DNA from: Diphasiastrum complanatum
Taxonomy: Eukaryota > Streptophyta > Lycopodiopsida > Lycopodiales > Lycopodiaceae
Reading direction: 5' to 3'
DNA: 64,000 nt
Assembly (NCBI GenBank): GCA_029204225.1
Contig: CM055096.1
Coordinates: forward strand, 38,523,219-38,587,218
Numbering within the stretch: the stretch's first letter is position 1; every line of letters starts with the position of its first letter. The position numbers and the translations under genes are program-made. Shown in pieces: positions 1 to 64,000 of the stretch. Under the pieces are notes generated by a model that made no database searches, was not told the origin of the DNA, and worked only from the letters and a program-made list of their open reading frames with translations.

Positions 1-1
1 A

Positions 2-806
2 GTGGGTTTAACACAGGTGAAGTATGTCAAAAAGTTGCTACACAAGTTTAGGTTGCAGGATTGCAAACCAGTAAACACTCCTATTGAACCAGGTAAAAAG
101 CTTTCTAAGCTTGATGAGTCACAGTCATTTGATGCTACGATGTATAGACAGTTAGTAGGGAGCTTCATTTACCTTACCACGACTAAACCAGATATATGCT
201 ATGTTGTTGGCTTTGTAAATCAGTTTATGGCAGCACCTACGGAAACGCATTGGAAGGCAGCTAAACGCATTTTGTTATGTGAAAGGCACTTCAGAGTATG
301 GCTTGATTTACAGGAAGCATGATGGTTTATCTGAGTTGTGTGGCTATGTGGATGTGGATTGGGGAGGTGACTATGATGATCGTAGATCCACCACAAGGTA
401 TGTATTCTAGTTTTGTGGTAGTTGCTTTTCCTGGTCTAGTAAGAAGCAAAGTACAATTGCTCTTTCCACCATAGAACCAGAGTATAAGGCAATGTGTAGT
501 GCAGCACATAAAGCTATATGGTTGAGACAAATCCTGGAAGAAATTGGCATGAAGCAGAAAAATCCCACGACTTTACATAGCGACAGTCAGAGTGGCATTC
601 AGGTAGCAAAGAATCCAGTGTTCCATGTGAGAACTAAACACATTGAAATTCAGTATCACTTCATATGTGAGAGGCTGCTGAGTCGTGAAATTCATGTTGT
701 TCATTGTAGCACAGAAGAACAACTAGCTGATATTTTCACTAAGCCACTTACTGGAGAAAAGTTTGATAAGTTTACATCAAAGCTTTCTGTACTAAAAGTT
801 TGTTGA
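2..806 (+). pseudogene. Ty1/copia reverse transcriptase C-end and RNase H (decayed)
   Basis: The sequence enters inside a copia pol gene. The first frame (2-322) shows the RT C-terminal signature, with CKPVNTPIEPG, YRQLVGSFIYLTTTKPDI and HWKAAKRIL. The frame then shifts near 320. A middle stretch resembling the RNase H start (GYVDVDWGGDYDDRRSTT) contains a stop near 410. The last part (492-806) carries the RNase H end, with HSDSQSGIQVAKNPVFH, TKHIEIQYHF and ADIFTKPL. The usual STEAEY reads as TIEPEY here, so the catalytic region is altered. A polypurine tract and LTR follow directly, which marks this as the 3' end of an element whose 5' part lies outside the window. Confidence 0.9.
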
Positions 807-850
807 CTTTAAAGCTATGTATATGACTGTATAAAAAGTAGACTCTACTT

Positions 851-860
851 TAAGGGAGAG
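851..860 (+). other. Polypurine tract of the first copia element
   Basis: The purine run TAAGGGAGAG lies 45 bases after the RNase H stop and just before an LTR start-like sequence. That is the normal position for the plus-strand primer of copia elements. Confidence 0.6.
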
Positions 861-861
861 A

Positions 862-1134
862 GTTAGAATTAAAGTAGAATCACTGTGTTACTGTATTGTG
901 GGTCCTATCAGTGGATAAGGATCAATTGGCCTCGCCATGAGGCAAGTCGACGGGACACGCGTCCCGCCAACGGCAACCTGGGTCATGCATGGGTTGCTTG
1001 AGTGAACAACTATATGTACAGTGTAATTTCATTTTGAGAAATACAGTTGCTATGTGAGCTTGCTGTGGAGGGTGTTTTCTGTCTGTGTTACTGTGTAGCA
1101 AAATCTGTGTTCCCGTGCAAAGCAAATTCTAAGT
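862..1134 (+). repeat. 3' LTR of the first copia element (short, ~270 bp)
   Basis: The segment starts with GTTAGAATT, where the expected leading T of TGTTAGAATT has mutated. It ends with AATTCTAA, the inverted partner of the start, so the ends match the copia LTR pattern although the terminal CA is lost. The right boundary is inferred from this inverted match. It precedes a minus-strand copia fragment of a different origin. Confidence 0.5.
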
Positions 1135-1139
1135 GGTAA

Positions 1140-1830
1140 CTCATAATAAGTCTTAAGAATTTCATAGTCGATTAAATCATTGTCTGCTATGTACTTTGAC
1201 TCATCGGATTTGACATCTCAAACTACTTTTATTCTGCCAGTTTCGAGTATGTAGACTCGATAATATGAAGAATGTAACTCGAATCCTACCAAAAAATCTT
1301 GTTCTGTCTTTTCATCGAGTTTCTTTCTCAATTTTTCTAGTATGTGCATATAAACTGCACATCCACATGTCCGAACATGAGCCAGATTTGGCTTCGACTT
1401 CCACCATATTTCATGAGGAGTTTTATCCGATATTCTACATTTCAGAATTCAGTTCTGAAGATAGTTCAATGTAGCTACTGCTTCCGCCCACAACTGCTTT
1501 GGTGCTTTTGCATGAGCCATCATACACCTGGCAGCCTACTGTACGATTTCTTCATTTCACAATTCCATTGTGTTGAGGTGTGTATGATGCAGTCTTCGTA
1601 TGCATAATACCTCGATCAGTACAGAAAGTTTCGAATTCATTGGAAATGTACTCACCTCCACGATCTATGCAAATTTGCTTTAACTTGTTGCCTGTCTGTT
1701 TCTCAGCCCAATAGGTATAATCACAAAAGCCTTTGATTTTGTATGAATAAAGTATACTACAACGAACTTGCTAAAGTCATCAATAAACTTTATGAAGTAC
1801 TTTGCATCACCTAAAGATAATATTCCGAAT
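1140..1830 (-). pseudogene. Copia integrase core, antisense fragment
   Basis: Read on the minus strand, this stretch gives a broken integrase core. It has FIKFIDDFSKFV near 1780, then ICIDRGGEYISNEF around 1640-1680 (the second catalytic Asp region), then YTPQHNGIVK near 1570 where the third catalytic Glu should follow, and MMAHAKAPKQLWAEAVAT around 1480-1540. Stops and frameshifts interrupt it. It abuts a gag piece at about 1835 with the protease and zinc knuckle missing, so it is either a deleted element or two fragments joined. Confidence 0.8.
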
Positions 1831-1838
1831 GGTCCATA

Positions 1839-2113
1839 AAAGGTAGAGCATCTTGAATAGAAAAACTTTGTACAACATTGGAGAACTCATCTCCAAGACC
1901 ATTCAAAATGATTTGAACAAGCTCATCATCTTGAATACCCTCACTTGTGATGGAAAGTTCTTTATTGTGAGACTTTATTCTCAAGACCTACTCTTGAGCA
2001 CTCTCATCACTCCCTTTAATGCTTTGAAGAACTTTATTTCTTAACATAAGCACTCTAGAGGTATTTTTGGATTCATAAATCCCTTTTAGATAGTTCCATG
2101 CCTCTTTGGCCGA
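1839..2113 (-). pseudogene. Copia gag (UBN2-type) fragment, antisense
   Basis: The minus-strand translation gives KEAWNYLKGIYESKNTSRVL, an SDESAQE segment, and then ELVQIILNGLGDEF and VVQSFSIQDALP, with one stop inside. It is closely similar in order and wording to the gag encoded at 53604-54632, so it comes from the same copia lineage. The region before and after this core is absent. The fragment joins integrase-like sequence directly on its downstream side. Confidence 0.82.
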
Positions 2114-2149
2114 CGTACAAGATAAGGATCAAGCCCTGAAATCATTGGA

Positions 2150-3368
2150 TTCAAGCCTCTGTTGGCTGACTCCAATGCGTACGTTAGAGTTACAGATGGG
2201 CATATCATCATAGTGGTTGTATATGTGGAGGACACTCTGATACTTTGCAGGAGTGAGCAGTTAATTGCTGAAGTAAAGACAGAAATCTCAACATTTTGAG
2301 ATAGTGGATCTGGGAGAAGCCAGGTGTTACCTAGGCTTACAAATTGAAAGGGACTATGAGGAAGGCAAGTTATACCTTCACCAGTCCAGATACACCTAGA
2401 AGATCCTAGAGGATTTTAGGATGTTAAACTACAAAGGAGCAAACACTCCAATGCTCGCGGGAACGGTGCTAACAAATGACGACTGTCCAAAGACTGAGGA
2501 AAAAAGAGAACAGATGCAGCTCACTCCCTACAAAAGGCTGATAGGTTCACTGATGTACCTTGCAAACAACACACGTCCTGATATTGCTTATGCAGTATTC
2601 AGGATGAGCCAATTCTGCACGAATCCAGGCTCAAGACATTGGAAGATTGCGAAACGAATTTTGCAATATCTTCAATTAACGAGGAATTATGGCTTGTGTT
2701 ATTGTCGTGGTGCAAGTCTCAGGATACTTTCCTACAGTGATGCTAGTTGGGCATCTCTCAGGGACGACTGTAAAAGCGTTTCAGGAGGATGCACCATCCC
2801 ATCAAGAGCAGTAGTTCTCTAGGTCAACAAGAAGCAGACCATTGTAGTCCAGTCATCCTGCGAAGCAGAGTACGTAGCAGCAGCAAAGATGGCCAATGAA
2901 ATAATTTGGCTAAGACAGTTTCTGGATGAATTGGGCGAAACAAGGAATGAGCCACTGATCTTGCAGATGGACAACACCTCCGCAATACACCTCATGAAGG
3001 ATCTCGTTTTCCATTTTAGGACTAAGCACATTGCGATCAAGTATCACTTGTTCAGGGATCAGATTGAGAAGAAGATGATGCAGACCACCTTCATCGGAAC
3101 GAAAGATATGGTTGCTGACATCTTCACAAAGGCTCTGGACAAAGGACTCTTTGAGAGGCAAAGGAGCAGTCTCGAGATCATAAGGCTACCATGCTTTGAG
3201 AGGGAGCTGAAGAAACAAAGTGTTTCTAAATACAAAGCCTTGCTAGCTTGCGGCCCCTCGACTGACGAACATGTTTGCGAAACTCAAATATCTGAAGACA
3301 CGAAACACAAAGAGTTTCACGAACATGAAAGTCAACGAAGACGAAGACCAACATGTTCACGAACTTGA
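2150..3368 (+). pseudogene. Copia reverse transcriptase-RNase H, degenerate
   Basis: The plus-strand frames show the RT palm at 2212-2241, where the YVDD box reads YVED. CYLGLQIERDYEEGKLYLHQ follows, then the RT C-terminal segment LTPYKRLIGSLMYLANNTRPDI (2518-2584), SDASWAS, and the RNase H motif SCEAEYVAAAKMANE. A TAG at about 2820 and an earlier frameshift near 2298 break the frame. The RNase H end has MDNTSAIHL, FRTKHIAIKYH and VADIFTKALDKGLFERQ. The tail to 3368 stays open but has no recognisable domain. It belongs to the same lineage as the minus-strand element at 10.5-15.6 kb. Confidence 0.88.
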
Positions 3369-3399
3369 ACATCTGAAGAGTGAAACATGAAGAGTCTCG

Positions 3400-4270
3400 C
3401 AAACATGAACGATCCACGAACTAGATTCCCTTGCGGTCCTATACGAGAGAAAGGCGAACGAGATAAACGAAACCCACGATGAAAACGAAACCCATTTTGT
3501 CCTCACGCTCCAAGGAGTACCACCAGAGATCACGCAAGTACCAGAAGTACAGAGATCTGACCTGATGGCATGACATCAATAGATACTCCCTAGGTCGTGG
3601 CTAAACTGCCACTCTTGTAATTCTCTGGTTAGTTGTAGATGGTTAATCACTCTAATCTTAGATTTGCATAGAGAGACTATACTTACTGAATAACACTTGA
3701 CATATATCAATAGGATACACAGTTTGTAACTATGTAAGAAAGAAGAACAAGAAGTAGTCTGATGCTAGTAAGCAATCAAGATGAAAAACAGAGAGAAGCT
3801 CCACCTGCATGCGAGAAGACAATTCTGTCTAGGATCAGAAGATCTGATTGTCCGCTAGTAAAGCGAGACTGATACTCGTGAGAGAACCGTGATTCTCTCA
3901 TGCCAATGCACTATGTGGATTTGATGCAGTGCCCTGAAGAAATCAGAGAAAATCAATATAGATTAATTTTTGCTTGTGTCTGATCTTGAATGTCGAATGC
4001 TTATGCTGTTTATTTTAATATCTCTGAGTTTTCTTGTTGAATTTTGCACCTTGGTTGAAATGAAGTCGAATGCTATATTATTTTTTATGACGTAAATCAG
4101 TAGTACCTGACTACTCTCTAGAGAATTGTAGGAGTGTTTCAGTTGGCAGTGCACAGCGAACGCATCTGAATTCCATCCGAATCTCGAAAGAGAGTTGCGA
4201 ATGTCTTCGTGAAATTTTTCTTCTCACAATTCTCATCATTCGTATCGGAGCACCGCTCGACTCCCAATAG
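3400..4270 (+). repeat. LTR-like region between copia pol and a primer-binding-like site
   Basis: No gene is visible here. The segment lies downstream of the RNase H fragment and is followed by a tRNA-Met primer-binding-like sequence on the same strand, so it has the position of an LTR. I could not fix its ends or find a second copy in the window. Confidence 0.3.
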
Positions 4271-4287
4271 TGCTATCAGAGCGCTGA
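4271..4287 (+). other. Degenerate copia primer-binding site
   Basis: TGCTATCAGAGCGCTGA differs by one base from TGGTATCAGAGC over the first twelve positions. That sequence is the usual complement of initiator Met-tRNA in copia elements. No gag follows it; the next 300 bases show no recognisable frame. Confidence 0.45.
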
Positions 4288-4624
4288 CTCAATTCTCTTC
4301 AAGATCCAGACTTCCAGAGAGTCAGAATGCCTATCGAAATATACAGATCTGTGGGATTTGTTAAATTAGTGCCTATTTTGATGGCTATTCTGATGCCAGA
4401 TCCTGTTGGCGATCCAATTTTTTAGTGCATTTGAAGGATTCCATATGGATGCTTGTTGCTCTTTCTGTAAAATTAACTTGTTACAACTATTTTTTGTGAT
4501 ACTAAACATAACAAACTACAATATTGGTTTTTGTTTTGCAGGTTTTATTATTAGTTATTGGGCCGATATTCATCATAGCATTTCAAGCAGATCATCATCA
4601 TAGCAGCTCCTTGGGATACTTTCA

Positions 4625-4703
4625 GGGTCGGAATGGAGCTCGGAATAGATTATGCTAGTTTTAACAGTATACCAGTGGCTATTTCGAGGCCTATTTTGAC
4701 CTC
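4625..4703. repeat. Hairpin repeat, copy 1 (diverged)
   Basis: The left arm near 4625-4646 (GGTCGGAATGGAGCTCGGAAT) is roughly complementary to the right arm at 4681-4703 (ATTTCGAGGC and TTTTGACCTC). Both arms match the better-preserved hairpins at 5002-5081 and 8629-8708, and the loop shares the word AGTATACCA. It forms part of a dispersed repeat. Confidence 0.6.
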
Positions 4704-4717
4704 GTTTGTCTCCTATT

Positions 4718-5100
4718 TTTTGTTGTAGATCCACATTTTGTAGTGTAGGACTACATTCAATTTTATTTACATTAGGATTTATGAAAACAGATCTATACAT
4801 CTTAAAAACAAATCTATAATTTTGTTTATAAATCTGTTGATAATGGGTTATATCCTATCTTTTGTTTGTGTCCTATCTTTTGTTGTAGATGCACATTTTG
4901 TAGTGTAGGAATACGTTCAATTTTATTTTACATTAGGATTTATGAAAATACAAATCTCTACATTTATTGATGAATCTGTTGATAATGGGTGAGAGTTAGT
5001 GAAGGTCGGAACAGACCTCGAAATATTTGGATCCGTTCAAGGCACTATACCATCTTTTATTTTGAGGTCCATTCCGACCTCTGCTCTTACATTCAAAAAC
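4718..5100. repeat. Dispersed repeat R1, two adjacent copies
   Basis: The block starting GTTGTAGATCCACATTTTG and containing TACATTCAATTTTATTTACA occurs at about 4724-4850. It recurs at about 4878-4990, followed by the hairpin at 5002-5081. The same block plus hairpin is found again at 8476-8760. No coding frame is conserved between the copies. Confidence 0.75.
5002..5081. repeat. Hairpin repeat, copy 2
   Basis: The left arm (AAGGTCGGAACAGACCTCG, 5002-5020) pairs imperfectly with the right arm (GAGGTCCATTCCGACCTC, 5064-5081) around a loop of about 35 bases. Each arm itself contains a short GGTC/GACC inverted pair. Confidence 0.65.
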
Positions 5101-5515
5101 AAATCTCTGGTAAACATTAGCAATTTGTGCTTGAACCATGCTAGATTATTACCACCTCAGCTGATATATCAAGATTACCCATCCTAGTTGATATATCAAA
5201 ATAAACAAAATGTGACTCAACACCACCACATTTTTTATATTCTTTTACCACATTGAGGCCTTCATGCTGCCTTCTTGATTATGTTTGTCCTTGAAATGCG
5301 ACACTTCTTTGCTAGTGTTTTTATGAACCCATTGGGGAACTCCATAGTTGGCCTAAGAAAACAAATGATTCCCATTCTCAACAATTCGTGGTATACATAA
5401 TTAATGTTTCAAGCTTACTAGTTCGTGCTACTCTGATTTGTAGGACTTTAATCTAGTCCTGTTATTTTAATTTACAGGATCATAATTTATGTGTTGTGTA
5501 TTGGTTATGTTTCAT

Positions 5516-5624
<109 letters not shown>

Positions 5625-5773
5625 TCATGAAAGAGTTATAGGTAACCAACACTCCCAATTCTAGAAAGGTATGTCCGATAAAGGCATGGTTCAAATGTTT
5701 CTTGTTGGACGATAAGTTCCATAAGAAAGCCCAAACGACGTAAGGAGGGAGCATGTGATGACATTCTGAAATA

Positions 5774-5775
<2 letters not shown>

Positions 5776-5863
<88 letters not shown>
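5776..5863. repeat. (AT)n microsatellite
   Basis: Perfect alternating AT tract of 88 bases. It occurs only in array unit 1, downstream of the conserved block, and could extrude as a cruciform. Confidence 0.98.
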
Positions 5864-6154
5864 CCATACGCTTTGGACGTTTTGATTAGCACTCTACTAT
5901 GTTCTTTTTTTTTTTTTCTCCTTGTGTGTGTTTAGGTTTTAGGATTTAGGATGCGCATGTGTGTGCGCGTGTGTGATGCCATTCATTTATGTTTCATGAT
6001 TATCAGTTCATGCTACCCTAATTCGTAGTATCTTGATTTATGTTTCATGCTTACTAGTTCATGCTACTTTGATTTATAGGATCTTAATCTATTCATGTTA
6101 TTTTAATTTGCAGGGTCATAATTTATGTAATGTGTATTGGTTATGTTTCATGCT

Positions 6155-6155
<1 letters not shown>

Positions 6156-6246
<91 letters not shown>
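6156..6246. repeat. (AG)n microsatellite in array unit 2
   Basis: Perfect AG tract of about 91 bases at the same place in the unit as the other GA tracts. Confidence 0.98.
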
Positions 6247-6248
<2 letters not shown>

Positions 6249-6732
6249 ATGAAAGAGTTAAAGATAACCAACACTCCTAATTCTAGGAAGGTGTGTAGCC
6301 CTTGTTTTCTTTCGATAAAGGCGTGGTTCAAATGTTTCTTGTTGGACGATGATTTCCACGAGAAAACCCAAACGCCGTAGGGAGGGAGCATGTGGTGACA
6401 TTCTGGAATAGAATCTAACTGTACGATTCTAGAGTTTGGATTAGCACTCTAGTATATTCTTTCTTTTTTTTCTCCTCGTGTGTATTTAGGTTTTAGGGTT
6501 TAGGGTGTGCGTGTGCGTGTGCATGTGTGATGCCATTTGTTTATGTTTCATGATTATTAGTTCATGCTACCCTAATTCATAGTATCTTGATTTATGTTTC
6601 ATGCTTACTAGTTCATGCTACTCTAATTTATAAGATCTTAATCTATTCATGTTATTTTAATTTGCAAGATCATAATTTATGTGTTGTGTATAGGTTATGT
6701 TTCATGCTTAGAAATATAGAGCGAGGGATATG

Positions 6733-6734
<2 letters not shown>

Positions 6735-6819
<85 letters not shown>
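6735..6819. repeat. (GA)n microsatellite in array unit 3
   Basis: Perfect GA tract of 85 bases, preceded by an imperfect purine lead-in (GAGCGAGGGATATGGG) shared with unit 4. Confidence 0.98.
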
Positions 6820-6821
<2 letters not shown>

Positions 6822-7046
6822 AAAGATAACCAACACTCCCAATTCTAGGAAGGTGTGTAGCCCTTGTCTTCTTCCGATAAAGGCGTGGTTCAAATATTTC
6901 TTGTTGGATGATAAGTTTAACGAGAAAGCCCAAACGCCGTAGGGAGGGAGCATGTGGTGACATTCTAGAATAGAATCTAATTGTACAATTCGGGAGTTTT
7001 GAGTAGCACTCTACTATGTTCATTCTTTTTTTCTCCAAGTGTGTGC

Positions 7047-7100
7047 TTAGGTTTTAGGGTTTAGGGTTTAGGGTGTGCGTGTGCGTGTGCGTGTGTGATG
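7047..7100. repeat. Interstitial telomere-like motif plus GT/GC run
   Basis: Unit 3 contains GGTTTTAGGG followed by two TTTAGGG repeats, the plant telomere heptamer, and then an alternating GTGTGCGT run. The other units have shorter versions near 5930, 6488 and 7590. Confidence 0.85.
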
Positions 7101-7296
7101 TCATTCGTTTATGTTTCATGATTACCAGTTCATGCTACCCTAATTCATAGTATCTTGATTTATGTTTCATGCCTACGAGTTCATGCTACTTTGATTTATA
7201 GGATGTTAATCTATTTATGTTATTTTAATCTGTAGGATCATAATTTATGTGTTGTGTATTGGTTATGTTTCATGCTTAGAAATAGAGAGCGGGGGA

Positions 7297-7300
<4 letters not shown>

Positions 7301-7390
<90 letters not shown>
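7301..7390. repeat. (GA)n microsatellite in array unit 4
   Basis: Perfect GA tract of 90 bases in the last array unit. Confidence 0.98.
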
Positions 7391-7393
<3 letters not shown>

Positions 7394-7642
7394 TGAAAGA
7401 GTTAAAGATATTTAACACTCCCAATTCTAGAAAGGTGTGTAGCCCTTGTTTTCTTCCGATAAAGACATGGTTCAAATGTTTCTTGTTGGACGATAAGTTC
7501 CACAAGAAAGCCCTGGAATAGAATATAACTGTGTGGTTCGGGAGTTTTGATTAGCACTCTACTATGTTTTTTTTTTCTCCTCGTGTGTGTTTAGGTTTTA
7601 GGGTTTAGGGTGTGCACGTGCGTGTGCGTGTGCTTATGGTTT

Positions 7643-8254
7643 TGAGTCAAAGCTACGAGGACAATACCAACATATAAATCAATTTTCATCTATATCAACC
7701 GCATACCCTAAACCCTAACAATATTGTGAACACACGAATTCATTGAGGATGCAAAGGGGGCTAATTGGCTCCGCAATCGAATTGTCTGTGCCAATAGGGT
7801 GTCTCGCCTAAAAATGACGACACCAAAGAGGCATATGGTATGCAGGCCGTTGACGTTTTTGAATCTCATGGTTCACCACATCGAAATGAGAAAAGTGTGT
7901 CTGCTACTTCAAACTCAATAACTATAAAAGATTGTATGAGGTTCATTTGGATTCAAACACATGTAACCACTTTGAAGTGTTGAGTTCAAAGTAGCAACAT
8001 CCTTTTCTCTCTTCGATGTTACAAACCATGTGGTTACAAGGACTGTCATGGGCCTACACACCATAGTCCTTTTTCATGTCTTCATAGAAGAGACACCCCC
8101 TCATTATGTACGAGTCACTTATGGGGCCAATGGGCCTCTTATTGATGTCTATTCCTCAATGTGGTTCAATCTGAATCATCATTGTTGTTTGAACTTGAAA
8201 TGGTCGTGAATTGACAATACATATGTGTTGGTATTGACGTTGTTGCTATGAGTC
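7643..8254. mobile_element. Fold-back element: ~610 bp imperfect inverted repeat
   Basis: The left half reads, in order, GAGTCAAAGCTACG, ACAATACCAACATAT, CATTGAGGAT, GGGTGTCTCGCCT, GCATATGGTATGCAGGCC, CATGGTTCACCACATCG and GCTACTTCAAACTCAAT. The reverse complements of these words recur in reverse order in the right half (for example GGCCTACACACCATAG, ATTGAGTTC-like at 7979, GTTGGTATTG at 8228, CTATGAGTC at 8247). All pairs are centred near 7949. Arms are about 300 bp with frequent mismatches. No transposase frame is present, so it is a MITE-like fold-back element or an inverted duplication. No target-site duplication was identified. Confidence 0.75.
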
Positions 8255-8312
8255 AGTATACATAAAAGTTTTGGCATCCGTTTTACAATACTCTATTTTT
8301 TTAGCCCATGGG

Positions 8313-8760
<448 letters not shown>

Positions 8761-8869
8761 ACCAACTCATAAATGCTAGATGGACATGGTGATATTTTTT
8801 TTTTTACTATTTTTGAAACTCCCCTTGCTCGTCTACAGTATTTATCTCTCTTATTTCGTTGCATCCATT

Positions 8870-10170
8870 ATGTCAGATGATGGCTCCCCTAGTCAGAGGT
8901 CAGGCCATAGTAGCGGGTCATCCCATCTTTCCTCTATGAATGAGAGTGATCTCATTAGCTACCTTGATCAGTTGCCTTCCTCGCAGTAGGAGAGGGTCTT
9001 ACAATGATTGAGGGCTCGACGCAAGGCTCCTCTCGATTGGTTGAGTACACATCATCGACCGAGTAGATTCAATCGACTCCTCGTATAGACCAGTCACATT
9101 TTTTTCCTTCCCGTGAGGGTCACTTCGACGAGGGTCACACCCCAACCCATTGCGCTACTGCCAGTGCTACCTCCAACATTCTCGGGAGAGAAGGAGCCGC
9201 CTCGGTGTTTCTTGTTATGGAGGATGTAGCGATGACCCTGATATCCCTGATGTGGTCATGAGTTTTGCACGTCCACATAGCATATCTTGTCATGGGGAGT
9301 CCCTACTTCAAGATACACTGATCCAAGAAACAACACGTACGTCACACAATACCGAGACTCCTACATTTGTCACACCTCAGATTCTCGCACGCCCACTTTC
9401 ACCCCTCATTTTTTCTCCCTCTGGGCCCACTACCACTGAGTTTTGTCCTTCCGACTATACTCTGTGGGATCACGTTTCACAATGAGGTTTTCAGCCCACT
9501 CCCCTCCAGTCCCCTCCTATCTATTCTCCTATTTCAATGTCCCCCCTTGGCTGTTCTCCCCTCGATACCCCCCCCTTCTCTATTCTCCCATCGGCGGAGC
9601 ATCTCCCACACCTGAGGCCATTCCCACAGACACTCCCAAGGCCACATCTCCCTTATCGGAGGCCACCCCCTTAGACACTCCCATGGCCACATCGCCACCA
9701 ATTGCCATCCCATCGTCGTATGACATAGATAGGGATGGTCACATCATTGAGAATAACCGTGGTAAGGTGGTCATCTCACGCATGAGGATGCTCATGTATA
9801 TCCACTTTCCCAGAGATATTCTTCATGACTGGAGCGATGTCAGCGATGACTGCAAGAATCGTGTCATTGACCAACTGCGTAGTGAATTCTCTGTCTCCTC
9901 CCAAGACATGGAATTTGCACATAAATGGATGAGGAGCCACATGGGAGCTATGATGAGCCACCGCAAATCGAAGATCAAAGATGCAGTGAAAGCCAAGAGA
10001 GGTAGGCCTTCCCACGTGGAGAAAGAGGACTAGAAGCATGCGAAGAAAGAGTATTGAGATAATGCAGAATGCTTTCGACAGCAGCGAGAGCCAGCCAGAG
10101 TCCCCGACTAGAGACCACGGGGCCTTCTCACTTGGGCAGTGGTGGCAAGAGATATTTTTGAGCCCACTTT
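8870..10170 (+). pseudogene. Ptta/En-Spm (CACTA) transposase-associated protein, copy 1, decayed
   Basis: The best part (about 9700-10170) encodes RDGHIIENNRGKVVISRMR, DILHDWSDVSDDCKNRVIDQL, a SEFSVSSQDMEFAHKWM stretch, and then a basic RGRPSHVEKED. This resembles the plant Transposase_24 (Ptta) family in its W..v....K..v...L..eF pattern, a family assignment made from memory of that pattern. A TAG at 10031 replaces the Trp codon found in copy 2. A second stop follows before the FRQQRE motif near 10075. Upstream (8870-9640) lies Pro/Ser/Thr-rich, frameshifted sequence that may be its N-terminal part. Copy 2 is at 15588-16049. Confidence 0.6.
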
Positions 10171-10179
10171 GTAAGTCTA

Positions 10180-10489
10180 TCCTATACCCATTTGTGTAAT
10201 TTGACTATTGCTTGTTTTTTTTTTTGCTCTTGGGATTTTTTCATAAGACACGTTGGAATAAAATGCTCTCTTTATATGATGGAATGTTTGTGCACCGATC
10301 CACCATGGGGCGTTCTCCTACACATGACGAGTATATGTATGCATATTCCCACGGTACATAGGCAGGACTTGAGTTATTGGAGAGGGCGTAAGTATAAATT
10401 CATGTGTCTTGTGCGTGCAAGAACAACAAGCTCCACATGGCAGAGATGACAAGGAGGAATAGAATAGGTCTAGTTAGTGTTTTTGCTCT
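10180..10489. other. Unassigned stretch
   Basis: T-rich at its start, with no coding frame or repeat that I recognise. It should contain the missing part of the copia 3' LTR if that LTR were full length, but no similarity to 14941-15205 is visible. Confidence 0.4.
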
Positions 10490-10830
10490 ATAGCTAGCCT
10501 TTTTGTCGTCCTCTACTTTCGTGTTAATCAAAAATGCATATTTATCTCTATTGTTTATCAGAGAATTACAAGACAAGTTGATACTAATCAACTAGTTAGT
10601 TATTCTCTGTTATCATTGTCTCCTTCAGCTAAGCGTGAAGTACAATACACCACCCTCGTCGAGCTACTCGTTGGCAGCGCGAATCTTTTGTTTCGTGTCT
10701 TGTTCTAGTGTGTTTCATCGTCTGGTCGTCAGACCGAATCTCGAACACCTTTCTTTCGGTCTTCGGGGTATGTTCAATCTTTGCTTCATCACCTTTGCGA
10801 CAAAGTTGCAGGAGTTCACAATTTCTGACA
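10490..10830 (-). repeat. 3' LTR of copia element C, truncated
   Basis: It starts on the minus strand with TGTCAGAAATTG, matching the 5' LTR start TGTTAGAAATTG. Shared words include AACTAGTTAGTTATTCTCTG and GTTGGCAGCGCGAAT. Similarity to the 5' LTR stops near 10490, so about 300 bp are missing. Confidence 0.85.
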
Positions 10831-10840
10831 CTCCCTCTTG
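10831..10840 (-). other. Polypurine tract of element C
   Basis: CAAGAGGGAG on the minus strand lies immediately before the 3' LTR start, the expected plus-strand primer. Confidence 0.85.
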
Positions 10841-10859
10841 AACCTTGTAACTTTGTATA

Positions 10860-11420
10860 TTTAATCCAATTATTTTTCATTGTCTTGCGAAGAGTGGTTT
10901 GTCAAGCGGCTTCATGAGTAAATCTACAATCATGTCTTTAGATTTTATGTATTGAACCTTGAGTTCTCCTTTCAAGATCAAGTCTCGAATATGATGATAC
11001 TTTAGAGGTATATGTTTTGTCTTTGAATGGAAAACAAGATCTTGGGACAAATATATGGCACTTTGAGAATCCGTCATCATTGTGCATGGTTATCTTTGTG
11101 GTATGCCAACTGCTTCCAATATCATCTGCAACCATCCTACCTCGTTCGCCATCTTTGAAACTACGACATATTTAGCTTCGCATGAGGATTGAGCCACCAA
11201 GGTTTGTTTCTTGCATGTCCAGCTGATTGCTACTCCGCACACAATCGAACATCCTCTTGTCATGGACTTGTTGTCATCTTTGCAGCTTGCCCAACTTGCA
11301 TCATTGTAGTGTTGTAGCTCAAATCCTTTCCTTCTTCTGCTTTTTAGGTTAATCCCATGTTTTGAGTACCCTTCAGATATTGCGGAATTCGTTTCGCCAT
11401 TTGCCAATGTGCCATGCTAG
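10860..11420 (-). pseudogene. RNase H of copia element C
   Basis: Two overlapping minus-strand frames give NDASWASCKDDNKS, SSCEAKYVVVSKMANEVGWL, DSQSAIYLSQDLVFH, TKHIPLKYHHIRD and a KPLDKPLFARQ end. The usual SCEAEY reads SCEAKY, so the catalytic Glu is a Lys. A frameshift near 11085 separates the two halves. Confidence 0.9.
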
Positions 11421-12350
11421 GATTTGAAAAGAATTGAATTAAAGCATAGACAAAGAAGGCCAAATCGGGTCTGGTACAGATTGTGAGGTATTGATCAAGT
11501 TTTGGTAGGGTATACCTTCCATTTTCTATCTCTCCTCATCTGTATTTGGGCAATCCTCTTTCATAAGTTTGGCTCCAGCTATCATCGATATGGCTTTTTC
11601 TTTGCAGTCCATCATTTGGTACTGGTTCAGCACTTTCTAGGTGTACTTTGATTGGCTCAGATGCATTTCTCTTTTGATTCAATTTTTTCTGATTTCCAGC
11701 CCAAGGCATTTTGTTGCTTCTCCTAGATCTGTGATTTCATAACTTTAAAAATTTGACTCTTTGTTTTCTTGATTAGCATCAGAGAATTTCCTATCATTAG
11801 GGAGTCATCTACAAATATAGTCAGAATCACAAAATTTCTTCCTACTTCCTTTATATAGACATTACAGTCTGGTTGTGTAGGAATGTAATCTAGACACTTT
11901 AGAAGACTATCGATCTTCTTATACCAAGATCGTGATGTCTGTTTTAGACCATAAATGCATCGTTGCAACTGACAAACATATTGTCGATTGTCGAGGTTTT
12001 CAAATCCTTTAGGTTGCTTCATGAAAATTTCTTCCTCTAGATCTCCGTGGAGAAAGGCTATCTTTATATTAATCTAGTGAATTTCCAGATTGTATTGAGT
12101 TGCGTATGCAAGGAGCAGTTGAATGCTTGTCATTTCACAAGTGGTGAATACATATCAAAGTAATCAATGTCGTACCTTTGTGTGTAGCCTTTTGCGACAA
12201 GCCTTGATTTGTGTCGTTCGACAGTGCCATCTGACTTGATTTTTCTTTCGTAGACCCATTTGTAGTCAATGATCTTTTTATTTTCAAGCAGTGGCTCTAC
12301 TGTCCATGCCTCATTTTGCCTCATTGATTCGATTTCTTCTAACATTGTCT
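11421..12350 (-). pseudogene. Reverse transcriptase of copia element C
   Basis: The minus-strand frames show [46 protein letters not shown] (12345-12130), then FENLDNRQYVCQLQRCIYGLKQ and the palm box IFVDDSLMIGN near 11800-11820. The part between 12130 and 12022 is frameshifted. The C-terminal segment towards 11421 is unreadable in one frame. Confidence 0.9.
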
Positions 12351-13700
12351 ACTTTTAGAATTCACCGTCTGGACTCTGGATAGCTTCTTGATATATTCAT
12401 GGCTCTTCAGTGAAGTTGTAGTATTCGAACTCTGTTTTTTCACTCCATTGAAGGTTGTCAGTGTATCATTCTAGAGGTCTTCTTTGTCTTGTCGACCTTC
12501 TAGGTCCGATTCGTCGTTGTTCGAATGTTTCTTCTTTGTCGGGTTGATCTTCGGCTTCCTACTGCTCTGGGGTATGGGGTCGACATTTTGATTTGATATT
12601 TGTCCTTGATCTCCTTCTTGAATCGGCAGCAGTGTGAAGATCTCATGTCCCTTTTCTTCCTTTAATCCAAGGAATGTGGACTCGTCGAACTTCACATCTC
12701 TACTCTACACGACTTTCTTTGTGATTGGGTTGTAGAGTCTGTAGACTTGTGATCCGTTCGAGTATCCCACCATGATTGTTTGCTCCAACTTTTTGTCGAA
12801 TTTATTTCTTTGTTCCTTTGGTATGTGCTTGTATGCTGCACATGCGAATACATGCACATATGACAGATAATGCTTTCTATTTGTCCACATTTCGTACGAT
12901 GTTTTATTTTCCAGGGCTGTCATTGTTGATCAGTTCTGCAGGTGTACCGCTGCAGTTATTGCCTCAGCCCAGAATTGACTTGGCAATCGAGCCTGCGCCA
13001 TCATGCATCTGGCTCCTTTGACTAGTGTCCTGTTTCTTCTTTTTGCGATACCATTATATTCTGGTGTGTACGTAGGAGCGAATTGATGCTCTATTCCTTG
13101 TTGTTGGCAGAATTTTGAAAATTTTGTGCTCTTGTACTCACCTCCATTATTAGACCTGATGATCTAAATATTCTTCGAGGTGTGTCTTTCTGCAAATGCC
13201 CACGAACTTCGAAAGAGTCAAACACTTCAGATTCTTTCTTCAAGTAATAGATCGTTGTCATCCAACTGTAGTCATCAATAAACATCAGGAAATACCTCGA
13301 CCATGAGAGCGAATCAACTTTCATCAGTCCACAGACATCTGAGTGAACGAGCTCAAGATCTTCTTTAGCTCTTCTTCCCTCGTGTACGAATGGATTTTGA
13401 TGTTGTTTCCCTTACTGACAGGCTTCGCAGAACTTAGTATCGAGTCTAGATATTTTCAAACCTATGACTATGTCCTTTCTGCTCATGTCGTAGAGGCTCC
13501 TCATGTTCAAATGATACATTCGTCTATGCTAGAGTTGATTTTCATTTTCTGATGCATTTAGTATGCTATCAGAATTGCTGATTATCTTGGCTTGGTAGAG
13601 ATTGCCTTCTCTGCATCCAACTATCATGAACTTGTTCGTTGTTTTCTTGATCATTCGACATATATTGCCATCGAATAGAACTCGCATTCCAAGATTTGCC
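12351..13700 (-). pseudogene. GAG-pre-integrase and integrase of copia element C
   Basis: Reading the minus strand, LELVHSDVCGLM lies near 13330-13360. KVDSLSWSRYFLMFIDDYSW follows at about 13260-13320. NNGGEYKS-like sequence near 13140 is out of frame with its neighbours. The integrase C-terminal part shows AAYKHIPKEQRNKFDKKLE and VGYSNGSQVYRLYNPITKKV (12923-12705), ending SRDVKFDES. Charged linker sequence continues to about 12470. Many stops are present. Confidence 0.88.
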
Positions 13701-13711
13701 ATCTTGGAGAC

Positions 13712-14880
13712 TTATAGTGGGTCTTTTTTTAATGAGGGTATGTAGAGTGCTCCTGGCAGCTCTGCTTGTCCCGACAGTGTTTGTAGTTGTAGAGTTCCGA
13801 CACCCTTGACATCGTGTTGGCTCCCATTGCCTAGAATCACTGCTATGTTTTTTTTGAGTTCTCTGAAGTCGATCAAGATTCTTTTGTTGCAAGTGATGTG
13901 TGAGCTTGCTCCTGAATCAATGACTACATCAGAGTCTTCTTTAGTGTAGCTTGTTGAGGCTTCGTCGAATATCGTGAAGGCCTCATCACTTTTATCTACA
14001 TCCTTCGACGACTCTTCAACATTCACCTTGTCAGATTTGTTTTTTCTTTTCGGATTGAATCCACAATCGCATACAGAATGTCCCGTCTTCTTGTAGTGCA
14101 TGCAAGGTATTGTCAGGTTAAACCAGCATTTGTTGGCTGCGTGTCCTGGCTTGTGACAGTGATCACATGAGGATGTTTGTTGGTTGTCGTTGCCTCTGCT
14201 CAAAGACTTTGTATTCGCCTTGTCAAATCTGGGTCTAGGTTTGTTCTTCTTCTTTCTCTTCATGAAAAGGGCCTTCTCTTGGTCACTGTTTCCTTCTCCT
14301 TTGTCCCTCATCAGTCTCTCATCAGCGACAAGACTGATTTCTCTCTCGAGTGTCATATCTGGTAGGCTCAGTATGAGCATTTTCAATGGCTGATAGGACG
14401 TAGGTAGGGATTTCATGAAGTACATCATTTTTTTGTGGTGTTGGGACCTGGTGTTCTTACCTAGATGTAGTGAGTTGATCGAAGATCGTTCTGATCTTCT
14501 CAATATGCTGATCCAACTGGTTGCCATCCCATCATATAGATTGCTGCTGATTGTGAAGATGCATCACTGAAGCGGCAGTCCTCACTTCTCGTACTTCTAC
14601 TTTAGTCTTTCCCATGCTTCATGACTGCTCTCACAGTCTTTGATCTGCATGAGTATTTCTTTGTTGATGGATGAAAAGATGATCGTCATTGCACGTTCAT
14701 CTTTTCTGATCCACTCAACTCTCCTTGGGTCTCCCTCTGGAGGCTGCACCTCTGTGAGTTCGGTCACCGACTAGATGCCTTCACCCTTCAAAAGTGTTTT
14801 GATTTTGAAGTTTCATACTCTGTAGTTTTCGCCATCAAGACTGATTGCTATTCTTGTTTGGATCATTGTAGACATATTGT
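13712..14880 (-). pseudogene. Gag, zinc knuckle and protease of copia element C
   Basis: The first part (14880-14527) begins MSTMIQTRIAISLDGENYRV and shows RKDERAMTIIFSSINKEI, with stops. An open frame of 271 codons (14527-13712) then holds the rest of gag and a CCHC knuckle, CDHCHKPGHAANKC, near 14126-14168. A second, damaged CX2C-like pair follows. The aspartic protease motif VVIDSGASSHIT lies at about 13895-13930, with ALYIPSLKKDPL at the end. Confidence 0.9.
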
Positions 14881-14928
14881 GTTGTCTTAGAAAATTACTG
14901 CTCGGATATCACGTAGCAATAACCTGGG

Positions 14929-14940
14929 GCTCTGATACCA
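14929..14940 (-). other. Primer-binding site of element C
   Basis: TGGTATCAGAGC on the minus strand is an exact match to the initiator Met-tRNA complement used by copia elements. It sits directly inside the 5' LTR. Confidence 0.95.
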
Positions 14941-15584
14941 TGTAGCAAAATTTTGCTTTGTTGTTTCTGTTTTATTTTTCCAGGATCCTAAGCAAACAAC
15001 TGTAGATCACAAATAATGACATAATCAATCAAGAAGATGACACAAACGATGAGGTGAAAAAGAGAAAAATTATATTTTTTGTTTTTTGTTTTCGGACGAG
15101 TCGTTCGGTGTCTCGCTCGTTGGCGGCCTGACGCTCACCTCTGTCGTTGTGTTTTGCTCGTTGGCAGACTTTCATGCACAGCTCTATATTCTTCTATTCT
15201 ATTCGTTCTCTTTATCGTCCTCTACTTTTGTGCTAATTAAAAATGCGTATTTATTTCCACTGTGTGGAGTTTACAAGATAGTTCATCAAAAAATTACAAA
15301 ACAAGTTAATATTGATCAACTAGTTAGTTATTCTCTGTTATCGCTGTCTCCTTCAGTTGAGCGCAAAGTACAATACACAACGCTCATCGAGCTGCCAGTT
15401 GGCAGCGCGAATTGTTTTCTTTTGTTTTGTGTCTTCTTCTAGTGTGTTTCATTGTCTGGTCATTGGGCCAGATCTTGAACACCTTTCTTTCAGTTTTCGG
15501 GGTATGTTCGCCCTTCACTTCATTTTGTTTCGTCTCGCTTCGTCACCTTCGCGACAAAGTTGTAGGAGTTTACAATTTCTAACA
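14941..15584 (-). repeat. 5' LTR of copia element C (644 bp)
   Basis: On the minus strand it runs from TGTTAGAAATTG to GCTACA, giving proper TG...CA ends. The primer site adjoins the right-hand end. The outer end lies only a few bases from Ptta-like copy 2. Confidence 0.9.
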
Positions 15585-15587
15585 CAG

Positions 15588-16049
15588 CTGACATCTTGCC
15601 ATCCTATAACATAGATGCGGAGAAGCACATTGTTGAGGATGACCGCGATGGTCACATCATCACTCGCATGAGGCAACTCACGCAAGTGGTCTTCAATAGG
15701 GACATTTTCAAGGATTGGCGCAAACAAAGTGATGAGGGAAAAAATAATGTCATTGACCAATTGTATAGAGAATTTCTAGTGCCCTCCCTTGATTTGGAAT
15801 TTGACCGAATATGGATGGGAAAATGCATGGGAAGCATGATGAGCCACCACAAATCAGAGATCTAAGAGGCGATGAGAGTTGGCAAATCTAGGCCATACAA
15901 TGTGCACAAGGACGATTGGAAGTTTGCAAAGAAAGAATTTCGAGAAGGTCCAGATCGTTTTAGACAACAAAGAGAGGCATATAAGAAGCAAATGGAGACG
16001 GTAGGGGCCTCGGCAGTGGTGGCCAAGGTTCTTTTCATGCCCATTTCAT
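15588..16049 (+). pseudogene. Ptta/En-Spm transposase-associated domain, copy 2, partial
   Basis: The frame gives RDGHIITRMRQLTQVVFNRD, DWRKQSDEGKNNVIDQLY, REFLVPSLDLEFDRIWM, then a stop at 15863, and on to HKDDWKFAKKEFREGPDRFR with RQQREAYKKQMETVGASAV. It parallels copy 1 (9700-10170) along its whole length and keeps the Trp that copy 1 has lost. The upstream Pro/Ser-rich part is absent because the copia LTR begins three bases before it. Confidence 0.65.
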
Positions 16050-16079
16050 AAGTCTCCCCACTCATAAGTTGAACTTGTT

Positions 16080-16566
16080 TTTTCGTAGATCCCATTCTAG
16101 ACAACACATTTGCTTGCCTACTCTCCTCAAGCACATGAACTCCTTGTAGGATCTCCATTATCTCTTGGATTGCATAGGATAGAGCAAGATTAGATTGATT
16201 TTCATGAAGTCCATTCAAGACACATTGAGCTAGCTTTCCTTGGTTGATTGGCTCTCCAATGCATGTTAGCTCTCTATTCTAGTCTTTCACTCTAAGTACA
16301 TAGCTTTGAGCACTTTCTTTTTTGATTTGGTAGATTTGGAGGATTTTGTTTCTCAAGCTAAGCAATTTTGACATATCTTTGGACTTATAGATATCTTTGG
16401 GAGAGACATATGCTCCTATATCCCTAAGAATCTCATTGGACACATTCATCTATATGCAATAAAATGCCATTCTAGATCTCTTCTTGAACCTCACATTATC
16501 TTCAAGAATGTGAGCCTCCTCCTCAATCCCCATTACTATATCTTGAAGCAGTATAATTGATTTCAT
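16080..16566 (-). pseudogene. Copia gag fragment, antisense
   Basis: The minus-strand reading gives KKRSRMAFYCI, MNVSNEILRDIGAYVSPKD, LLSLRNKILQIYQIKKESA, QSYVLRVKD, NRELTCIGEPINQGKLAQCV and LNGLHENQSNLALSYAIQ, with two stops. It aligns with the gag at 53604-54632 from about residue 28 to residue 195. A 39-codon deletion around the AWESLKSIYESS region removes part of the core. No protease or LTR accompanies it. Confidence 0.82.
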
Positions 16567-16599
16567 TCTAACTTTTTAAATGAAATAGCTAGATGAAGT

Positions 16600-18380
16600 T
16601 ATTCTCTCAACTGCTTTAAAAAGAAAAGATCAAATTGATGCCATTATGAAGCAAGGATTGTACACAAAATACACGTGTGAGTAATAATCGAAGGTGATGT
16701 TGTTGGTCCTTGCAATCTAAGATTGATGTAGACTCAAGATTAGCAAGATCCACAAAGACCTTGATCACAAAAAATGATACTCTCCACTATTGTCAAGCAT
16801 TTTAAAAAAATTAACTTTGCCTAAGTCACAATCTTGATTCCATGATCCACTCACCCCTAATAGTCCCACTCAAGTCTAGATAATCTTTTTCTAAGAGTTG
16901 TAATGGATTTGATTTGATTTAAAGTCAAACTATTTTTAATCTTTTTACTGACAAGATATAAGATTCACAAGCAATTTTGAACTTGACACAAGATCATAAT
17001 TGATCTTAACCAAAAAACACCAAGTCTTTGGTGTGTTGTGAACCTTAATATCAGATCAAAAGTTTCAATTTAGTGGATGGAATCCATTCGAGTAACTTGT
17101 AATCAAATCTATGTTTGTAGATGTTGATATTAATCGAGCATCTAGACACAAAAGAGCAAAATTTGCTAAATGTCCAAAGATTTAGATATTTCTTAGTCTT
17201 TGAACTTTACTTACAATAAGAAAGCACCTCTTGATCACTTTATTATTTATCTAATAAATGATTTAAAGCTATGATCTCATTGAGAGCACATTAGCTCTTC
17301 AATTCCTACATTTGCACCAAAAAACTTGCTAAGTATGATCAAAATAACTGAAATTCTTGAATCTAGTTCTAATTCCATGTGAAAAATGAAGGATGTAATG
17401 TTTAATTTAATCTTTCAACAACTTCATTCAAGCATTGGAGTTTGCACAATGATCAAATCAATGAGGACTAGTCTCGGATTTTCACAACAATCTCATCTAG
17501 ATTGTTAGATTGGCAATAGCTCCTAATGTCATTATGATCATTCAAAAAATGCATTCAATGCAAAATGAAGTATATGTGGGACAACAAATCAACTTAATAG
17601 CATTCAATTAACCATTTACACCACCAAGATCAAGCATAGATTGATGCTTTAACTTGGCCTTGGAAAACATCACTAGATGTTGACCTTCCTCTACTATCTA
17701 AGCCCCTAGCCTAAGATCACACCCACTTGGTGGTTGGATTTAATGAGTCATGTGGATTGTCACAAAAATCTCTCAAATTTAGCCCATAAGTTAGGACTTA
17801 AATTTTTAGGCTCAACTTGGCCACCTCATAAATATCACATGGAGTATGTGTTGCATTGTGATTGGCTACATGTGTAGTTTGTCAAATTTGTGACATATTA
17901 TCAGTTTGAATGTTTTTTAGCCCTATAGAAACCAAATGTAAAGTGTCAAAGTTCCCAAAAAAAGAACTTTGTTCTATGAGTTTTGCTGAGTCTCACATTT
18001 ATACAAGGTTGATTGGCAATTGCAAATGCTTACATAGAATTCCTCTAGATGTGAATGTTCCAGTCTCGAGTGAGAAACAACTTGCTAAACAAATATACAT
18101 GACTCAATGAAAAGGACACATTAGCAAAGTACATGGACCTAAAAAACTAGTGGTTAATTTGCAGTACCAACATATGAGTAGTTTCTTTAGCCAAGATGGC
18201 TTTGAAAATAGTCATGTTAATAACAATGCCCATGTAAAGTCAATACAGACATCTTACATAATTATTTTTTTCTTTGTGAATAAAACCACTTATTGATAGT
18301 ACAACAAACAAAAGAAAGATTGACATATGCATTTCATATAGACTTAGATTCTAGGTGAGAACTATCACCATTTTTTTTGG
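16600..18380. other. AT-rich unassigned stretch
   Basis: I see no convincing gene, LTR or tandem repeat. A 66-codon frame at 17910-18110 has no recognisable domain and could be chance. Confidence 0.4.
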
Positions 18381-18389
18381 GGGTATCCA

Positions 18390-18660
18390 AATATATTGTG
18401 GTATATTAAAAAGATTAATTTATTCAAGCCAAATGGTTTTTTTATTGGCATATACCTAAATAAAAGGTACCACATGGAGAATTGCAACACATTCTCCATG
18501 CCCATAGAAATGAATCTAGAACTTGCAAGAATATTTATGTGCGTACTATTACAACCAAAAGAGTATGACATGAGATACATTTCTTACATAGCTTAGTGGG
18601 AAGTAGCTTCGTGTGTGTTGCGGTATATACCACATGACTAGATTTACTACTTTCATTAAG
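18390..18660 (+). pseudogene. Copia RT C-terminal fragment, short
   Basis: The plus-strand frame reads HMENCNTFSMPIEMNLELAR, then EYDMRYISYIA and a stop, then WEVASCVLRYI. This order fits the RT C-terminal signature (MENC..TP.E.NL.L....Y...Y.SY...W....LRY). It is a small relic without neighbouring pol domains on this strand. Confidence 0.5.
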
Positions 18661-18949
18661 CATCTTAAGAGTGATTTCACACACCAAGGGGGCCAATAGT
18701 GATATTGAGTCACACTTATTCCCCTTTGTAGCTCTCATTTTTTCATCTTTCTTCATCTGGGTTTCACACACAAACCAATGCATAGTGGACCTTCATTCTC
18801 TCTCATCTATCCTTAGGCTATTGCAACATGCATGATGTTCTCCCGCTAAAAATATTCAAATATGAACGTCTCTTGAATAATAAGGGCCCTACTATAATGG
18901 AGATGAAAAGCGGTAGTGCCTGGCACATTCACGTACATCCATGGAGGAA

Positions 18950-19120
18950 TCTTGAATTTCTATGTTAGGTAACTCTAATGCAACACCTTTGAAAGTCCCT
19001 AATATTTTGGAGATTGCAATTGAGTAATTGGTTAACCTTTAGCCAAAGTGCTTCCACTTTGTTGCTTGTGCTGTTGCCATATACTCGGCCTCAATATTTG
19101 ATGATATTATATCTTTTTTG
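18950..19120 (-). pseudogene. Possible RNase H relic
   Basis: The minus strand reads SSNIEAEYMATAQATKWKHF, which resembles the copia RNase H motif SSTEAEYMA..QA..E..WL. The flanks do not continue the domain, so only this motif supports the call. Confidence 0.4.
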
Positions 19121-19129
19121 GTCAAAACG

Positions 19130-19612
19130 ATTCCCAGATGTAGATCTCTATCATTCCACATGTCTACTTGTTAGAAAACTCAATGTTCATTGGAGAGAAA
19201 CAATAGGAAGCGAACCTAATCCCATTTCACATAGGAAAGTAAAGGGTCTCATCTAACATATGACATTGATACCACTTTGTGAGAGGAAGGCAAAAAGAGT
19301 TTACATTTAAATTTTGGAGTATATCTAACATGATAGATGTTGTATTTACCAAGTTCATAGTGACAAACAATGTTCATAAGTATAAAACTATGATAGAATT
19401 TAAAACCAATATTCCAAATTTGATGTATCATGAGTCTACCGGTAGACGAGTAAATTGTCGATGTAAGGATGGTCTACGTAGAATTTGCAAAGTACATGTA
19501 ATAATCATGACATCATAAAATAAATTAGGATTAGCTAGAGTTGACAAGAGTACATCATTTATGAGGTTGTGATGGCTATGTGAGGAAGACATACATTTAT
19601 TTGCAATAACTT

Positions 19613-19651
<39 letters not shown>

Positions 19652-19975
19652 CAATAACTATAGTCTCGCAATCATTGTTGATAACAGAACTATTTTCCAT
19701 CCTACATTTGTCGTGAGACATATGCTTGTATGTGTCATTTAGTACATTCAAATAGTCGACCTGCCGCGATATTACTGCAACCGATTCCATGCTTTATTAT
19801 GCTTTTAATTTAATGTGATCAGCAAGTGGTGTCAATGTGTTTTTGATAAACGCAAACTTTATTGTTGAATATTTGCAGCATCCTGCATGGATTTTGGCAA
19901 TGAGTGATCTTGATATGATGTCTACCATTAGAGTAGATGAGCCTTTGATGATGGTCGAATATAAAAGTTAGATGA
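19130..19975. other. Unassigned stretch with a (GA)n tract
   Basis: No gene is recognised. A perfect (GA)16 tract occupies 19617-19648. Confidence 0.5.
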
Positions 19976-20634
19976 ATGAGTGTAGAGTGCATCTCAGGGT
20001 CACAAGTTTCTCAGGTGCATATAATAGCATTGGTTTCAGGAGTATTGTTTGAACAGGTAGCAAAACACTTGCTGCAGTTGCATCAATATAGCATTCTTCC
20101 GCATCAATGATATGGATCTCTGATCCATGCAAAAAGGTAAGTAGATCGTGTGACGTTGTGCTGTAAGGATCTCCTATACAAGCTGTGATTTGTCATATTC
20201 AAGTGAATACTTCCTAAACCAGTCATCCGCAAAGATGCTAAGTTGACTAGTATTGGACATGTCTTTTAGGTATCAAAGGCATTCATTGAACAACGAATTA
20301 GGCTCAGCACAAAATTGGAACTTTAAGGTGGAATTGTTGGTAGAGACCTGGAAGCTGTTTGCTATAGAATTGCTAGAAGCTCAAAACGATCACCACACCA
20401 AATTTAGAAATCGAATCCTTTCCCAAATGCTCTTTCTGCGCAAATTCCGCTCATTATTTTGGATTGGATGACAGGAAATCACAGTGCTCAACATCTTGTA
20501 AGCTTCCCACTGGAATCACTTTCAGCTGATTTCATAAGTGCACATGATCCCAACCTTCCTGGAACTGATGTATTATAGGTATTGTAAGTAGCCTCTTGGC
20601 CTAGCGGTCTTTAAGTCTTGCAAGCTAATAGAGC

Positions 20635-23600
20635 TTACAGATCAGATGCAACTGTCCGTTTGCCATTGCCTTTCCAAGCTACAAGGATTTTATCGACGGC
20701 CACTTGATGCATGTCATTGCCTTTCCAATCCACAAGGCTTCCTTCAGCTACTTGATGCATGTAATTATTTCCAATTTTCATCCGCCGAAGGATCTCCACG
20801 ATTTCTCTCATTGTTGGACGGTCGTCCGGAGATTTCTTGCAACAAACCAACCCTAGTTGCATCATCTGAATAAAGTCCTCTTTATCTGCAGAAGACGCAT
20901 TTCTGAGCAGCTCTGCATCCACCACTTTTAGCGGATCGTCATGATCAAAGGCATTCTGCACCCATTTTGGCATCGTCGATCCATTCAGCGCGAACAGATC
21001 GCTTGTGGGTTTTAGCCCTGTCATCACCTCCAGAAGAACGATGCCATAGCTGTAAACATCCGCTTTGGATGTGAGTCTTCCTAGGGAAGCATTCTCTGCA
21101 ATGGACAAGGCAGTGATCATCAGCAACAGCTGCTAAAAGATTAACGCAAAGCCTATCTACATGTGGAACTCATATTTAAGAATGGGAATTTGAGATAATA
21201 CCTGGTGCCATGTATCCGAATGTTCCCTGGAAGGCAGAAGTGGATACACCGCCACTCATGTCAGAATATCTGAGGATCCTTGCAATTCCGAAATCAGCAA
21301 CATGAGGCTCCATCTCTGCATCTAGGAGAATGTTGCTTGGCTTCAAATCGCAATGAAGAATTGGGTCTGCGCATTCGTGGTGAAGGTAAAGCATTCCTTG
21401 AGCCACGCCCGTGATGATCTTATACCACACAGCCCAGCTTGTGATTTCACCCTTCGCCTCGTACAACTGCTTCTCTAGGCTACCGTAGGGCATGAGATCC
21501 ATGATCAAGGCCTTGAGCTCCATGTTGGCGCAGTAACCCCAAATTCTCACGAGATTGCGGTGCCTCGCCAACCCCAGTGCCTGCAGCTCTGCCAGGAAGC
21601 TGGGGTGGCTTGCTGCAACATTGTGGCTCTCAATCTTGAACTTCTTTATAGCAACGAGCAACCCACCAGGCAACGTGCCTTTGTACACAGTACTAAAGCC
21701 TCCCGTACCGATTATATTGCCATCGCTGAATCCATCCGTGGCAGTCCAGAGGTCTTGCGTTGTGAGCTGCTTCAGTTTAGGCACCTTGATAAAGACTTCT
21801 AGTGTTGTATCAGTGGGTGGAGAAAATTTTCTGATTTGACTTCTGAAGCAAAACAGCAGGCAACAAAGTAGTAATCCAAGACAGAGGCCGCCAACACAGG
21901 CCAAAACAATGGCGGTGTTCCGAGCGAAGCCCTTTCTAGAAGATGCTGCAGCTGGTGGGCTCGCTGCGCCAAGGGGGCATTGAATCCGCAGAATTTTTCC
22001 ACAAAGCTCAGCGTTTCCCTGGAAAGAGCTAGCGGTCAGATTGCGAAACACTCCAGTTGATGGAATCGGACCAACAAGGTCGTTGTAGGAGAGATTGAGA
22101 AGAGTCAGCGATTGCAAGAGAACGAGGAAGGAAGGAATAGTGCCTGAAAAATCGTTAGCAGAGAGATCAAGCTCGTTCAGATTCTTCAAATTCTGTAGCT
22201 CTGATGGAATATCCCCCACCAAAGCGTTTCCGGAGAGGTTCAACTGCAGCAACCCCACGCAATACCCTATACCTCCAGGGATGCTGCCAGACAAATTGTT
22301 GTTGGACAAATCGATAGAAGCGACTAAAGTCATCTGTCCAATTTCTGCAGGTATCAACCCGGACAGCTGATTATGCGTCAGAGAGAAATTCTTTACCAAA
22401 GAGCCCCGCCCAGCCACACTACGAGGAATGCTCCCATTGAGCATATTGTAGCCCAGAGTTAGATCTCCTAGCATCGTGAAATTAGCAAAAACATCCGGTA
22501 TTTCTCCAGCCAATAGGTTATGGTGCAGGTAGAGCATGCTTAACCTGCTGAGGCGGCCTATTTCCGCAGGTATAGCTCCGCTGAACTGATTATAGTGCAA
22601 TTGCGCTTCATCTAGCAGGGAGCAGTTACCAATTTCGGGAGGAATTTCACCAGAGAGCAAATTGTTGTTGATTATCAATCCAATGAGCGATTTCATCCGA
22701 CCAAACTCTGGAGCAATGCTACCATTGAGCATATTTCCCTTGAGTTTGAATACCTGCAAATTGGTGAAGTTTGCTGCTAGCTCTGGAGGAATGCTTCCAG
22801 TGAGTGCATTATCAGCTATGCTAAATAAGATCGTCAACCTTGTGAGCCGTCCAAGCGAGGCAGGAATGCTACCTGTCAGGCTGTTTGTTCCTAAATCAAA
22901 CAACGTCAATTGAGAAAAGTTTCCTAGTTCAGGAGGAATGCTGCCCGTAAAATTGTTTCCATCTATCCAAAGCTGCTTCAATTGAGTAAATTGTTGTAAC
23001 TGGGGAGGAATTGTACCAGAAAGGTTGTTGAATTCAACGTGAAAGAACTGCATATTGGTGCAATTCTGCATCATGGTAAGGGGAATATTGCCTGTGAGGT
23101 TGTTGTAGTACATGGTGAAGGCTTCCAACTGTGAGAGCGCACCAAGCTCCGGAGGAATACTCCCTTTCAGATAATTTCCATACAATCCAAACGCAAGAAG
23201 CTTGGTCAGATTAGCAAGGGAAGCGGGTATAGTACCTGTGAAGTTGTTATAGCCGATGTCTAGATCCAGCAATTCAGAGAGGACACCCAGTTCAGGAGGC
23301 ACAGTTCCATTGAGCTTGTTGCGAGAGAGGTCGAGCACCAACAGAGCCGAGCAATTAGATAGCTCCGTTGGGATGTTGCCTATCAGGATATTTGAATACA
23401 GAGCAAGAGTATTGAGATTCGACAATCTACCTAGAGAAGGAGGAATAGAGCCAGTGAGATTATTCCTAGAAAGGTTGAGATTATTGAGCATCTGCAGATC
23501 TCCTAGCCTGGGAGAGATGGTACCCATCAGTCCCGTTCGGGAGAGATCTAGCCCCACCACACGCTGAAGGGTGAGATTACAAGTTACTCCTGTCCAGCCA

Positions 23601-23815
23601 CAAGGATTCGCTGCAGTGGATGGATCCCAATCCTGTAATGCCTGACCGCTCACGTTTGTCTTGAAGTCTAGTAAAACTTCTGCATCCATCTGCAAGCTTG
23701 CCATGGCCAGAGTCGATTTAACTGCAGCAAATGCCAATAGAAACATTCCTGCCCACATAACAGCTCCAGCGAATTGCCCGGGAGAAGATAGCACAGCCAT
23801 GAATATATTGCACAC
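20635..23815 (-). CDS. LRR receptor-like kinase 1 (non-RD, XII/FLS2-like), 1024 aa
   Basis: Predicted plasma-membrane receptor kinase. Exons are 23815-21202 and 21095-20635; the phase-1 intron (21201-21096) has GT-AG ends and splicing restores MAPE in the kinase. The product has a hydrophobic N-terminus (about 15-38), an LRRNT with paired Cys (41-79), about 20 LRRs of 24 residues (88-590), an ELCG cap, a membrane helix (634-657) and a kinase from about 690. The kinase shows GTGGFSTV (701), VAIKK (722), HCDLKPSN (821) and DFG (841). Cys instead of Arg before the catalytic Asp makes it non-RD, a trait common among immune receptors. Ligand and partners cannot be read. The start is supported by the equivalent MC start in the paralogue. 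The C-terminus has an extra ~35 residues with a repeated MHQVA...WKGN motif, absent from the paralogue. Confidence 0.93.
21096..21201 (-). other. Intron of receptor kinase 1 (106 bp)
   Basis: The donor CCAG|GTATTATC and acceptor ATTGCAG|AGAATG fit plant consensus. Removal joins the G of the first exon to AG, giving the Glu of the APE motif and then NASLGRLTSKADVYSYG. The paralogue has its intron at the same place. Confidence 0.93.
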
Positions 23816-23920
23816 AAATCAAACTACACTATAATTTTCCATTACCTACGCACTAGATAATCCAATACCTCATGCCACTTCAGATCAATCGATATATCCA
23901 ATCTTCTCTGATGAAAGTGC

Positions 23921-24985
23921 AGCAGAATCTGCTTCTAATTCTAATCTTCAAAGAATCGATCAATTGGGCTTATCTACTTATTCAAGATCTTGTCATCCGA
24001 TGAACATAAATCTCAATCTTAAGACTCGGTTGATAAATATCCACTTGGTGATCTAAATGCTATCTCTACAACCATGCATCACCAGGCATACCAAAAGAAC
24101 ACCCGGAATCAAAATCTTCTCCGATTCTCCTCCCATTCTCGATCTTTTTCTTCTTCTTCTCTCGCAAGCTGTAAGAGCTGCCCGCCGCTGCCATTGCCGT
24201 CGCCATATATCGATCATTTTTCCTTTCACGAACCCATTACTTTATACATACACTTAGCTTCAATTCAATGCATCGTCTCTGTATCTTACGGATTTTCTTA
24301 GTCTTTTTGGATAATGCTACAGCACACATGGCAACTTGAGCTAGGGAGAATCAAGAAAAGGTCATTGCATCATTCCATCATACCCACTAATCCTTTACAA
24401 TAACAATAAATTTTCCTTCCATGTCCTCATCATTTACATAAGCTCATTATAGAATATGACTCCCTACCTAAAGTTTTCATTTATGCAGGCTTATTTTACA
24501 CTATAACACTTAACCCCAAGCAAAGCAAAGGAAAGTAACTCTTGACCAACATCCAACTTATTGGAGGATATAAATAATTTCTCAAACAAAGAAAAGGCAT
24601 TTTTTCTAACATCATCCAATTCATTGTGTGAGGGACAAATACTATTTCTCAAGCAAAATAAAGAAATCATGAGGCAACATGCAACAATTTGCATCCAAAT
24701 GATATTTTTCCAATCAAAAGTTAAATTGAGTCACTTTATTGCACTCGCACAATGTCTACCAAAGCAATTTGCAATCCCATATCTAGATTGTCAATACATA
24801 TCTTTGTCACCTAGAGCACATTAGAGTTGTCAAAAAGGCTTGGTACGGCCATAAGAAGGATCACATAAGCCAAGGATGTTTATAAAGCATTATTTAGGAT
24901 TGGCAACAATATAAATCGTGATATAAGAAAATGAGTATACCCCGATTGGGGAGAAGCTCTCACTTGTGCTAACCATTTGATGAAT
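23921..24985. other. Upstream region of receptor kinase 1 and unassigned DNA
   Basis: This is the 5' flank of the minus-strand kinase gene. CT-rich sequence around 24120-24190 produces short chance frames. I could not identify a specific promoter element with confidence. Confidence 0.4.
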
Positions 24986-24989
24986 AGGA

Positions 24990-25740
24990 TTCCATGTAGC
25001 TCTATTGAAGGCAAAGTTGCATGATCATGAAGAACACTTCAAGATGACTGAACCGGAAGCATCGCAAACAGAATTGCTCATGAATATTTTGTCTAGTAAG
25101 ATCAATATTTCGTTGGGAGAGTTTCTGAAGCTGGTGCCAAAAGCAAAAGAAGTATTAGCACAAAAGTTAACTCAAGCTGAATCAGAAGTCTATCAAGAGC
25201 CACTTTTTTGTGTCGGATTTGAAGAATCTAATGAAGTACTCTATGTCGGAGCATCTTGGAAAAGTGAGAAAAAAAATATCACCCTGCCGATATAGCATAG
25301 ACAATTTCCTAATGAAACAACCGTTAACTTGATTTCTACAAACCTATGTGCAAAATAGGGTCTTACAAAGATAAAACCTGCGACTTTTGCCATTAAGTTG
25401 GCTGATTCGTCTGCGAGGAATGGTTGAAGATATACCTGTCAGAATTGTCGGAGTACAATTCGTCATTACTTTCGTAGTAATGGACTTACAAGAAGCACCA
25501 AATGTCTACCGAGTCCTATTGGGACGCCCATGGTTACGAGTTGCGCAAGTAATTCATAATTGGGGTACCGGGAAAATCGCTTTTGAAAATCGTGAATATG
25601 CAGTCAAGATTGATCCTGTAACTTGGACTATCAAACCAATGGTTCAAAAAGAGGATGATGATTCATCAACAACAGATCATACTTGTGACTGTAGGTGCAA
25701 TCTTGACATGATTGTATTATTTAATAAAGATCCGATATGA
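24990..25740 (+). pseudogene. Ty3/gypsy gag-protease fragment
   Basis: The second half reads VNLISTNLCAK, a stop, GLTKIKPATFAIKLADSSAR, and then a frame with VEDIPVRIVGVQFVITFVVM and NVYRVLLGRPWLRVAQVIHN. This is the retropepsin-like region of plant gypsy elements (the LLGRPWL motif is typical). The first frame (25005-25295) probably represents the gag end before the protease. The catalytic DTG/DSG is not visible. An LTR-like region follows at once, so RT and integrase are missing. Confidence 0.65.
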
Positions 25741-25769
25741 TGCAAATAAAAGCCCACAGTAACTGCATC

Positions 25770-26440
25770 TTGCAGGTGTCATGGGCCCGCCACCAGTTTT
25801 GGTGGGGGATACCGTTGGAGGGTTTGCCGATCCCAAGGCAACCCTAACCCTAGTTAATAAGTGAGAGGGATTTGGCACCCTACGTGTGTAAGTCCAACCC
25901 GATGATTACATAGAGATTTGATTAGTTGAAAGTCAATAAAAGGACTTTAGGCCTTTTTGCGGGACTTTTAATGTCGTAGGGCCTAAATGTTAAGTTAGTG
26001 AATAAAGTTGGGGTTCCTCCAATTTTGGTTGGTTTTCACTCTTTTTAAAATTTGAATAATTAGGGAGGCAAAAATGGACCAATAGGATTTAGAGGCCAGG
26101 GTCCTCCTCTCTACTATAAAAAGAGACCAACTCAAGTTTTCTACACATGTACATATCTTCATTTTAGTAAAGCAGATTGGTTCTCTTGTGAAATGGATTT
26201 ATGAATGTCCTTGCTCTCTATCACTTTTCCTCCATCTCTCGTGCTTTCTTTGGATTTATCAATTGTTGGATCTGAATGTTATTGGGATTGCATGTTTTTA
26301 CACTTTTTATGAGGGAGAAAGGGAGGGAGGGAGGATAAGCTATCTTCATTGTGGATCTTAGTGTTAATGGATGTAGTGTTAATGCTTAGGGTTAATGGAT
26401 GTTAGAGTTAGATATGGATCTTCCATTCATGCTGAAATCT
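25770..26440 (+). repeat. LTR-like region, family shared with 60300-61096
   Basis: The words GAGAGGGATTTGGCACCCTA and GTGTGTAAGTCCAACC resemble GCAAGGGGACTGGCATCCTG and ATGTGTAAGTCTAACC at 60388-60420. Both copies are followed about 200-300 bp later by a TATA box. Boundaries are not resolved. Confidence 0.5.
26115..26122 (+). promoter_or_regulatory. TATA box in LTR-like region
   Basis: TATAAAAA in the context CTACTATAAAAAGAGACC, at the place expected for an LTR promoter. Confidence 0.5.
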
Positions 26441-26539
26441 GAATTATGCTATCGCTCTCATGGGAACGAATGTACGCGTGACAACTAGCTTCATCTCCTT
26501 GATGCTAGATTGATTAGATCTTGGGTTGGATAGGCAAGG

Positions 26540-26960
26540 AAAGAAACCCACTACATGGAAAATGGCACATGGATCCTTGCTGATAGACCTCTTAAGAATG
26601 TGATTGGATGTAAATGGGTTTTTAATCTGAAACTCAAGATGGATGGAAATGTAAGCAAACATAAGGCAAGGTTAGTTGCCAAAGGATATGCTGAATCAAA
26701 GGGCATAGACTATGAAAAAACCTTTGCACCCGTGGCCAAGATGGTCACAATAAGGATACTTCTTGCACTTGCTTCACATTTTGGTTGGATGCTCTTTCAA
26801 ATGGATGTTTCTAATGCATTCTTAAACGACTATTTGGGAGAAGACATCTTCATGGAGCAGCCCCAAGGCTTCCTCAAGCCGGGGATGTAAGGTAAAGTAT
26901 CTCACCTTCAAAGGAGCTTATATGGATTGAAGCAAGCATCAGTGGCCCAAAATGTATGAA
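26540..26960 (+). pseudogene. Copia reverse transcriptase N-terminal fragment
   Basis: The frame gives MENGTWILADRP, GCKWVFNLKLKMDGNVSKHK, ARLVAKGYAESKGIDYEKTF, APVAKMVTIRILLALAS and FQMDVSNAFLNDYLGEDIFM, then EQPQGFL and a stop at 26888. SLYGLKQAS follows. This covers the fingers and part of the palm of RVT_2, and the YVDD box is not reached. Wording is near that of the RT at 49.4-51.0 kb, so it derives from a related element. Confidence 0.88.
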
Positions 26961-26969
26961 TATGTCAAT

Positions 26970-27640
26970 GACTATATTTTAAAATGCGACCCTTGTTAGA
27001 TAGTGGCAAAACTACTTTAAGAACTCACCATCCATTATGTTGTACTTCAAACTTAGCTCCATTTGAAAAATGTAATATTGAGTTTGTAGGGTATGTATAG
27101 CTTGCAACTTGGTTTACCAAGAAAGAATATATTTTGACTACAAGAGATTGTGCTAATAAGATGGTAAAAGCAATTGTTACTGAAGCATGTACACCCTACC
27201 CCATGATACTAGGATGCAACACACATGTTAATACCGCATGTGGGTGTAACCCCATGGTCCTACTCAACTACTATCCAGATTAGGTCAGGACCCTACGTCC
27301 AAAGCACCCCCTAATGGTCCAAAACCCCCATTAGGGCCATGACAATATTCATCTGCTAGGTTCCTTAGAAACTTCTTGTACTATTTTTATTCTTTGGCCA
27401 ATATTGCTAGCATCATGACTTATTGCTTATACCCTTGGTTGGAGCACATCTCTACATTGCTCCTCTTGTAAGAGAGTTTCAAGTAGGTTTCAAAAATGGG
27501 ATATAGCTTTCTTGCCATTATTTGACTAATAAACAAATGTCTGAACAAATCCATTTATCATTATGTGAATGAGTTCTATGTCCCTCATAGCTTTATCAAT
27601 TCTTGTCACTTATCTCCTTTTGTGAGTAAGATAGGCCTCC
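26970..27640. other. Unassigned stretch
   Basis: No gene is recognised. The stretch around 27180-27360 is C-rich compared with its surroundings and may be part of an LTR, but no second copy is in the window. Confidence 0.35.
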
Positions 27641-27647
27641 ATGTCTT

Positions 27648-28083
27648 CACCTTTTGACATTATTCAACTTATTGTGTAAGAAGCATGAGGATTTCATTGC
27701 TTGAATTTGCATGTTGAGCATCCCATGCACCCTAGTCATCTGTGCATCACTAATATGAGGCACAATGTGATCCTTGATTGACAAGTTGATCATCGACCTC
27801 ATCGTTTGTGCATGTCAATCAAAAGCCCTTCGATCCACTGTCCAAAAGTTTGCATTCCACAAAAACACCTTTTGACAGTCTTCAACTTATTGTGTAAGAA
27901 GCATGAGGATTTCATTGCTTGAATTTGCACGTTTAGCATCCCATGCACCCCTAGTCATCTATGTATTACTAATGTGAGGCACAATGGATCCTTTATTGAC
28001 AAGTTGACAATCTACCTCACCTTTTGCGCATGTCAATCGGAAGCCCTTTGATGCACTAACATTGTATTTAGTCTTTGTCTCAA
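27648..28083. repeat. Direct tandem duplication, 218 bp period
   Basis: The block from CACCTTTTGACA through CAACTTATTGTGTAAGAAGC and GTCCAAAAGTTTGCATTCCA occurs twice with an offset of 218 bases. The end of a third copy (TCCAAAAGTTTGCATTCCAT) follows at 28098 after a ~39 bp insertion. Confidence 0.85.
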
Positions 28084-28129
28084 TACTAATAACAACGTCC
28101 AAAAGTTTGCATTCCATAAAAATGCTCTT

Positions 28130-29425
28130 CATTTTGAACCACCAAATGCTATCATTTGAAGTGCATTCTAGCTTACTATTCTGTGTGAATAATTTACCTC
28201 CTCCATTCACCGTTTTTTTTTCTCAAATATCACTCGATTTTTGTGTGGAACCATTTGATAAGAAACTATTGAGAGTTGTAGCAACGAATAGGCAACACTA
28301 TTAAAACCTCCGACAAAAAAAAAAAAGTAAAGCCAAGAATCTATTCAAAGATGGTCATATCTCCATTAAATGGGTAACATGATAGCTTGCCAAGTTGCCC
28401 ATGTTTCACTCACTAGAATGGTGAGAAAATATCTCCAAGACATTTCTCTCTCTCACAAAAGCTTACTCTCTATTTACAAGACCCATGTAGGGTTTTACAT
28501 GTTCCAAAAAGGCCTCTTGTAGCTAAAGTTATTCCTCTCCAAAGTGCATTTAGCTACTCCAACTTTACTTTATCATGTACTTGCCTTGAAAACAAGATTC
28601 ACTTGTCACCCTTTCAACACACGTGAGACATTTTATTGAACTTTTTTTAAGAATGTTTATTCCTTCTTCAAAATTGAAACCAAGGGGCCCAATGAAATTT
28701 AGCCTTTAGTTTTGAATGAAGATGGCCAAATCTTGACCATCACCAAGGTGAGACCTTGATTTGATGTCTTGTGGCTACTCATGTTTTAAGTCACTCTCCT
28801 TTCGTGTTTTGAACACACATATTGGCATTTTTGCCAACCATTGTTGTGAATACCGAAGTTTATTGTGACGTTAATGGCAACCATAGTTATTGATGGTTGT
28901 GTTGATGTCCATAACATCGTGGGCCAAATTTAGACTATCTCCCTAAATGTGCATCTAAAACTCACCATTGTGTTGTAGTCTACTCTTAGCATGCCCAAAA
29001 CAAGGTAGGACTCCAAGAGGGGTATCACTTTTAAAATAGGTGTGGGCTCCAAGAGGGGTATCATTGGCCCACAAATGACTAGAGATGATCGCAATTGGAG
29101 ATTCCATATGGTGTGGTGAGCTCTCAAGTATTAAATCTTTAAAATAATGAACCCCCCCCCCCTCCCACCCCACTAGAGTTGACTAGCTGAAAATTACACC
29201 CAATCATATTCATAACTAAAAATGACTTGTAATTATAGTAATTATTGCATAACTAAAAATGGCTTATTATTATAATCATTATGCCTAAAGCATAACTAAA
29301 TGTAAGCACTCCATTTATTTCATCCACCTAAATAAGATCTCCTTCCTAGATACTTGCTACAATTAGACAATAAATTTCCTAATACTATAAATTTAGTAAC
29401 TATAATTGGCCAACGACCATCATGT
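28130..29425. other. Unassigned stretch
   Basis: No gene is recognised. CTCCAAGAGGGGTATCA occurs twice, near 29010 and 29048, and a C run lies at 29150-29162. Confidence 0.4.
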
Positions 29426-30100
29426 TCAACGGGGATTGAATGCCACGTCAGTGATGCATGAACTTCGAAGGACAATCATAAACATGAGAAATTCAGGTGA
29501 ATTGGAGGCCCCATGCTTATATGATGACAATCTTCAGCATCAATGAATAGGGATCTGTGATTCATGCATATGGGTCAAGCAGCTCGTGTGTTGACATTGT
29601 GTTGCACGCTGTGATATGCAGTCAAATGAGCAATCCTATAAAAATCAGTCATTCAGATTGAGTGGGATTGGGGAATGGCTTTTTATGACAAGACCCTTAA
29701 CGGAACCTCAGTACAAAATTGGATTCCTAGGTGAAATTGCTGGCAGGAACCTGGAAGTTCGCTGTAGAATCAATAAGCTCAACAACCGTAGTTACCTCAA
29801 GTTTTGTGACTACATCCTTTTTCCAATCCCCCTTATGCCCATCTGTCTCATTAAAGATTGCATGATAAAGAATCACAATGCCTCAACAATTGCAGCTGTT
29901 CCACTAGAATCACTTTCAGCTAATTTAATAAGTGATTATGATCCCAACCATCTCTGGAACTGCTGTATTATAGAGATTGTAAGCAGCATCCTTGAAATTG
30001 ACTTGGGTTTTTGGGTCTGTAAGTCTTGCAAGTCAAAAGATTCTAGAGAGGTGTAACTGTCAGAATGCCATACATTTCCAGTCCACACGGCTTCCATCTG

Positions 30101-33100
30101 CTACTTGATCATAAGATTCCTTGCAATGTTCATCCGCTGAAGGATCTCAACGATTTCTCTCATTGTGGGACGATCGTCGGGATATTTCTTGCAACAAGCC
30201 AATCCTAGTTGCATGACTCGAATAAAGTCCTCTTTGTCTGCAGCAGATGCATTGTTTAGCAGCTCTGCATCCACCTTTTTCAGTGCATCGTCATCAAAGG
30301 CAGTCTGAACCCATGTTGACATCGTCGATCCATGTAAAGTGAACAGATCGCTTGTAGGTTTTCGCCTTGTCATCATTTCCAGAAGAACGATGCCATAGCT
30401 GTAAACATCCCCTTTGGATGTGATTTTTCCTAGGGATGCATTTTCTGAAATCGCGAAAGCAGTCATCAACAACAGCTGCTAGCAGATCAAGACCTAGATG
30501 TGGGCGTCACAGTAAAGAAAGGGAAATACTCGCGATCATACCTGGAGCCATGTATCCGAATGTTCCTTGGAAGGCAGAGGTGGATATACCGCCACTCATG
30601 TCAGAATATCGGAGAATTCTTGCAACTCCAAAATCAGCAACATGAGGTTCCAGTTCTGCATCTAGGAGGATGTTGCTTGGCTTCAAATCGCAATGAAGAA
30701 TTGGTTCCGCGCACTCGTGGTGAAGGTAAAGCATCCCCTGCGCCACGCCTGTGATGATCTTATAGCACACAAACCAATTTGTGATTTCACCCTTCCCCTT
30801 GTAAAGCTGCTTCTCAAGGCTGCCGTAGGGCATGAGATCCACGATCAAGGCCTTGAGCTCCGTGCTTTCGCAGTAGCCCCAAATCCTCACCAGATTGCGG
30901 TGCTTTGCCATCCTCAGTATCTGCAGCTCTGCCAGGAAGCTGGGGTGGTTTGCAGCAACATTGTGGCTCTCAATTTTGAACTTCTTGATCGCAACCAGCA
31001 GCCCACCAGGTAACGTGCCTTTGTACACAACGCTGAAAGCTCCCGTACCAACTATGTTGCCATCGCTGAAACCATCTGTGGCAGTCCAGAGATCTTGCGC
31101 TGTGAGCTGCTTCAGCTTAGGTACTTTGACAAACACTTCCAGTGGTGTATCAGAAGGTGGAGAAATATTTCTAATAATTTTCCTTTTGAGGCGAGACAGC
31201 AGGCAAAAAAGAAGTAAACCTATGAAGAGGCCGACAACACAGGCGACAACGATGACGGTGCTCCGTCTGACGCCGTTTCGAGACGACTTTGCAGGCGGTG
31301 AGCTTGATGGGCTGAGGGGGCATTCAATCTGCAGAATTGTTCCACAAACCTCAGTGTTTCCCTGGAAAGAGCTAGCAGTGAGATTGCGAAACACTCCTGT
31401 TGAGGGAATTGGACCAACAAGGTGATTGTAGGAGAGATTGAGAAAAGTTAGCGATGGCAAAAGCGTGAGGACGGAAGGGATAGTGCCTGAAAAATCGTTA
31501 GCAGAGAGATCAAGCTGGTTCAGATTCTTCAAAGTCTGTAGTTGTGATGGAATATCTCCCACCAAAGCGTTTCCGGAGAAGTTCAACTGCTGCAACCCCA
31601 CGCAAGTCCCTATACCTCCTGGAATACTGCCAGAAAAATTGTTGTTGGACAAATCAATAGTAGTGACTAAAATCATCTGTCCAATTTCTGCAGGTATCAC
31701 CCCGGACAGCTGATTGTGTGTCAGATAGAAATTCTTTACCAAAGAGCCCAGCCCAGCCACACTACGAGGAATGCTCCCACTCAGCATATTGTAGCCCAGA
31801 GCTAGATCTTCTAGCATTTTGAAATTGACAAATACGTCCGGTATTTCTCCAGTCAATCGATTATGGTGCAGGTAAAGCATGCTTAAACTGCTGAGGCGGC
31901 CTACCTCCGGAGGTATAGGTCCGGTGAACTGATTATAGTGCAATTGCGCCTCAACTAGCAAGGAGCAGTTGCCAAGCTGGGTAGGAATTTTACCAGACAG
32001 CAAATTGTTGTTGAGTATCAATGCACTGAGCGCTTTCATCTCACCAAACTCTTGACCAATGCTACCACTGAGCAGATTTCCCTTGAGTTTGAATACCTCC
32101 AAATTGGTGTAGTTTGCTGCTAGCTCTGCAGGAATGCTCCCAGTGAGAGCATTATCAGCTATGCTAAATAACCTTTTCAACGTTGTGAGCCGCCCAAGAG
32201 AGGCATGAATGGTACCTGTCAAGCTGTTTGATCCGAGATCAAACAGCGTCAACTGAGAAAAGTTTCCTAGTTCAGGGGGCACGCTACCGGTGAAGTTGTT
32301 TCCATTTATCCATAGCTCCTTCAGCTGACTGAATTGTTCTAACTGGGGAGGAATTGAACCAGAAAGGTTGTTGAATTCAACGTGGAAGAACTGCATTTTG
32401 GTGCAATTCTGCATCACAGTGAGGGGAATATTGCCCGTGAGGTTGTTATAGAGGACGTTGAAGACTTCCAACTGCGAGAGAGAGCCAAGCTCTGGGGGAA
32501 TACTTCCTCTCAGATAGTTGCCATACAGTCCAAAAGCTACAAGCTTGCTCAGATTACCAAGGGAAGTGGGAATAGTACCCGTGAAGTTGTTGTAGCCAAT
32601 GTCTAGATCGAGCAATTCTGTGAGCACGCCCAATTCAGGAGGCACAGTTCCATTGAGCTTGTTGCGAGAGAGGTTGAGCTCCAACAGAGTCGAGCAATTG
32701 GATAGCTCCCTGGGGATGTTGCCTATCAGGAAGTTGGAAAAGAGGGCAAGAGTATTGAGATTCGAGAACCTACCTAGAGAAGGAGGGATAGAGCCAGTGA
32801 GATTATTCTTAGAAAGGTCAAGACTATGGAGCATAGGCAGATCTCCTAGCCTGGGAGAGATGGTACCCATTATTCCTCGTTGGGAAAGATTTAGCCCCAC
32901 CACATGCTGAAGCTTGAGATCACAATTTACTCCTGTCCAGCCACAGGGATTTGCAGCAGTGGAAGCATCCCAGTCCTGTAACGCCTGACCGCTCACATTT
33001 TTCTTGAAATCCAGCAGCACTTCTGCATCCACTTGGAGGCTTGAAATGGCCCGCGTCGATGATGTGGCTGTGGCAATTGCCACCATAAACATGCCTGCGC

Positions 33101-33167
33101 ACATAGCGGCTACAGCAAATCGCCCAGCAGAATATACCACAGTTGCCATTAATGCCGCTGTGCACAA
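30101..33167 (-). CDS. LRR receptor-like kinase 2 (non-RD, XII/FLS2-like), 989 aa
   Basis: This is a close paralogue of the kinase at 20635-23815, in the same orientation 6.3 kb away. Exons are 33167-30542 and 30444-30101, with a phase-1 intron of 97 bp (30541-30445) whose removal restores the APE Glu. It has an N-terminal hydrophobic segment, an LRRNT with paired Cys, about 20 LRRs, a membrane helix (about 635-658) and a kinase with GTGAFSVV (706), VAIKK, HCDLKPSN (825) and DFG (845). It is also non-RD. The second Gly of the loop (GTGGF in copy 1) is Ala here, which is tolerated in many kinases. The frame ends MNIARNLMIK; the homologous downstream DNA is coding in copy 1 but out of frame here. 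It is most probably a surface receptor; the ligand is unknown. Confidence 0.93.
30445..30541 (-). other. Intron of receptor kinase 2 (97 bp)
   Basis: Donor CTCCAG|GTATGATC and acceptor GATTTCAG|AAAATG. Splicing gives APENASLGKITSKGDVYSYG, matching the paralogue. Confidence 0.93.
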
Positions 33168-33264
33168 TCTTCTGCATTCCTATACACCTGATGATCTAAT
33201 ACCTCATACGACTTCAGATCAAAGCCCATTATTCATAGGTCAGCAATATACACTCAAGAAAAAG

Positions 33265-34020
33265 GAACATAATCTGCTATGATTGTAACCTTCCGAGGAT
33301 CATGCAAAACAATCTTGCGATCAATTGTGTATTTCTTGTTCAAGACCTTGTCTACACATGGACATGAATCCGGATAGTAAGACTCGCCTAACTACAATCC
33401 ACCTACAATGCTTCAGTCTACTCCCATTGTAGTTACGACTAGTAAAACTCCAATGACCCGCAAAAATAACATCCTAGAGCAAAAAATACCTCACAATTAC
33501 ATATACTATAAAGCTATCAACATACCCATATAAGATTATCGCTTATCATAGCAATTGCATGAAAGATTTACACGCCTTTCAAATTGCGTTTATGTTGGAT
33601 ATGCAATCGTTTTTTGTGGCTGTGGTGGTGGTGAACTTGGCTACGTTACCTCGCAAATCCCTTGTTTACTATATAGATTTGGCTGTACTGATAAAAACTG
33701 ATATGACGGCTACAGCGCACACGATGGCGACGTGAAAAGTAATGTCACAAAGGTCTCATACCAGCGTATTGATTCTATGTAACTTTACAGTATTGTATTC
33801 TACAACGCTAGCACCATCGATGTACCGCATTTACTTGAACCATCTAGAATCTAGATAAGGAGAGCTGATTTGGATGGAGCCGGGGATCCCTCCCACATAT
33901 ACATACAACCACATAGATATGCATGGATGATTTGGAGCACATGCAATAAGCTATGAATTTCATCAGCAGGTGGTGGTTGTTGTGCTATCTTTTTCAAAAT
34001 CAGGAATTTGGTTACACACC
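33265..34020. other. Upstream region of receptor kinase 2, unassigned
   Basis: 5' flank of the minus-strand kinase. No element or gene could be identified. Confidence 0.4.
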
Positions 34021-34028
34021 TAACCAAG

Positions 34029-34350
34029 GCTCTTTGGAGCATGCCTTTAGCAAGAGGCATATGAGGACAGAACCTACTACTACTAGTGACGAGTCATGAC
34101 ATGATCACCACACAAGTTAAGACTCCTTCGGAGCATGACTTTATCAATAGGCATGTTACAACATAACCTACTACTAGTGATGACATGATCACCACACAAG
34201 TCAAGCCTTGAGATTCCTTCCAAGGATGACTTTATCAAGAGGCATGTTACAACATAACCTACTACTAGTGATGACATGATCACCACACAAGTTAAGACTC
34301 CTTCAAAACATGACTTTATCAAGAGGCATGAGGCATGTTACGACATAACC
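34029..34350. repeat. Minisatellite, ~85-94 bp units, 3.5 copies
   Basis: The word GCATGACTTTATCAA recurs at about 34039, 34133, 34224 and 34309. Between repeats lie ATAACCTACTACTAGTGATG and GACATGATCACCACACAAG. The second and third spacers are nearly identical. Confidence 0.88.
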
Positions 34351-34755
34351 TATTAGCTCTGAAATCTGCATAACCATACAAGATATGTCATAACTCGGCT
34401 CAACAAGGTTGGTTCCATTGCACACTATGGTACATCGAGCTTCCAAGTGTTGCAAATCCTAGACCTCCCAATTGGAGAAGTAGACCAAGTTACAAGCATG
34501 CATATTTTTGCTACATGAACATTTGTTTTTATCACCTTGACAAGACATTTTAGCTATTAGTGTATTATCACCTTGACAAGACATTTAATTTATCACCATG
34601 ACTTTCAATGTACAATAGTACTTTATTTTTAAGAAGTCCATGAGATTTATTCTGGGGTGCAACTATTTGAAGTAACATGCATGACTCACATATAATGTTC
34701 ATCTCTTTTAGATTTGAGTGACCATTCATTTCAAACTCTTGATCTAGTTAACATT

Positions 34756-34782
34756 ACATACACACACACACACACACACACA
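34756..34782. repeat. (CA)n microsatellite
   Basis: Short CA tract of about 13 repeats. Confidence 0.9.
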
Positions 34783-34869
34783 AATAAAAGAGATGAAGTA
34801 AATAAGAGTTAATATAACCATTTGAAGTAACATGCATTGGAGCCTACATAATATCATAACATAGCTTAT

Positions 34870-35400
34870 CCTAATGTACAATGATCTTATACTTGACTAT
34901 TTTAGATTCATCATAGATGGAAAACTGATAGCAATTCATTGCTTATCATTTTCTACTCATTGTTAGTCATTAGAAATATAAATCTATGCAACGATTATTC
35001 ACACTAACACATTTTTGGTTCTCATACACATGTATGAAAAAGACAGGAGCTGATAACAAATGTAAGGATCTTCCTACAACAATCAACATTGTAGAAAAAC
35101 AATGAAATTGCTTGCAATCAATAGCATAAACTCATGGCTTTTTTCCAATAGAAGATTGCCCGAAGTTCCGCGTACAAATGAATTTGTCATAAGAATGTTT
35201 TTTTGTATCTATGTGTATCTATCTATTCAACTTAACAATTTTCAAATTCCCCATCTTCATTCGGGTATAGATCTATACATCATTTTCCTTAGAAGGGGCA
35301 CAACATAAGGTATGGCCCTCGCCAAGATGCTCAAAATCATTTCCTACCTGGATCTATACACATCGAGGCTTGTGTAGTCACAAGCAAAATCCTTAAGGGA
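34870..35400 (+). pseudogene. Gene-like segment X, copy 1 (decayed)
   Basis: The frame near 34876-34932 reads LILMYNDLILDYFRFIIDGK, parallel to LILLHNNLPTYLRFIINGKL at 41250-41309. After a gap like that between the two exons of copy 2, KCKDLPTTINIVEKQ near 35065-35100 parallels YCKDLPTTITIVEEQ at 41434-41480. Further on, GTATGGCCCTCGCCAAGATG near 35310 matches GGTGGCCCTCGCTAGTATG near 41738. The family is not recognised. The splice donor of copy 2 is lost here, so this is a relic. Confidence 0.5.
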
Positions 35401-35404
35401 ATAA

Positions 35405-37255
35405 ACATGAAGAAATCAATATTCATGAGGAAATGAACATCTCAAAAGTAGTACATATTTAATGTTATACTCAAGAAATATATTTTGTTCTATTACAAAT
35501 TTGCAAGATCAACTTCTATCTGAAGGTTATAACACTCAAAAAAGAGTTTGGCATTGTAAAGGTATACCAACCACAGCTTAATGAGTCATTCTGTTGAGGG
35601 CTCTACAACATTAGAAATACATTCAGTCAAGCATGTAACAGATACATAATTACTTTCAGAAATAACTCAGACTTGTATTTGAAATTATCAAGATATACTT
35701 CAATGCTGGCAATATTCAATTCAGGAGAAATATTTTCTCAAGGACAATATTTCATGATAGCAAGAGTTAAGCTATCAACATCCTTCTAAGTATTGTTGGC
35801 TAAGTTCATTTTCATACAAAATAAGTTTAGAACATTATTTGTAGTTTTCTTACTGAGATAATATTTAAACTCTAGTGCTCACTACAAGATTAAAAGAAAG
35901 AACATATCAGAATTGAGGAACAATATAAAAGTATTCATAAGTAATGGAACATAATACATAATAGAGAACTTAATTTGTATAATATGGCATCATTAGATAT
36001 TTTATACTTGGGGAGCACTCATCAAAAAGACAACTGCATAATCGTATGATCATTCTTTTTAAGAGAAACAAAAAATGAGAAGCTGAGAAAGAAAAGGTCT
36101 CTTTTGGAGTCATTTGCAATTGAATATTGTCATAGACGTAGACCCGATTCTATTATAGAATCGATTACTAAAATTGTTCTATTCTTAAGCTCTTCACAAA
36201 AAGAAACTTGAAATTTAAAGCTGTAATTTATCTCATTTATCCTAAACTCAAAAGACATTATGAGATCATCTATGGCATTTGAAATATTTCTCTCAAACTT
36301 AAGGTATTGGTCAGAATCTAAGAATGACTTGATTACAGCTATAATTATTAGTAGATTAGATTTATCAGTATCTATATTTATAGGAGTATACAAAACTTTT
36401 GTGACAAAATCTACAATAGTATCTTTAGATTGGTCTCATCTGCAATAGATAGAGAGGAAAAGAAAAGCACCATGCGTCTGACTTTCTTTGGTGCTTCTCC
36501 CTTTGAATTGGTGCTCCTCTTAGGGGCACTCTGCTTCTTGGGCCTCTTTGTTAATAGTTCAGTTTTATCACCAAGGGCATCCATCCTTATAGAAGACTCC
36601 CCTTGATGTAGACAAAAATATCTAGCTCTGAGCCCACAGAGGAGCTATGTGGATGCACATAATCGAACACATGGCAATCATCATCACACTTGCATGTGTG
36701 AACAAAATTGATCCAATCATGTGTTAAAGCATGGCATTGACTCACACTTGTGACCGTATGAACAAATCAACCATGAACACATGTCTCTGACCTCGCATGT
36801 GCAGGTGATGAACTATATATAGCACAACTTTTATCATTTTAAAAAAAAATCTCTCAATTTTTGCAATATCGTTTCTATGCGCACTTAGTTAATCACTTTG
36901 CAAGTTCTCCTTCAGAACCCATATATCAGATTGAATATGGCCTCGTCTTCAAACTTTGAAAGGGATCCATGTCCTACCTTAAATTTAAAGATTTACATAC
37001 TATTTTTGTCGTAACACACTTGAGAGGGATAGTGATTTTAGAAATGTAGATACTGATAAAATAAGAGACACTTATATTGGAGTGAGTTCTTCCTTATCAA
37101 AAGAGAATTCTGATGTACAAAATTATAAGTTCCTTTTTTTTAATCTTCCAACATACTACATTAAATATGATGTATATATTACTACTACAAATTTGTATAA
37201 GTTTTTTTAAAATATAGAGAATACAAAGTCTTATGTCTGCAATAACATAATTTGC
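35405..37255. other. AT-rich unassigned stretch
   Basis: No gene is recognised. An 87-codon minus-strand frame (36393-36130) rich in Ile, Asn and Ser has no known domain and may be chance in AT-rich DNA. Confidence 0.35.
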
Positions 37256-37259
37256 TTAT

Positions 37260-37512
37260 ATAATAAATTTCGAGATTGATTTCGCGAAGATGAGGTTTTC
37301 ATGGTTGGTGAGGCTTGTCTTTAAAAAGCAATATGAAATGTTCATGAGCACAGGCATATATAGTATTTCTTATGAGAAGAAATTTATTGTATTCCAATCA
37401 CAAATGGACAGTGCTTGCTCCATCAATAGTGCAGTTTGCAGATGACTCTTCCATTATTGGGGGTCATTATATAAATGATCGAGAACTTGTTGTATCGGAT
37501 GATGAAGAATGC
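37260..37512 (+). pseudogene. Exon-like segment of an unrecognised gene
   Basis: One frame reads LAPSIVQFADDSSIIGGHYI then NDRELVVSDDEEC, and it ends at a strong splice donor (TGC|GTAAGT at 37512/37513). The start of the exon is not clear. It lies upstream of other exon-like pieces on the same strand. No family is recognised, and the gene may be decayed. Confidence 0.35.
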
Positions 37513-37867
37513 GTAAGTTTCCATTCTGCTAGATTACATCTGGGTTGATAAATTTTTCTAGAATCATGATTACCTAATAACTCTTTCTATTGTGCATAGA
37601 CTGCACTAACACCGTCTTCGTAATCATGGGAAAGTCTCAAGCCCCACTCTTTTACAAGGCCTCACAATTGAACTTAAGTTCAAGCACAAAAATTTGAACA
37701 AAGACCTATGCTCGAACTTAAGTTCAAGCACATGCTCCTTTGTGTTGGATTTCTATCCTCTCCACCCCTTATCTCATCACTAACCTAGATCCATTCATTT
37801 GTTGTATGTAAATACTTGTACAGTCGCACACTCTACAGAAATATAACGGAATCGGTGACAGTGTTTA

Positions 37868-37969
37868 GTCGACTGAATCACTCATCGACTCATCCGACTT
37901 TGTCAACTAAATCACTCATTGACTCATCCGACTTTGTCGACTAAATCACTCATCGACTCACCTGACTTC
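37868..37969. repeat. Tandem repeat, 3 x 34 bp
   Basis: GTCGACTAAATCACTCATCG plus CTCATCCGACTTT recurs at 37868, 37902 and 37936 with exact 34 bp spacing and few substitutions. Confidence 0.92.
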
Positions 37970-38509
37970 ATCCATTAGGAACCTTTTAAACTCAAAAACG
38001 GACTCTTTTCTAAATTTTAATTAGCTCTAATCATATTTGTGTATCCAATGGAAAGGCAACACATAGGGCTCAACGGTCCATTGCCAATGACACATTTGAC
38101 TTGGACCCACATTGGCTCCAGAGCCACTAACCCTACTTTAACCCTATGGCGCACATTAAAACAGCCTACTATCATCACTTTTGACTTTGGAGTCCCCACA
38201 TAATACTTACCACAATGTAAAAAGCCTTGTTCTTTTATTGAACCTTTCATTAGAGGAGTTCTCAATATCAAAAAGACCCTTTAAGGAATGCCATGTAGGA
38301 TAAAGAAAAATATCAAAATAAAAAAAACAATATTGTTTATTTGCTTGCCTCCACCACTCTCGAGGCCTCCCCAACTCTCAATGATCTAACCATAGTGTCT
38401 ATAGTCACCATTAAGAACTCTAAATTGTTCACAATTTGACTTGTCTAAATTCAAAAATACATGCCCTCCATTGGTTACGAAGAGGGCAATTTTCTCATTG
38501 GATCTAGAA

Positions 38510-38715
38510 TATGACCGCCATCCCCAAATTCGAATCACGGAAAAAAGCAAAATGTATGAATATGCATTCCCTCCACTGGAATGAAAATATGAGCACCATC
38601 TCTAAATATGAACGCCATCTTCACATTGGAATGAAAATGTGACCGCCATCTTCGAATATGAGTGCCAACTACCTATTGGAATGAAAATATGAGCGCCATC
38701 TCCAAATTTCAATCA
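38510..38715. repeat. Degenerate tandem repeat, ~50 bp units
   Basis: The words TTGGAATGAAAATATGAGCG and CGCCATCTTC/CTCCAAATATGA alternate about four times. The unit is roughly 50 bp. Confidence 0.8.
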
Positions 38716-38902
38716 GACAGAAAAGCATGGAGAATGGATTGATGATACAGAGTATATAATATAATAAAAGATGAGTATTTTGTTTTGTTTTGAAAAATCT
38801 GTTCTGAGTACTTTGATGCACCTGATTACTTTATTGTTTTTTCTGATGATGACATTGTATCATCTACATTTGGATATCTCTACTGATTTGGCACCTTTGT
38901 AG

Positions 38903-39400
38903 AGAAGGGGAGGCAAAGGAATTCAAATATTTGTTGAGGATCGTTTTTGTTATAGGGTAGAAGGAAAGAAGAACTTGGATTTGTGGACAGATGGAATATT
39001 ATATCCTCCATATCCAAGCACTTTGACTCATCACACATTCTCTTCAATAACTCATCTAGTTACATGGAAATTCAATGGGCATACTGAATTACTAGGATAT
39101 TGTGAGCGACTGAAGAACCATGGAAAACAGTTTTATATGAAGAAAATTCACTTTTTAGAATGTGAGTTAATACGAATATCCTCTTATTGTCAAAATAGAG
39201 ATTGCCTTCTCCAAAAGACCTTAGAGAAAAATGAAACACTTAAAAGAAATAATGAATTATTTCAGAAGAAAACAATTGATATCAAATTAGAACTAGAGCA
39301 AATGCAATCAATCTTACAATCTATTCGAATTAAAAACTTACAATTACTGAAGGATGTGGAATTGGCTAAGAAGAAGGCTGGAAATAAGAAGCGAAAGTGA
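38903..39400 (+). pseudogene. Exon-like ORF with a C-terminal coiled coil, unrecognised
   Basis: An open frame follows a possible acceptor (TTTGTAG at 38902). It begins RGGKGIQIFVEDRFCYRVEG, continues KKNLDLWTDGILYPPYP, and ends at TGA 39398-39400. Residues towards the end (LEKNETLKRNNELFQKKTID, then LELEQMQSILQSIRIKNLQL) have the charge and heptad pattern of a coiled coil, followed by a Lys-rich tail. I do not recognise the family. It may belong with the exon-like pieces at 37.3 and 39.6-41.5 kb. Confidence 0.4.
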
Positions 39401-39567
39401 CAAAGTTACAAGGATTTCAAAAAAAAAAAACTTCCAAAAGGAGGTTATTGAAATAGAAGGATTTGTGCATTCAAGTAAGCATATTCTGATTTTTGTAACT
39501 TGATCAATGACATATGGATTTATTTTAGCTATGGTGATATTTTGCTAACTATATGTTTTTTTTGCAG

Positions 39568-39724
39568 ATTTGCATTAGTAGCTCCTCAAAATATTAAGGA
39601 CAATGCTTTACTTGGAATGTCGTTGGGCTCAATATTGATAGGCCTAGGTCGCATCCACATCGTTAGAGGCGTTCCAAATAAAAAAAGACCCTTTGCAAAG
39701 ATACTTTTATTTATTTTTCTCTAG
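39568..39724 (+). pseudogene. Short exon-like segment
   Basis: It follows a good acceptor (TTTTTTTTGCAG) and reads FALVAPQNIKDNALLGMSLG and SILIGLGRIHIVRGVP before a stop at 39722. No homology is recognised. Confidence 0.3.
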
Positions 39725-40525
39725 TTTCGACCTCCAGCTGGCCCAATGAAAATGCTCAAATTTGAAATCTACGTGACGTAGCTCAAATAAACTACAAAAT
39801 AAAAATATATTATAGCAAACTTTGAAAGTTGCATGCAGCATGGACGTATCCCATTGGTTCCCTCTTCATGTCCGACAATCTGCCCAATGTCAATACCTCA
39901 AATTAAATTTATTTAACTATGCTGGTTAGTATAATAAAATTTGTTAACTTGACTAGTTACAGTTATAGAAATATAGTATGCACAGTTGCTAGAAATACAG
40001 TATGCACATTAACTGTGACTACTGTGGCATTCTCATGAGATTAAATGTGATACGAAAAATTGAATTTAGTATCATATCAGAGAGAGTTTTTGTGCCTAAG
40101 CCTTGAAAATAGCAATGGCGAGGAGACCAAGATCTACAATTGAGTCTATGAATCTTTACAATGAGAAAGCTGACGCCAATAACTGGAAGCCAACAAAATA
40201 TATGAAGAATTCATGGGTGTTGTTGCATCCATCATCAAAGAGCAATTTTTGATAGAAGAAAAGGGCAAGGATGACATACAAATCTTATTGGAAAGCAAAG
40301 ATTTTGGAGCTTAAGACAACTCCCGGAGGTCACTCTATATCAAAAGTTTTAGTATAACATGTTTATATGCATTCAAAAATAAAAGTACAAGATATCAATC
40401 CTTATGAGCATCGGAAATGTAACTGTAAGTATATCAAAACGTATGCACTCTACTGTAATCATAGGTGTTTTTTGAATGATGCTCTTCAGATTACGATTTG
40501 AATATTTCAACGTTTTTCTTCTTTC
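39725..40525. other. Unassigned stretch between exon-like segments
   Basis: There is no long frame. A short start-like reading at 40116 (MARRPRSTIESMNLYNEKAD) runs into stops and cannot be judged. Confidence 0.3.
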
Positions 40526-40527
40526 AG

Positions 40528-40985
40528 GTTTATATCCATCAAACATAAGTGAATGGGAGCCAGTACAATCACTTGCAGGAATATTGGATGTGATTTATTC
40601 TGATGTTGGAAAGCTGCAATTTAGAGGAAGAAGTCCAAAGGAACTTGCAGATAGTGGTATATATTTTTATGAAGCTTCATATATACCACAAACGAATGGA
40701 GGTTTCGACAAGCTTGAAACAATTCCATTGCCAGGTTTTCAGAGTGATGAGTGGCCTATTCCTGACAGTATTGATTCTGAATCCTTCAAATGCAAGCTAT
40801 TCTTGGATATTAGAAATGCCATGAAGAAAAGTAGAGGTTCAAAAATTGTTCACCTAAGTTGGTTTCTCTCATTGCATATATTTGTTGATTTTTTCTCAAG
40901 TGCAAGTGTGCGAAGGACACCAACTTTATTTGTTTGCAAAAATTTATCAGATGAGACTTTGTCAGATCTCATGGATGAAGGCTAG
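40528..40985 (+). pseudogene. Exon-like ORF of an unrecognised gene (~150 codons)
   Basis: The frame follows an acceptor (TTCTTTCAG at 40519-40527) and stays open to TAG at 40983. It contains SEWEPVQSLAGILDVIYSDV, LQFRGRSPKELADSGIYFYE, IPLPGFQSDEWPIPDSI and FLDIRNAMKKSRGSKIVHLS, and the composition looks like real protein. No family is recognised. The last 45 codons may already be intronic. Confidence 0.45.
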
Positions 40986-41059
40986 GATAGTAAAACAAAT
41001 AATGATATAGAATGCAGGATAAAAAGGTCATCAATGATCTTCTGATATCATATTGAAAA

Positions 41060-41500
41060 ACAAATGCTCAATCTCACATTTAGCTATCAAAGATATAAGA
41101 AAATTGACGGCACATGGCTACCACTAGATCAAGACTTCGAACTAAATGGTCACATAGACTGAAAGGAGATAAGCATCATACACAACAAAGAATTTTTGAC
41201 TATGGTTGAGGTGGATCATCATTGGATGCATGATTTTATCTATACAAAGCTCATACTATTACATAACAATCTACCGACTTATTTGAGATTCATCATCAAC
41301 GGAAAACTCGTAAGTACTCTATGTTTAATGCCATTTTCAAATAGTACAAATTAAAGAAAAATGACATAATTTTCAATGGCACATTCACTAATATTTGCCT
41401 TGTCACAGATGCGAAAAAGATAGGACCTAGTAATGTATTGCAAAGATCTACCTACAACAATCACCATTGTGGAAGAACAATAGACTCATGAGATAAAATT
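41060..41500 (+). pseudogene. Gene-like segment X, copy 2 (two exons)
   Basis: The first exon reads MLNLTFSYQRYKKIDGTWLP, LDQDFELNGHID, a stop, then TMVEVDHHWMHDFIYTKLIL and RFIINGKL. It ends at a consensus donor (CTC|GTAAGT at 41309/41310). The acceptor TTGTCACAG (41400-41408) leads to the second exon, YCKDLPTTITIVEEQ, preceded by a stop. Partial copy 1 is at 34.9-35.4 kb. The stops suggest a pseudogene. Confidence 0.5.
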
Positions 41501-41845
41501 TAGCAAAATTTGTGTATATACTCTTCCATTCAATAAATGGAAGCCCAAGTTGGGCATCAGTTTATGTATTTTGGGCTCCCAAATTCAATAAAATGGAGCT
41601 GCATTTGATATATAAATGTATATATATTTTTCTATCAATGTTATACATTTTTCATCTATATCTATTCTATGATATTTATATTTTTCTAATCTATATTTAG
41701 TATAATAACATCATGTGGTGTGCCATCATCAACAAGGGGTGGCCCTCGCTAGTATGCTTAAGATCATTTCTTGCTTGAATCTGTATATCTGGGATGCGGT
41801 GTATTTTGGAAGTTTAAACCACAATATAGAATATTCATGTATTAG

Positions 41846-42260
41846 TTACGGGTAGAAAATCTCTATCAAACGAAATGGTTTAAAACGTTTGATAAAGGAC
41901 TCTTTCAAATTAGACCAATCCAATATATCTTGACGATCGAGGTTAAAAAACCAATCACGTGCTTTAGCAATCATGGTCATGGAAAACAATTGGACCATAG
42001 CGTCGTTGGATGTTTTGCCATAAACGTCACACACATTCTTAAAGATTTGCAAAAATCGTTGAGGGTCCAAACTACCGTAAAACTTGGGTAGATCCAACTT
42101 GGGAGTTCGCCTTTCAATATGAGAACCATGGGCAACAAAAGTGCCATTAAGGTGGGTTTTGGTCTATGAGGAGTCAGCACCATAAAAATGGGCTCGGGCT
42201 CGTGAAGACTCGGCTCTATCAAGTTCTTGGCTCTCGAATGGATTTGTGAAACCTCATTCA
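41846..42260 (-). pseudogene. Ty3/gypsy gag fragment
   Basis: The minus-strand frame (42097-41846) gives MDLPKFYGSLDPQRFLQIFK, NVCDVYGKTSNDAMVQLFSM, IAKARDWFFNLDRQDILDWS and LKESFIKRFKP. This is the standard Retrotrans_gag pattern (P.F.G..dp..fl......Ar.WF..L....I..W..L...F...F). The part before it (42260-42100) is in another frame. The zinc knuckle and pol are not present. Confidence 0.85.
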
Positions 42261-42419
42261 AGGGTACCGATTGTGTCTAGCTTGCTCAGTGGAAAGTGAG
42301 ACTATCTCAGGCTGATAATCTGCTGTGGTATTGAGATCAGGATGATGTTTCATTGTGTACTATCATGTATTTTGTGGTTTGTATGAGGTTGTTGTTTTTT
42401 TATTTTTGATTTTTTAGGA

Positions 42420-42560
42420 ACTTTTTTTTTTTTTTTTTTTGGGCTAGTAGGTAAGTCAAGGGGGAGACTCAGTATCAAAAGGGCTTTCATTGGTATAAGT
42501 GGTGTTTTTAGGATTTTTTTTGGTGTTCATGTCTTTTTTTTTTTTTTTTGAGCTCTAAGA
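42420..42560. other. T-rich tracts
   Basis: Homopolymer T runs at 42422-42440 and 42534-42549 lie in the region upstream of the minus-strand gypsy gag. Confidence 0.8.
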
Positions 42561-43000
42561 CTCGATCGAGATGATGATTCGGTCGAAATTTGAATCAGAA
42601 ATCTTGGTCAAAATTTAGGTGTAGGGTCGTCAGTCGAGTTTTAATGGAGGTTGTCGGTCGAAAATTGATGGAGGTCATTGGTCGAAATCTGATGGAGGTC
42701 ATCGGTCAAGTTTTCAAGCAGACCCGTTGGTCGAGATGTCAAGCAGACCCGTCAGTCGAGATGGTCTCCAAAGGACTCGGTCGAGAACGTCTCCAAAAAT
42801 TTCGGTCGAGATGGTCTTTAAAAATTTCGGTCGAGATTTTCAAATTTGACAGACTCGGTTGAGATTTCGCGAAAAGTGAGCACTCGACTTTGTCCAGAGC
42901 TCGTGCAAGAGGACTTGGTTGAGGTGGCGTCTGAAGGGCTCGGTTGAGACAGGAGAGAAGGACTCGATTGATATGGAGAGAGAAGGACTCGACTGAGATG
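42556..43000. repeat. Degenerate minisatellite with TCGGTCGA core
   Basis: About 16 copies of a TCGGTCGAGAT-like core (variants TCAGTCGAG, TTGGTCGAA, TCGGTTGAGA, TCGATTGA) occur over 430 bases at uneven spacing of about 20-30 bases. It lies upstream of the minus-strand gypsy gag, in the position of its leader. It produces frames on both strands that look coding but are repetitive. Confidence 0.8.
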
Positions 43001-43004
43001 GAGT

Positions 43005-44340
43005 GCGATGGCGGTGCAGAGGATGAGTATAGCATGGGTAAAAGATGATGCAGAAGGAGTGTCGGAGGTGTTGTAGGTCGTGTGTAGGGTGGTTGCAGGT
43101 CGTCTGGATCTGTGAACAGATCTTGAAATGTTTCACATTTCTTGTATGGATCTGATCAAGGGTAGTGTTGTAGGGTGTATGGTTTACAAAAGTGGTTGCT
43201 TCAAGCAGCAACGTGCACCAAATGTTTACTAATTCCCTGCTCTAGAGAATTAGTGCGCTGGCTTCTTTACTTCTTCTCTGGTTTTGGATTTTTTTTTTTT
43301 CCTGTTACCAGGCTTGTTTGGACAGTTTCTTGAAGTTAACATTCTTGTTTTGTTGTCCAATTAGGCAGAGAGGACTGATAATCATTGTAGTATGTGTCCT
43401 GCCTATCAAATGACAACTCAGGGGGCGTCTCTCTTGAACTAAAATCACATGCTTTCAAACCAAACATGCAGATTATGCATTCAACCAAGAAATCAGCGTG
43501 TAGAGTGGTTGAAATGCCATGAAATCCTACTTTAATGCTGCAAAACAAATTGGATTAGATCCTAAACTATACTATTCTACACTTGCATTAATCCACAAAC
43601 AAGAAACAAGAAACTAATTAAACTAGACAACATTTTAGAAGTCCAAGAATCAAGAAACACACATTTCTTGATTCTTGGACACCCCAAGAACATCAAGAAC
43701 TAGATTGTAAGAGAATATGCAAGATTTCCACCACAAATCCAGCCTATTTAGTTTACCTGAATGCTGATTTCTATATTAATCCACAAGAAAACAAGAAATC
43801 TAATCTACCACTAAGATCCACAACCACACACAAAGGAAATGGAAGGGCAAGATCATTAATGCATTACTCAAGAAACAAGAATGATCAAGGAGCTCAAGAA
43901 TGCATTAAAAACTCATGGAAGATCTTCTTATTTCAGCATGGAGTAGATACATTTACAAAAAGCTCTCTTCTACAAAGAGAGAGTCTCTTAAATAAGCAAG
44001 AGAGCTCCTTAGGTGGCATCCTAGTGGAATTTCCACATTTCACAAATTACAAGTGGAATAATGCTCTCCACTAGAGGTCACCATCAAAAGGTAGCTCACT
44101 CTACTTTCTTTAAGAGGGGTCTACTTGCATTTATTATTTTGCCTAGAAATACTAGTTCCTACATGGTCATTCCATCGTTTGGGATTCACCATGAGGCTTA
44201 CACATTGTTTCCACTTGACAGTATTGACTAGTATTCTTTGGCTCTCATACTCGGCTCTCAGTCTTTGTTTATCTCATCTTCTCAGAGACCTCCTCAATCT
44301 AAGGTGAGAGGTGCTCGTGGGTAGCTCTAGCCGAGTATCT
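43005..44340. other. Unassigned stretch, possible gypsy LTR region
   Basis: No gene is recognised. Its position upstream of the minus-strand gypsy gag would fit a 5' LTR, but I found neither ends nor a second copy. It contains a perfect hairpin at 43641-43680. Confidence 0.35.
43641..43680. repeat. Perfect 17 bp inverted repeat with 6 bp loop
   Basis: GTCCAAGAATCAAGAAA (43641-43657) is the exact reverse complement of 43664-43680. The loop is CACACA. Confidence 0.97.
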
Positions 44341-44348
44341 TGGGGATT

Positions 44349-44400
44349 TGTTAGAATCAGCCAACATCATCCCACCCCTAATGTGTTGCAGGACTCACTA
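44349..44400 (+). repeat. Possible LTR edge (TGTTAGAATC)
   Basis: A purine-rich CTTGGGGAT is followed by TGTTAGAATCAGCCAACATC, an arrangement seen at polypurine tract/LTR junctions. Without a partner LTR this is tentative. The 89-codon minus-strand frame over 44378-44647 is unassigned. Confidence 0.3.
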
Positions 44401-44704
44401 CAGCTCGTATTGAATGATGTTGCTTTGCTTCTGCATTGGCATCCTTGATCTCACTTGGAAAAGCGTAAATCCTCGTTCGCTTACGTAAAACCAAGTGCTT
44501 ATTGCTGCCAGTCTTTATCAAAAAACTGCTTTTTGCAATCTGCTGCAATGTACCAGAATGCCTTATTGTTTGCAAACGGTTGACATTCTCAAAACTTGGA
44601 GAGCTCTCAACAGCCTTACAATCTTGCATGCCTGAGTGCTTTCTCAAGGAAGATTGCCATAAAAAACTTTGTATGCAAAATTTGAGAAGTATACCTAAAT
44701 ATTA

Positions 44705-45197
44705 ATGCGTCCGGATGATACTTTCAATAACTTTTTGGAAGTTATGAAAACTTACGCCTCTGGTAATATGTCCTACAAAGAACCGGACTACACTGCAAAG
44801 AAGCCGAAGTTCTTTCCAATGACAATAAGATTTTTTAGACCAGTGAGATATATTCCTTATGTAATCTGCGATCGTATTTGTACAAAATTGTTGCATGGTG
44901 ATTTATTTTTCGGTGAAAATAAAAAGAAAGAGAGATATATTGATAAAGGTGTAAATAATATGGTCCGAGAAACATGCTCCGTGCATGTCATAAATTTATT
45001 AGTTTCATTGGATAATGACCTACACAACAATGTAGAGTACAATAAAGAAAGCATCAAATTTCTGTCAAAAACCATTGACAAAAAGTTTGTGTATGATCGG
45101 ATCAGAGCAGCAATGAGTAGCGGCCGGAGCATATCAGCAAAATTGCAAGCTCGTATACCTGCATCATTGACTCAGTTTGTACATAGGGTGAAGGAAA
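44705..45197 (+). pseudogene. Unrecognised gene fragment interrupted by copia element 1
   Basis: An open frame of about 164 codons contains RPDDTFNNFLEVMKTYASGN, RFFRPVRYIPYVICDRICTK, MVRETCSVHVINLLVSLDND and SGRSISAKLQARIPASLTQF. Its last codons run into the first bases of the copia LTR, where the frame ends artificially. Beyond the element the same frame would stay open for a few codons before a stop. I do not recognise the family. Nearby plus-strand pieces (51.6-52.3 and 57.8-58.0 kb) could belong to the same transcription unit. Confidence 0.5.
45193..45197. repeat. Target-site duplication of copia element 1 (left)
   Basis: GGAAA directly precedes the 5' LTR and recurs at 51629-51633 directly after the 3' LTR. 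Confidence 0.93.
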
Positions 45198-45852
45198 TGT
45201 GAAAATTGTCAACATTTCCTAGCTAGTTTGAGGCCTAAATTGGCTAAAATTGTAAATAGTTTTGGTTCTGGAGTTTTGCACGTGTGAACCAGGCCACAAT
45301 GTTTTTATTTACTGTATTTTTTCAGTATGATGAAGTGTCAAACTTCATACCCTTCAAAATGAGACCATTTTGATGTATTTTGGTCATATAAGCCATTTTT
45401 AGCTATTTTTCCTATATAGGGAATATCTAGGGTCAAGTACCTTCTAGAGAGAGGAGAGAGAGTCATCTTCCTCATCCATAAATAGTAGGGAAGTCGTGGA
45501 GAACAGGTTGGAGAAACCTTTTGTATGCTTCATTGAGATCAATAGATCATTGTCATTGTTTCTTCCTCCATTGAGAGCATTGTTGTGTGTATTGTCTTCA
45601 AGCTATTGTGTATGATCTTAGGTGCTTTCCAAAAGTGATAGGCTGATGTATTATGGACTGTATAATGCTATTTTGGGCCGCACTTGATGTTTATGGAAGT
45701 TTCCATTTGTGATAAATGCTTTTTGATCAAGTTCTTTGCATTCTAGGTAGCATAGAATGTGTTGCCAATTCCTAGCTTATGTAGTTTGGAGTGCAAGCAT
45801 TCAAGCCAATGATCTTGGAGTATAGATCCACTTAGGATCTGTATTTTTCACA
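45198..45852 (+). repeat. 5' LTR of copia element 1 (655 bp)
   Basis: It runs from TGTGAAAATTGTC to GTATTTTTCACA. A TATA-like CTATATAGG lies at 45412-45420, which probably drives the genomic transcript. It differs from the 3' LTR by a single G/A at about position 212 of the LTR. Confidence 0.97.
45412..45420 (+). promoter_or_regulatory. TATA-like box in 5' LTR
   Basis: CTATATAGG, about 215 bases into the LTR, is followed by GA-rich sequence. It is the best core-promoter candidate in the LTR. Confidence 0.5.
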
Positions 45853-45865
45853 TGGTATCAAAGCT
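45853..45865 (+). other. Primer-binding site of copia element 1
   Basis: TGGTATCAAAGCT begins at the base after the LTR. It matches the initiator Met-tRNA complement apart from A for G at one position. Confidence 0.92.
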
Positions 45866-47024
45866 GGTTGGCTTCTATTTACAGTAAGTATTCCATTTTT
45901 GGTGATATTTGGATGTTTGATCAAGTTCTAGCATGATTTTGCATTGCTTTGTTGATCAAATCTTACTAACCTTTGTTTTGTGAGTTGAACTTGTGGATCA
46001 AAAGCATATTTCAGGTCTATTGAAGATCAGAGGCTGAAAAGAAACTATTTTGGATCAGATCATAACACCTAATCATTTGTGATTGTGAGGCTTGTGCATA
46101 TTCAATACTAACAATGTTCTTTTCAATCCTATTGTTGACAATCTCCATTCTTGGATGAACACTCTCCTTAAGTGGATGAAACTTCTCCTTAAGTGGATGA
46201 CAAATGCTCTTTTGAGTGAGTTGTAATTCTCCTAAAGGCTGAGCAAAGCTCCCATTTGGATGAAAGATCCCCTTTTTTGGGTGAACATATTGTAAGCTCC
46301 ATTGTGAAGAGCATATTGTAAAGATTGTCATCAATTTTGGCATAAATTTTGGTGTACTTTGTTGAGCATGTAAGTAACTCTCCTTATGTAATTTGATTGG
46401 AGCATTTGCTGGAAGGTGTTAACCATTATGCAAGTGTGTTTTCAGGTTCTTAACAGGTTGAGGAACATTCTCATGTGAAGTGATCTTAGATCTACATCTA
46501 AACACCAAGATTTGACAAGATAGTGAAGCTAGTCTTGTGATTCACTAAGTGTGCTCATTCATTCACCTCTAAATCTTGTATTTATCACTTGCTGGAGTTT
46601 ATAAACTTTTAGAAGTGTGGTTTACATGTGGTTTTACAGGTTGAATCAATATCTTAGTGTGTTGATCATATGTTGATCAAGTTTGTTCATTACTAGGTAA
46701 TCTTGGCATCCTAGTTTTGGGTATTTTCTAAGAATGCAAGTAACTCTTCACACCATAACTTGATTTGGTCACTTGCTGGAAAGTTTGAGAGCTTAAGCAA
46801 GAGTGTGTTCAGGTTGGTTTGATTTTGTAATCCATTCTTAGTGTGTGCAAAGTGTTGCATGTGTTTCAATCTTCCTTTCTATGCTTGGAAACCATCTAGG
46901 TTCAAGATAGAAGTGTTTTAGGGTCCTAAATCTTCATAGATCTCTTTATCTATCATTTGTTGAGAGAAAAGTGAGTGCTAAGTGCTTTAGGACAGAACCT
47001 AAAAGTTGAAGAAACATTAGAATC
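45866..47024 (+). other. Untranslated leader of copia element 1
   Basis: No gene is present. Three related blocks recur in it: GTAACTCTCCTTATG...CTTGCTGGAAGG near 46376, CTTGCTGGAGTTTATAAAC near 46590, and GTAACTCTTCACACC...CTTGCTGGAAAG near 46739. A shorter tandem CTCCTTAAGTGGATGA lies at 46166-46200. Confidence 0.7.
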
Positions 47025-49361
47025 ATGGCTTCCAATGGTGGGATCATGCTAGAGTCTAGTGAAAGGTTGAGTTCATCAAACTACTCTACTTGGAAAGTGA
47101 GGATGGAGTCCTTACTTGAGTTGAATGAACTCATGGACATAGTTGCAGAAATTGAAGAGAGACCTCTCACACTTCAAGAGCAACAAAGGTTTGATAAGAA
47201 GGCCAAAAGGGCTCTTCATATCATTAAAATGAATGTTACAAATGAACTTCTCAAGGAAGTTGGAAAGTGTCAAAGTGCAAGTGAGGCATGGAATGCCTTA
47301 AAGAAGCTCTTTGAATCAAAGTCCACATCTAGGGTATTGACCCTAAGGAGACAAATATTTTCTAGTAGGCAAAGAGAGGGTGAAAGTGCTCATGCATTTA
47401 TCTTGAGAGTTAAGTCCCTAAGTGATGATTTAGCATGCATTGATGAGAACATAAAAGATGGTGAAATAGTCCAAGTTATGTTGAATGGTTTGCTAAATGA
47501 ACATGCTAACCTTGTGCAAAGTTTTTCCATTCAAAGAGTCTTGCCAAGTGTGGTTGACTTGCAAGAAATCTTATTGGCTGAAGAACATAGGTTGCAATCA
47601 AAGCTTGATGGTGCATCCTTGCAAGGTGGAGGTGAAGAGGCTTTCTTCACAAAAGGCAAATTCAAGGGCAAAGGTAAAGGCAAAGGGAAATGGTCCAAAG
47701 GTGGTAACTTTGATCATGATGATCACTCTTCCTCTTCCTCTTCTACTAAGAACAATAAGTCAAAGTTCAAGTGCTTTTATTGTGGGATAAAAGGTCATTT
47801 TGCAAATGAATGTTATAAGAAGAAAAGAGAGCAAGGAGAGAGGCAAGGAAATCTTACAATAGATGAGGAAGAACATAACACATGTGAATCACTTGTTATG
47901 ACCTCAAGTTTGCTAGCCAACATAGATGATAATGATCCTTGGTGGATTGATAGTGGAGCCTCATCTCACATGACAAGACATAAGGAATACTTTACATCCT
48001 TATTGTCTTATGAGGGAGAAGGTAACATCATCTACACTGCAAATGATGGTCAATGTGACATCAAAGGCATAGGCACTATTCCTATTTCCCTTTCAACAAA
48101 TAGGAAAGCAAATCTTGAAAATGTCTTGTACATTCCTTCAATCACTAAGAATTTGCTTAGTGTAAGTCAAATGATTGACAAAGGACTTGATGTGGAGTTC
48201 ATTGGAGATGCATGTTTGATAAGTAAATGTGGATCCTTGATTGCTCAATGTAGGAGGCATGGTAAACTTTTCAAGCTTGATGCATGTGTGATCTCTAATC
48301 ATGAAGGATGTATGGCTAGGGAGCAATTGACAAACCAAGAAGTTTGGCACAAGAGGTTGGGCCATCCCAACTTCAAATCTTTGGAGGTAATGGCAAAGAA
48401 AGAGCTTGTTCTTGGTCTCCCTAAAAGTCTTGTTGCAAACAATAGTGTTTGTGAACATTGTGCCTTGTCCAAATCTCATAGACTTGCTTATTCTAGATCT
48501 ACTTCTAGATCTAAAGAAGCTTTTCAACTTGTGCATTCTGATATTCATTCTTCTAGTACAACTAGCAATGGTGGGGCAAAGATGTATGCAACTTTCATTG
48601 ATGACTTTAGTAGGTATACTTGGATCTATCTTCTTAAAAGTAAGGATGAAGTGTTTGCTGCATTTGTCAAGTTCAAGAATGAAATGGAAAACCAATTCAA
48701 TACAAAGATCAAATGCTTAAGATCTGATAATGGAGGGGAATACACCTCAAATAGGTTCAAAGACTTTTGTATAGCACATGGGATTAAGAGGGAGATGTCT
48801 AGTCCTAGGACTCCACAACAGAATGGAGTGGCCGAGAGGAAGAATAGAACCCTTTGTGAATGTGCCAAGGCAATGAGACTACATGCTAATCTTGCTAAGT
48901 CTTTTTGGGGGGAAGCTTTAGCATGTGCTAACTATCTATGTAATAGATGGACAAGTGCTTCCTTGGATGGTAAAACTTCTCATGAGGTTCTTTATGGTAG
49001 AAGGCCGAGTGTCAAGCATTGTAGGATCTTTGGATGTACATGTTTTGTCAATATCACACTTGATGATAGAACTAAAGAAGATCCTTCATCAAAGAAGGGT
49101 GTGTTTGTTGGCTATAGTGAAGTAAGCAAGGCTTACAAAGTGTACATTCCTTCTACAAAGAAAGTTGTCATAAGTAGGGATGTCATCTTTCATGAAGAGA
49201 ATGTTTCCAATGTTGTTGATGTTGATGTTGATGTGCCTACTAATCATCATGATGTGCAAGATGTCTTGGATGAAGATGGAGATGCCACTCCAAAGCAAAC
49301 TTCAAGGAAGACTCAAAGGCAAAGGGCTAAGCCATCAAGGCTAACCTATGATGAAAAATGA
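47025..49361 (+). CDS. Copia element 1 gag-protease-integrase (778 codons to TGA)
   Basis: The frame starts at MASNGGIMLESSERLSSSNY. It contains UBN2-type gag, a Gly/Lys-rich stretch, a CCHC knuckle CFYCGIKGHFANEC (about 249-262), and protease DSGASSHMT (about 308). The GAG-pre-integrase zinc site HKRLGH...CEHC begins near 441. The integrase core carries HSDIHS (503), RSDNGGEY (566) and GVAERKNRT (602). The linker ends RLTYDEK just before TGA. Related elements stay open here (RLTYDGQGD in element 2), so the TGA is a nonsense change or, less likely, a read-through site. The polyprotein continues in frame at 49362. Confidence 0.95.
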   Translation: MASNGGIMLESSERLSSSNYSTWKVRMESLLELNELMDIVAEIEERPLTLQEQQRFDKKAKRALHIIKMNVTNELLKEVGKCQSASEAWNALKKLFESKSTSRVLTLRRQIFSSRQREGESAHAFILRVKSLSDDLACIDENIKDGEIVQVMLNGLLNEHANLVQSFSIQRVLPSVVDLQEILLAEEHRLQSKLDGASLQGGGEEAFFTKGKFKGKGKGKGKWSKGGNFDHDDHSSSSSSTKNNKSKFKCFYCGIKGHFANECYKKKREQGERQGNLTIDEEEHNTCESLVMTSSLLANIDDNDPWWIDSGASSHMTRHKEYFTSLLSYEGEGNIIYTANDGQCDIKGIGTIPISLSTNRKANLENVLYIPSITKNLLSVSQMIDKGLDVEFIGDACLISKCGSLIAQCRRHGKLFKLDACVISNHEGCMAREQLTNQEVWHKRLGHPNFKSLEVMAKKELVLGLPKSLVANNSVCEHCALSKSHRLAYSRSTSRSKEAFQLVHSDIHSSSTTSNGGAKMYATFIDDFSRYTWIYLLKSKDEVFAAFVKFKNEMENQFNTKIKCLRSDNGGEYTSNRFKDFCIAHGIKREMSSPRTPQQNGVAERKNRTLCECAKAMRLHANLAKSFWGEALACANYLCNRWTSASLDGKTSHEVLYGRRPSVKHCRIFGCTCFVNITLDDRTKEDPSSKKGVFVGYSEVSKAYKVYIPSTKKVVISRDVIFHEENVSNVVDVDVDVPTNHHDVQDVLDEDGDATPKQTSRKTQRQRAKPSRLTYDEK

Positions 49362-50978
49362 AAGCAAGTGGTGGACAACTCTAACTTTGCTTTTCTTACC
49401 TCTTTTGATGAACCAACTTGTGTAGGTGAAGCAATTCAAAAGAAGGAATGGATCCAAGCCATGGATCATGAGCATCAAGCACTCATCAAAAGCAACACAT
49501 GGAGGTTGGTAAAGCTTCCAAAGGACAAGAAGGCAATTGGTTGTAAGTGGATCTTCAAGATCAAGACAAATCAAAATGGATCAATCAACAAGTACAAGGC
49601 AAGGTTGGTGGCAAAGGGGTATGCTCAAGAATATGGTATTGACTATGATGAGACCTTTGCACCCGTGGCAAAGATGGTAACTATTCGAATCCTAATCTCT
49701 CTTGCAACTCTTTATGATTGGGATATGTGGCAAATGGATGTTACTAATGCCTTCTTGAATGGTGATCTTGAAGAAGATATTTACATGGAGCAACCCGAGG
49801 GCTATGTTTCACATGATGAGCCTAATCATGTGTGCTATCTCCAAAAGAGTTTGTATGGGCTAAAGCAAGCACCAAGGAGTTGGTATGCTAAGCTCAATTC
49901 CTTCTTACTTTCTCAAAACTTTGTTATGAGTGAGTATGATCATTCTCTCTACTTTAGATTGAATGAAAATGATATCACTTTACTTTTGATCTATGTTGAT
50001 GACATTATCTTAAGTGGTGGTAACAATCTAGATATAGATGAAATCAAGATGGCACTCAAAAGAGAGTTTGAAATTCAAGATCTTGGTAAACTTCATTATA
50101 TCTTAGGAATAGAGATTATTAGAACTTCTAAATCTACATTCATATGTCAAGAAAAGTATGTTAACTCTATTCTAAAAAGGTTTCATATGGAAGATTGTAA
50201 AGTTGTTTCTACTCCTATGGAATCAAATGTAAAGCTAACTACAAGAAGTAATGAAAGATCCTTCAAGGACATTACTCTCTATAGAAAGCTAATAGGATAT
50301 CTTATATGGTTAACCATCACAAGACCTGATCTAAGCTTTGTGGTTGGTAAACTAAGTCAATTTATGCAAGATCCTAGTGAGGCTCATTGGAAGCTAGGAA
50401 AGAGAGTACTTAGATACATCTCGGGATCTAGAGATTTTGGCATCTTGTATGGAGGTACTACACCTAACCTTTGTGGATTTTCAGATTCAGATTTTGCAGG
50501 TGATCAAATGGATAGGAAGTCAACAAGTGCCTTTGCAATCTATCTTGGAGATGGAGTGGTCTCATGGCTATCAAAGAAGCAACCAACTATCTCTCTATCT
50601 TCCACCGAAGCCGAGTACAAGGCATTAACAACATGCACCAAGGAGATTCTTTGGATCAAGAGGATGTTATTGGATCTTCACTTGCTGGAACCAGAGAAGA
50701 CTCCAATCATACTTTGTGATAACCTTTCAGCCCAAAGCTTGGCAAGCAATCCTGTTTTTCATGCAAGGAGCAAGCACATTGAGATTGCTCACCATTTTGT
50801 GAGAGATCAAGTCATTGCCAAAGAGGTGGAGCTTCAACATGTCTCTTCAAAGGAGTGTGTGGCTGATATCTTCACCAAACCATTGGGAAAGGACCTATAT
50901 TTAATGCATAGATCTAATCTTGGAATGTGCTCAAAGACTATGTTGAAACTAGCATCCAATGTTGAAGAGGGAGTGTGA
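49362..50978 (+). CDS. Copia element 1 reverse transcriptase-RNase H (in frame after TGA)
   Basis: This continues the previous frame directly after TGA; no ATG start is near. RT shows NTWRLVKLPKDKKAIGCKW, ARLVAKGYAQEYGIDYDETF, DVTNAFLNGDLEEDIYMEQP and the YVDDIILSG palm box (49993). RNase H shows SDSDFAGD, SSTEAEYKAL (50599) and CDNLSAQSLASNPVFH, ending with SKHIEIAHHFVRDQV and VADIFTKPLGKDL. All catalytic acidic residues are present. It ends five bases inside the 3' LTR region, next to the polypurine tract. Confidence 0.95.
   Translation, partial: KQVVDNSNFAFLTSFDEPTCVGEAIQKKEWIQAMDHEHQALIKSNTWRLVKLPKDKKAIGCKWIFKIKTNQNGSINKYKARLVAKGYAQEYGIDYDETFAPVAKMVTIRILISLATLYDWDMWQMDVTNAFLNGDLEEDIYMEQPEGYVSHDEPNHVCYLQKSLYGLKQAPRSWYAKLNSFLLSQNFVMSEYDHSLYFRLNENDITLLLIYVDDIILSGGNNLDIDEIKMALKREFEIQDLGKLHYILGIEIIRTSKSTFICQEKYVNSILKRFHMEDCKVVSTPMESNVKLTTRSNERSFKDITLYRKLIGYLIWLTITRPDLSFVVGKLSQFMQDPSEAHWKLGKRVLRYISGSRDFGILYGGTTPNLCGFSDSDFAGDQMDRKSTSAFAIYLGDGVVSWLSKKQPTISLSSTEAEYKALTTCTKEILWIKRMLLDLHLLEPEKTPIILCDNLSAQSLASNPVFHARSKHIEIAHHFVRDQVIAKEVELQHVSSKECVADIFTKPLGKDLYLMHRSNLGMCSKTMLKLASNVEEGV
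50964..50973 (+). other. Polypurine tract of copia element 1
   Basis: GAAGAGGGAG immediately precedes the 3' LTR and overlaps the last codons of pol. Confidence 0.9.
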
Positions 50979-51628
50979 AAATTGTCAACATTTCCTAGCT
51001 AGTTTGAGGCCTAAATTGGCTAAAATTGTAAATAGTTTTGGTTCTGGAGTTTTGCACGTGTGAACCAGGCCACAATGTTTTTATTTACTGTATTTTTTCA
51101 GTATGATGAAGTGTCAAACTTCATACCCTTCAAAATGAGACCATTTTGATGTATTTTGGTCATATAAGCCATTTTTAACTATTTTTCCTATATAGGGAAT
51201 ATCTAGGGTCAAGTACCTTCTAGAGAGAGGAGAGAGAGTCATCTTCCTCATCCATAAATAGTAGGGAAGTCGTGGAGAACAGGTTGGAGAAACCTTTTGT
51301 ATGCTTCATTGAGATCAATAGATCATTGTCATTGTTTCTTCCTCCATTGAGAGCATTGTTGTGTGTATTGTCTTCAAGCTATTGTGTATGATCTTAGGTG
51401 CTTTCCAAAAGTGATAGGCTGATGTATTATGGACTGTATAATGCTATTTTGGGCCGCACTTGATGTTTATGGAAGTTTCCATTTGTGATAAATGCTTTTT
51501 GATCAAGTTCTTTGCATTCTAGGTAGCATAGAATGTGTTGCCAATTCCTAGCTTATGTAGTTTGGAGTGCAAGCATTCAAGCCAATGATCTTGGAGTATA
51601 GATCCACTTAGGATCTGTATTTTTCACA
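50974..51628 (+). repeat. 3' LTR of copia element 1 (655 bp)
   Basis: Same length and sequence as 45198-45852 apart from one base, with TG...CA ends, followed by the GGAAA target copy. Confidence 0.97.
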
Positions 51629-51633
51629 GGAAA

Positions 51634-52285
51634 GACATATAGAAAGCGCAAGGATTGACTAGGGTACAAGCAGCTACAACAATGGATGGAGATTTTTTTG
51701 TAAAGTTAAAATCTCCAAAGGTGTAGAAGCCATCTGTTGTGCCACAGAGGAGTCAAATTTCATATATGTTCCTCCGTCTCTTTGGGATCGTCTGACTCTG
51801 TACATATTCGATCACAACATAGAATCTTTGAGTTCGAGCTATATTGCATCAATGGTGCAACATTGCTTGACAACACTAATGACACAACACAACTTATGTG
51901 TCATTGTTATGTTCTTGGAGCAAAGCACCAAAGATGGAGTCAAAGGGAGCCTAACGGCAATGCACGACGTACGGTGCTAAGTTTTCAAAGGGTATTACGA
52001 GAACGACACACACTTGAGACAGGGCAATGTTTTAGTTCAAAATCTGTAGCCCGTACTATTTGTTCTATATAATGCAGAGGATCCAAACTGTATAAGTGCC
52101 TATGTGCAAAACAAATTTAAATTCCTGAAATTGTGTTTTGGCAATAGTGGAAAACGCTCAAAAAATTATGTGATGTGGAAGCCATCTCACAAAAAACGAG
52201 CACTGCATTGGAAAGGCGTAACAGCATTCTTGAGTCCTTCTTTGCTCCGGACAATTCGGTGTGTTTATATCGGCTATCTTATATG
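51634..52285 (+). pseudogene. Unrecognised gene fragment between the two copia elements
   Basis: One frame is open for about 85 codons (51723-51980) with EESNFIYVPPSLWDRLTLYI, FDHNIESLSSSYIASMVQHC and CVIVMFLEQSTKDGVKGSLT, then a stop. Further pieces include VFKGYYENDTHLRQGNVLVQ and, near the right end, EAISQKTSTALERRNSILES and FFAPDNSVCLYRLSYM, which runs up to copia element 2. The frames shift, so the segment contains introns or damage. Composition suggests former coding DNA; the family is unknown. Confidence 0.45.
52281..52285. repeat. Target-site duplication of copia element 2 (left)
   Basis: ATATG precedes the 5' LTR and recurs at 57812-57816 after the 3' LTR remnant. Confidence 0.88.
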
Positions 52286-52975
52286 TGTGAAAAATTGCCT
52301 ACATTGGCAAATCTAGCCATGTAGAATATTGTACATTTTGTCAATATTGTTTGTTGGTTACTTGAATGGCCAAAGTGCCACTTGTACATACACACCTAAA
52401 GTAGGTTACCACGAGTCAAGAGGAGTGGTTGTGTCTATTTGGTAGTGATTCCTACTTTGTAGGATCTAGACCATGATTTATGATGAGATTTGTACCTACC
52501 ATGCACCTATTAAGCATGACTCTTGGATCTAGGCTAGGGTTTTCACATTAGGGCAAGAAAGTGGAGTCTACTTCCTTATTACATGCTGGATTTTCACCTA
52601 ACTTTGCAAAGGAAGTGTGTTTTACTATGTATTTCCATTCTCCATAGTGAGAAGATAGAAACTTTTTGGAGCCTCAAGGAGAAACTCGAGTTTCCTCTCA
52701 TTGTATGGTGATTACTCTATTTTCCAATGAAACCCAGCTTTGGCACTTTGTAAACACTGTCTACAGGCCGTACTACAGCCTTATTTCCACATGTGTGGAG
52801 TTGGATTAGACTATTTGATCAATGCTTTGATTGTCTCTACTTGTTTCCTATCAAGCTGCTAAACTAGATCTTGTTTTCTGATGACTAGTTTCTGATAGAT
52901 TGTTTAACAAGCATACAATCACCTTGTGGATCATTCAAAGATCCATTTATGGTCCTTAGTACTATACTTTTCACA
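52286..52975 (+). repeat. 5' LTR of copia element 2 (690 bp)
   Basis: It starts TGTGAAAAATTGCC, like the LTR of element 1, and ends ACTTTTCACA. Its last 247 bases match 57566-57811 with about three differences. Confidence 0.92.
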
Positions 52976-52988
52976 TGGTATCAGATCC
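52976..52988 (+). other. Primer-binding site of copia element 2
   Basis: TGGTATCAGATCC directly follows the LTR and matches the Met-tRNA complement over its first ten bases. Confidence 0.9.
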
Positions 52989-53603
52989 AAGTACAAGGCC
53001 ATTGATCTGTGTTTGAATCTAATCCAGTTTTAGCAGGTTTTGGTGCAAAAAGCTAGTATTGGAAGGGCGAGCTAGTATCCAGGTTCTGGTGAGGGGATTT
53101 GATCCCAAACTTTTTCAGGATCAAAATCCGTACTGTTCACACGTGTGGGCATCTCTGAACCAGCATTTAATAACCCATATTCATTGGATCATAGAAAATT
53201 CATATGGTGTCAGTTTGATGTAATTTTTGGCGCAAATCCTAGGATAAGCTACCAAGATCACTTGCCATTGATTAGTTTTGAATTTGTTTCATGACTAATT
53301 AATCTAGGCTGATTTCAAACCTTCTTAAAGTGGAAACCAGGTCTTGAAAGTACATCAAAGTGAATGAGAGAGATAGAGTCAGTTTTTGTCCAAGAATAGC
53401 CAAGATTGGCAAGATTTGCTTGAGTGTAGTTTTCATCTCATCTTATCTTCATTCCAGCTTGTGAGGGAGTGATAGAACTGTGATTACAAATCCATCTGGT
53501 GGATTAGAAGTCAACATTTGAGTGAAACACTGCAAGTTAGAAACCTTTGTGAGTTTCAGGTCCAAACAAATCTATATCTTGTGTGTAGAATCTTGCTAGT
53601 AAG
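52989..53603 (+). other. Untranslated leader of copia element 2
   Basis: About 615 bases between the primer site and the gag start, without a gene or a clear repeat. Confidence 0.7.
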
Positions 53604-54632
53604 ATGGGATCAGTGGGAGCCTACCTTCTAGAAGCTAGTGAGAGGTTAAATTCTACCAATTATGCTATTTGGAAAGTGAGGATGGAGTCACTAATGGTGC
53701 TCCAGGATCTTTATGAGTTTCTAATAGATGATGAAGATGAACCTCTAGGTGCACAGGAATTAGTGAGATACAAGAAGAGGTCTAGGCTTGCACTTCACTG
53801 TATTAAGATGAATGTAAGCAATGATATTTTAAGGGAAGTATCATCATGTAAGAGTGCTAAAGAGGCTTGGGAATCTTTAAAATCTATCTATGAGTCTAGT
53901 AACACTTCGAGGGTTCTCATGCTTAGGAATCAGATTCTACAAAGCATAAAGAGGAGTGATGAGAATGCACAAGATTATGTGCTAAGAATCAAGTCTCTTA
54001 ATAGGGAGTTAGCTTCCATTGGAGAGAAGATTCAAGATAGTGAGCTTGTTCAGATTGTCCTAAATGGTGTAGGGAGTGGCTTTACAAATTTGGTCCAAAG
54101 CTTTGCAATCCAAGACACTTTGCCTACTATAGAAAAGCTACACAGTGTATTAGTAGCTGAAGAGTGTAGGATGTTGCATACCAATGCAAGAATGAATGCT
54201 ATTTCTCTGCAGGATGGTGATGAGAAAGCTAATTTCTCATTCAAAAGCAAGAAGAAGACCAATGGCAAGAAGAAGCACTTCAAGGAGACCAAGGAGGAGG
54301 ATGAGGCTTCAAGCTCAAAGGGCAAGATCAAAGACAAGTCCAAGTACAAATGTTTTTTTGGTGGAAAGAAAGGACATTTTGCATCAGAATGTCTCAAGAA
54401 GAAGAAGGCACAAGAGAGCAAACAAAGCAACATTGCACATCAGGAGGAAGAGGAGTATGAAGAGTCATCCTTGATGGTTTCCAACAAACCACCATCATCC
54501 AAGAGCAACACCAATGATTCTTGGTGGATTGATAGTGGGGCAAGTTCCCACATGACATATTCTCCACCTTACTTTCTTACAATGACTTACATAAATCAAT
54601 CTATACTGCAAGTAGTCAAGAATGTAAGATAA
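53604..54632 (+). pseudogene. Copia element 2 gag and protease start, frameshifted
   Basis: It begins MGSVGAYLLEASERLNSTNY. The UBN2-type gag includes AWESLKSIYESSNTSRVLML and ELVQIVLNGVGSGFTNLVQS. The zinc knuckle reads CFFGGKKGHFASEC: the second Cys codon (54360-54362) is GGT, so the CCHC site is broken. Protease DSGASSHMT is present near 54532. A frameshift at about 54590-54602 ends this frame, and the protease continues in another frame. Confidence 0.93.
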
Positions 54633-57589
54633 GTGGAATAGGAACAATTCCCTTGTATGTGGGATCATCCAAAAGGATGAATCTAGATAATGTTATTTAT
54701 GTTCCTAAGTTAACCAAGAATTTGCTTAGTGTTGGCCAGTTAATGGATAATGGCCTAGATGTACAATTTAAGCATGGAGTTTGTTCCATCCTTAGAAATG
54801 ATGAATGTATAGCCAAAGGCTTTAAGCAAGGTAGATTGTTTAAGCTTGATGCTAATATTGCAGTGGAGAGTGTTAACTTGGCAAAGGTGGAGCTATCAAA
54901 GGTGGAACTGTGGCACAAAAGGTTGGGCCACCCCAACTACAAAGCCATGGAATCTATGACTACAAAGGAGCTTGCAGTTGGACTCCCCAAGCATTTGTCA
55001 AAGTGTGGGAAGAGATGTGAAGCATGCAGCCTCTCAAAGGCTCACAAGCTACCCTTCTCAAGATCTACATCAAGATCAAACTCTCCTCTTGAACTCATCC
55101 ATTCGGATGTTCATAGTTTTTCACATGAGTCTAATGGTGGTGCCAAGTACTATGTAATCTTCATTGATGACTATTCTAGATTTTGTTGGATGTACCTCTT
55201 GTCTAGCAAATCAATGGTGTTTGATTCTTTTGTAAAGTTCAAGACTTTGGTAGAAAATCAACTTAGTACCAAGATTAAGGTATTAAGGAGTGATAATGGA
55301 GGTGAATATGTCTCCAATAAGTTGATTGACTTTTGTATTTCTAATGGCATAAAGAGGGAGTTGTCATGTCCATACACCCCTCAACAAAATGGAGTGAGTG
55401 AGAGAAGAAATAGATCTCTTTGTGAGTGTGCTAAGGCCTTAAGGCTAGATGCTTCTCTATCCAAACCATTTTGGGGTGAAGCAATAACTTGTGCTAACTA
55501 TTTGTGCAATAGATTGCCAAACCAAGCCATTGGAGGAATCACACCATTTGAAGCTCTATTTGGAGAGAAGCCCAATCTCAAAGATCTCAAAGTTTTTGGA
55601 TCCACTTGCTATGTACACCAATCCTTGGATAAGAGAAGGAAGGATGATGCAACATCCATCAAAGGCATCTTTGTGGGATATGGTGAGAATAGCAAAGGTT
55701 ATAGAGTCTTCAATCCCATCACTAGCAAGGTGATAGTGAGTAGGGATGTTATTTTTTATGAAGGACATGCCTGTGATTTGGATGATAATGCTACTAATCA
55801 TCTTGATGCCAAGGATCATGCTAGGATGGAGGAGGAGCTTCCAAGTGAAGAAGAACTTGAGGATCCACCTCAAGATGCAAGAACTCCAAGAACTCCAAGA
55901 ACTCCAAGAAGATCTACAAGGGCAAGATCCGAGCCATTGAGGCTCACCTATGATGGTCAAGGTGATCAAAGGGAAGGCTCATCATCTTTCACATCTTACA
56001 CCTTTCTTACTTCAATGTTAGATGAGCCAACATGCTATGAAGATGCTTGTAAGTCTAAAAGTTGGATGGATGCTATGCAAGTAGAGTATGATTCTCTTAT
56101 TGAGAATCATACTTGGGATCTTGTGGATCTTCCTCAAGGGAAGAAACCTCTTGAGTGCAAGTGGGTGTTTAGATTGAAGTATAATCAAGATGGATCAATA
56201 AGCAAGCATAAAGCTAGGCTTGTTGCCAAAAGTTTTTTACAAACCAAAGGCATTGACTATGATGAGACTTTTGCTCCTGTGGCTAAGCTTGTTACTATCA
56301 GGTTGATCATTAGTCTTGCTACAACCTTCAATTGGGAGCTATTCCAACTTGACTTCACAAATGCATTCCTCAATGGTTATTTGGAGGAAGAGATCTACAT
56401 GAGGCAACCCGAGGGCTTCATCAAGGCAAAGCATGAAGGAAAGGTGTGTTTTTTGAAGAAGAGCCTTTATGGGCTCAAGCAAGCACCTAGAGCATGGTAC
56501 TCTAGGCTAAACTCTTTTCTCATTTCCATCAATTTTGTAATGAGTGCCTATGATCCATCATTGTATATAAGTTTTCATGATGGCATGATCATTATTCTTG
56601 TTTTGTATGTAGATGACATTATCTTGAGTGGTAATGATCTAGATGGAATTAGAGATGTAAAAATTGCTTTAGAAAAAGAGTTTAAGATGGTAGATCTCGG
56701 CCTATTGAGCTTCATTCTTGGAATAGAGGTTATTAGAGGATGTGATTTAAGCTTCATTTGTCAATCTAAATATGCTACATCCATCCTAGATAGATTTGGA
56801 ATGAAGAATTGTAAAGGCATTGAGACACCAATGGAGCAAAATGTAAAAGCATCTATTGGTTGTGATGAAGCATCCTTTGAGGACATCACATTATATAGAA
56901 GGCTTATTGGCTCCTTGATCTATTTAACTATAACTAGACCTGATCTTAGTTATAGTGTTGGAAAGTTAAGCCAATTCATGCAAAGTCCTCTAGTTTCACA
57001 TTGGAAGATGGCCAAAAGAGTTCTTAGATACATTTCACTCAATAAGAATTTTGGTATTTTGTATAGAGGAACTAATCTTGGCTTAAGAGCCTATAGTGAC
57101 TCGGATTTTGCAGGTGACAAAGTGGATAGAAGATCAACAAGTGCCTTTGCTACCTTTCTATGTGATGGAGTAGTATCATGGCTTTCCAAAAAGCAAGATA
57201 CCATCTCCCTATCTTCCACAGAATCCGGATACAAGGCCTTGACATCAACATGCAAGGAGGTCTTGTGGCTCAAAAGGCTATTGGTGGAGCTTCATGTCAT
57301 GGAGGAGGAGATCCCTATCATCTATTGTGACAACCAATCAGCCCAATCACTTGCAACTAATCCTACATTCCATGCAAGGAGCAAACACATCGAAATTGCT
57401 CATCATTTCGTGAGGGAAAAAGTGCAAGCTAAAGAGATCAAGCTCCAACACGTGTCATCATCAAGTTGCTTGGCTGATTTATTTACTAAACCTTTACCTA
57501 AAGATTCATTTGTCAAGATTAGATCTTCAATTGGAGTTATTGATAAAAGCATTGTGATCTCCAAGAAACCCAGCTTTAGCACTTTGTAA
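54603..57589 (+). pseudogene. Copia element 2 pol: protease end, integrase, RT, RNase H
   Basis: After the frameshift the frame is open for about 990 codons. The protease end has LDNVIYVPKLTKNLLSVGQL. Integrase shows WHKRLGHPN, CEACSLSKAH, HSDVHS (55099), RSDNGGEY (55290) and QNGVSERRNRS. RT shows DETFAPVAK and YVDDIILSG (56606). In RNase H, SSTEAEY has become SSTESGY (57220-57234), which removes the Glu that aligns with the catalytic one; SDSDFAGD and CDNQSAQSL remain. The last seven or so codons come from LTR sequence because of the 3' deletion. Confidence 0.94.
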
Positions 57590-57811
57590 ACACTGTCTAC
57601 AGGCCGTACTACAGCCTTATTTCCACACGTGTGGAGTTGGATTAGACTATTTGATCAATGCTTTGATTGTCTCTACTTGTTTCCTATCAAGCTGCTAAAC
57701 TAGATCTTGTTTTCTGATGACTAGTTTCTGATAGATTGTTTAACAAGCATACAATCACCTTGTGGATCATTCAAAGATCCATTTATGGTCCTTAGTACTG
57801 TACTTTTCACA
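57566..57811 (+). repeat. 3' LTR remnant of copia element 2
   Basis: It aligns with the last 247 bases of the 5' LTR from AAACCCAGCTTT onward. The missing part, the polypurine tract and the end of pol were removed by a deletion whose joint shares the word CCAA(T)GAAACCC with the LTR. Confidence 0.92.
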
Positions 57812-57816
57812 ATATG

Positions 57817-58017
57817 GTAGCCCCATTGCTAAATGTCGGTGGCCGAAACATTGTATCGATCGACACTCCAAAAAGTATAAATCTTACTAAAGCCTATATG
57901 GAGAATATGAAATGTTTGGAATCTGGTTCAAATGGTCAATCTTCTGAAGAATTAGATGATTCCAATACCCATGTTATACGTGATGTAGATATAGACTTAC
58001 ATATTGAAGACACGTAG
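57817..58017 (+). pseudogene. Unrecognised gene fragment after copia element 2
   Basis: An open frame crosses the target copy and reads VAPLLNVGGRNIVSIDTPKS, LTKAYMENMKCLESGSNG and a final acidic stretch ending DLHIEDT and TAG. Before the insertion it would have been in frame with the RLSYM reading at 52.25-52.28 kb, which supports a single former coding region. Family unknown. Confidence 0.5.
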
Positions 58018-58590
58018 CATATTGCTACTCAATCAATGTAAATATTTTGTAATGGCCATTTGCCAATCCATGTATATATTTTGCAATACATTTTACATAT
58101 AAAGATATCTTGCAGTTGTTTTTTGCAAAAACCCTCTTTGCTTTGATGCGCATGTATATGTGAGATGTAAATAATTTCAAATTGTAAGTGCTAATTTTTT
58201 TATATTTACCATGTAGTACCTTTTCGTTTGTATTTTCATATGTGTTTTATATTTTGCAAGTTAGTTAGAATCTCAAAATATATGATAAATCCATAGTATG
58301 TTTCATGATTTTCATATTGTTTAGCTGTTCTTTGAATATGTTTTTGTAAAACAACACGAGCCTCTCGAAATATGTGTGAATTCTATATTGTTTTGTCATA
58401 ATTAAATCTGAAAATTATCATGTCCGTATTTAAAAATGGATTCTTGCAAAGTACAAAATTAGTTGATCCAGTGTTAATTGTGATCCACCCCTACCTACAC
58501 AAATCATAATGTCAAAACTACTATGTTGGACTAGTCAACAAGATCGAATCTAATATGGCATAATTTGCATCCAATACTTCATTTACATAG
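58018..58590. other. AT-rich unassigned stretch
   Basis: No gene is recognised. If the preceding frame is a real 3' end, this holds its 3' untranslated region. Confidence 0.4.
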
Positions 58591-58594
58591 CTCT

Positions 58595-59350
58595 ATAAGG
58601 ATGTCGATATTGTAGAATCATCGACCCAAAAAAAGATGGTGGATCCTCCTTATTTGAATGCCAAATCATTGAATGGCACATCGGAAAAGCTAGAAGCATC
58701 AATGGCAATCGATTGAGCGATTGAGGAAGACATGGCATCACAACAAAGTGTTAAGGAAGAACCAAGTGGAAGGTGTCAAGAAATTGACTAAGACCATCAT
58801 TAATAGGCCAACTAGAGACTAATACTTTCAAAATGAAATTTTTTCAAATGGCCCAGGTGTGGATATTACTACATTGACTGTCCAATTAAAAATCCTTAGT
58901 TGCAAAACCAAGGACATAATGTAGACCATAAGGTCGTAAGTCAACATCAAGAAAGTTCAAACTTGATGAGAAGCCTAAAAAAGATTCAATCAAAGGATGG
59001 AATGAGTTTTTCTTCAAGCACATTGAAAATACCTTCACCTATAAGTGGTGGAGTGAAAGTATTGATCATATCATAATGCATATCCTCGAACTCATTAGAA
59101 GACAATAATAACAAATCACTCTATTATGTGAAAGTTACTAAGACAAGATTATCACATGTGTATGTTGATCACCTCAAAGGGGATGGTATCTTACACATGG
59201 TACATTGTTATGGATGTGGAGGAAGACATAATTGATCAAAATGCCCACATTGAGGAGATCCAACTACTTTTTTATCTTGGTGTTTACAATGCAATGTCAA
59301 CCATCCATGTCTTGATTGTCCATTAAGGCAACCCAAAAAAGCTAAGGTGG
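58595..59350 (+). pseudogene. Gypsy-type gag fragment with two zinc knuckles
   Basis: Broken frames precede two adjacent Cys-His motifs. CYGCGGRHN-stop-SKC is at about 59206-59244 and CLQCNVNHPCLDC is at about 59281-59319. Both have CX2CX3HX4C spacing, one residue shorter than the usual CX2CX4HX4C. Two knuckles in a row and the Lys-rich tail fit a retroelement gag. A stop in the first knuckle and several shifts show decay. Confidence 0.6.
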
Positions 59351-60295
59351 TATACCCTACATGGATTTTCATGCACCTCATTATCAGAGTAATGCACTCC
59401 AGATGCAAATTTACAAAAAGTATATCTTAATGCCACTTGGCTATGAGACAACCAAGGAACACCACAATTCTTCTAAAATGACAAAGTGCACAGAGTCACT
59501 CCGGAATAAATTGACAACAACATCACATAAGGAAAATCTCATAAAATCGATTAAGCATCAGACAACTGAAGAAATCAAGAGAATTCTACCAAGTCATCTA
59601 CAAAAATAAATGGATGCCATATTACAAAGGGTATTTTTATAAGCAGATTTATTGGAGACAAACAAATGTGTGATCCTTACGCAAGCATGATCACACAACC
59701 CTTAAGACAACATGAAAATGGAAAATGGTAAGGGAAAGAGAAAAGTTAATGATTGTTATTCAATTTTAACATCAAAAATTTGAATTATTCAACCAAAGTC
59801 AGATTGTCCCACAGAATAGAGAATTGGTCCACTGACAAAACTACTTTTCAAAAAGACCAAATCTAAGGGGAGTAAGTTTAAAATGGCCACAATCTTGATG
59901 AAGACATGGGTTGTCACTGTCAAGGGTAGATACTCCAAGAAGGAATGAAGAATTTTTAACAACAAGATAGTATCCATTTCATCAACTTTGGGAGGTTGAT
60001 TAACAACCCATTGACAACATCACAAAATGGGCAACAATGAATTCACATCACCTTGGGATCTAGGTGCAATCTACTATGATGACAATAACTACCTACATAA
60101 GGCGCTATTTGATCTATATTGCTATTATTAAAAATCTTACGGATCCAACAAAAGTCTCATGCTGATCATTAACCAATTAAGCACAAAGTTCTACATGTCA
60201 AGCCAATCCTTATCACACCTTTTCTAGAGCAGAAAGAATCAAAATTTTGGATGAGCTCTTTACGCCTTTGCCACCACAATGTTTGATATACACAA
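59351..60295. other. Unassigned retroelement interior
   Basis: It lies between the gag fragment and an LTR-like region. No RT, integrase or protease motif was found. Confidence 0.35.
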
Positions 60296-60299
60296 ATAA

Positions 60300-61096
60300 G
60301 AGAGAAAAAGTGCCAATGTTGGTGTTTGGAGCACTTGGTGTGCCATCTATATAAATGTAGTGTGGTTAGGTTAACTAAGTGCAAGGGGACTGGCATCCTG
60401 CATGTGTAAGTCTAACCGAATGAGCATACAATTGTATTCCTACAAATAAAGGGACATGGGCCATAGGAATAATTAAAATAAGTTAGAGTCCGAAAGTCAA
60501 ATTTGTAATACGAAACTAAGTTTGGCAGATATTTCTACTCACATGAAACATGTGAACTACCTCATCAACTTAGTACCCACATGAATCATGTAAGTTGTTC
60601 CACCTTCTTGTTCTATAAAAGAAATTTCAATCTTCAAGACTCGTCATATTATTTATCGATGGACTTATAGCTCCTAGACAACAAAATCCAAACATTCTTG
60701 GTTACTACAAGCCAAAAAAGATGACTACTTCATGTTCTAGAACTACAAACTAGAAGAAACCGGTTGCATCTTGTTATACGTGTAGCTTTTGTACTAAGAT
60801 AATTGAGAAAGTTTGATGATGTGGCATATTTACGATATACATGTTCATGTGTATTCATTTGTGTGCATTTGCACTTTTAAGATGTTAGTGAAAATGTTTT
60901 TGTACTATGTGAACTATGGCTCAAGGAATTGTCTTGGCTTTGGTATGTGTTTGTTGGGCCTACTAGTAAGTACCCAGAAAGATGCAAGGATCACTCAATA
61001 TCTCACACCTATCTTTTGAGGAATACATAGGTGTGTCTAGAAGGTTGGGGAAGGCATCCCAACAGGCACCTTGCATGGTTCAAAACTATAGTTTGA
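60300..61096 (+). repeat. LTR-like region, family shared with 25770-26440
   Basis: It shares GTGTAAGTCTAACC-type words with the earlier copy, has a TATA box at 60614, and ends next to a primer-binding-like site. The left end is not resolved. Confidence 0.5.
60614..60620 (+). promoter_or_regulatory. TATA box in LTR-like region
   Basis: TATAAAA in the context GTTCTATAAAAGAAATTTC. The equivalent box in the other copy is at 26115. Confidence 0.5.
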
Positions 61097-61098
61097 CA

Positions 61099-61114
61099 TG
61101 GTATTATTAGAGAT
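61099..61114 (+). other. Degenerate primer-binding site
   Basis: TGGTATTATTAGAGAT looks like a damaged TGGTATCAGAG sequence. A 24-base direct repeat (CTACAATGTTAGTATGTCAAG and following bases) lies next to it at 61116-61164. Confidence 0.35.
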
Positions 61115-61169
61115 GGACTCTTCCTACAATGTTAGTATGTCAAGCACTACAATGTTAGTATGTCAAGCA

Positions 61170-61745
61170 CTCCAATATCTTTGTTTTTGCATTTTGAATC
61201 AATTCTAACCATTGTTGATCAAGCTAAATAAAGAAGTTTATATCTTATTTTGAAGAAATAACTTTGAGTTAGGCTCTTCAATGTTGTGACATTTTTAGTA
61301 ATTCTTAAGCATCAATTCTTCATGCTTTCTCTGAACTACAATGCAAATTTGTTTACAATCATTCAATGTACTAAAAAACTTATCTTTGCTAATTATGATG
61401 CTGACCCCAATACTGACAGTCCTTTATGTTTCTTGACTAGAATCAATCTGATCTATTTTGGTAGCTCAGTTTCGAGAAATCTTTTTGGGATGCTGAAGCT
61501 TGTCTCCAAGTAAGATTCAGCAACTTTGCATGGAAATTAGACAATGCTCACTGCAAAGGGACTTCTGACAACATGTCGATGGCCATCTTGCCAGATTAGT
61601 TGCCCAAAAATATATCTCCAGAAAGAAGTGAGTTTGGAATAAACGTGATTTCAAATGTTTCTTTATGTTCCTTTTCGGAGAATTTAAGTATGGATGGAGA
61701 AACTTGACAAAATTTTACAGCAAATTCAATCCCAGTCAATCCTAA
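61170..61745. other. Unassigned stretch
   Basis: No gene or repeat is recognised. Confidence 0.4.
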
Positions 61746-61748
61746 AAG

Positions 61749-62403
61749 TGATGGAGGATGCACAAATAAAAGATCTAGATCCAAACTATGAGCTAGAATC
61801 AAGACTAGTTACCAAAACTAGCAATTTTGGCATTTAACTCCACATTAGACACATAGATTTGATCAAGTGAACCGAAGTAAAGTACAACAAGCTTCTCATA
61901 CCTATAAACAAGGTCAGTACCTTCCAATCCAAGCAATTAATGCATAAAAACCCTCACATCCAATAGCTAGAACTCACCACCAAAAGACAATGATGATAAA
62001 AGTGGAAAAACTCGATTTTTCTTGATTTTTGGATGAAATCCCATCATACATTTATACTTTTCAAGCTCAGATCTGAGCATATTAGGGCACCTCTGAACTT
62101 ATCATACCCTAACCCTAACATCTAACCTAATAGGTCATTGGATCCACCCTAACTTGGGGTCAAGGTCTCGAGATCCCAAACCAATGAAAAACATGCTATT
62201 TTTAGCTCCTATTTTCTCTCTAGCTTATCAAAGCACTATTTGGACTCACTCCAAAGGTGTTACTCCTATGCTAGGTTAGGAATGAGACTTACAAAGAGTA
62301 TCCTATGCTATTTGGCACGTGTGACAAGCCACAACATGACCATAATACAATTTACAAGCCATATGACCAAAATTGGTCAAGCTAGAATTGTGAAATTTTA
62401 ACA
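61749..62403 (-). repeat. 3' LTR of minus-strand copia-type element M
   Basis: On the minus strand it begins TGTTAAAATTTCAC right after GTGAGGAG, the polypurine tract pattern also seen in element 1. The start resembles the TGTGAAAATTGTC type. The far end is only estimated from the LTR length of element 1. Confidence 0.5.
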
Positions 62404-62411
62404 CTCCTCAC
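62404..62411 (-). other. Polypurine tract of element M
   Basis: GTGAGGAG on the minus strand lies between the ORF stop (62429) and the LTR start. Confidence 0.6.
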
Positions 62412-62428
62412 AATTTAGCTTGATGAGA

Positions 62429-63172
62429 CTATCCTGGATCAATAATCAATACATGGATAAAAACAATATAACTTCCAGGTTCTTGCTTTGTTGAGTGACT
62501 ATGATCACTCATCATGATAAGAATATGATTTGAGCTCCAAGTTCTCAAATGTAGTGAGTGCTCCATAAAGGTTGTCTTCAAGATCCAAGCTTTGTCTTTG
62601 GTAGGTTGTTGAATGATCACCTTGGGCTGCAAAATGTGAGTCTCCTCCTCAAAATAAACATGAAAAACAGCAGCTTTCCATAAGATCCAACTTTTGTATG
62701 AAGCACATACAATCAAAGCTTGATATATCACCATCTTAACTTTATCCACCAAAACAATGAACTCCAACTTGGCATCCTTCCAATGAAGGTCTTCATTCCT
62801 TGGAAATTCAAGAGTGAATGGATCACAAGATGAGGCCTTTGAATACATATTTGAAACTCTAATCAAAGTAGTAATGATCACTATTTCATCATCATAAGAT
62901 ATAGGATGAAAAACAATGTTCATACTAGCATCATCAAAGGACTTTGCCAAATACATGACATGTTTTCTATCAAACACAAAATAGGATGAATAAAGGGAGA
63001 TATGGATAAAATTCCTTGCTGCTCCTTGCTCTTTACCCAAACCTTCATATTGATGTAGATTCAGGTCTCCTTTGCCTTGAGACAAGTGCTCCTTCTTGGG
63101 TTCCTCCTTGATGTCTTTTTTCTTCATCATGCTCACTCCCTCTTGGTGTTGATGATGAAAACATGGATCCAA
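62429..63172 (-). CDS. Novel ORF of element M, C-terminal part (~247 codons)
   Basis: This open frame occupies the place where copia elements carry RT and RNase H, ending 17 bases before the polypurine tract. It shows none of their motifs. An acidic and Lys-rich start (MMKKKDIKEEPKKEHLSQGK) is followed by FVFDRKHVMYLAKSFDDASM and NIVFHPISYDDEIVIITTLI, then FTLEFPRNEDLHWKDAKLEF and THILQPKVIIQQPTKDKAWI. It is in the same frame as the integrase-containing ORF at 63224-64000, with one TAG (63224-63226) and 17 sense codons between, so both probably formed one protein. The first codon given here is TTG and is not a real start. No family is recognised. Confidence 0.6.
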   Translation of the reverse strand: MDPCFHHQHQEGVSMMKKKDIKEEPKKEHLSQGKGDLNLHQYEGLGKEQGAARNFIHISLYSSYFVFDRKHVMYLAKSFDDASMNIVFHPISYDDEIVIITTLIRVSNMYSKASSCDPFTLEFPRNEDLHWKDAKLEFIVLVDKVKMVIYQALIVCASYKSWILWKAAVFHVYFEEETHILQPKVIIQQPTKDKAWILKTTFMEHSLHLRTWSSNHILIMMSDHSHSTKQEPGSYIVFIHVLIIDPG

Positions 63173-63223
63173 ACCATGATCTTCTTCAAGACTCTCAAGG
63201 ACTTTGTTTTCAAGTCTCCAAAC

Positions 63224-64000
63224 CTAAATGTTCTGCTTCTCAATATGATCTTTCAAGTCAACAAAACAATCACCAAGATTATTTATACCAAATTTACTAG
63301 TCCACAATTGACTAATCAACAATTGCTTACGACTAGCAATTTGCATTACATACTTGTTGAACTTGAAACTAATGAGGCCAAATACTCTTGTATGGATATA
63401 AGTGTCCTTCAAGGATGATTCACTTATTCTCATACAAGCTTCACAATATGCCTCTTTGAAAATGAAGTCAAATTCTTTCAACTTATGAATGAAAATGTCA
63501 TGCTTACTTCTAGCATACTCAAGAGTAAGTACATATGACAAACACCTTTCATTCCATACTTTAGAATTCAAAGGGACTTCATTACAAAACTCAGCAAATG
63601 AAGTACAAAATGTACCCCCCTTTCCAACTTTCCTTTCCTTGTCCACAAAAATGAGCATTGATAGCTCCATCTTTGCTCTTGTGGCTCTCCTTGGAATAGT
63701 TGAAGCTCTCAGATTTTGCTCCTCCTCTTGATCAAGCTCCTCCTTGATCTCAACCATATCTTTGCCAATATGATTTTTAGAGGATTCATCATTCAATATT
63801 ACAAACATTGTGGCTCTACCATTGCTCTTTGTGCTAGCAAAATGTACATCCAAATGAATCAACTTAAGAGGGTGAGTCATGTTAGTGATAGTGTTAGAGA
63901 AATGCAACCTATGTGCTTTAGCCAAAGCACATGCTTCACAAACCTTTTCCTCTTTTTCCATGGATATTGGAAGGCCTAGAGCAAGTTCCTCCTTGCACAT
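63224..64000 (-). CDS. Element M: GAG-pre-integrase, truncated integrase and novel region (5' end off window)
   Basis: The frame enters from the window edge with KEELALGLPISMEKEEKVCE and ACALAKAHRLHFSNTIT, the GAG-pre-integrase zinc region, then LKLIHLDVHFASTKSNGRAT, the start of the integrase core (SDVH is LDVH here). The core then breaks off after FVILNDESSKN, and the second and third catalytic residues are absent. The post-integrase linker follows (EELDQEEEQNLRASTIPRRA). After it comes a region not seen in copia pol (EVPLNSKVWNERCLSYVLTL, EFDFIFKEAYCEACMRISES) that continues in frame beyond the TAG at 63224. This fits a non-autonomous element with internal replacement. Confidence 0.75.
   Translation of the reverse strand: MCKEELALGLPISMEKEEKVCEACALAKAHRLHFSNTITNMTHPLKLIHLDVHFASTKSNGRATMFVILNDESSKNHIGKDMVEIKEELDQEEEQNLRASTIPRRATRAKMELSMLIFVDKERKVGKGGTFCTSFAEFCNEVPLNSKVWNERCLSYVLTLEYARSKHDIFIHKLKEFDFIFKEAYCEACMRISESSLKDTYIHTRVFGLISFKFNKYVMQIASRKQLLISQLWTSKFGINNLGDCFVDLKDHIEKQNI

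Follow-up and report, generated by a model that had tools for sequence, protein, structure and literature searches.

The sequence at positions 62404–64000 of the window, by which we mean the whole stretch of 64,000 nucleotides analysed from Diphasiastrum complanatum, is probably part of a decaying Copia copy, of which it forms the 3' half; the family is non-autonomous (semi-autonomous) and, on this reading, trans-mobilised and mosaic by recombination, with a fast-evolving tail derived from reverse transcriptase (RT). A preliminary description had proposed a non-autonomous Copia element with an unknown protein in place of RT and RNase H, and the non-autonomous character is supported family-wide. 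Instead of the intact integrase core and RT–RNase H of an autonomous Copia element, the core is deleted and RT and RNase H of Pfam are absent, and the family combines this shortage of RT and integrase with a gag-protease region that has been under constraint, as a semi-autonomous element does. The parts of the copy, read along the minus strand, are as follows; L031 is a related element elsewhere in the genome.

63797–64000, minus strand: end of the gag-pre-integrase region and first integrase residues, continuing past the window to the primer-binding site (PBS) and the 5' LTR (locus L009)
63794–63804, minus strand: integrase deletion junction, ~600 bp of catalytic core missing relative to L031, frame kept
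63571–63796, minus strand: integrase–RT linker, homologous to L031
62741–63570, minus strand: tail segment of ~270 residues without an assigned family in profile and sequence searches, including the TAG at 63224–63226
63224–63226, minus strand: in-frame TAG (CAG in 15 of 20 aligned copies, CAA in one, TAG in four)
62447–62740, minus strand: putative eroded RT remnant, aligned to positions 103–202 of our own Copia-RT profile
62429–62431, minus strand: terminal stop TAG of the long frame, from reading-frame analysis
62404–62426, minus strand: 3' end with the polypurine-like tract TTGTGAGGAG, in which TCATCAAGCTAAATTGTGAGGAG resembles the same place in L031
61705–62403, minus strand: 3' LTR of 699 bp with TG...CA ends, and the target-site duplicate AGTTT at 61700–61704

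The 3' LTR begins with TGTTAAAA at 62403, immediately after TTGTGAGGAG, so that the frame does stop beside a polypurine tract and an LTR start, as had been described; L031 has TCATCTAGCTAGATTGTGAGGAG right before its own LTR. The sequence beyond position 64000 had been expected to hold the 5' LTR and gag. The 5' LTR is found there (L009), with ~415 bp missing inside and AGTTT in front, whereas gag and protease are lost from this copy, which is without internal positions ~149–1780, the place that they occupy in other copies. The window copy measures 3.1 kb from LTR to LTR and has AGTTT at both ends. A primer site TGGTATCAGAGC, which we take to be the initiator-Met PBS, follows the 5' LTR. This primer site, the polypurine tract before the 3' LTR, the two LTRs with TG...CA ends and the 5-bp target duplication are those of a Copia-type LTR retrotransposon, as is the arrangement of gag, protease and integrase upstream of the place of RT in two other copies (L019 and L015). 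Target duplications are also seen in L012 (CTACA), L015 (CATGG) and L020 (AATTA), and an imperfect one in L013 (AACTA, AACGA).

The frame on the minus strand is open at the window edge and runs for 258 codons from 64000 to 63224, where it meets the TAG at 63224–63226, and then for another 264 codons, passing the truncated integrase and the linker and ending 25 bp before the 3' LTR. This confirms the earlier observation of a truncated integrase that continues in frame through its linker into a long frame with a single TAG. Over the 379 codons after the linker, one stop occurs in this frame, 24 and 43 in the remaining minus-strand frames, and 13, 25 and 32 in the frames of the opposite strand. 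Because the best of three frames always had at least seven stops in composition-matched Markov resampling (3000 resamples of each of two orders), the long frame is not due to chance. Among the 20 aligned copies, the TAG at 63224 is carried by L009, its segmental duplicate L010, L012 and L028; these carriers do not form a single clade, and the TAG is therefore a private or recurrent change. Pfam gag_pre-integrase matches the cut-off frame of the window below threshold only (E 0.22).

The same genome (1.74 Gb) contains many copies of this element. A DNA search with the feature gave at least 48 matches with 82–100% identity, those longer than 1 kb having 91–100% (40 of 2664 candidates scored), and 20 copies were examined with their 10-kb context. 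In L012, L013, L015, L018 and L022, an interior of ~3.7 kb is flanked on either side by LTR sequence (at most ~700 bp, some shortened), and in this interior gag-protease-pre-integrase is followed by the region of the feature. The LTR pairs of nine copies differ by K80 distances of 0.013–0.053. L019 is open over 590 codons from pre-integrase to the final stop, with a Pfam gag_pre-integrase match at 3.3e-13 in this frame, and L015 matches a Copia polyprotein of the window in three pieces within residues 6–460. In copies other than L019, the frame is broken at differing places, with many private stops and frameshifts. The long frame is thus shared across the family, as the preliminary description supposed, and was probably open in the ancestor. 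A 38-mer over the deletion junction occurs at 295 genome sites (control 0).

Three pairs of copies are segmental duplicates as judged by their flanks, namely L009/L010, L015/L022 and L020/L021. The window element, together with at least 1.5 kb of its 5' flank, recurs ~190 kb away as an inverted duplicate with 99.9% identity (L009, C5:38584001-38594000; L010, C5:38769500-38779499). L015 (C6:63437000-63446999) and L022 (C6:63653900-63663899) lie ~217 kb apart with flanks 98–99% alike; their LTR pairs differ by K80 0.034 and 0.013, respectively, which might reflect gene conversion in one of them. The 1-bp deletions common to L015/L022 and to L020/L021 were considered as amplification with a broken frame and discarded, the flanks being those of segmental duplicates. 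Two copies were likewise considered as different architectures but presumably show private changes: the upstream part of L041 matches other sequence (a region beyond the element of L031), and L038 has ~455 bp missing and a broken frame. The LTRs of L028, L026 and L025 are ~84–85% like those of L015, yet their region corresponding to the feature is ~93–95% like the window copy, and LTR and interior may have different histories in these copies.

Elsewhere in the window, two Copia elements on the plus strand at 47010–50978 and 53589–57589 are better preserved and have gag-pol frames that are almost complete; in one, a single stop separates two long frames, and in the other the frames overlap. Two similar long LRR receptor-kinase genes (Pfam LRR, Pkinase) stand in tandem on the minus strand at 20635–23818 and 30507–33179; both ORFs stop inside the kinase domain near 'FGYMAPG', and an intron probably follows. 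ORFs of 169 and 167 codons on the plus strand at 40476–40982 and 44699–45199 are protein-like and match no Pfam family at E 0.01.

A relative with RT is present in the genome. The LTR–PBS junction occurs at 2204 genome sites with up to three mismatches (control 0), other Copia groups included, and 6 kb was examined at eight of them. At one site, L031 is ~92% alike to the family over internal positions 1–2392 (gag-protease-pre-integrase). After position 2392, it has ~600 bp of integrase core, which is missing from the family, then the same linker (~74%) and then RT–RNase H, with Pfam RVT_2 at 1.2e-39; its 3' LTR is ~77% like that of the family over 294 bp. L029, L032 and L033, which are Copia groups, show ~67% likeness over ~450 bp, the match of L034 spans 47 bp only, and no DNA match to the family was found in the 6 kb compared at each of L030, L035 and L036. 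Since the sequence before the LTR is alike in the family and L031, the stretch that looks foreign extends from the start of RT to the last ~25 bp. A 38-mer over the undeleted integrase sequence of L031 occurs at 195 genome sites (control 0), against the 295 of the deletion junction, and by these counts the deletion lineage has therefore multiplied at least as far as its relative. The preliminary description had weighed its reading against full-length copies with ordinary RT–RNase H, in which the present segment would be an unrelated later insertion. An element of the former kind exists, but the altered form has amplified as a lineage of its own and is not a one-off insertion.

The two parts of the element stand at very different distances from L031. 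Nine family copies differ from it in gag-protease by dN 0.05 and dS 0.10, whereas the RT part of L019 differs from the RT of L031 by dN 0.72 and dS 1.21, with 51% DNA identity, over 94 in-frame codon pairs in which gaps were left out and one tail codon was counted twice. Because these distances are so unlike, gag-protease and the RT part cannot well share one age. The simplest account of the two ages would be that the 5' part recombined with L031-like elements. A very recent capture, as suggested earlier, does not agree with an RT-like part at ~51% DNA identity to the RT of the relative, compared with ~92% for gag-protease-pre-integrase.

The RT likeness itself lies in the last ~100 residues of the tail, which score 7.9–18.7 bits with the Copia-RT profile in 17 of 25 copies, compared with at most 7.2 bits in controls. 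Pfam RVT_2 has no match on the tail, and no RT or RNase H family reaches it. Of the catalytic RT motifs, for which we use the names motif A and YVDD, the motif A aspartate is present in some copies only, and the frame ends before YVDD. Thus, the earlier statement that no RT or RNase H motif is present holds for motif and Pfam searches but not for the sensitive profile, which detects the eroded RT. These residues look like a very eroded Copia RT, and the unknown protein would not be simply foreign but at least in part a polymerase of the element's own kind.

Gag-protease shows past constraint, with a dN/dS of 0.59 (bootstrap 0.42–0.81) in nine copies and 0.88 and 0.76 in the shifted frames. The same ratio for the tail is 1.00 (0.71–1.62) in the nine matched copies and 1.07 (0.78–1.43) in 17 copies, from which L010, L021 and L022 were left out because they are segmental duplicates. 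The true frame of the tail is not below the shifted frames (0.71–0.91), and the result is similar with diverged copies added. The comparison of synonymous and non-synonymous changes between copies, which the preliminary description had called for, thus reveals no constraint on the tail. In the tree, which is star-like, 8 of the 17 inner branches lack support, and most differences are therefore probably post-insertion decay. These observations, together with the many private stops and frameshifts among the copies, agree with a pure relic, a functionless tail that is open because the copies descend recently from one open ancestor. This explanation has an appreciable chance, although we consider it the less probable one. 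Set against it are two weak signs that the frame mattered. Of the indels that independent copies have in common, 2 of 2 keep the frame, compared with 5 of 29 private ones (p 0.045; 17 copies, the 3-bp gap at the alignment start in L023, L025 and L028 not being counted). Against this sign, one 1-bp deletion in the 25-row alignment is common to L014 and L040. Over the 25 rows that cover the tail's second half, synonymous changes make up 28/201 of the variants confined to one copy, 8/43 of those in two copies and 11/38 of those in three or more, an increase with sharing for which the last class against the first gives p 0.03 (without correction for the three frames). Over the same classes, the increase is smaller in one shifted frame (45/201, 11/43, 11/38), and the other shows a decrease (52/201, 7/43, 5/38). 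When only L010 is left out, one minus-strand frame (odds ratio 2.10, p 0.013) has as strong an excess as the true frame (1.97, p 0.047), and the shared-synonymous sign is therefore weak. The strongest argument that the frame mattered would be that an RT part at ~51% DNA identity is still collinear and open, which is hardly expected of unselected DNA.

If the tail were instead selected as a protein, it would form the RT-derived C-terminus of a Gag-protease fusion and help the element, for instance through binding to RNA or to a partner's RT. The in-frame shared indels and the weak synonymous excess among shared variants speak for this. However, we regard it as unlikely, as the dN/dS of the tail is near 1 and a known motif was not found in it, whereas gag-protease of the same copies does show constraint.

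Searches of Pfam, NCBIfam and PDB sequences with the tail gave nothing convincing (best PDB E 0.44; TraI_2_C E 0.076). A likeness to the RT thumb near the start of 62741–63570, in the same register in hmmsearch and hhalign, was rejected with P 0.083 and a decoy that scores equally, and so was a second linker copy inside the tail, the score of which is within shuffles. A whole-genome protein search found no host homologue of the tail among the first-look candidates scored (145 of 7608 and 150 of 8408); the matches listed were family-like, with 66–100% and 82–100% identity. Because family copies fill the hit lists, this search is weak, and a distant host gene could not surface. The captured or transduplicated host gene of the preliminary description, which template switching would have joined as part of a host mRNA in place of RT–RNase H as in maize Bs1, is improbable: LTR elements do capture genes, as outlined for Bs1 (PMC7264820, PMC13317346), and the ~270 residues have no recognised relative, but the C-terminal part of the tail is RT-like and this weak, family-saturated search returned no homologue for the rest.

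The trans-mobilised, mosaic Copia family thus remains the preferred explanation. Its source elements would have retained both LTRs, the tRNA primer site, the polypurine tract and the gag-protease-pre-integrase frame, and would have lost the integrase core by one in-frame deletion. A tail of ~380 codons, presumably translated, would stand instead of RT–RNase H, with a long-diverged RT (fingers-palm) without YVDD in its last ~100 codons. Judging from the constraint on gag-protease, the source elements probably once made Gag and protease. Most likely, L031-type relatives supplied the RT, RNase H and integrase by which their RNA was packaged and copied in trans; observed are shared ends and a related element with RT. 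The 5' part is far closer in identity to these relatives than the linker and tail are, which suggests that template switching with them renewed the 5' part, the tail meanwhile evolving on its own. A further proposal, to which we give only a slight chance, is that selection kept the frame open but hardly acted on its amino acids, so that a dead RT persisted as an open, fast-evolving spacer. The genomic RNA would then have to stay translated to just before the 3' LTR, for example to remain packageable or, as a conjecture, to escape nonsense-mediated decay. A dN/dS close to 1 would fit this, as would shared indels that keep the frame and an RT that is still open though eroded almost beyond recognition. 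If it is true, survival of a retrotransposon would be tied to RNA quality control of the host, and orphan ORFs in other non-autonomous elements would be explained; if it is false, this is one more trans-mobilised Copia family. In general, the family suggests how far RT can erode in a still-multiplying Copia lineage with an open frame. It also suggests that a retrotransposon ORF which seems foreign, an 'orphan', can turn out to be a dead polymerase.

Full-text literature searches, judged by titles and the opening of abstracts, returned no description of a Copia family with an RT-derived orphan tail. In the part of the literature compared, the closest published kind appears to be RLG_Sabrina of wheat, which has a semi-autonomous form with GAG-protease and without RT and INT, and derivatives with segments for short proteins, of which four have no homologue among the other proteins of wheat; an autonomous partner has been inferred to act in trans (passages on Sabrina in PMC9744471). 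Both are high-copy non-autonomous LTR elements that kept GAG-protease without RT and INT. However, RLG_Sabrina is a Gypsy element whose derivatives replace gag-pro, whereas the present family is Copia, keeps gag-pro and has the odd, partly RT-like frame in place of RT–RNase H. BARE2 and non-autonomous RLC_Angela are also Copia elements that miss functions of their own and are thought to use the proteins of partners, but BARE2 is described with a disrupted gag and its other genes intact, and the non-autonomous Angela copies with a highly degenerate coding region (PMC9744471, sections on these elements). Like the aORFs of plant LTR elements, the tail is a family-wide extra coding sequence near the 3' LTR; aORFs are reported mostly between pol and the 3' LTR, whereas this frame replaces RT–RNase H and is fused to the upstream frame (account of aORFs in PMC7264820). 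Maize Bs1 is similar in that an LTR element bears segments of other origin in a hybrid frame, as summarised in PMC7264820 and PMC13317346. The segments of Bs1, however, match known host genes, whereas none was found for the tail described here, which is partly RT-like.
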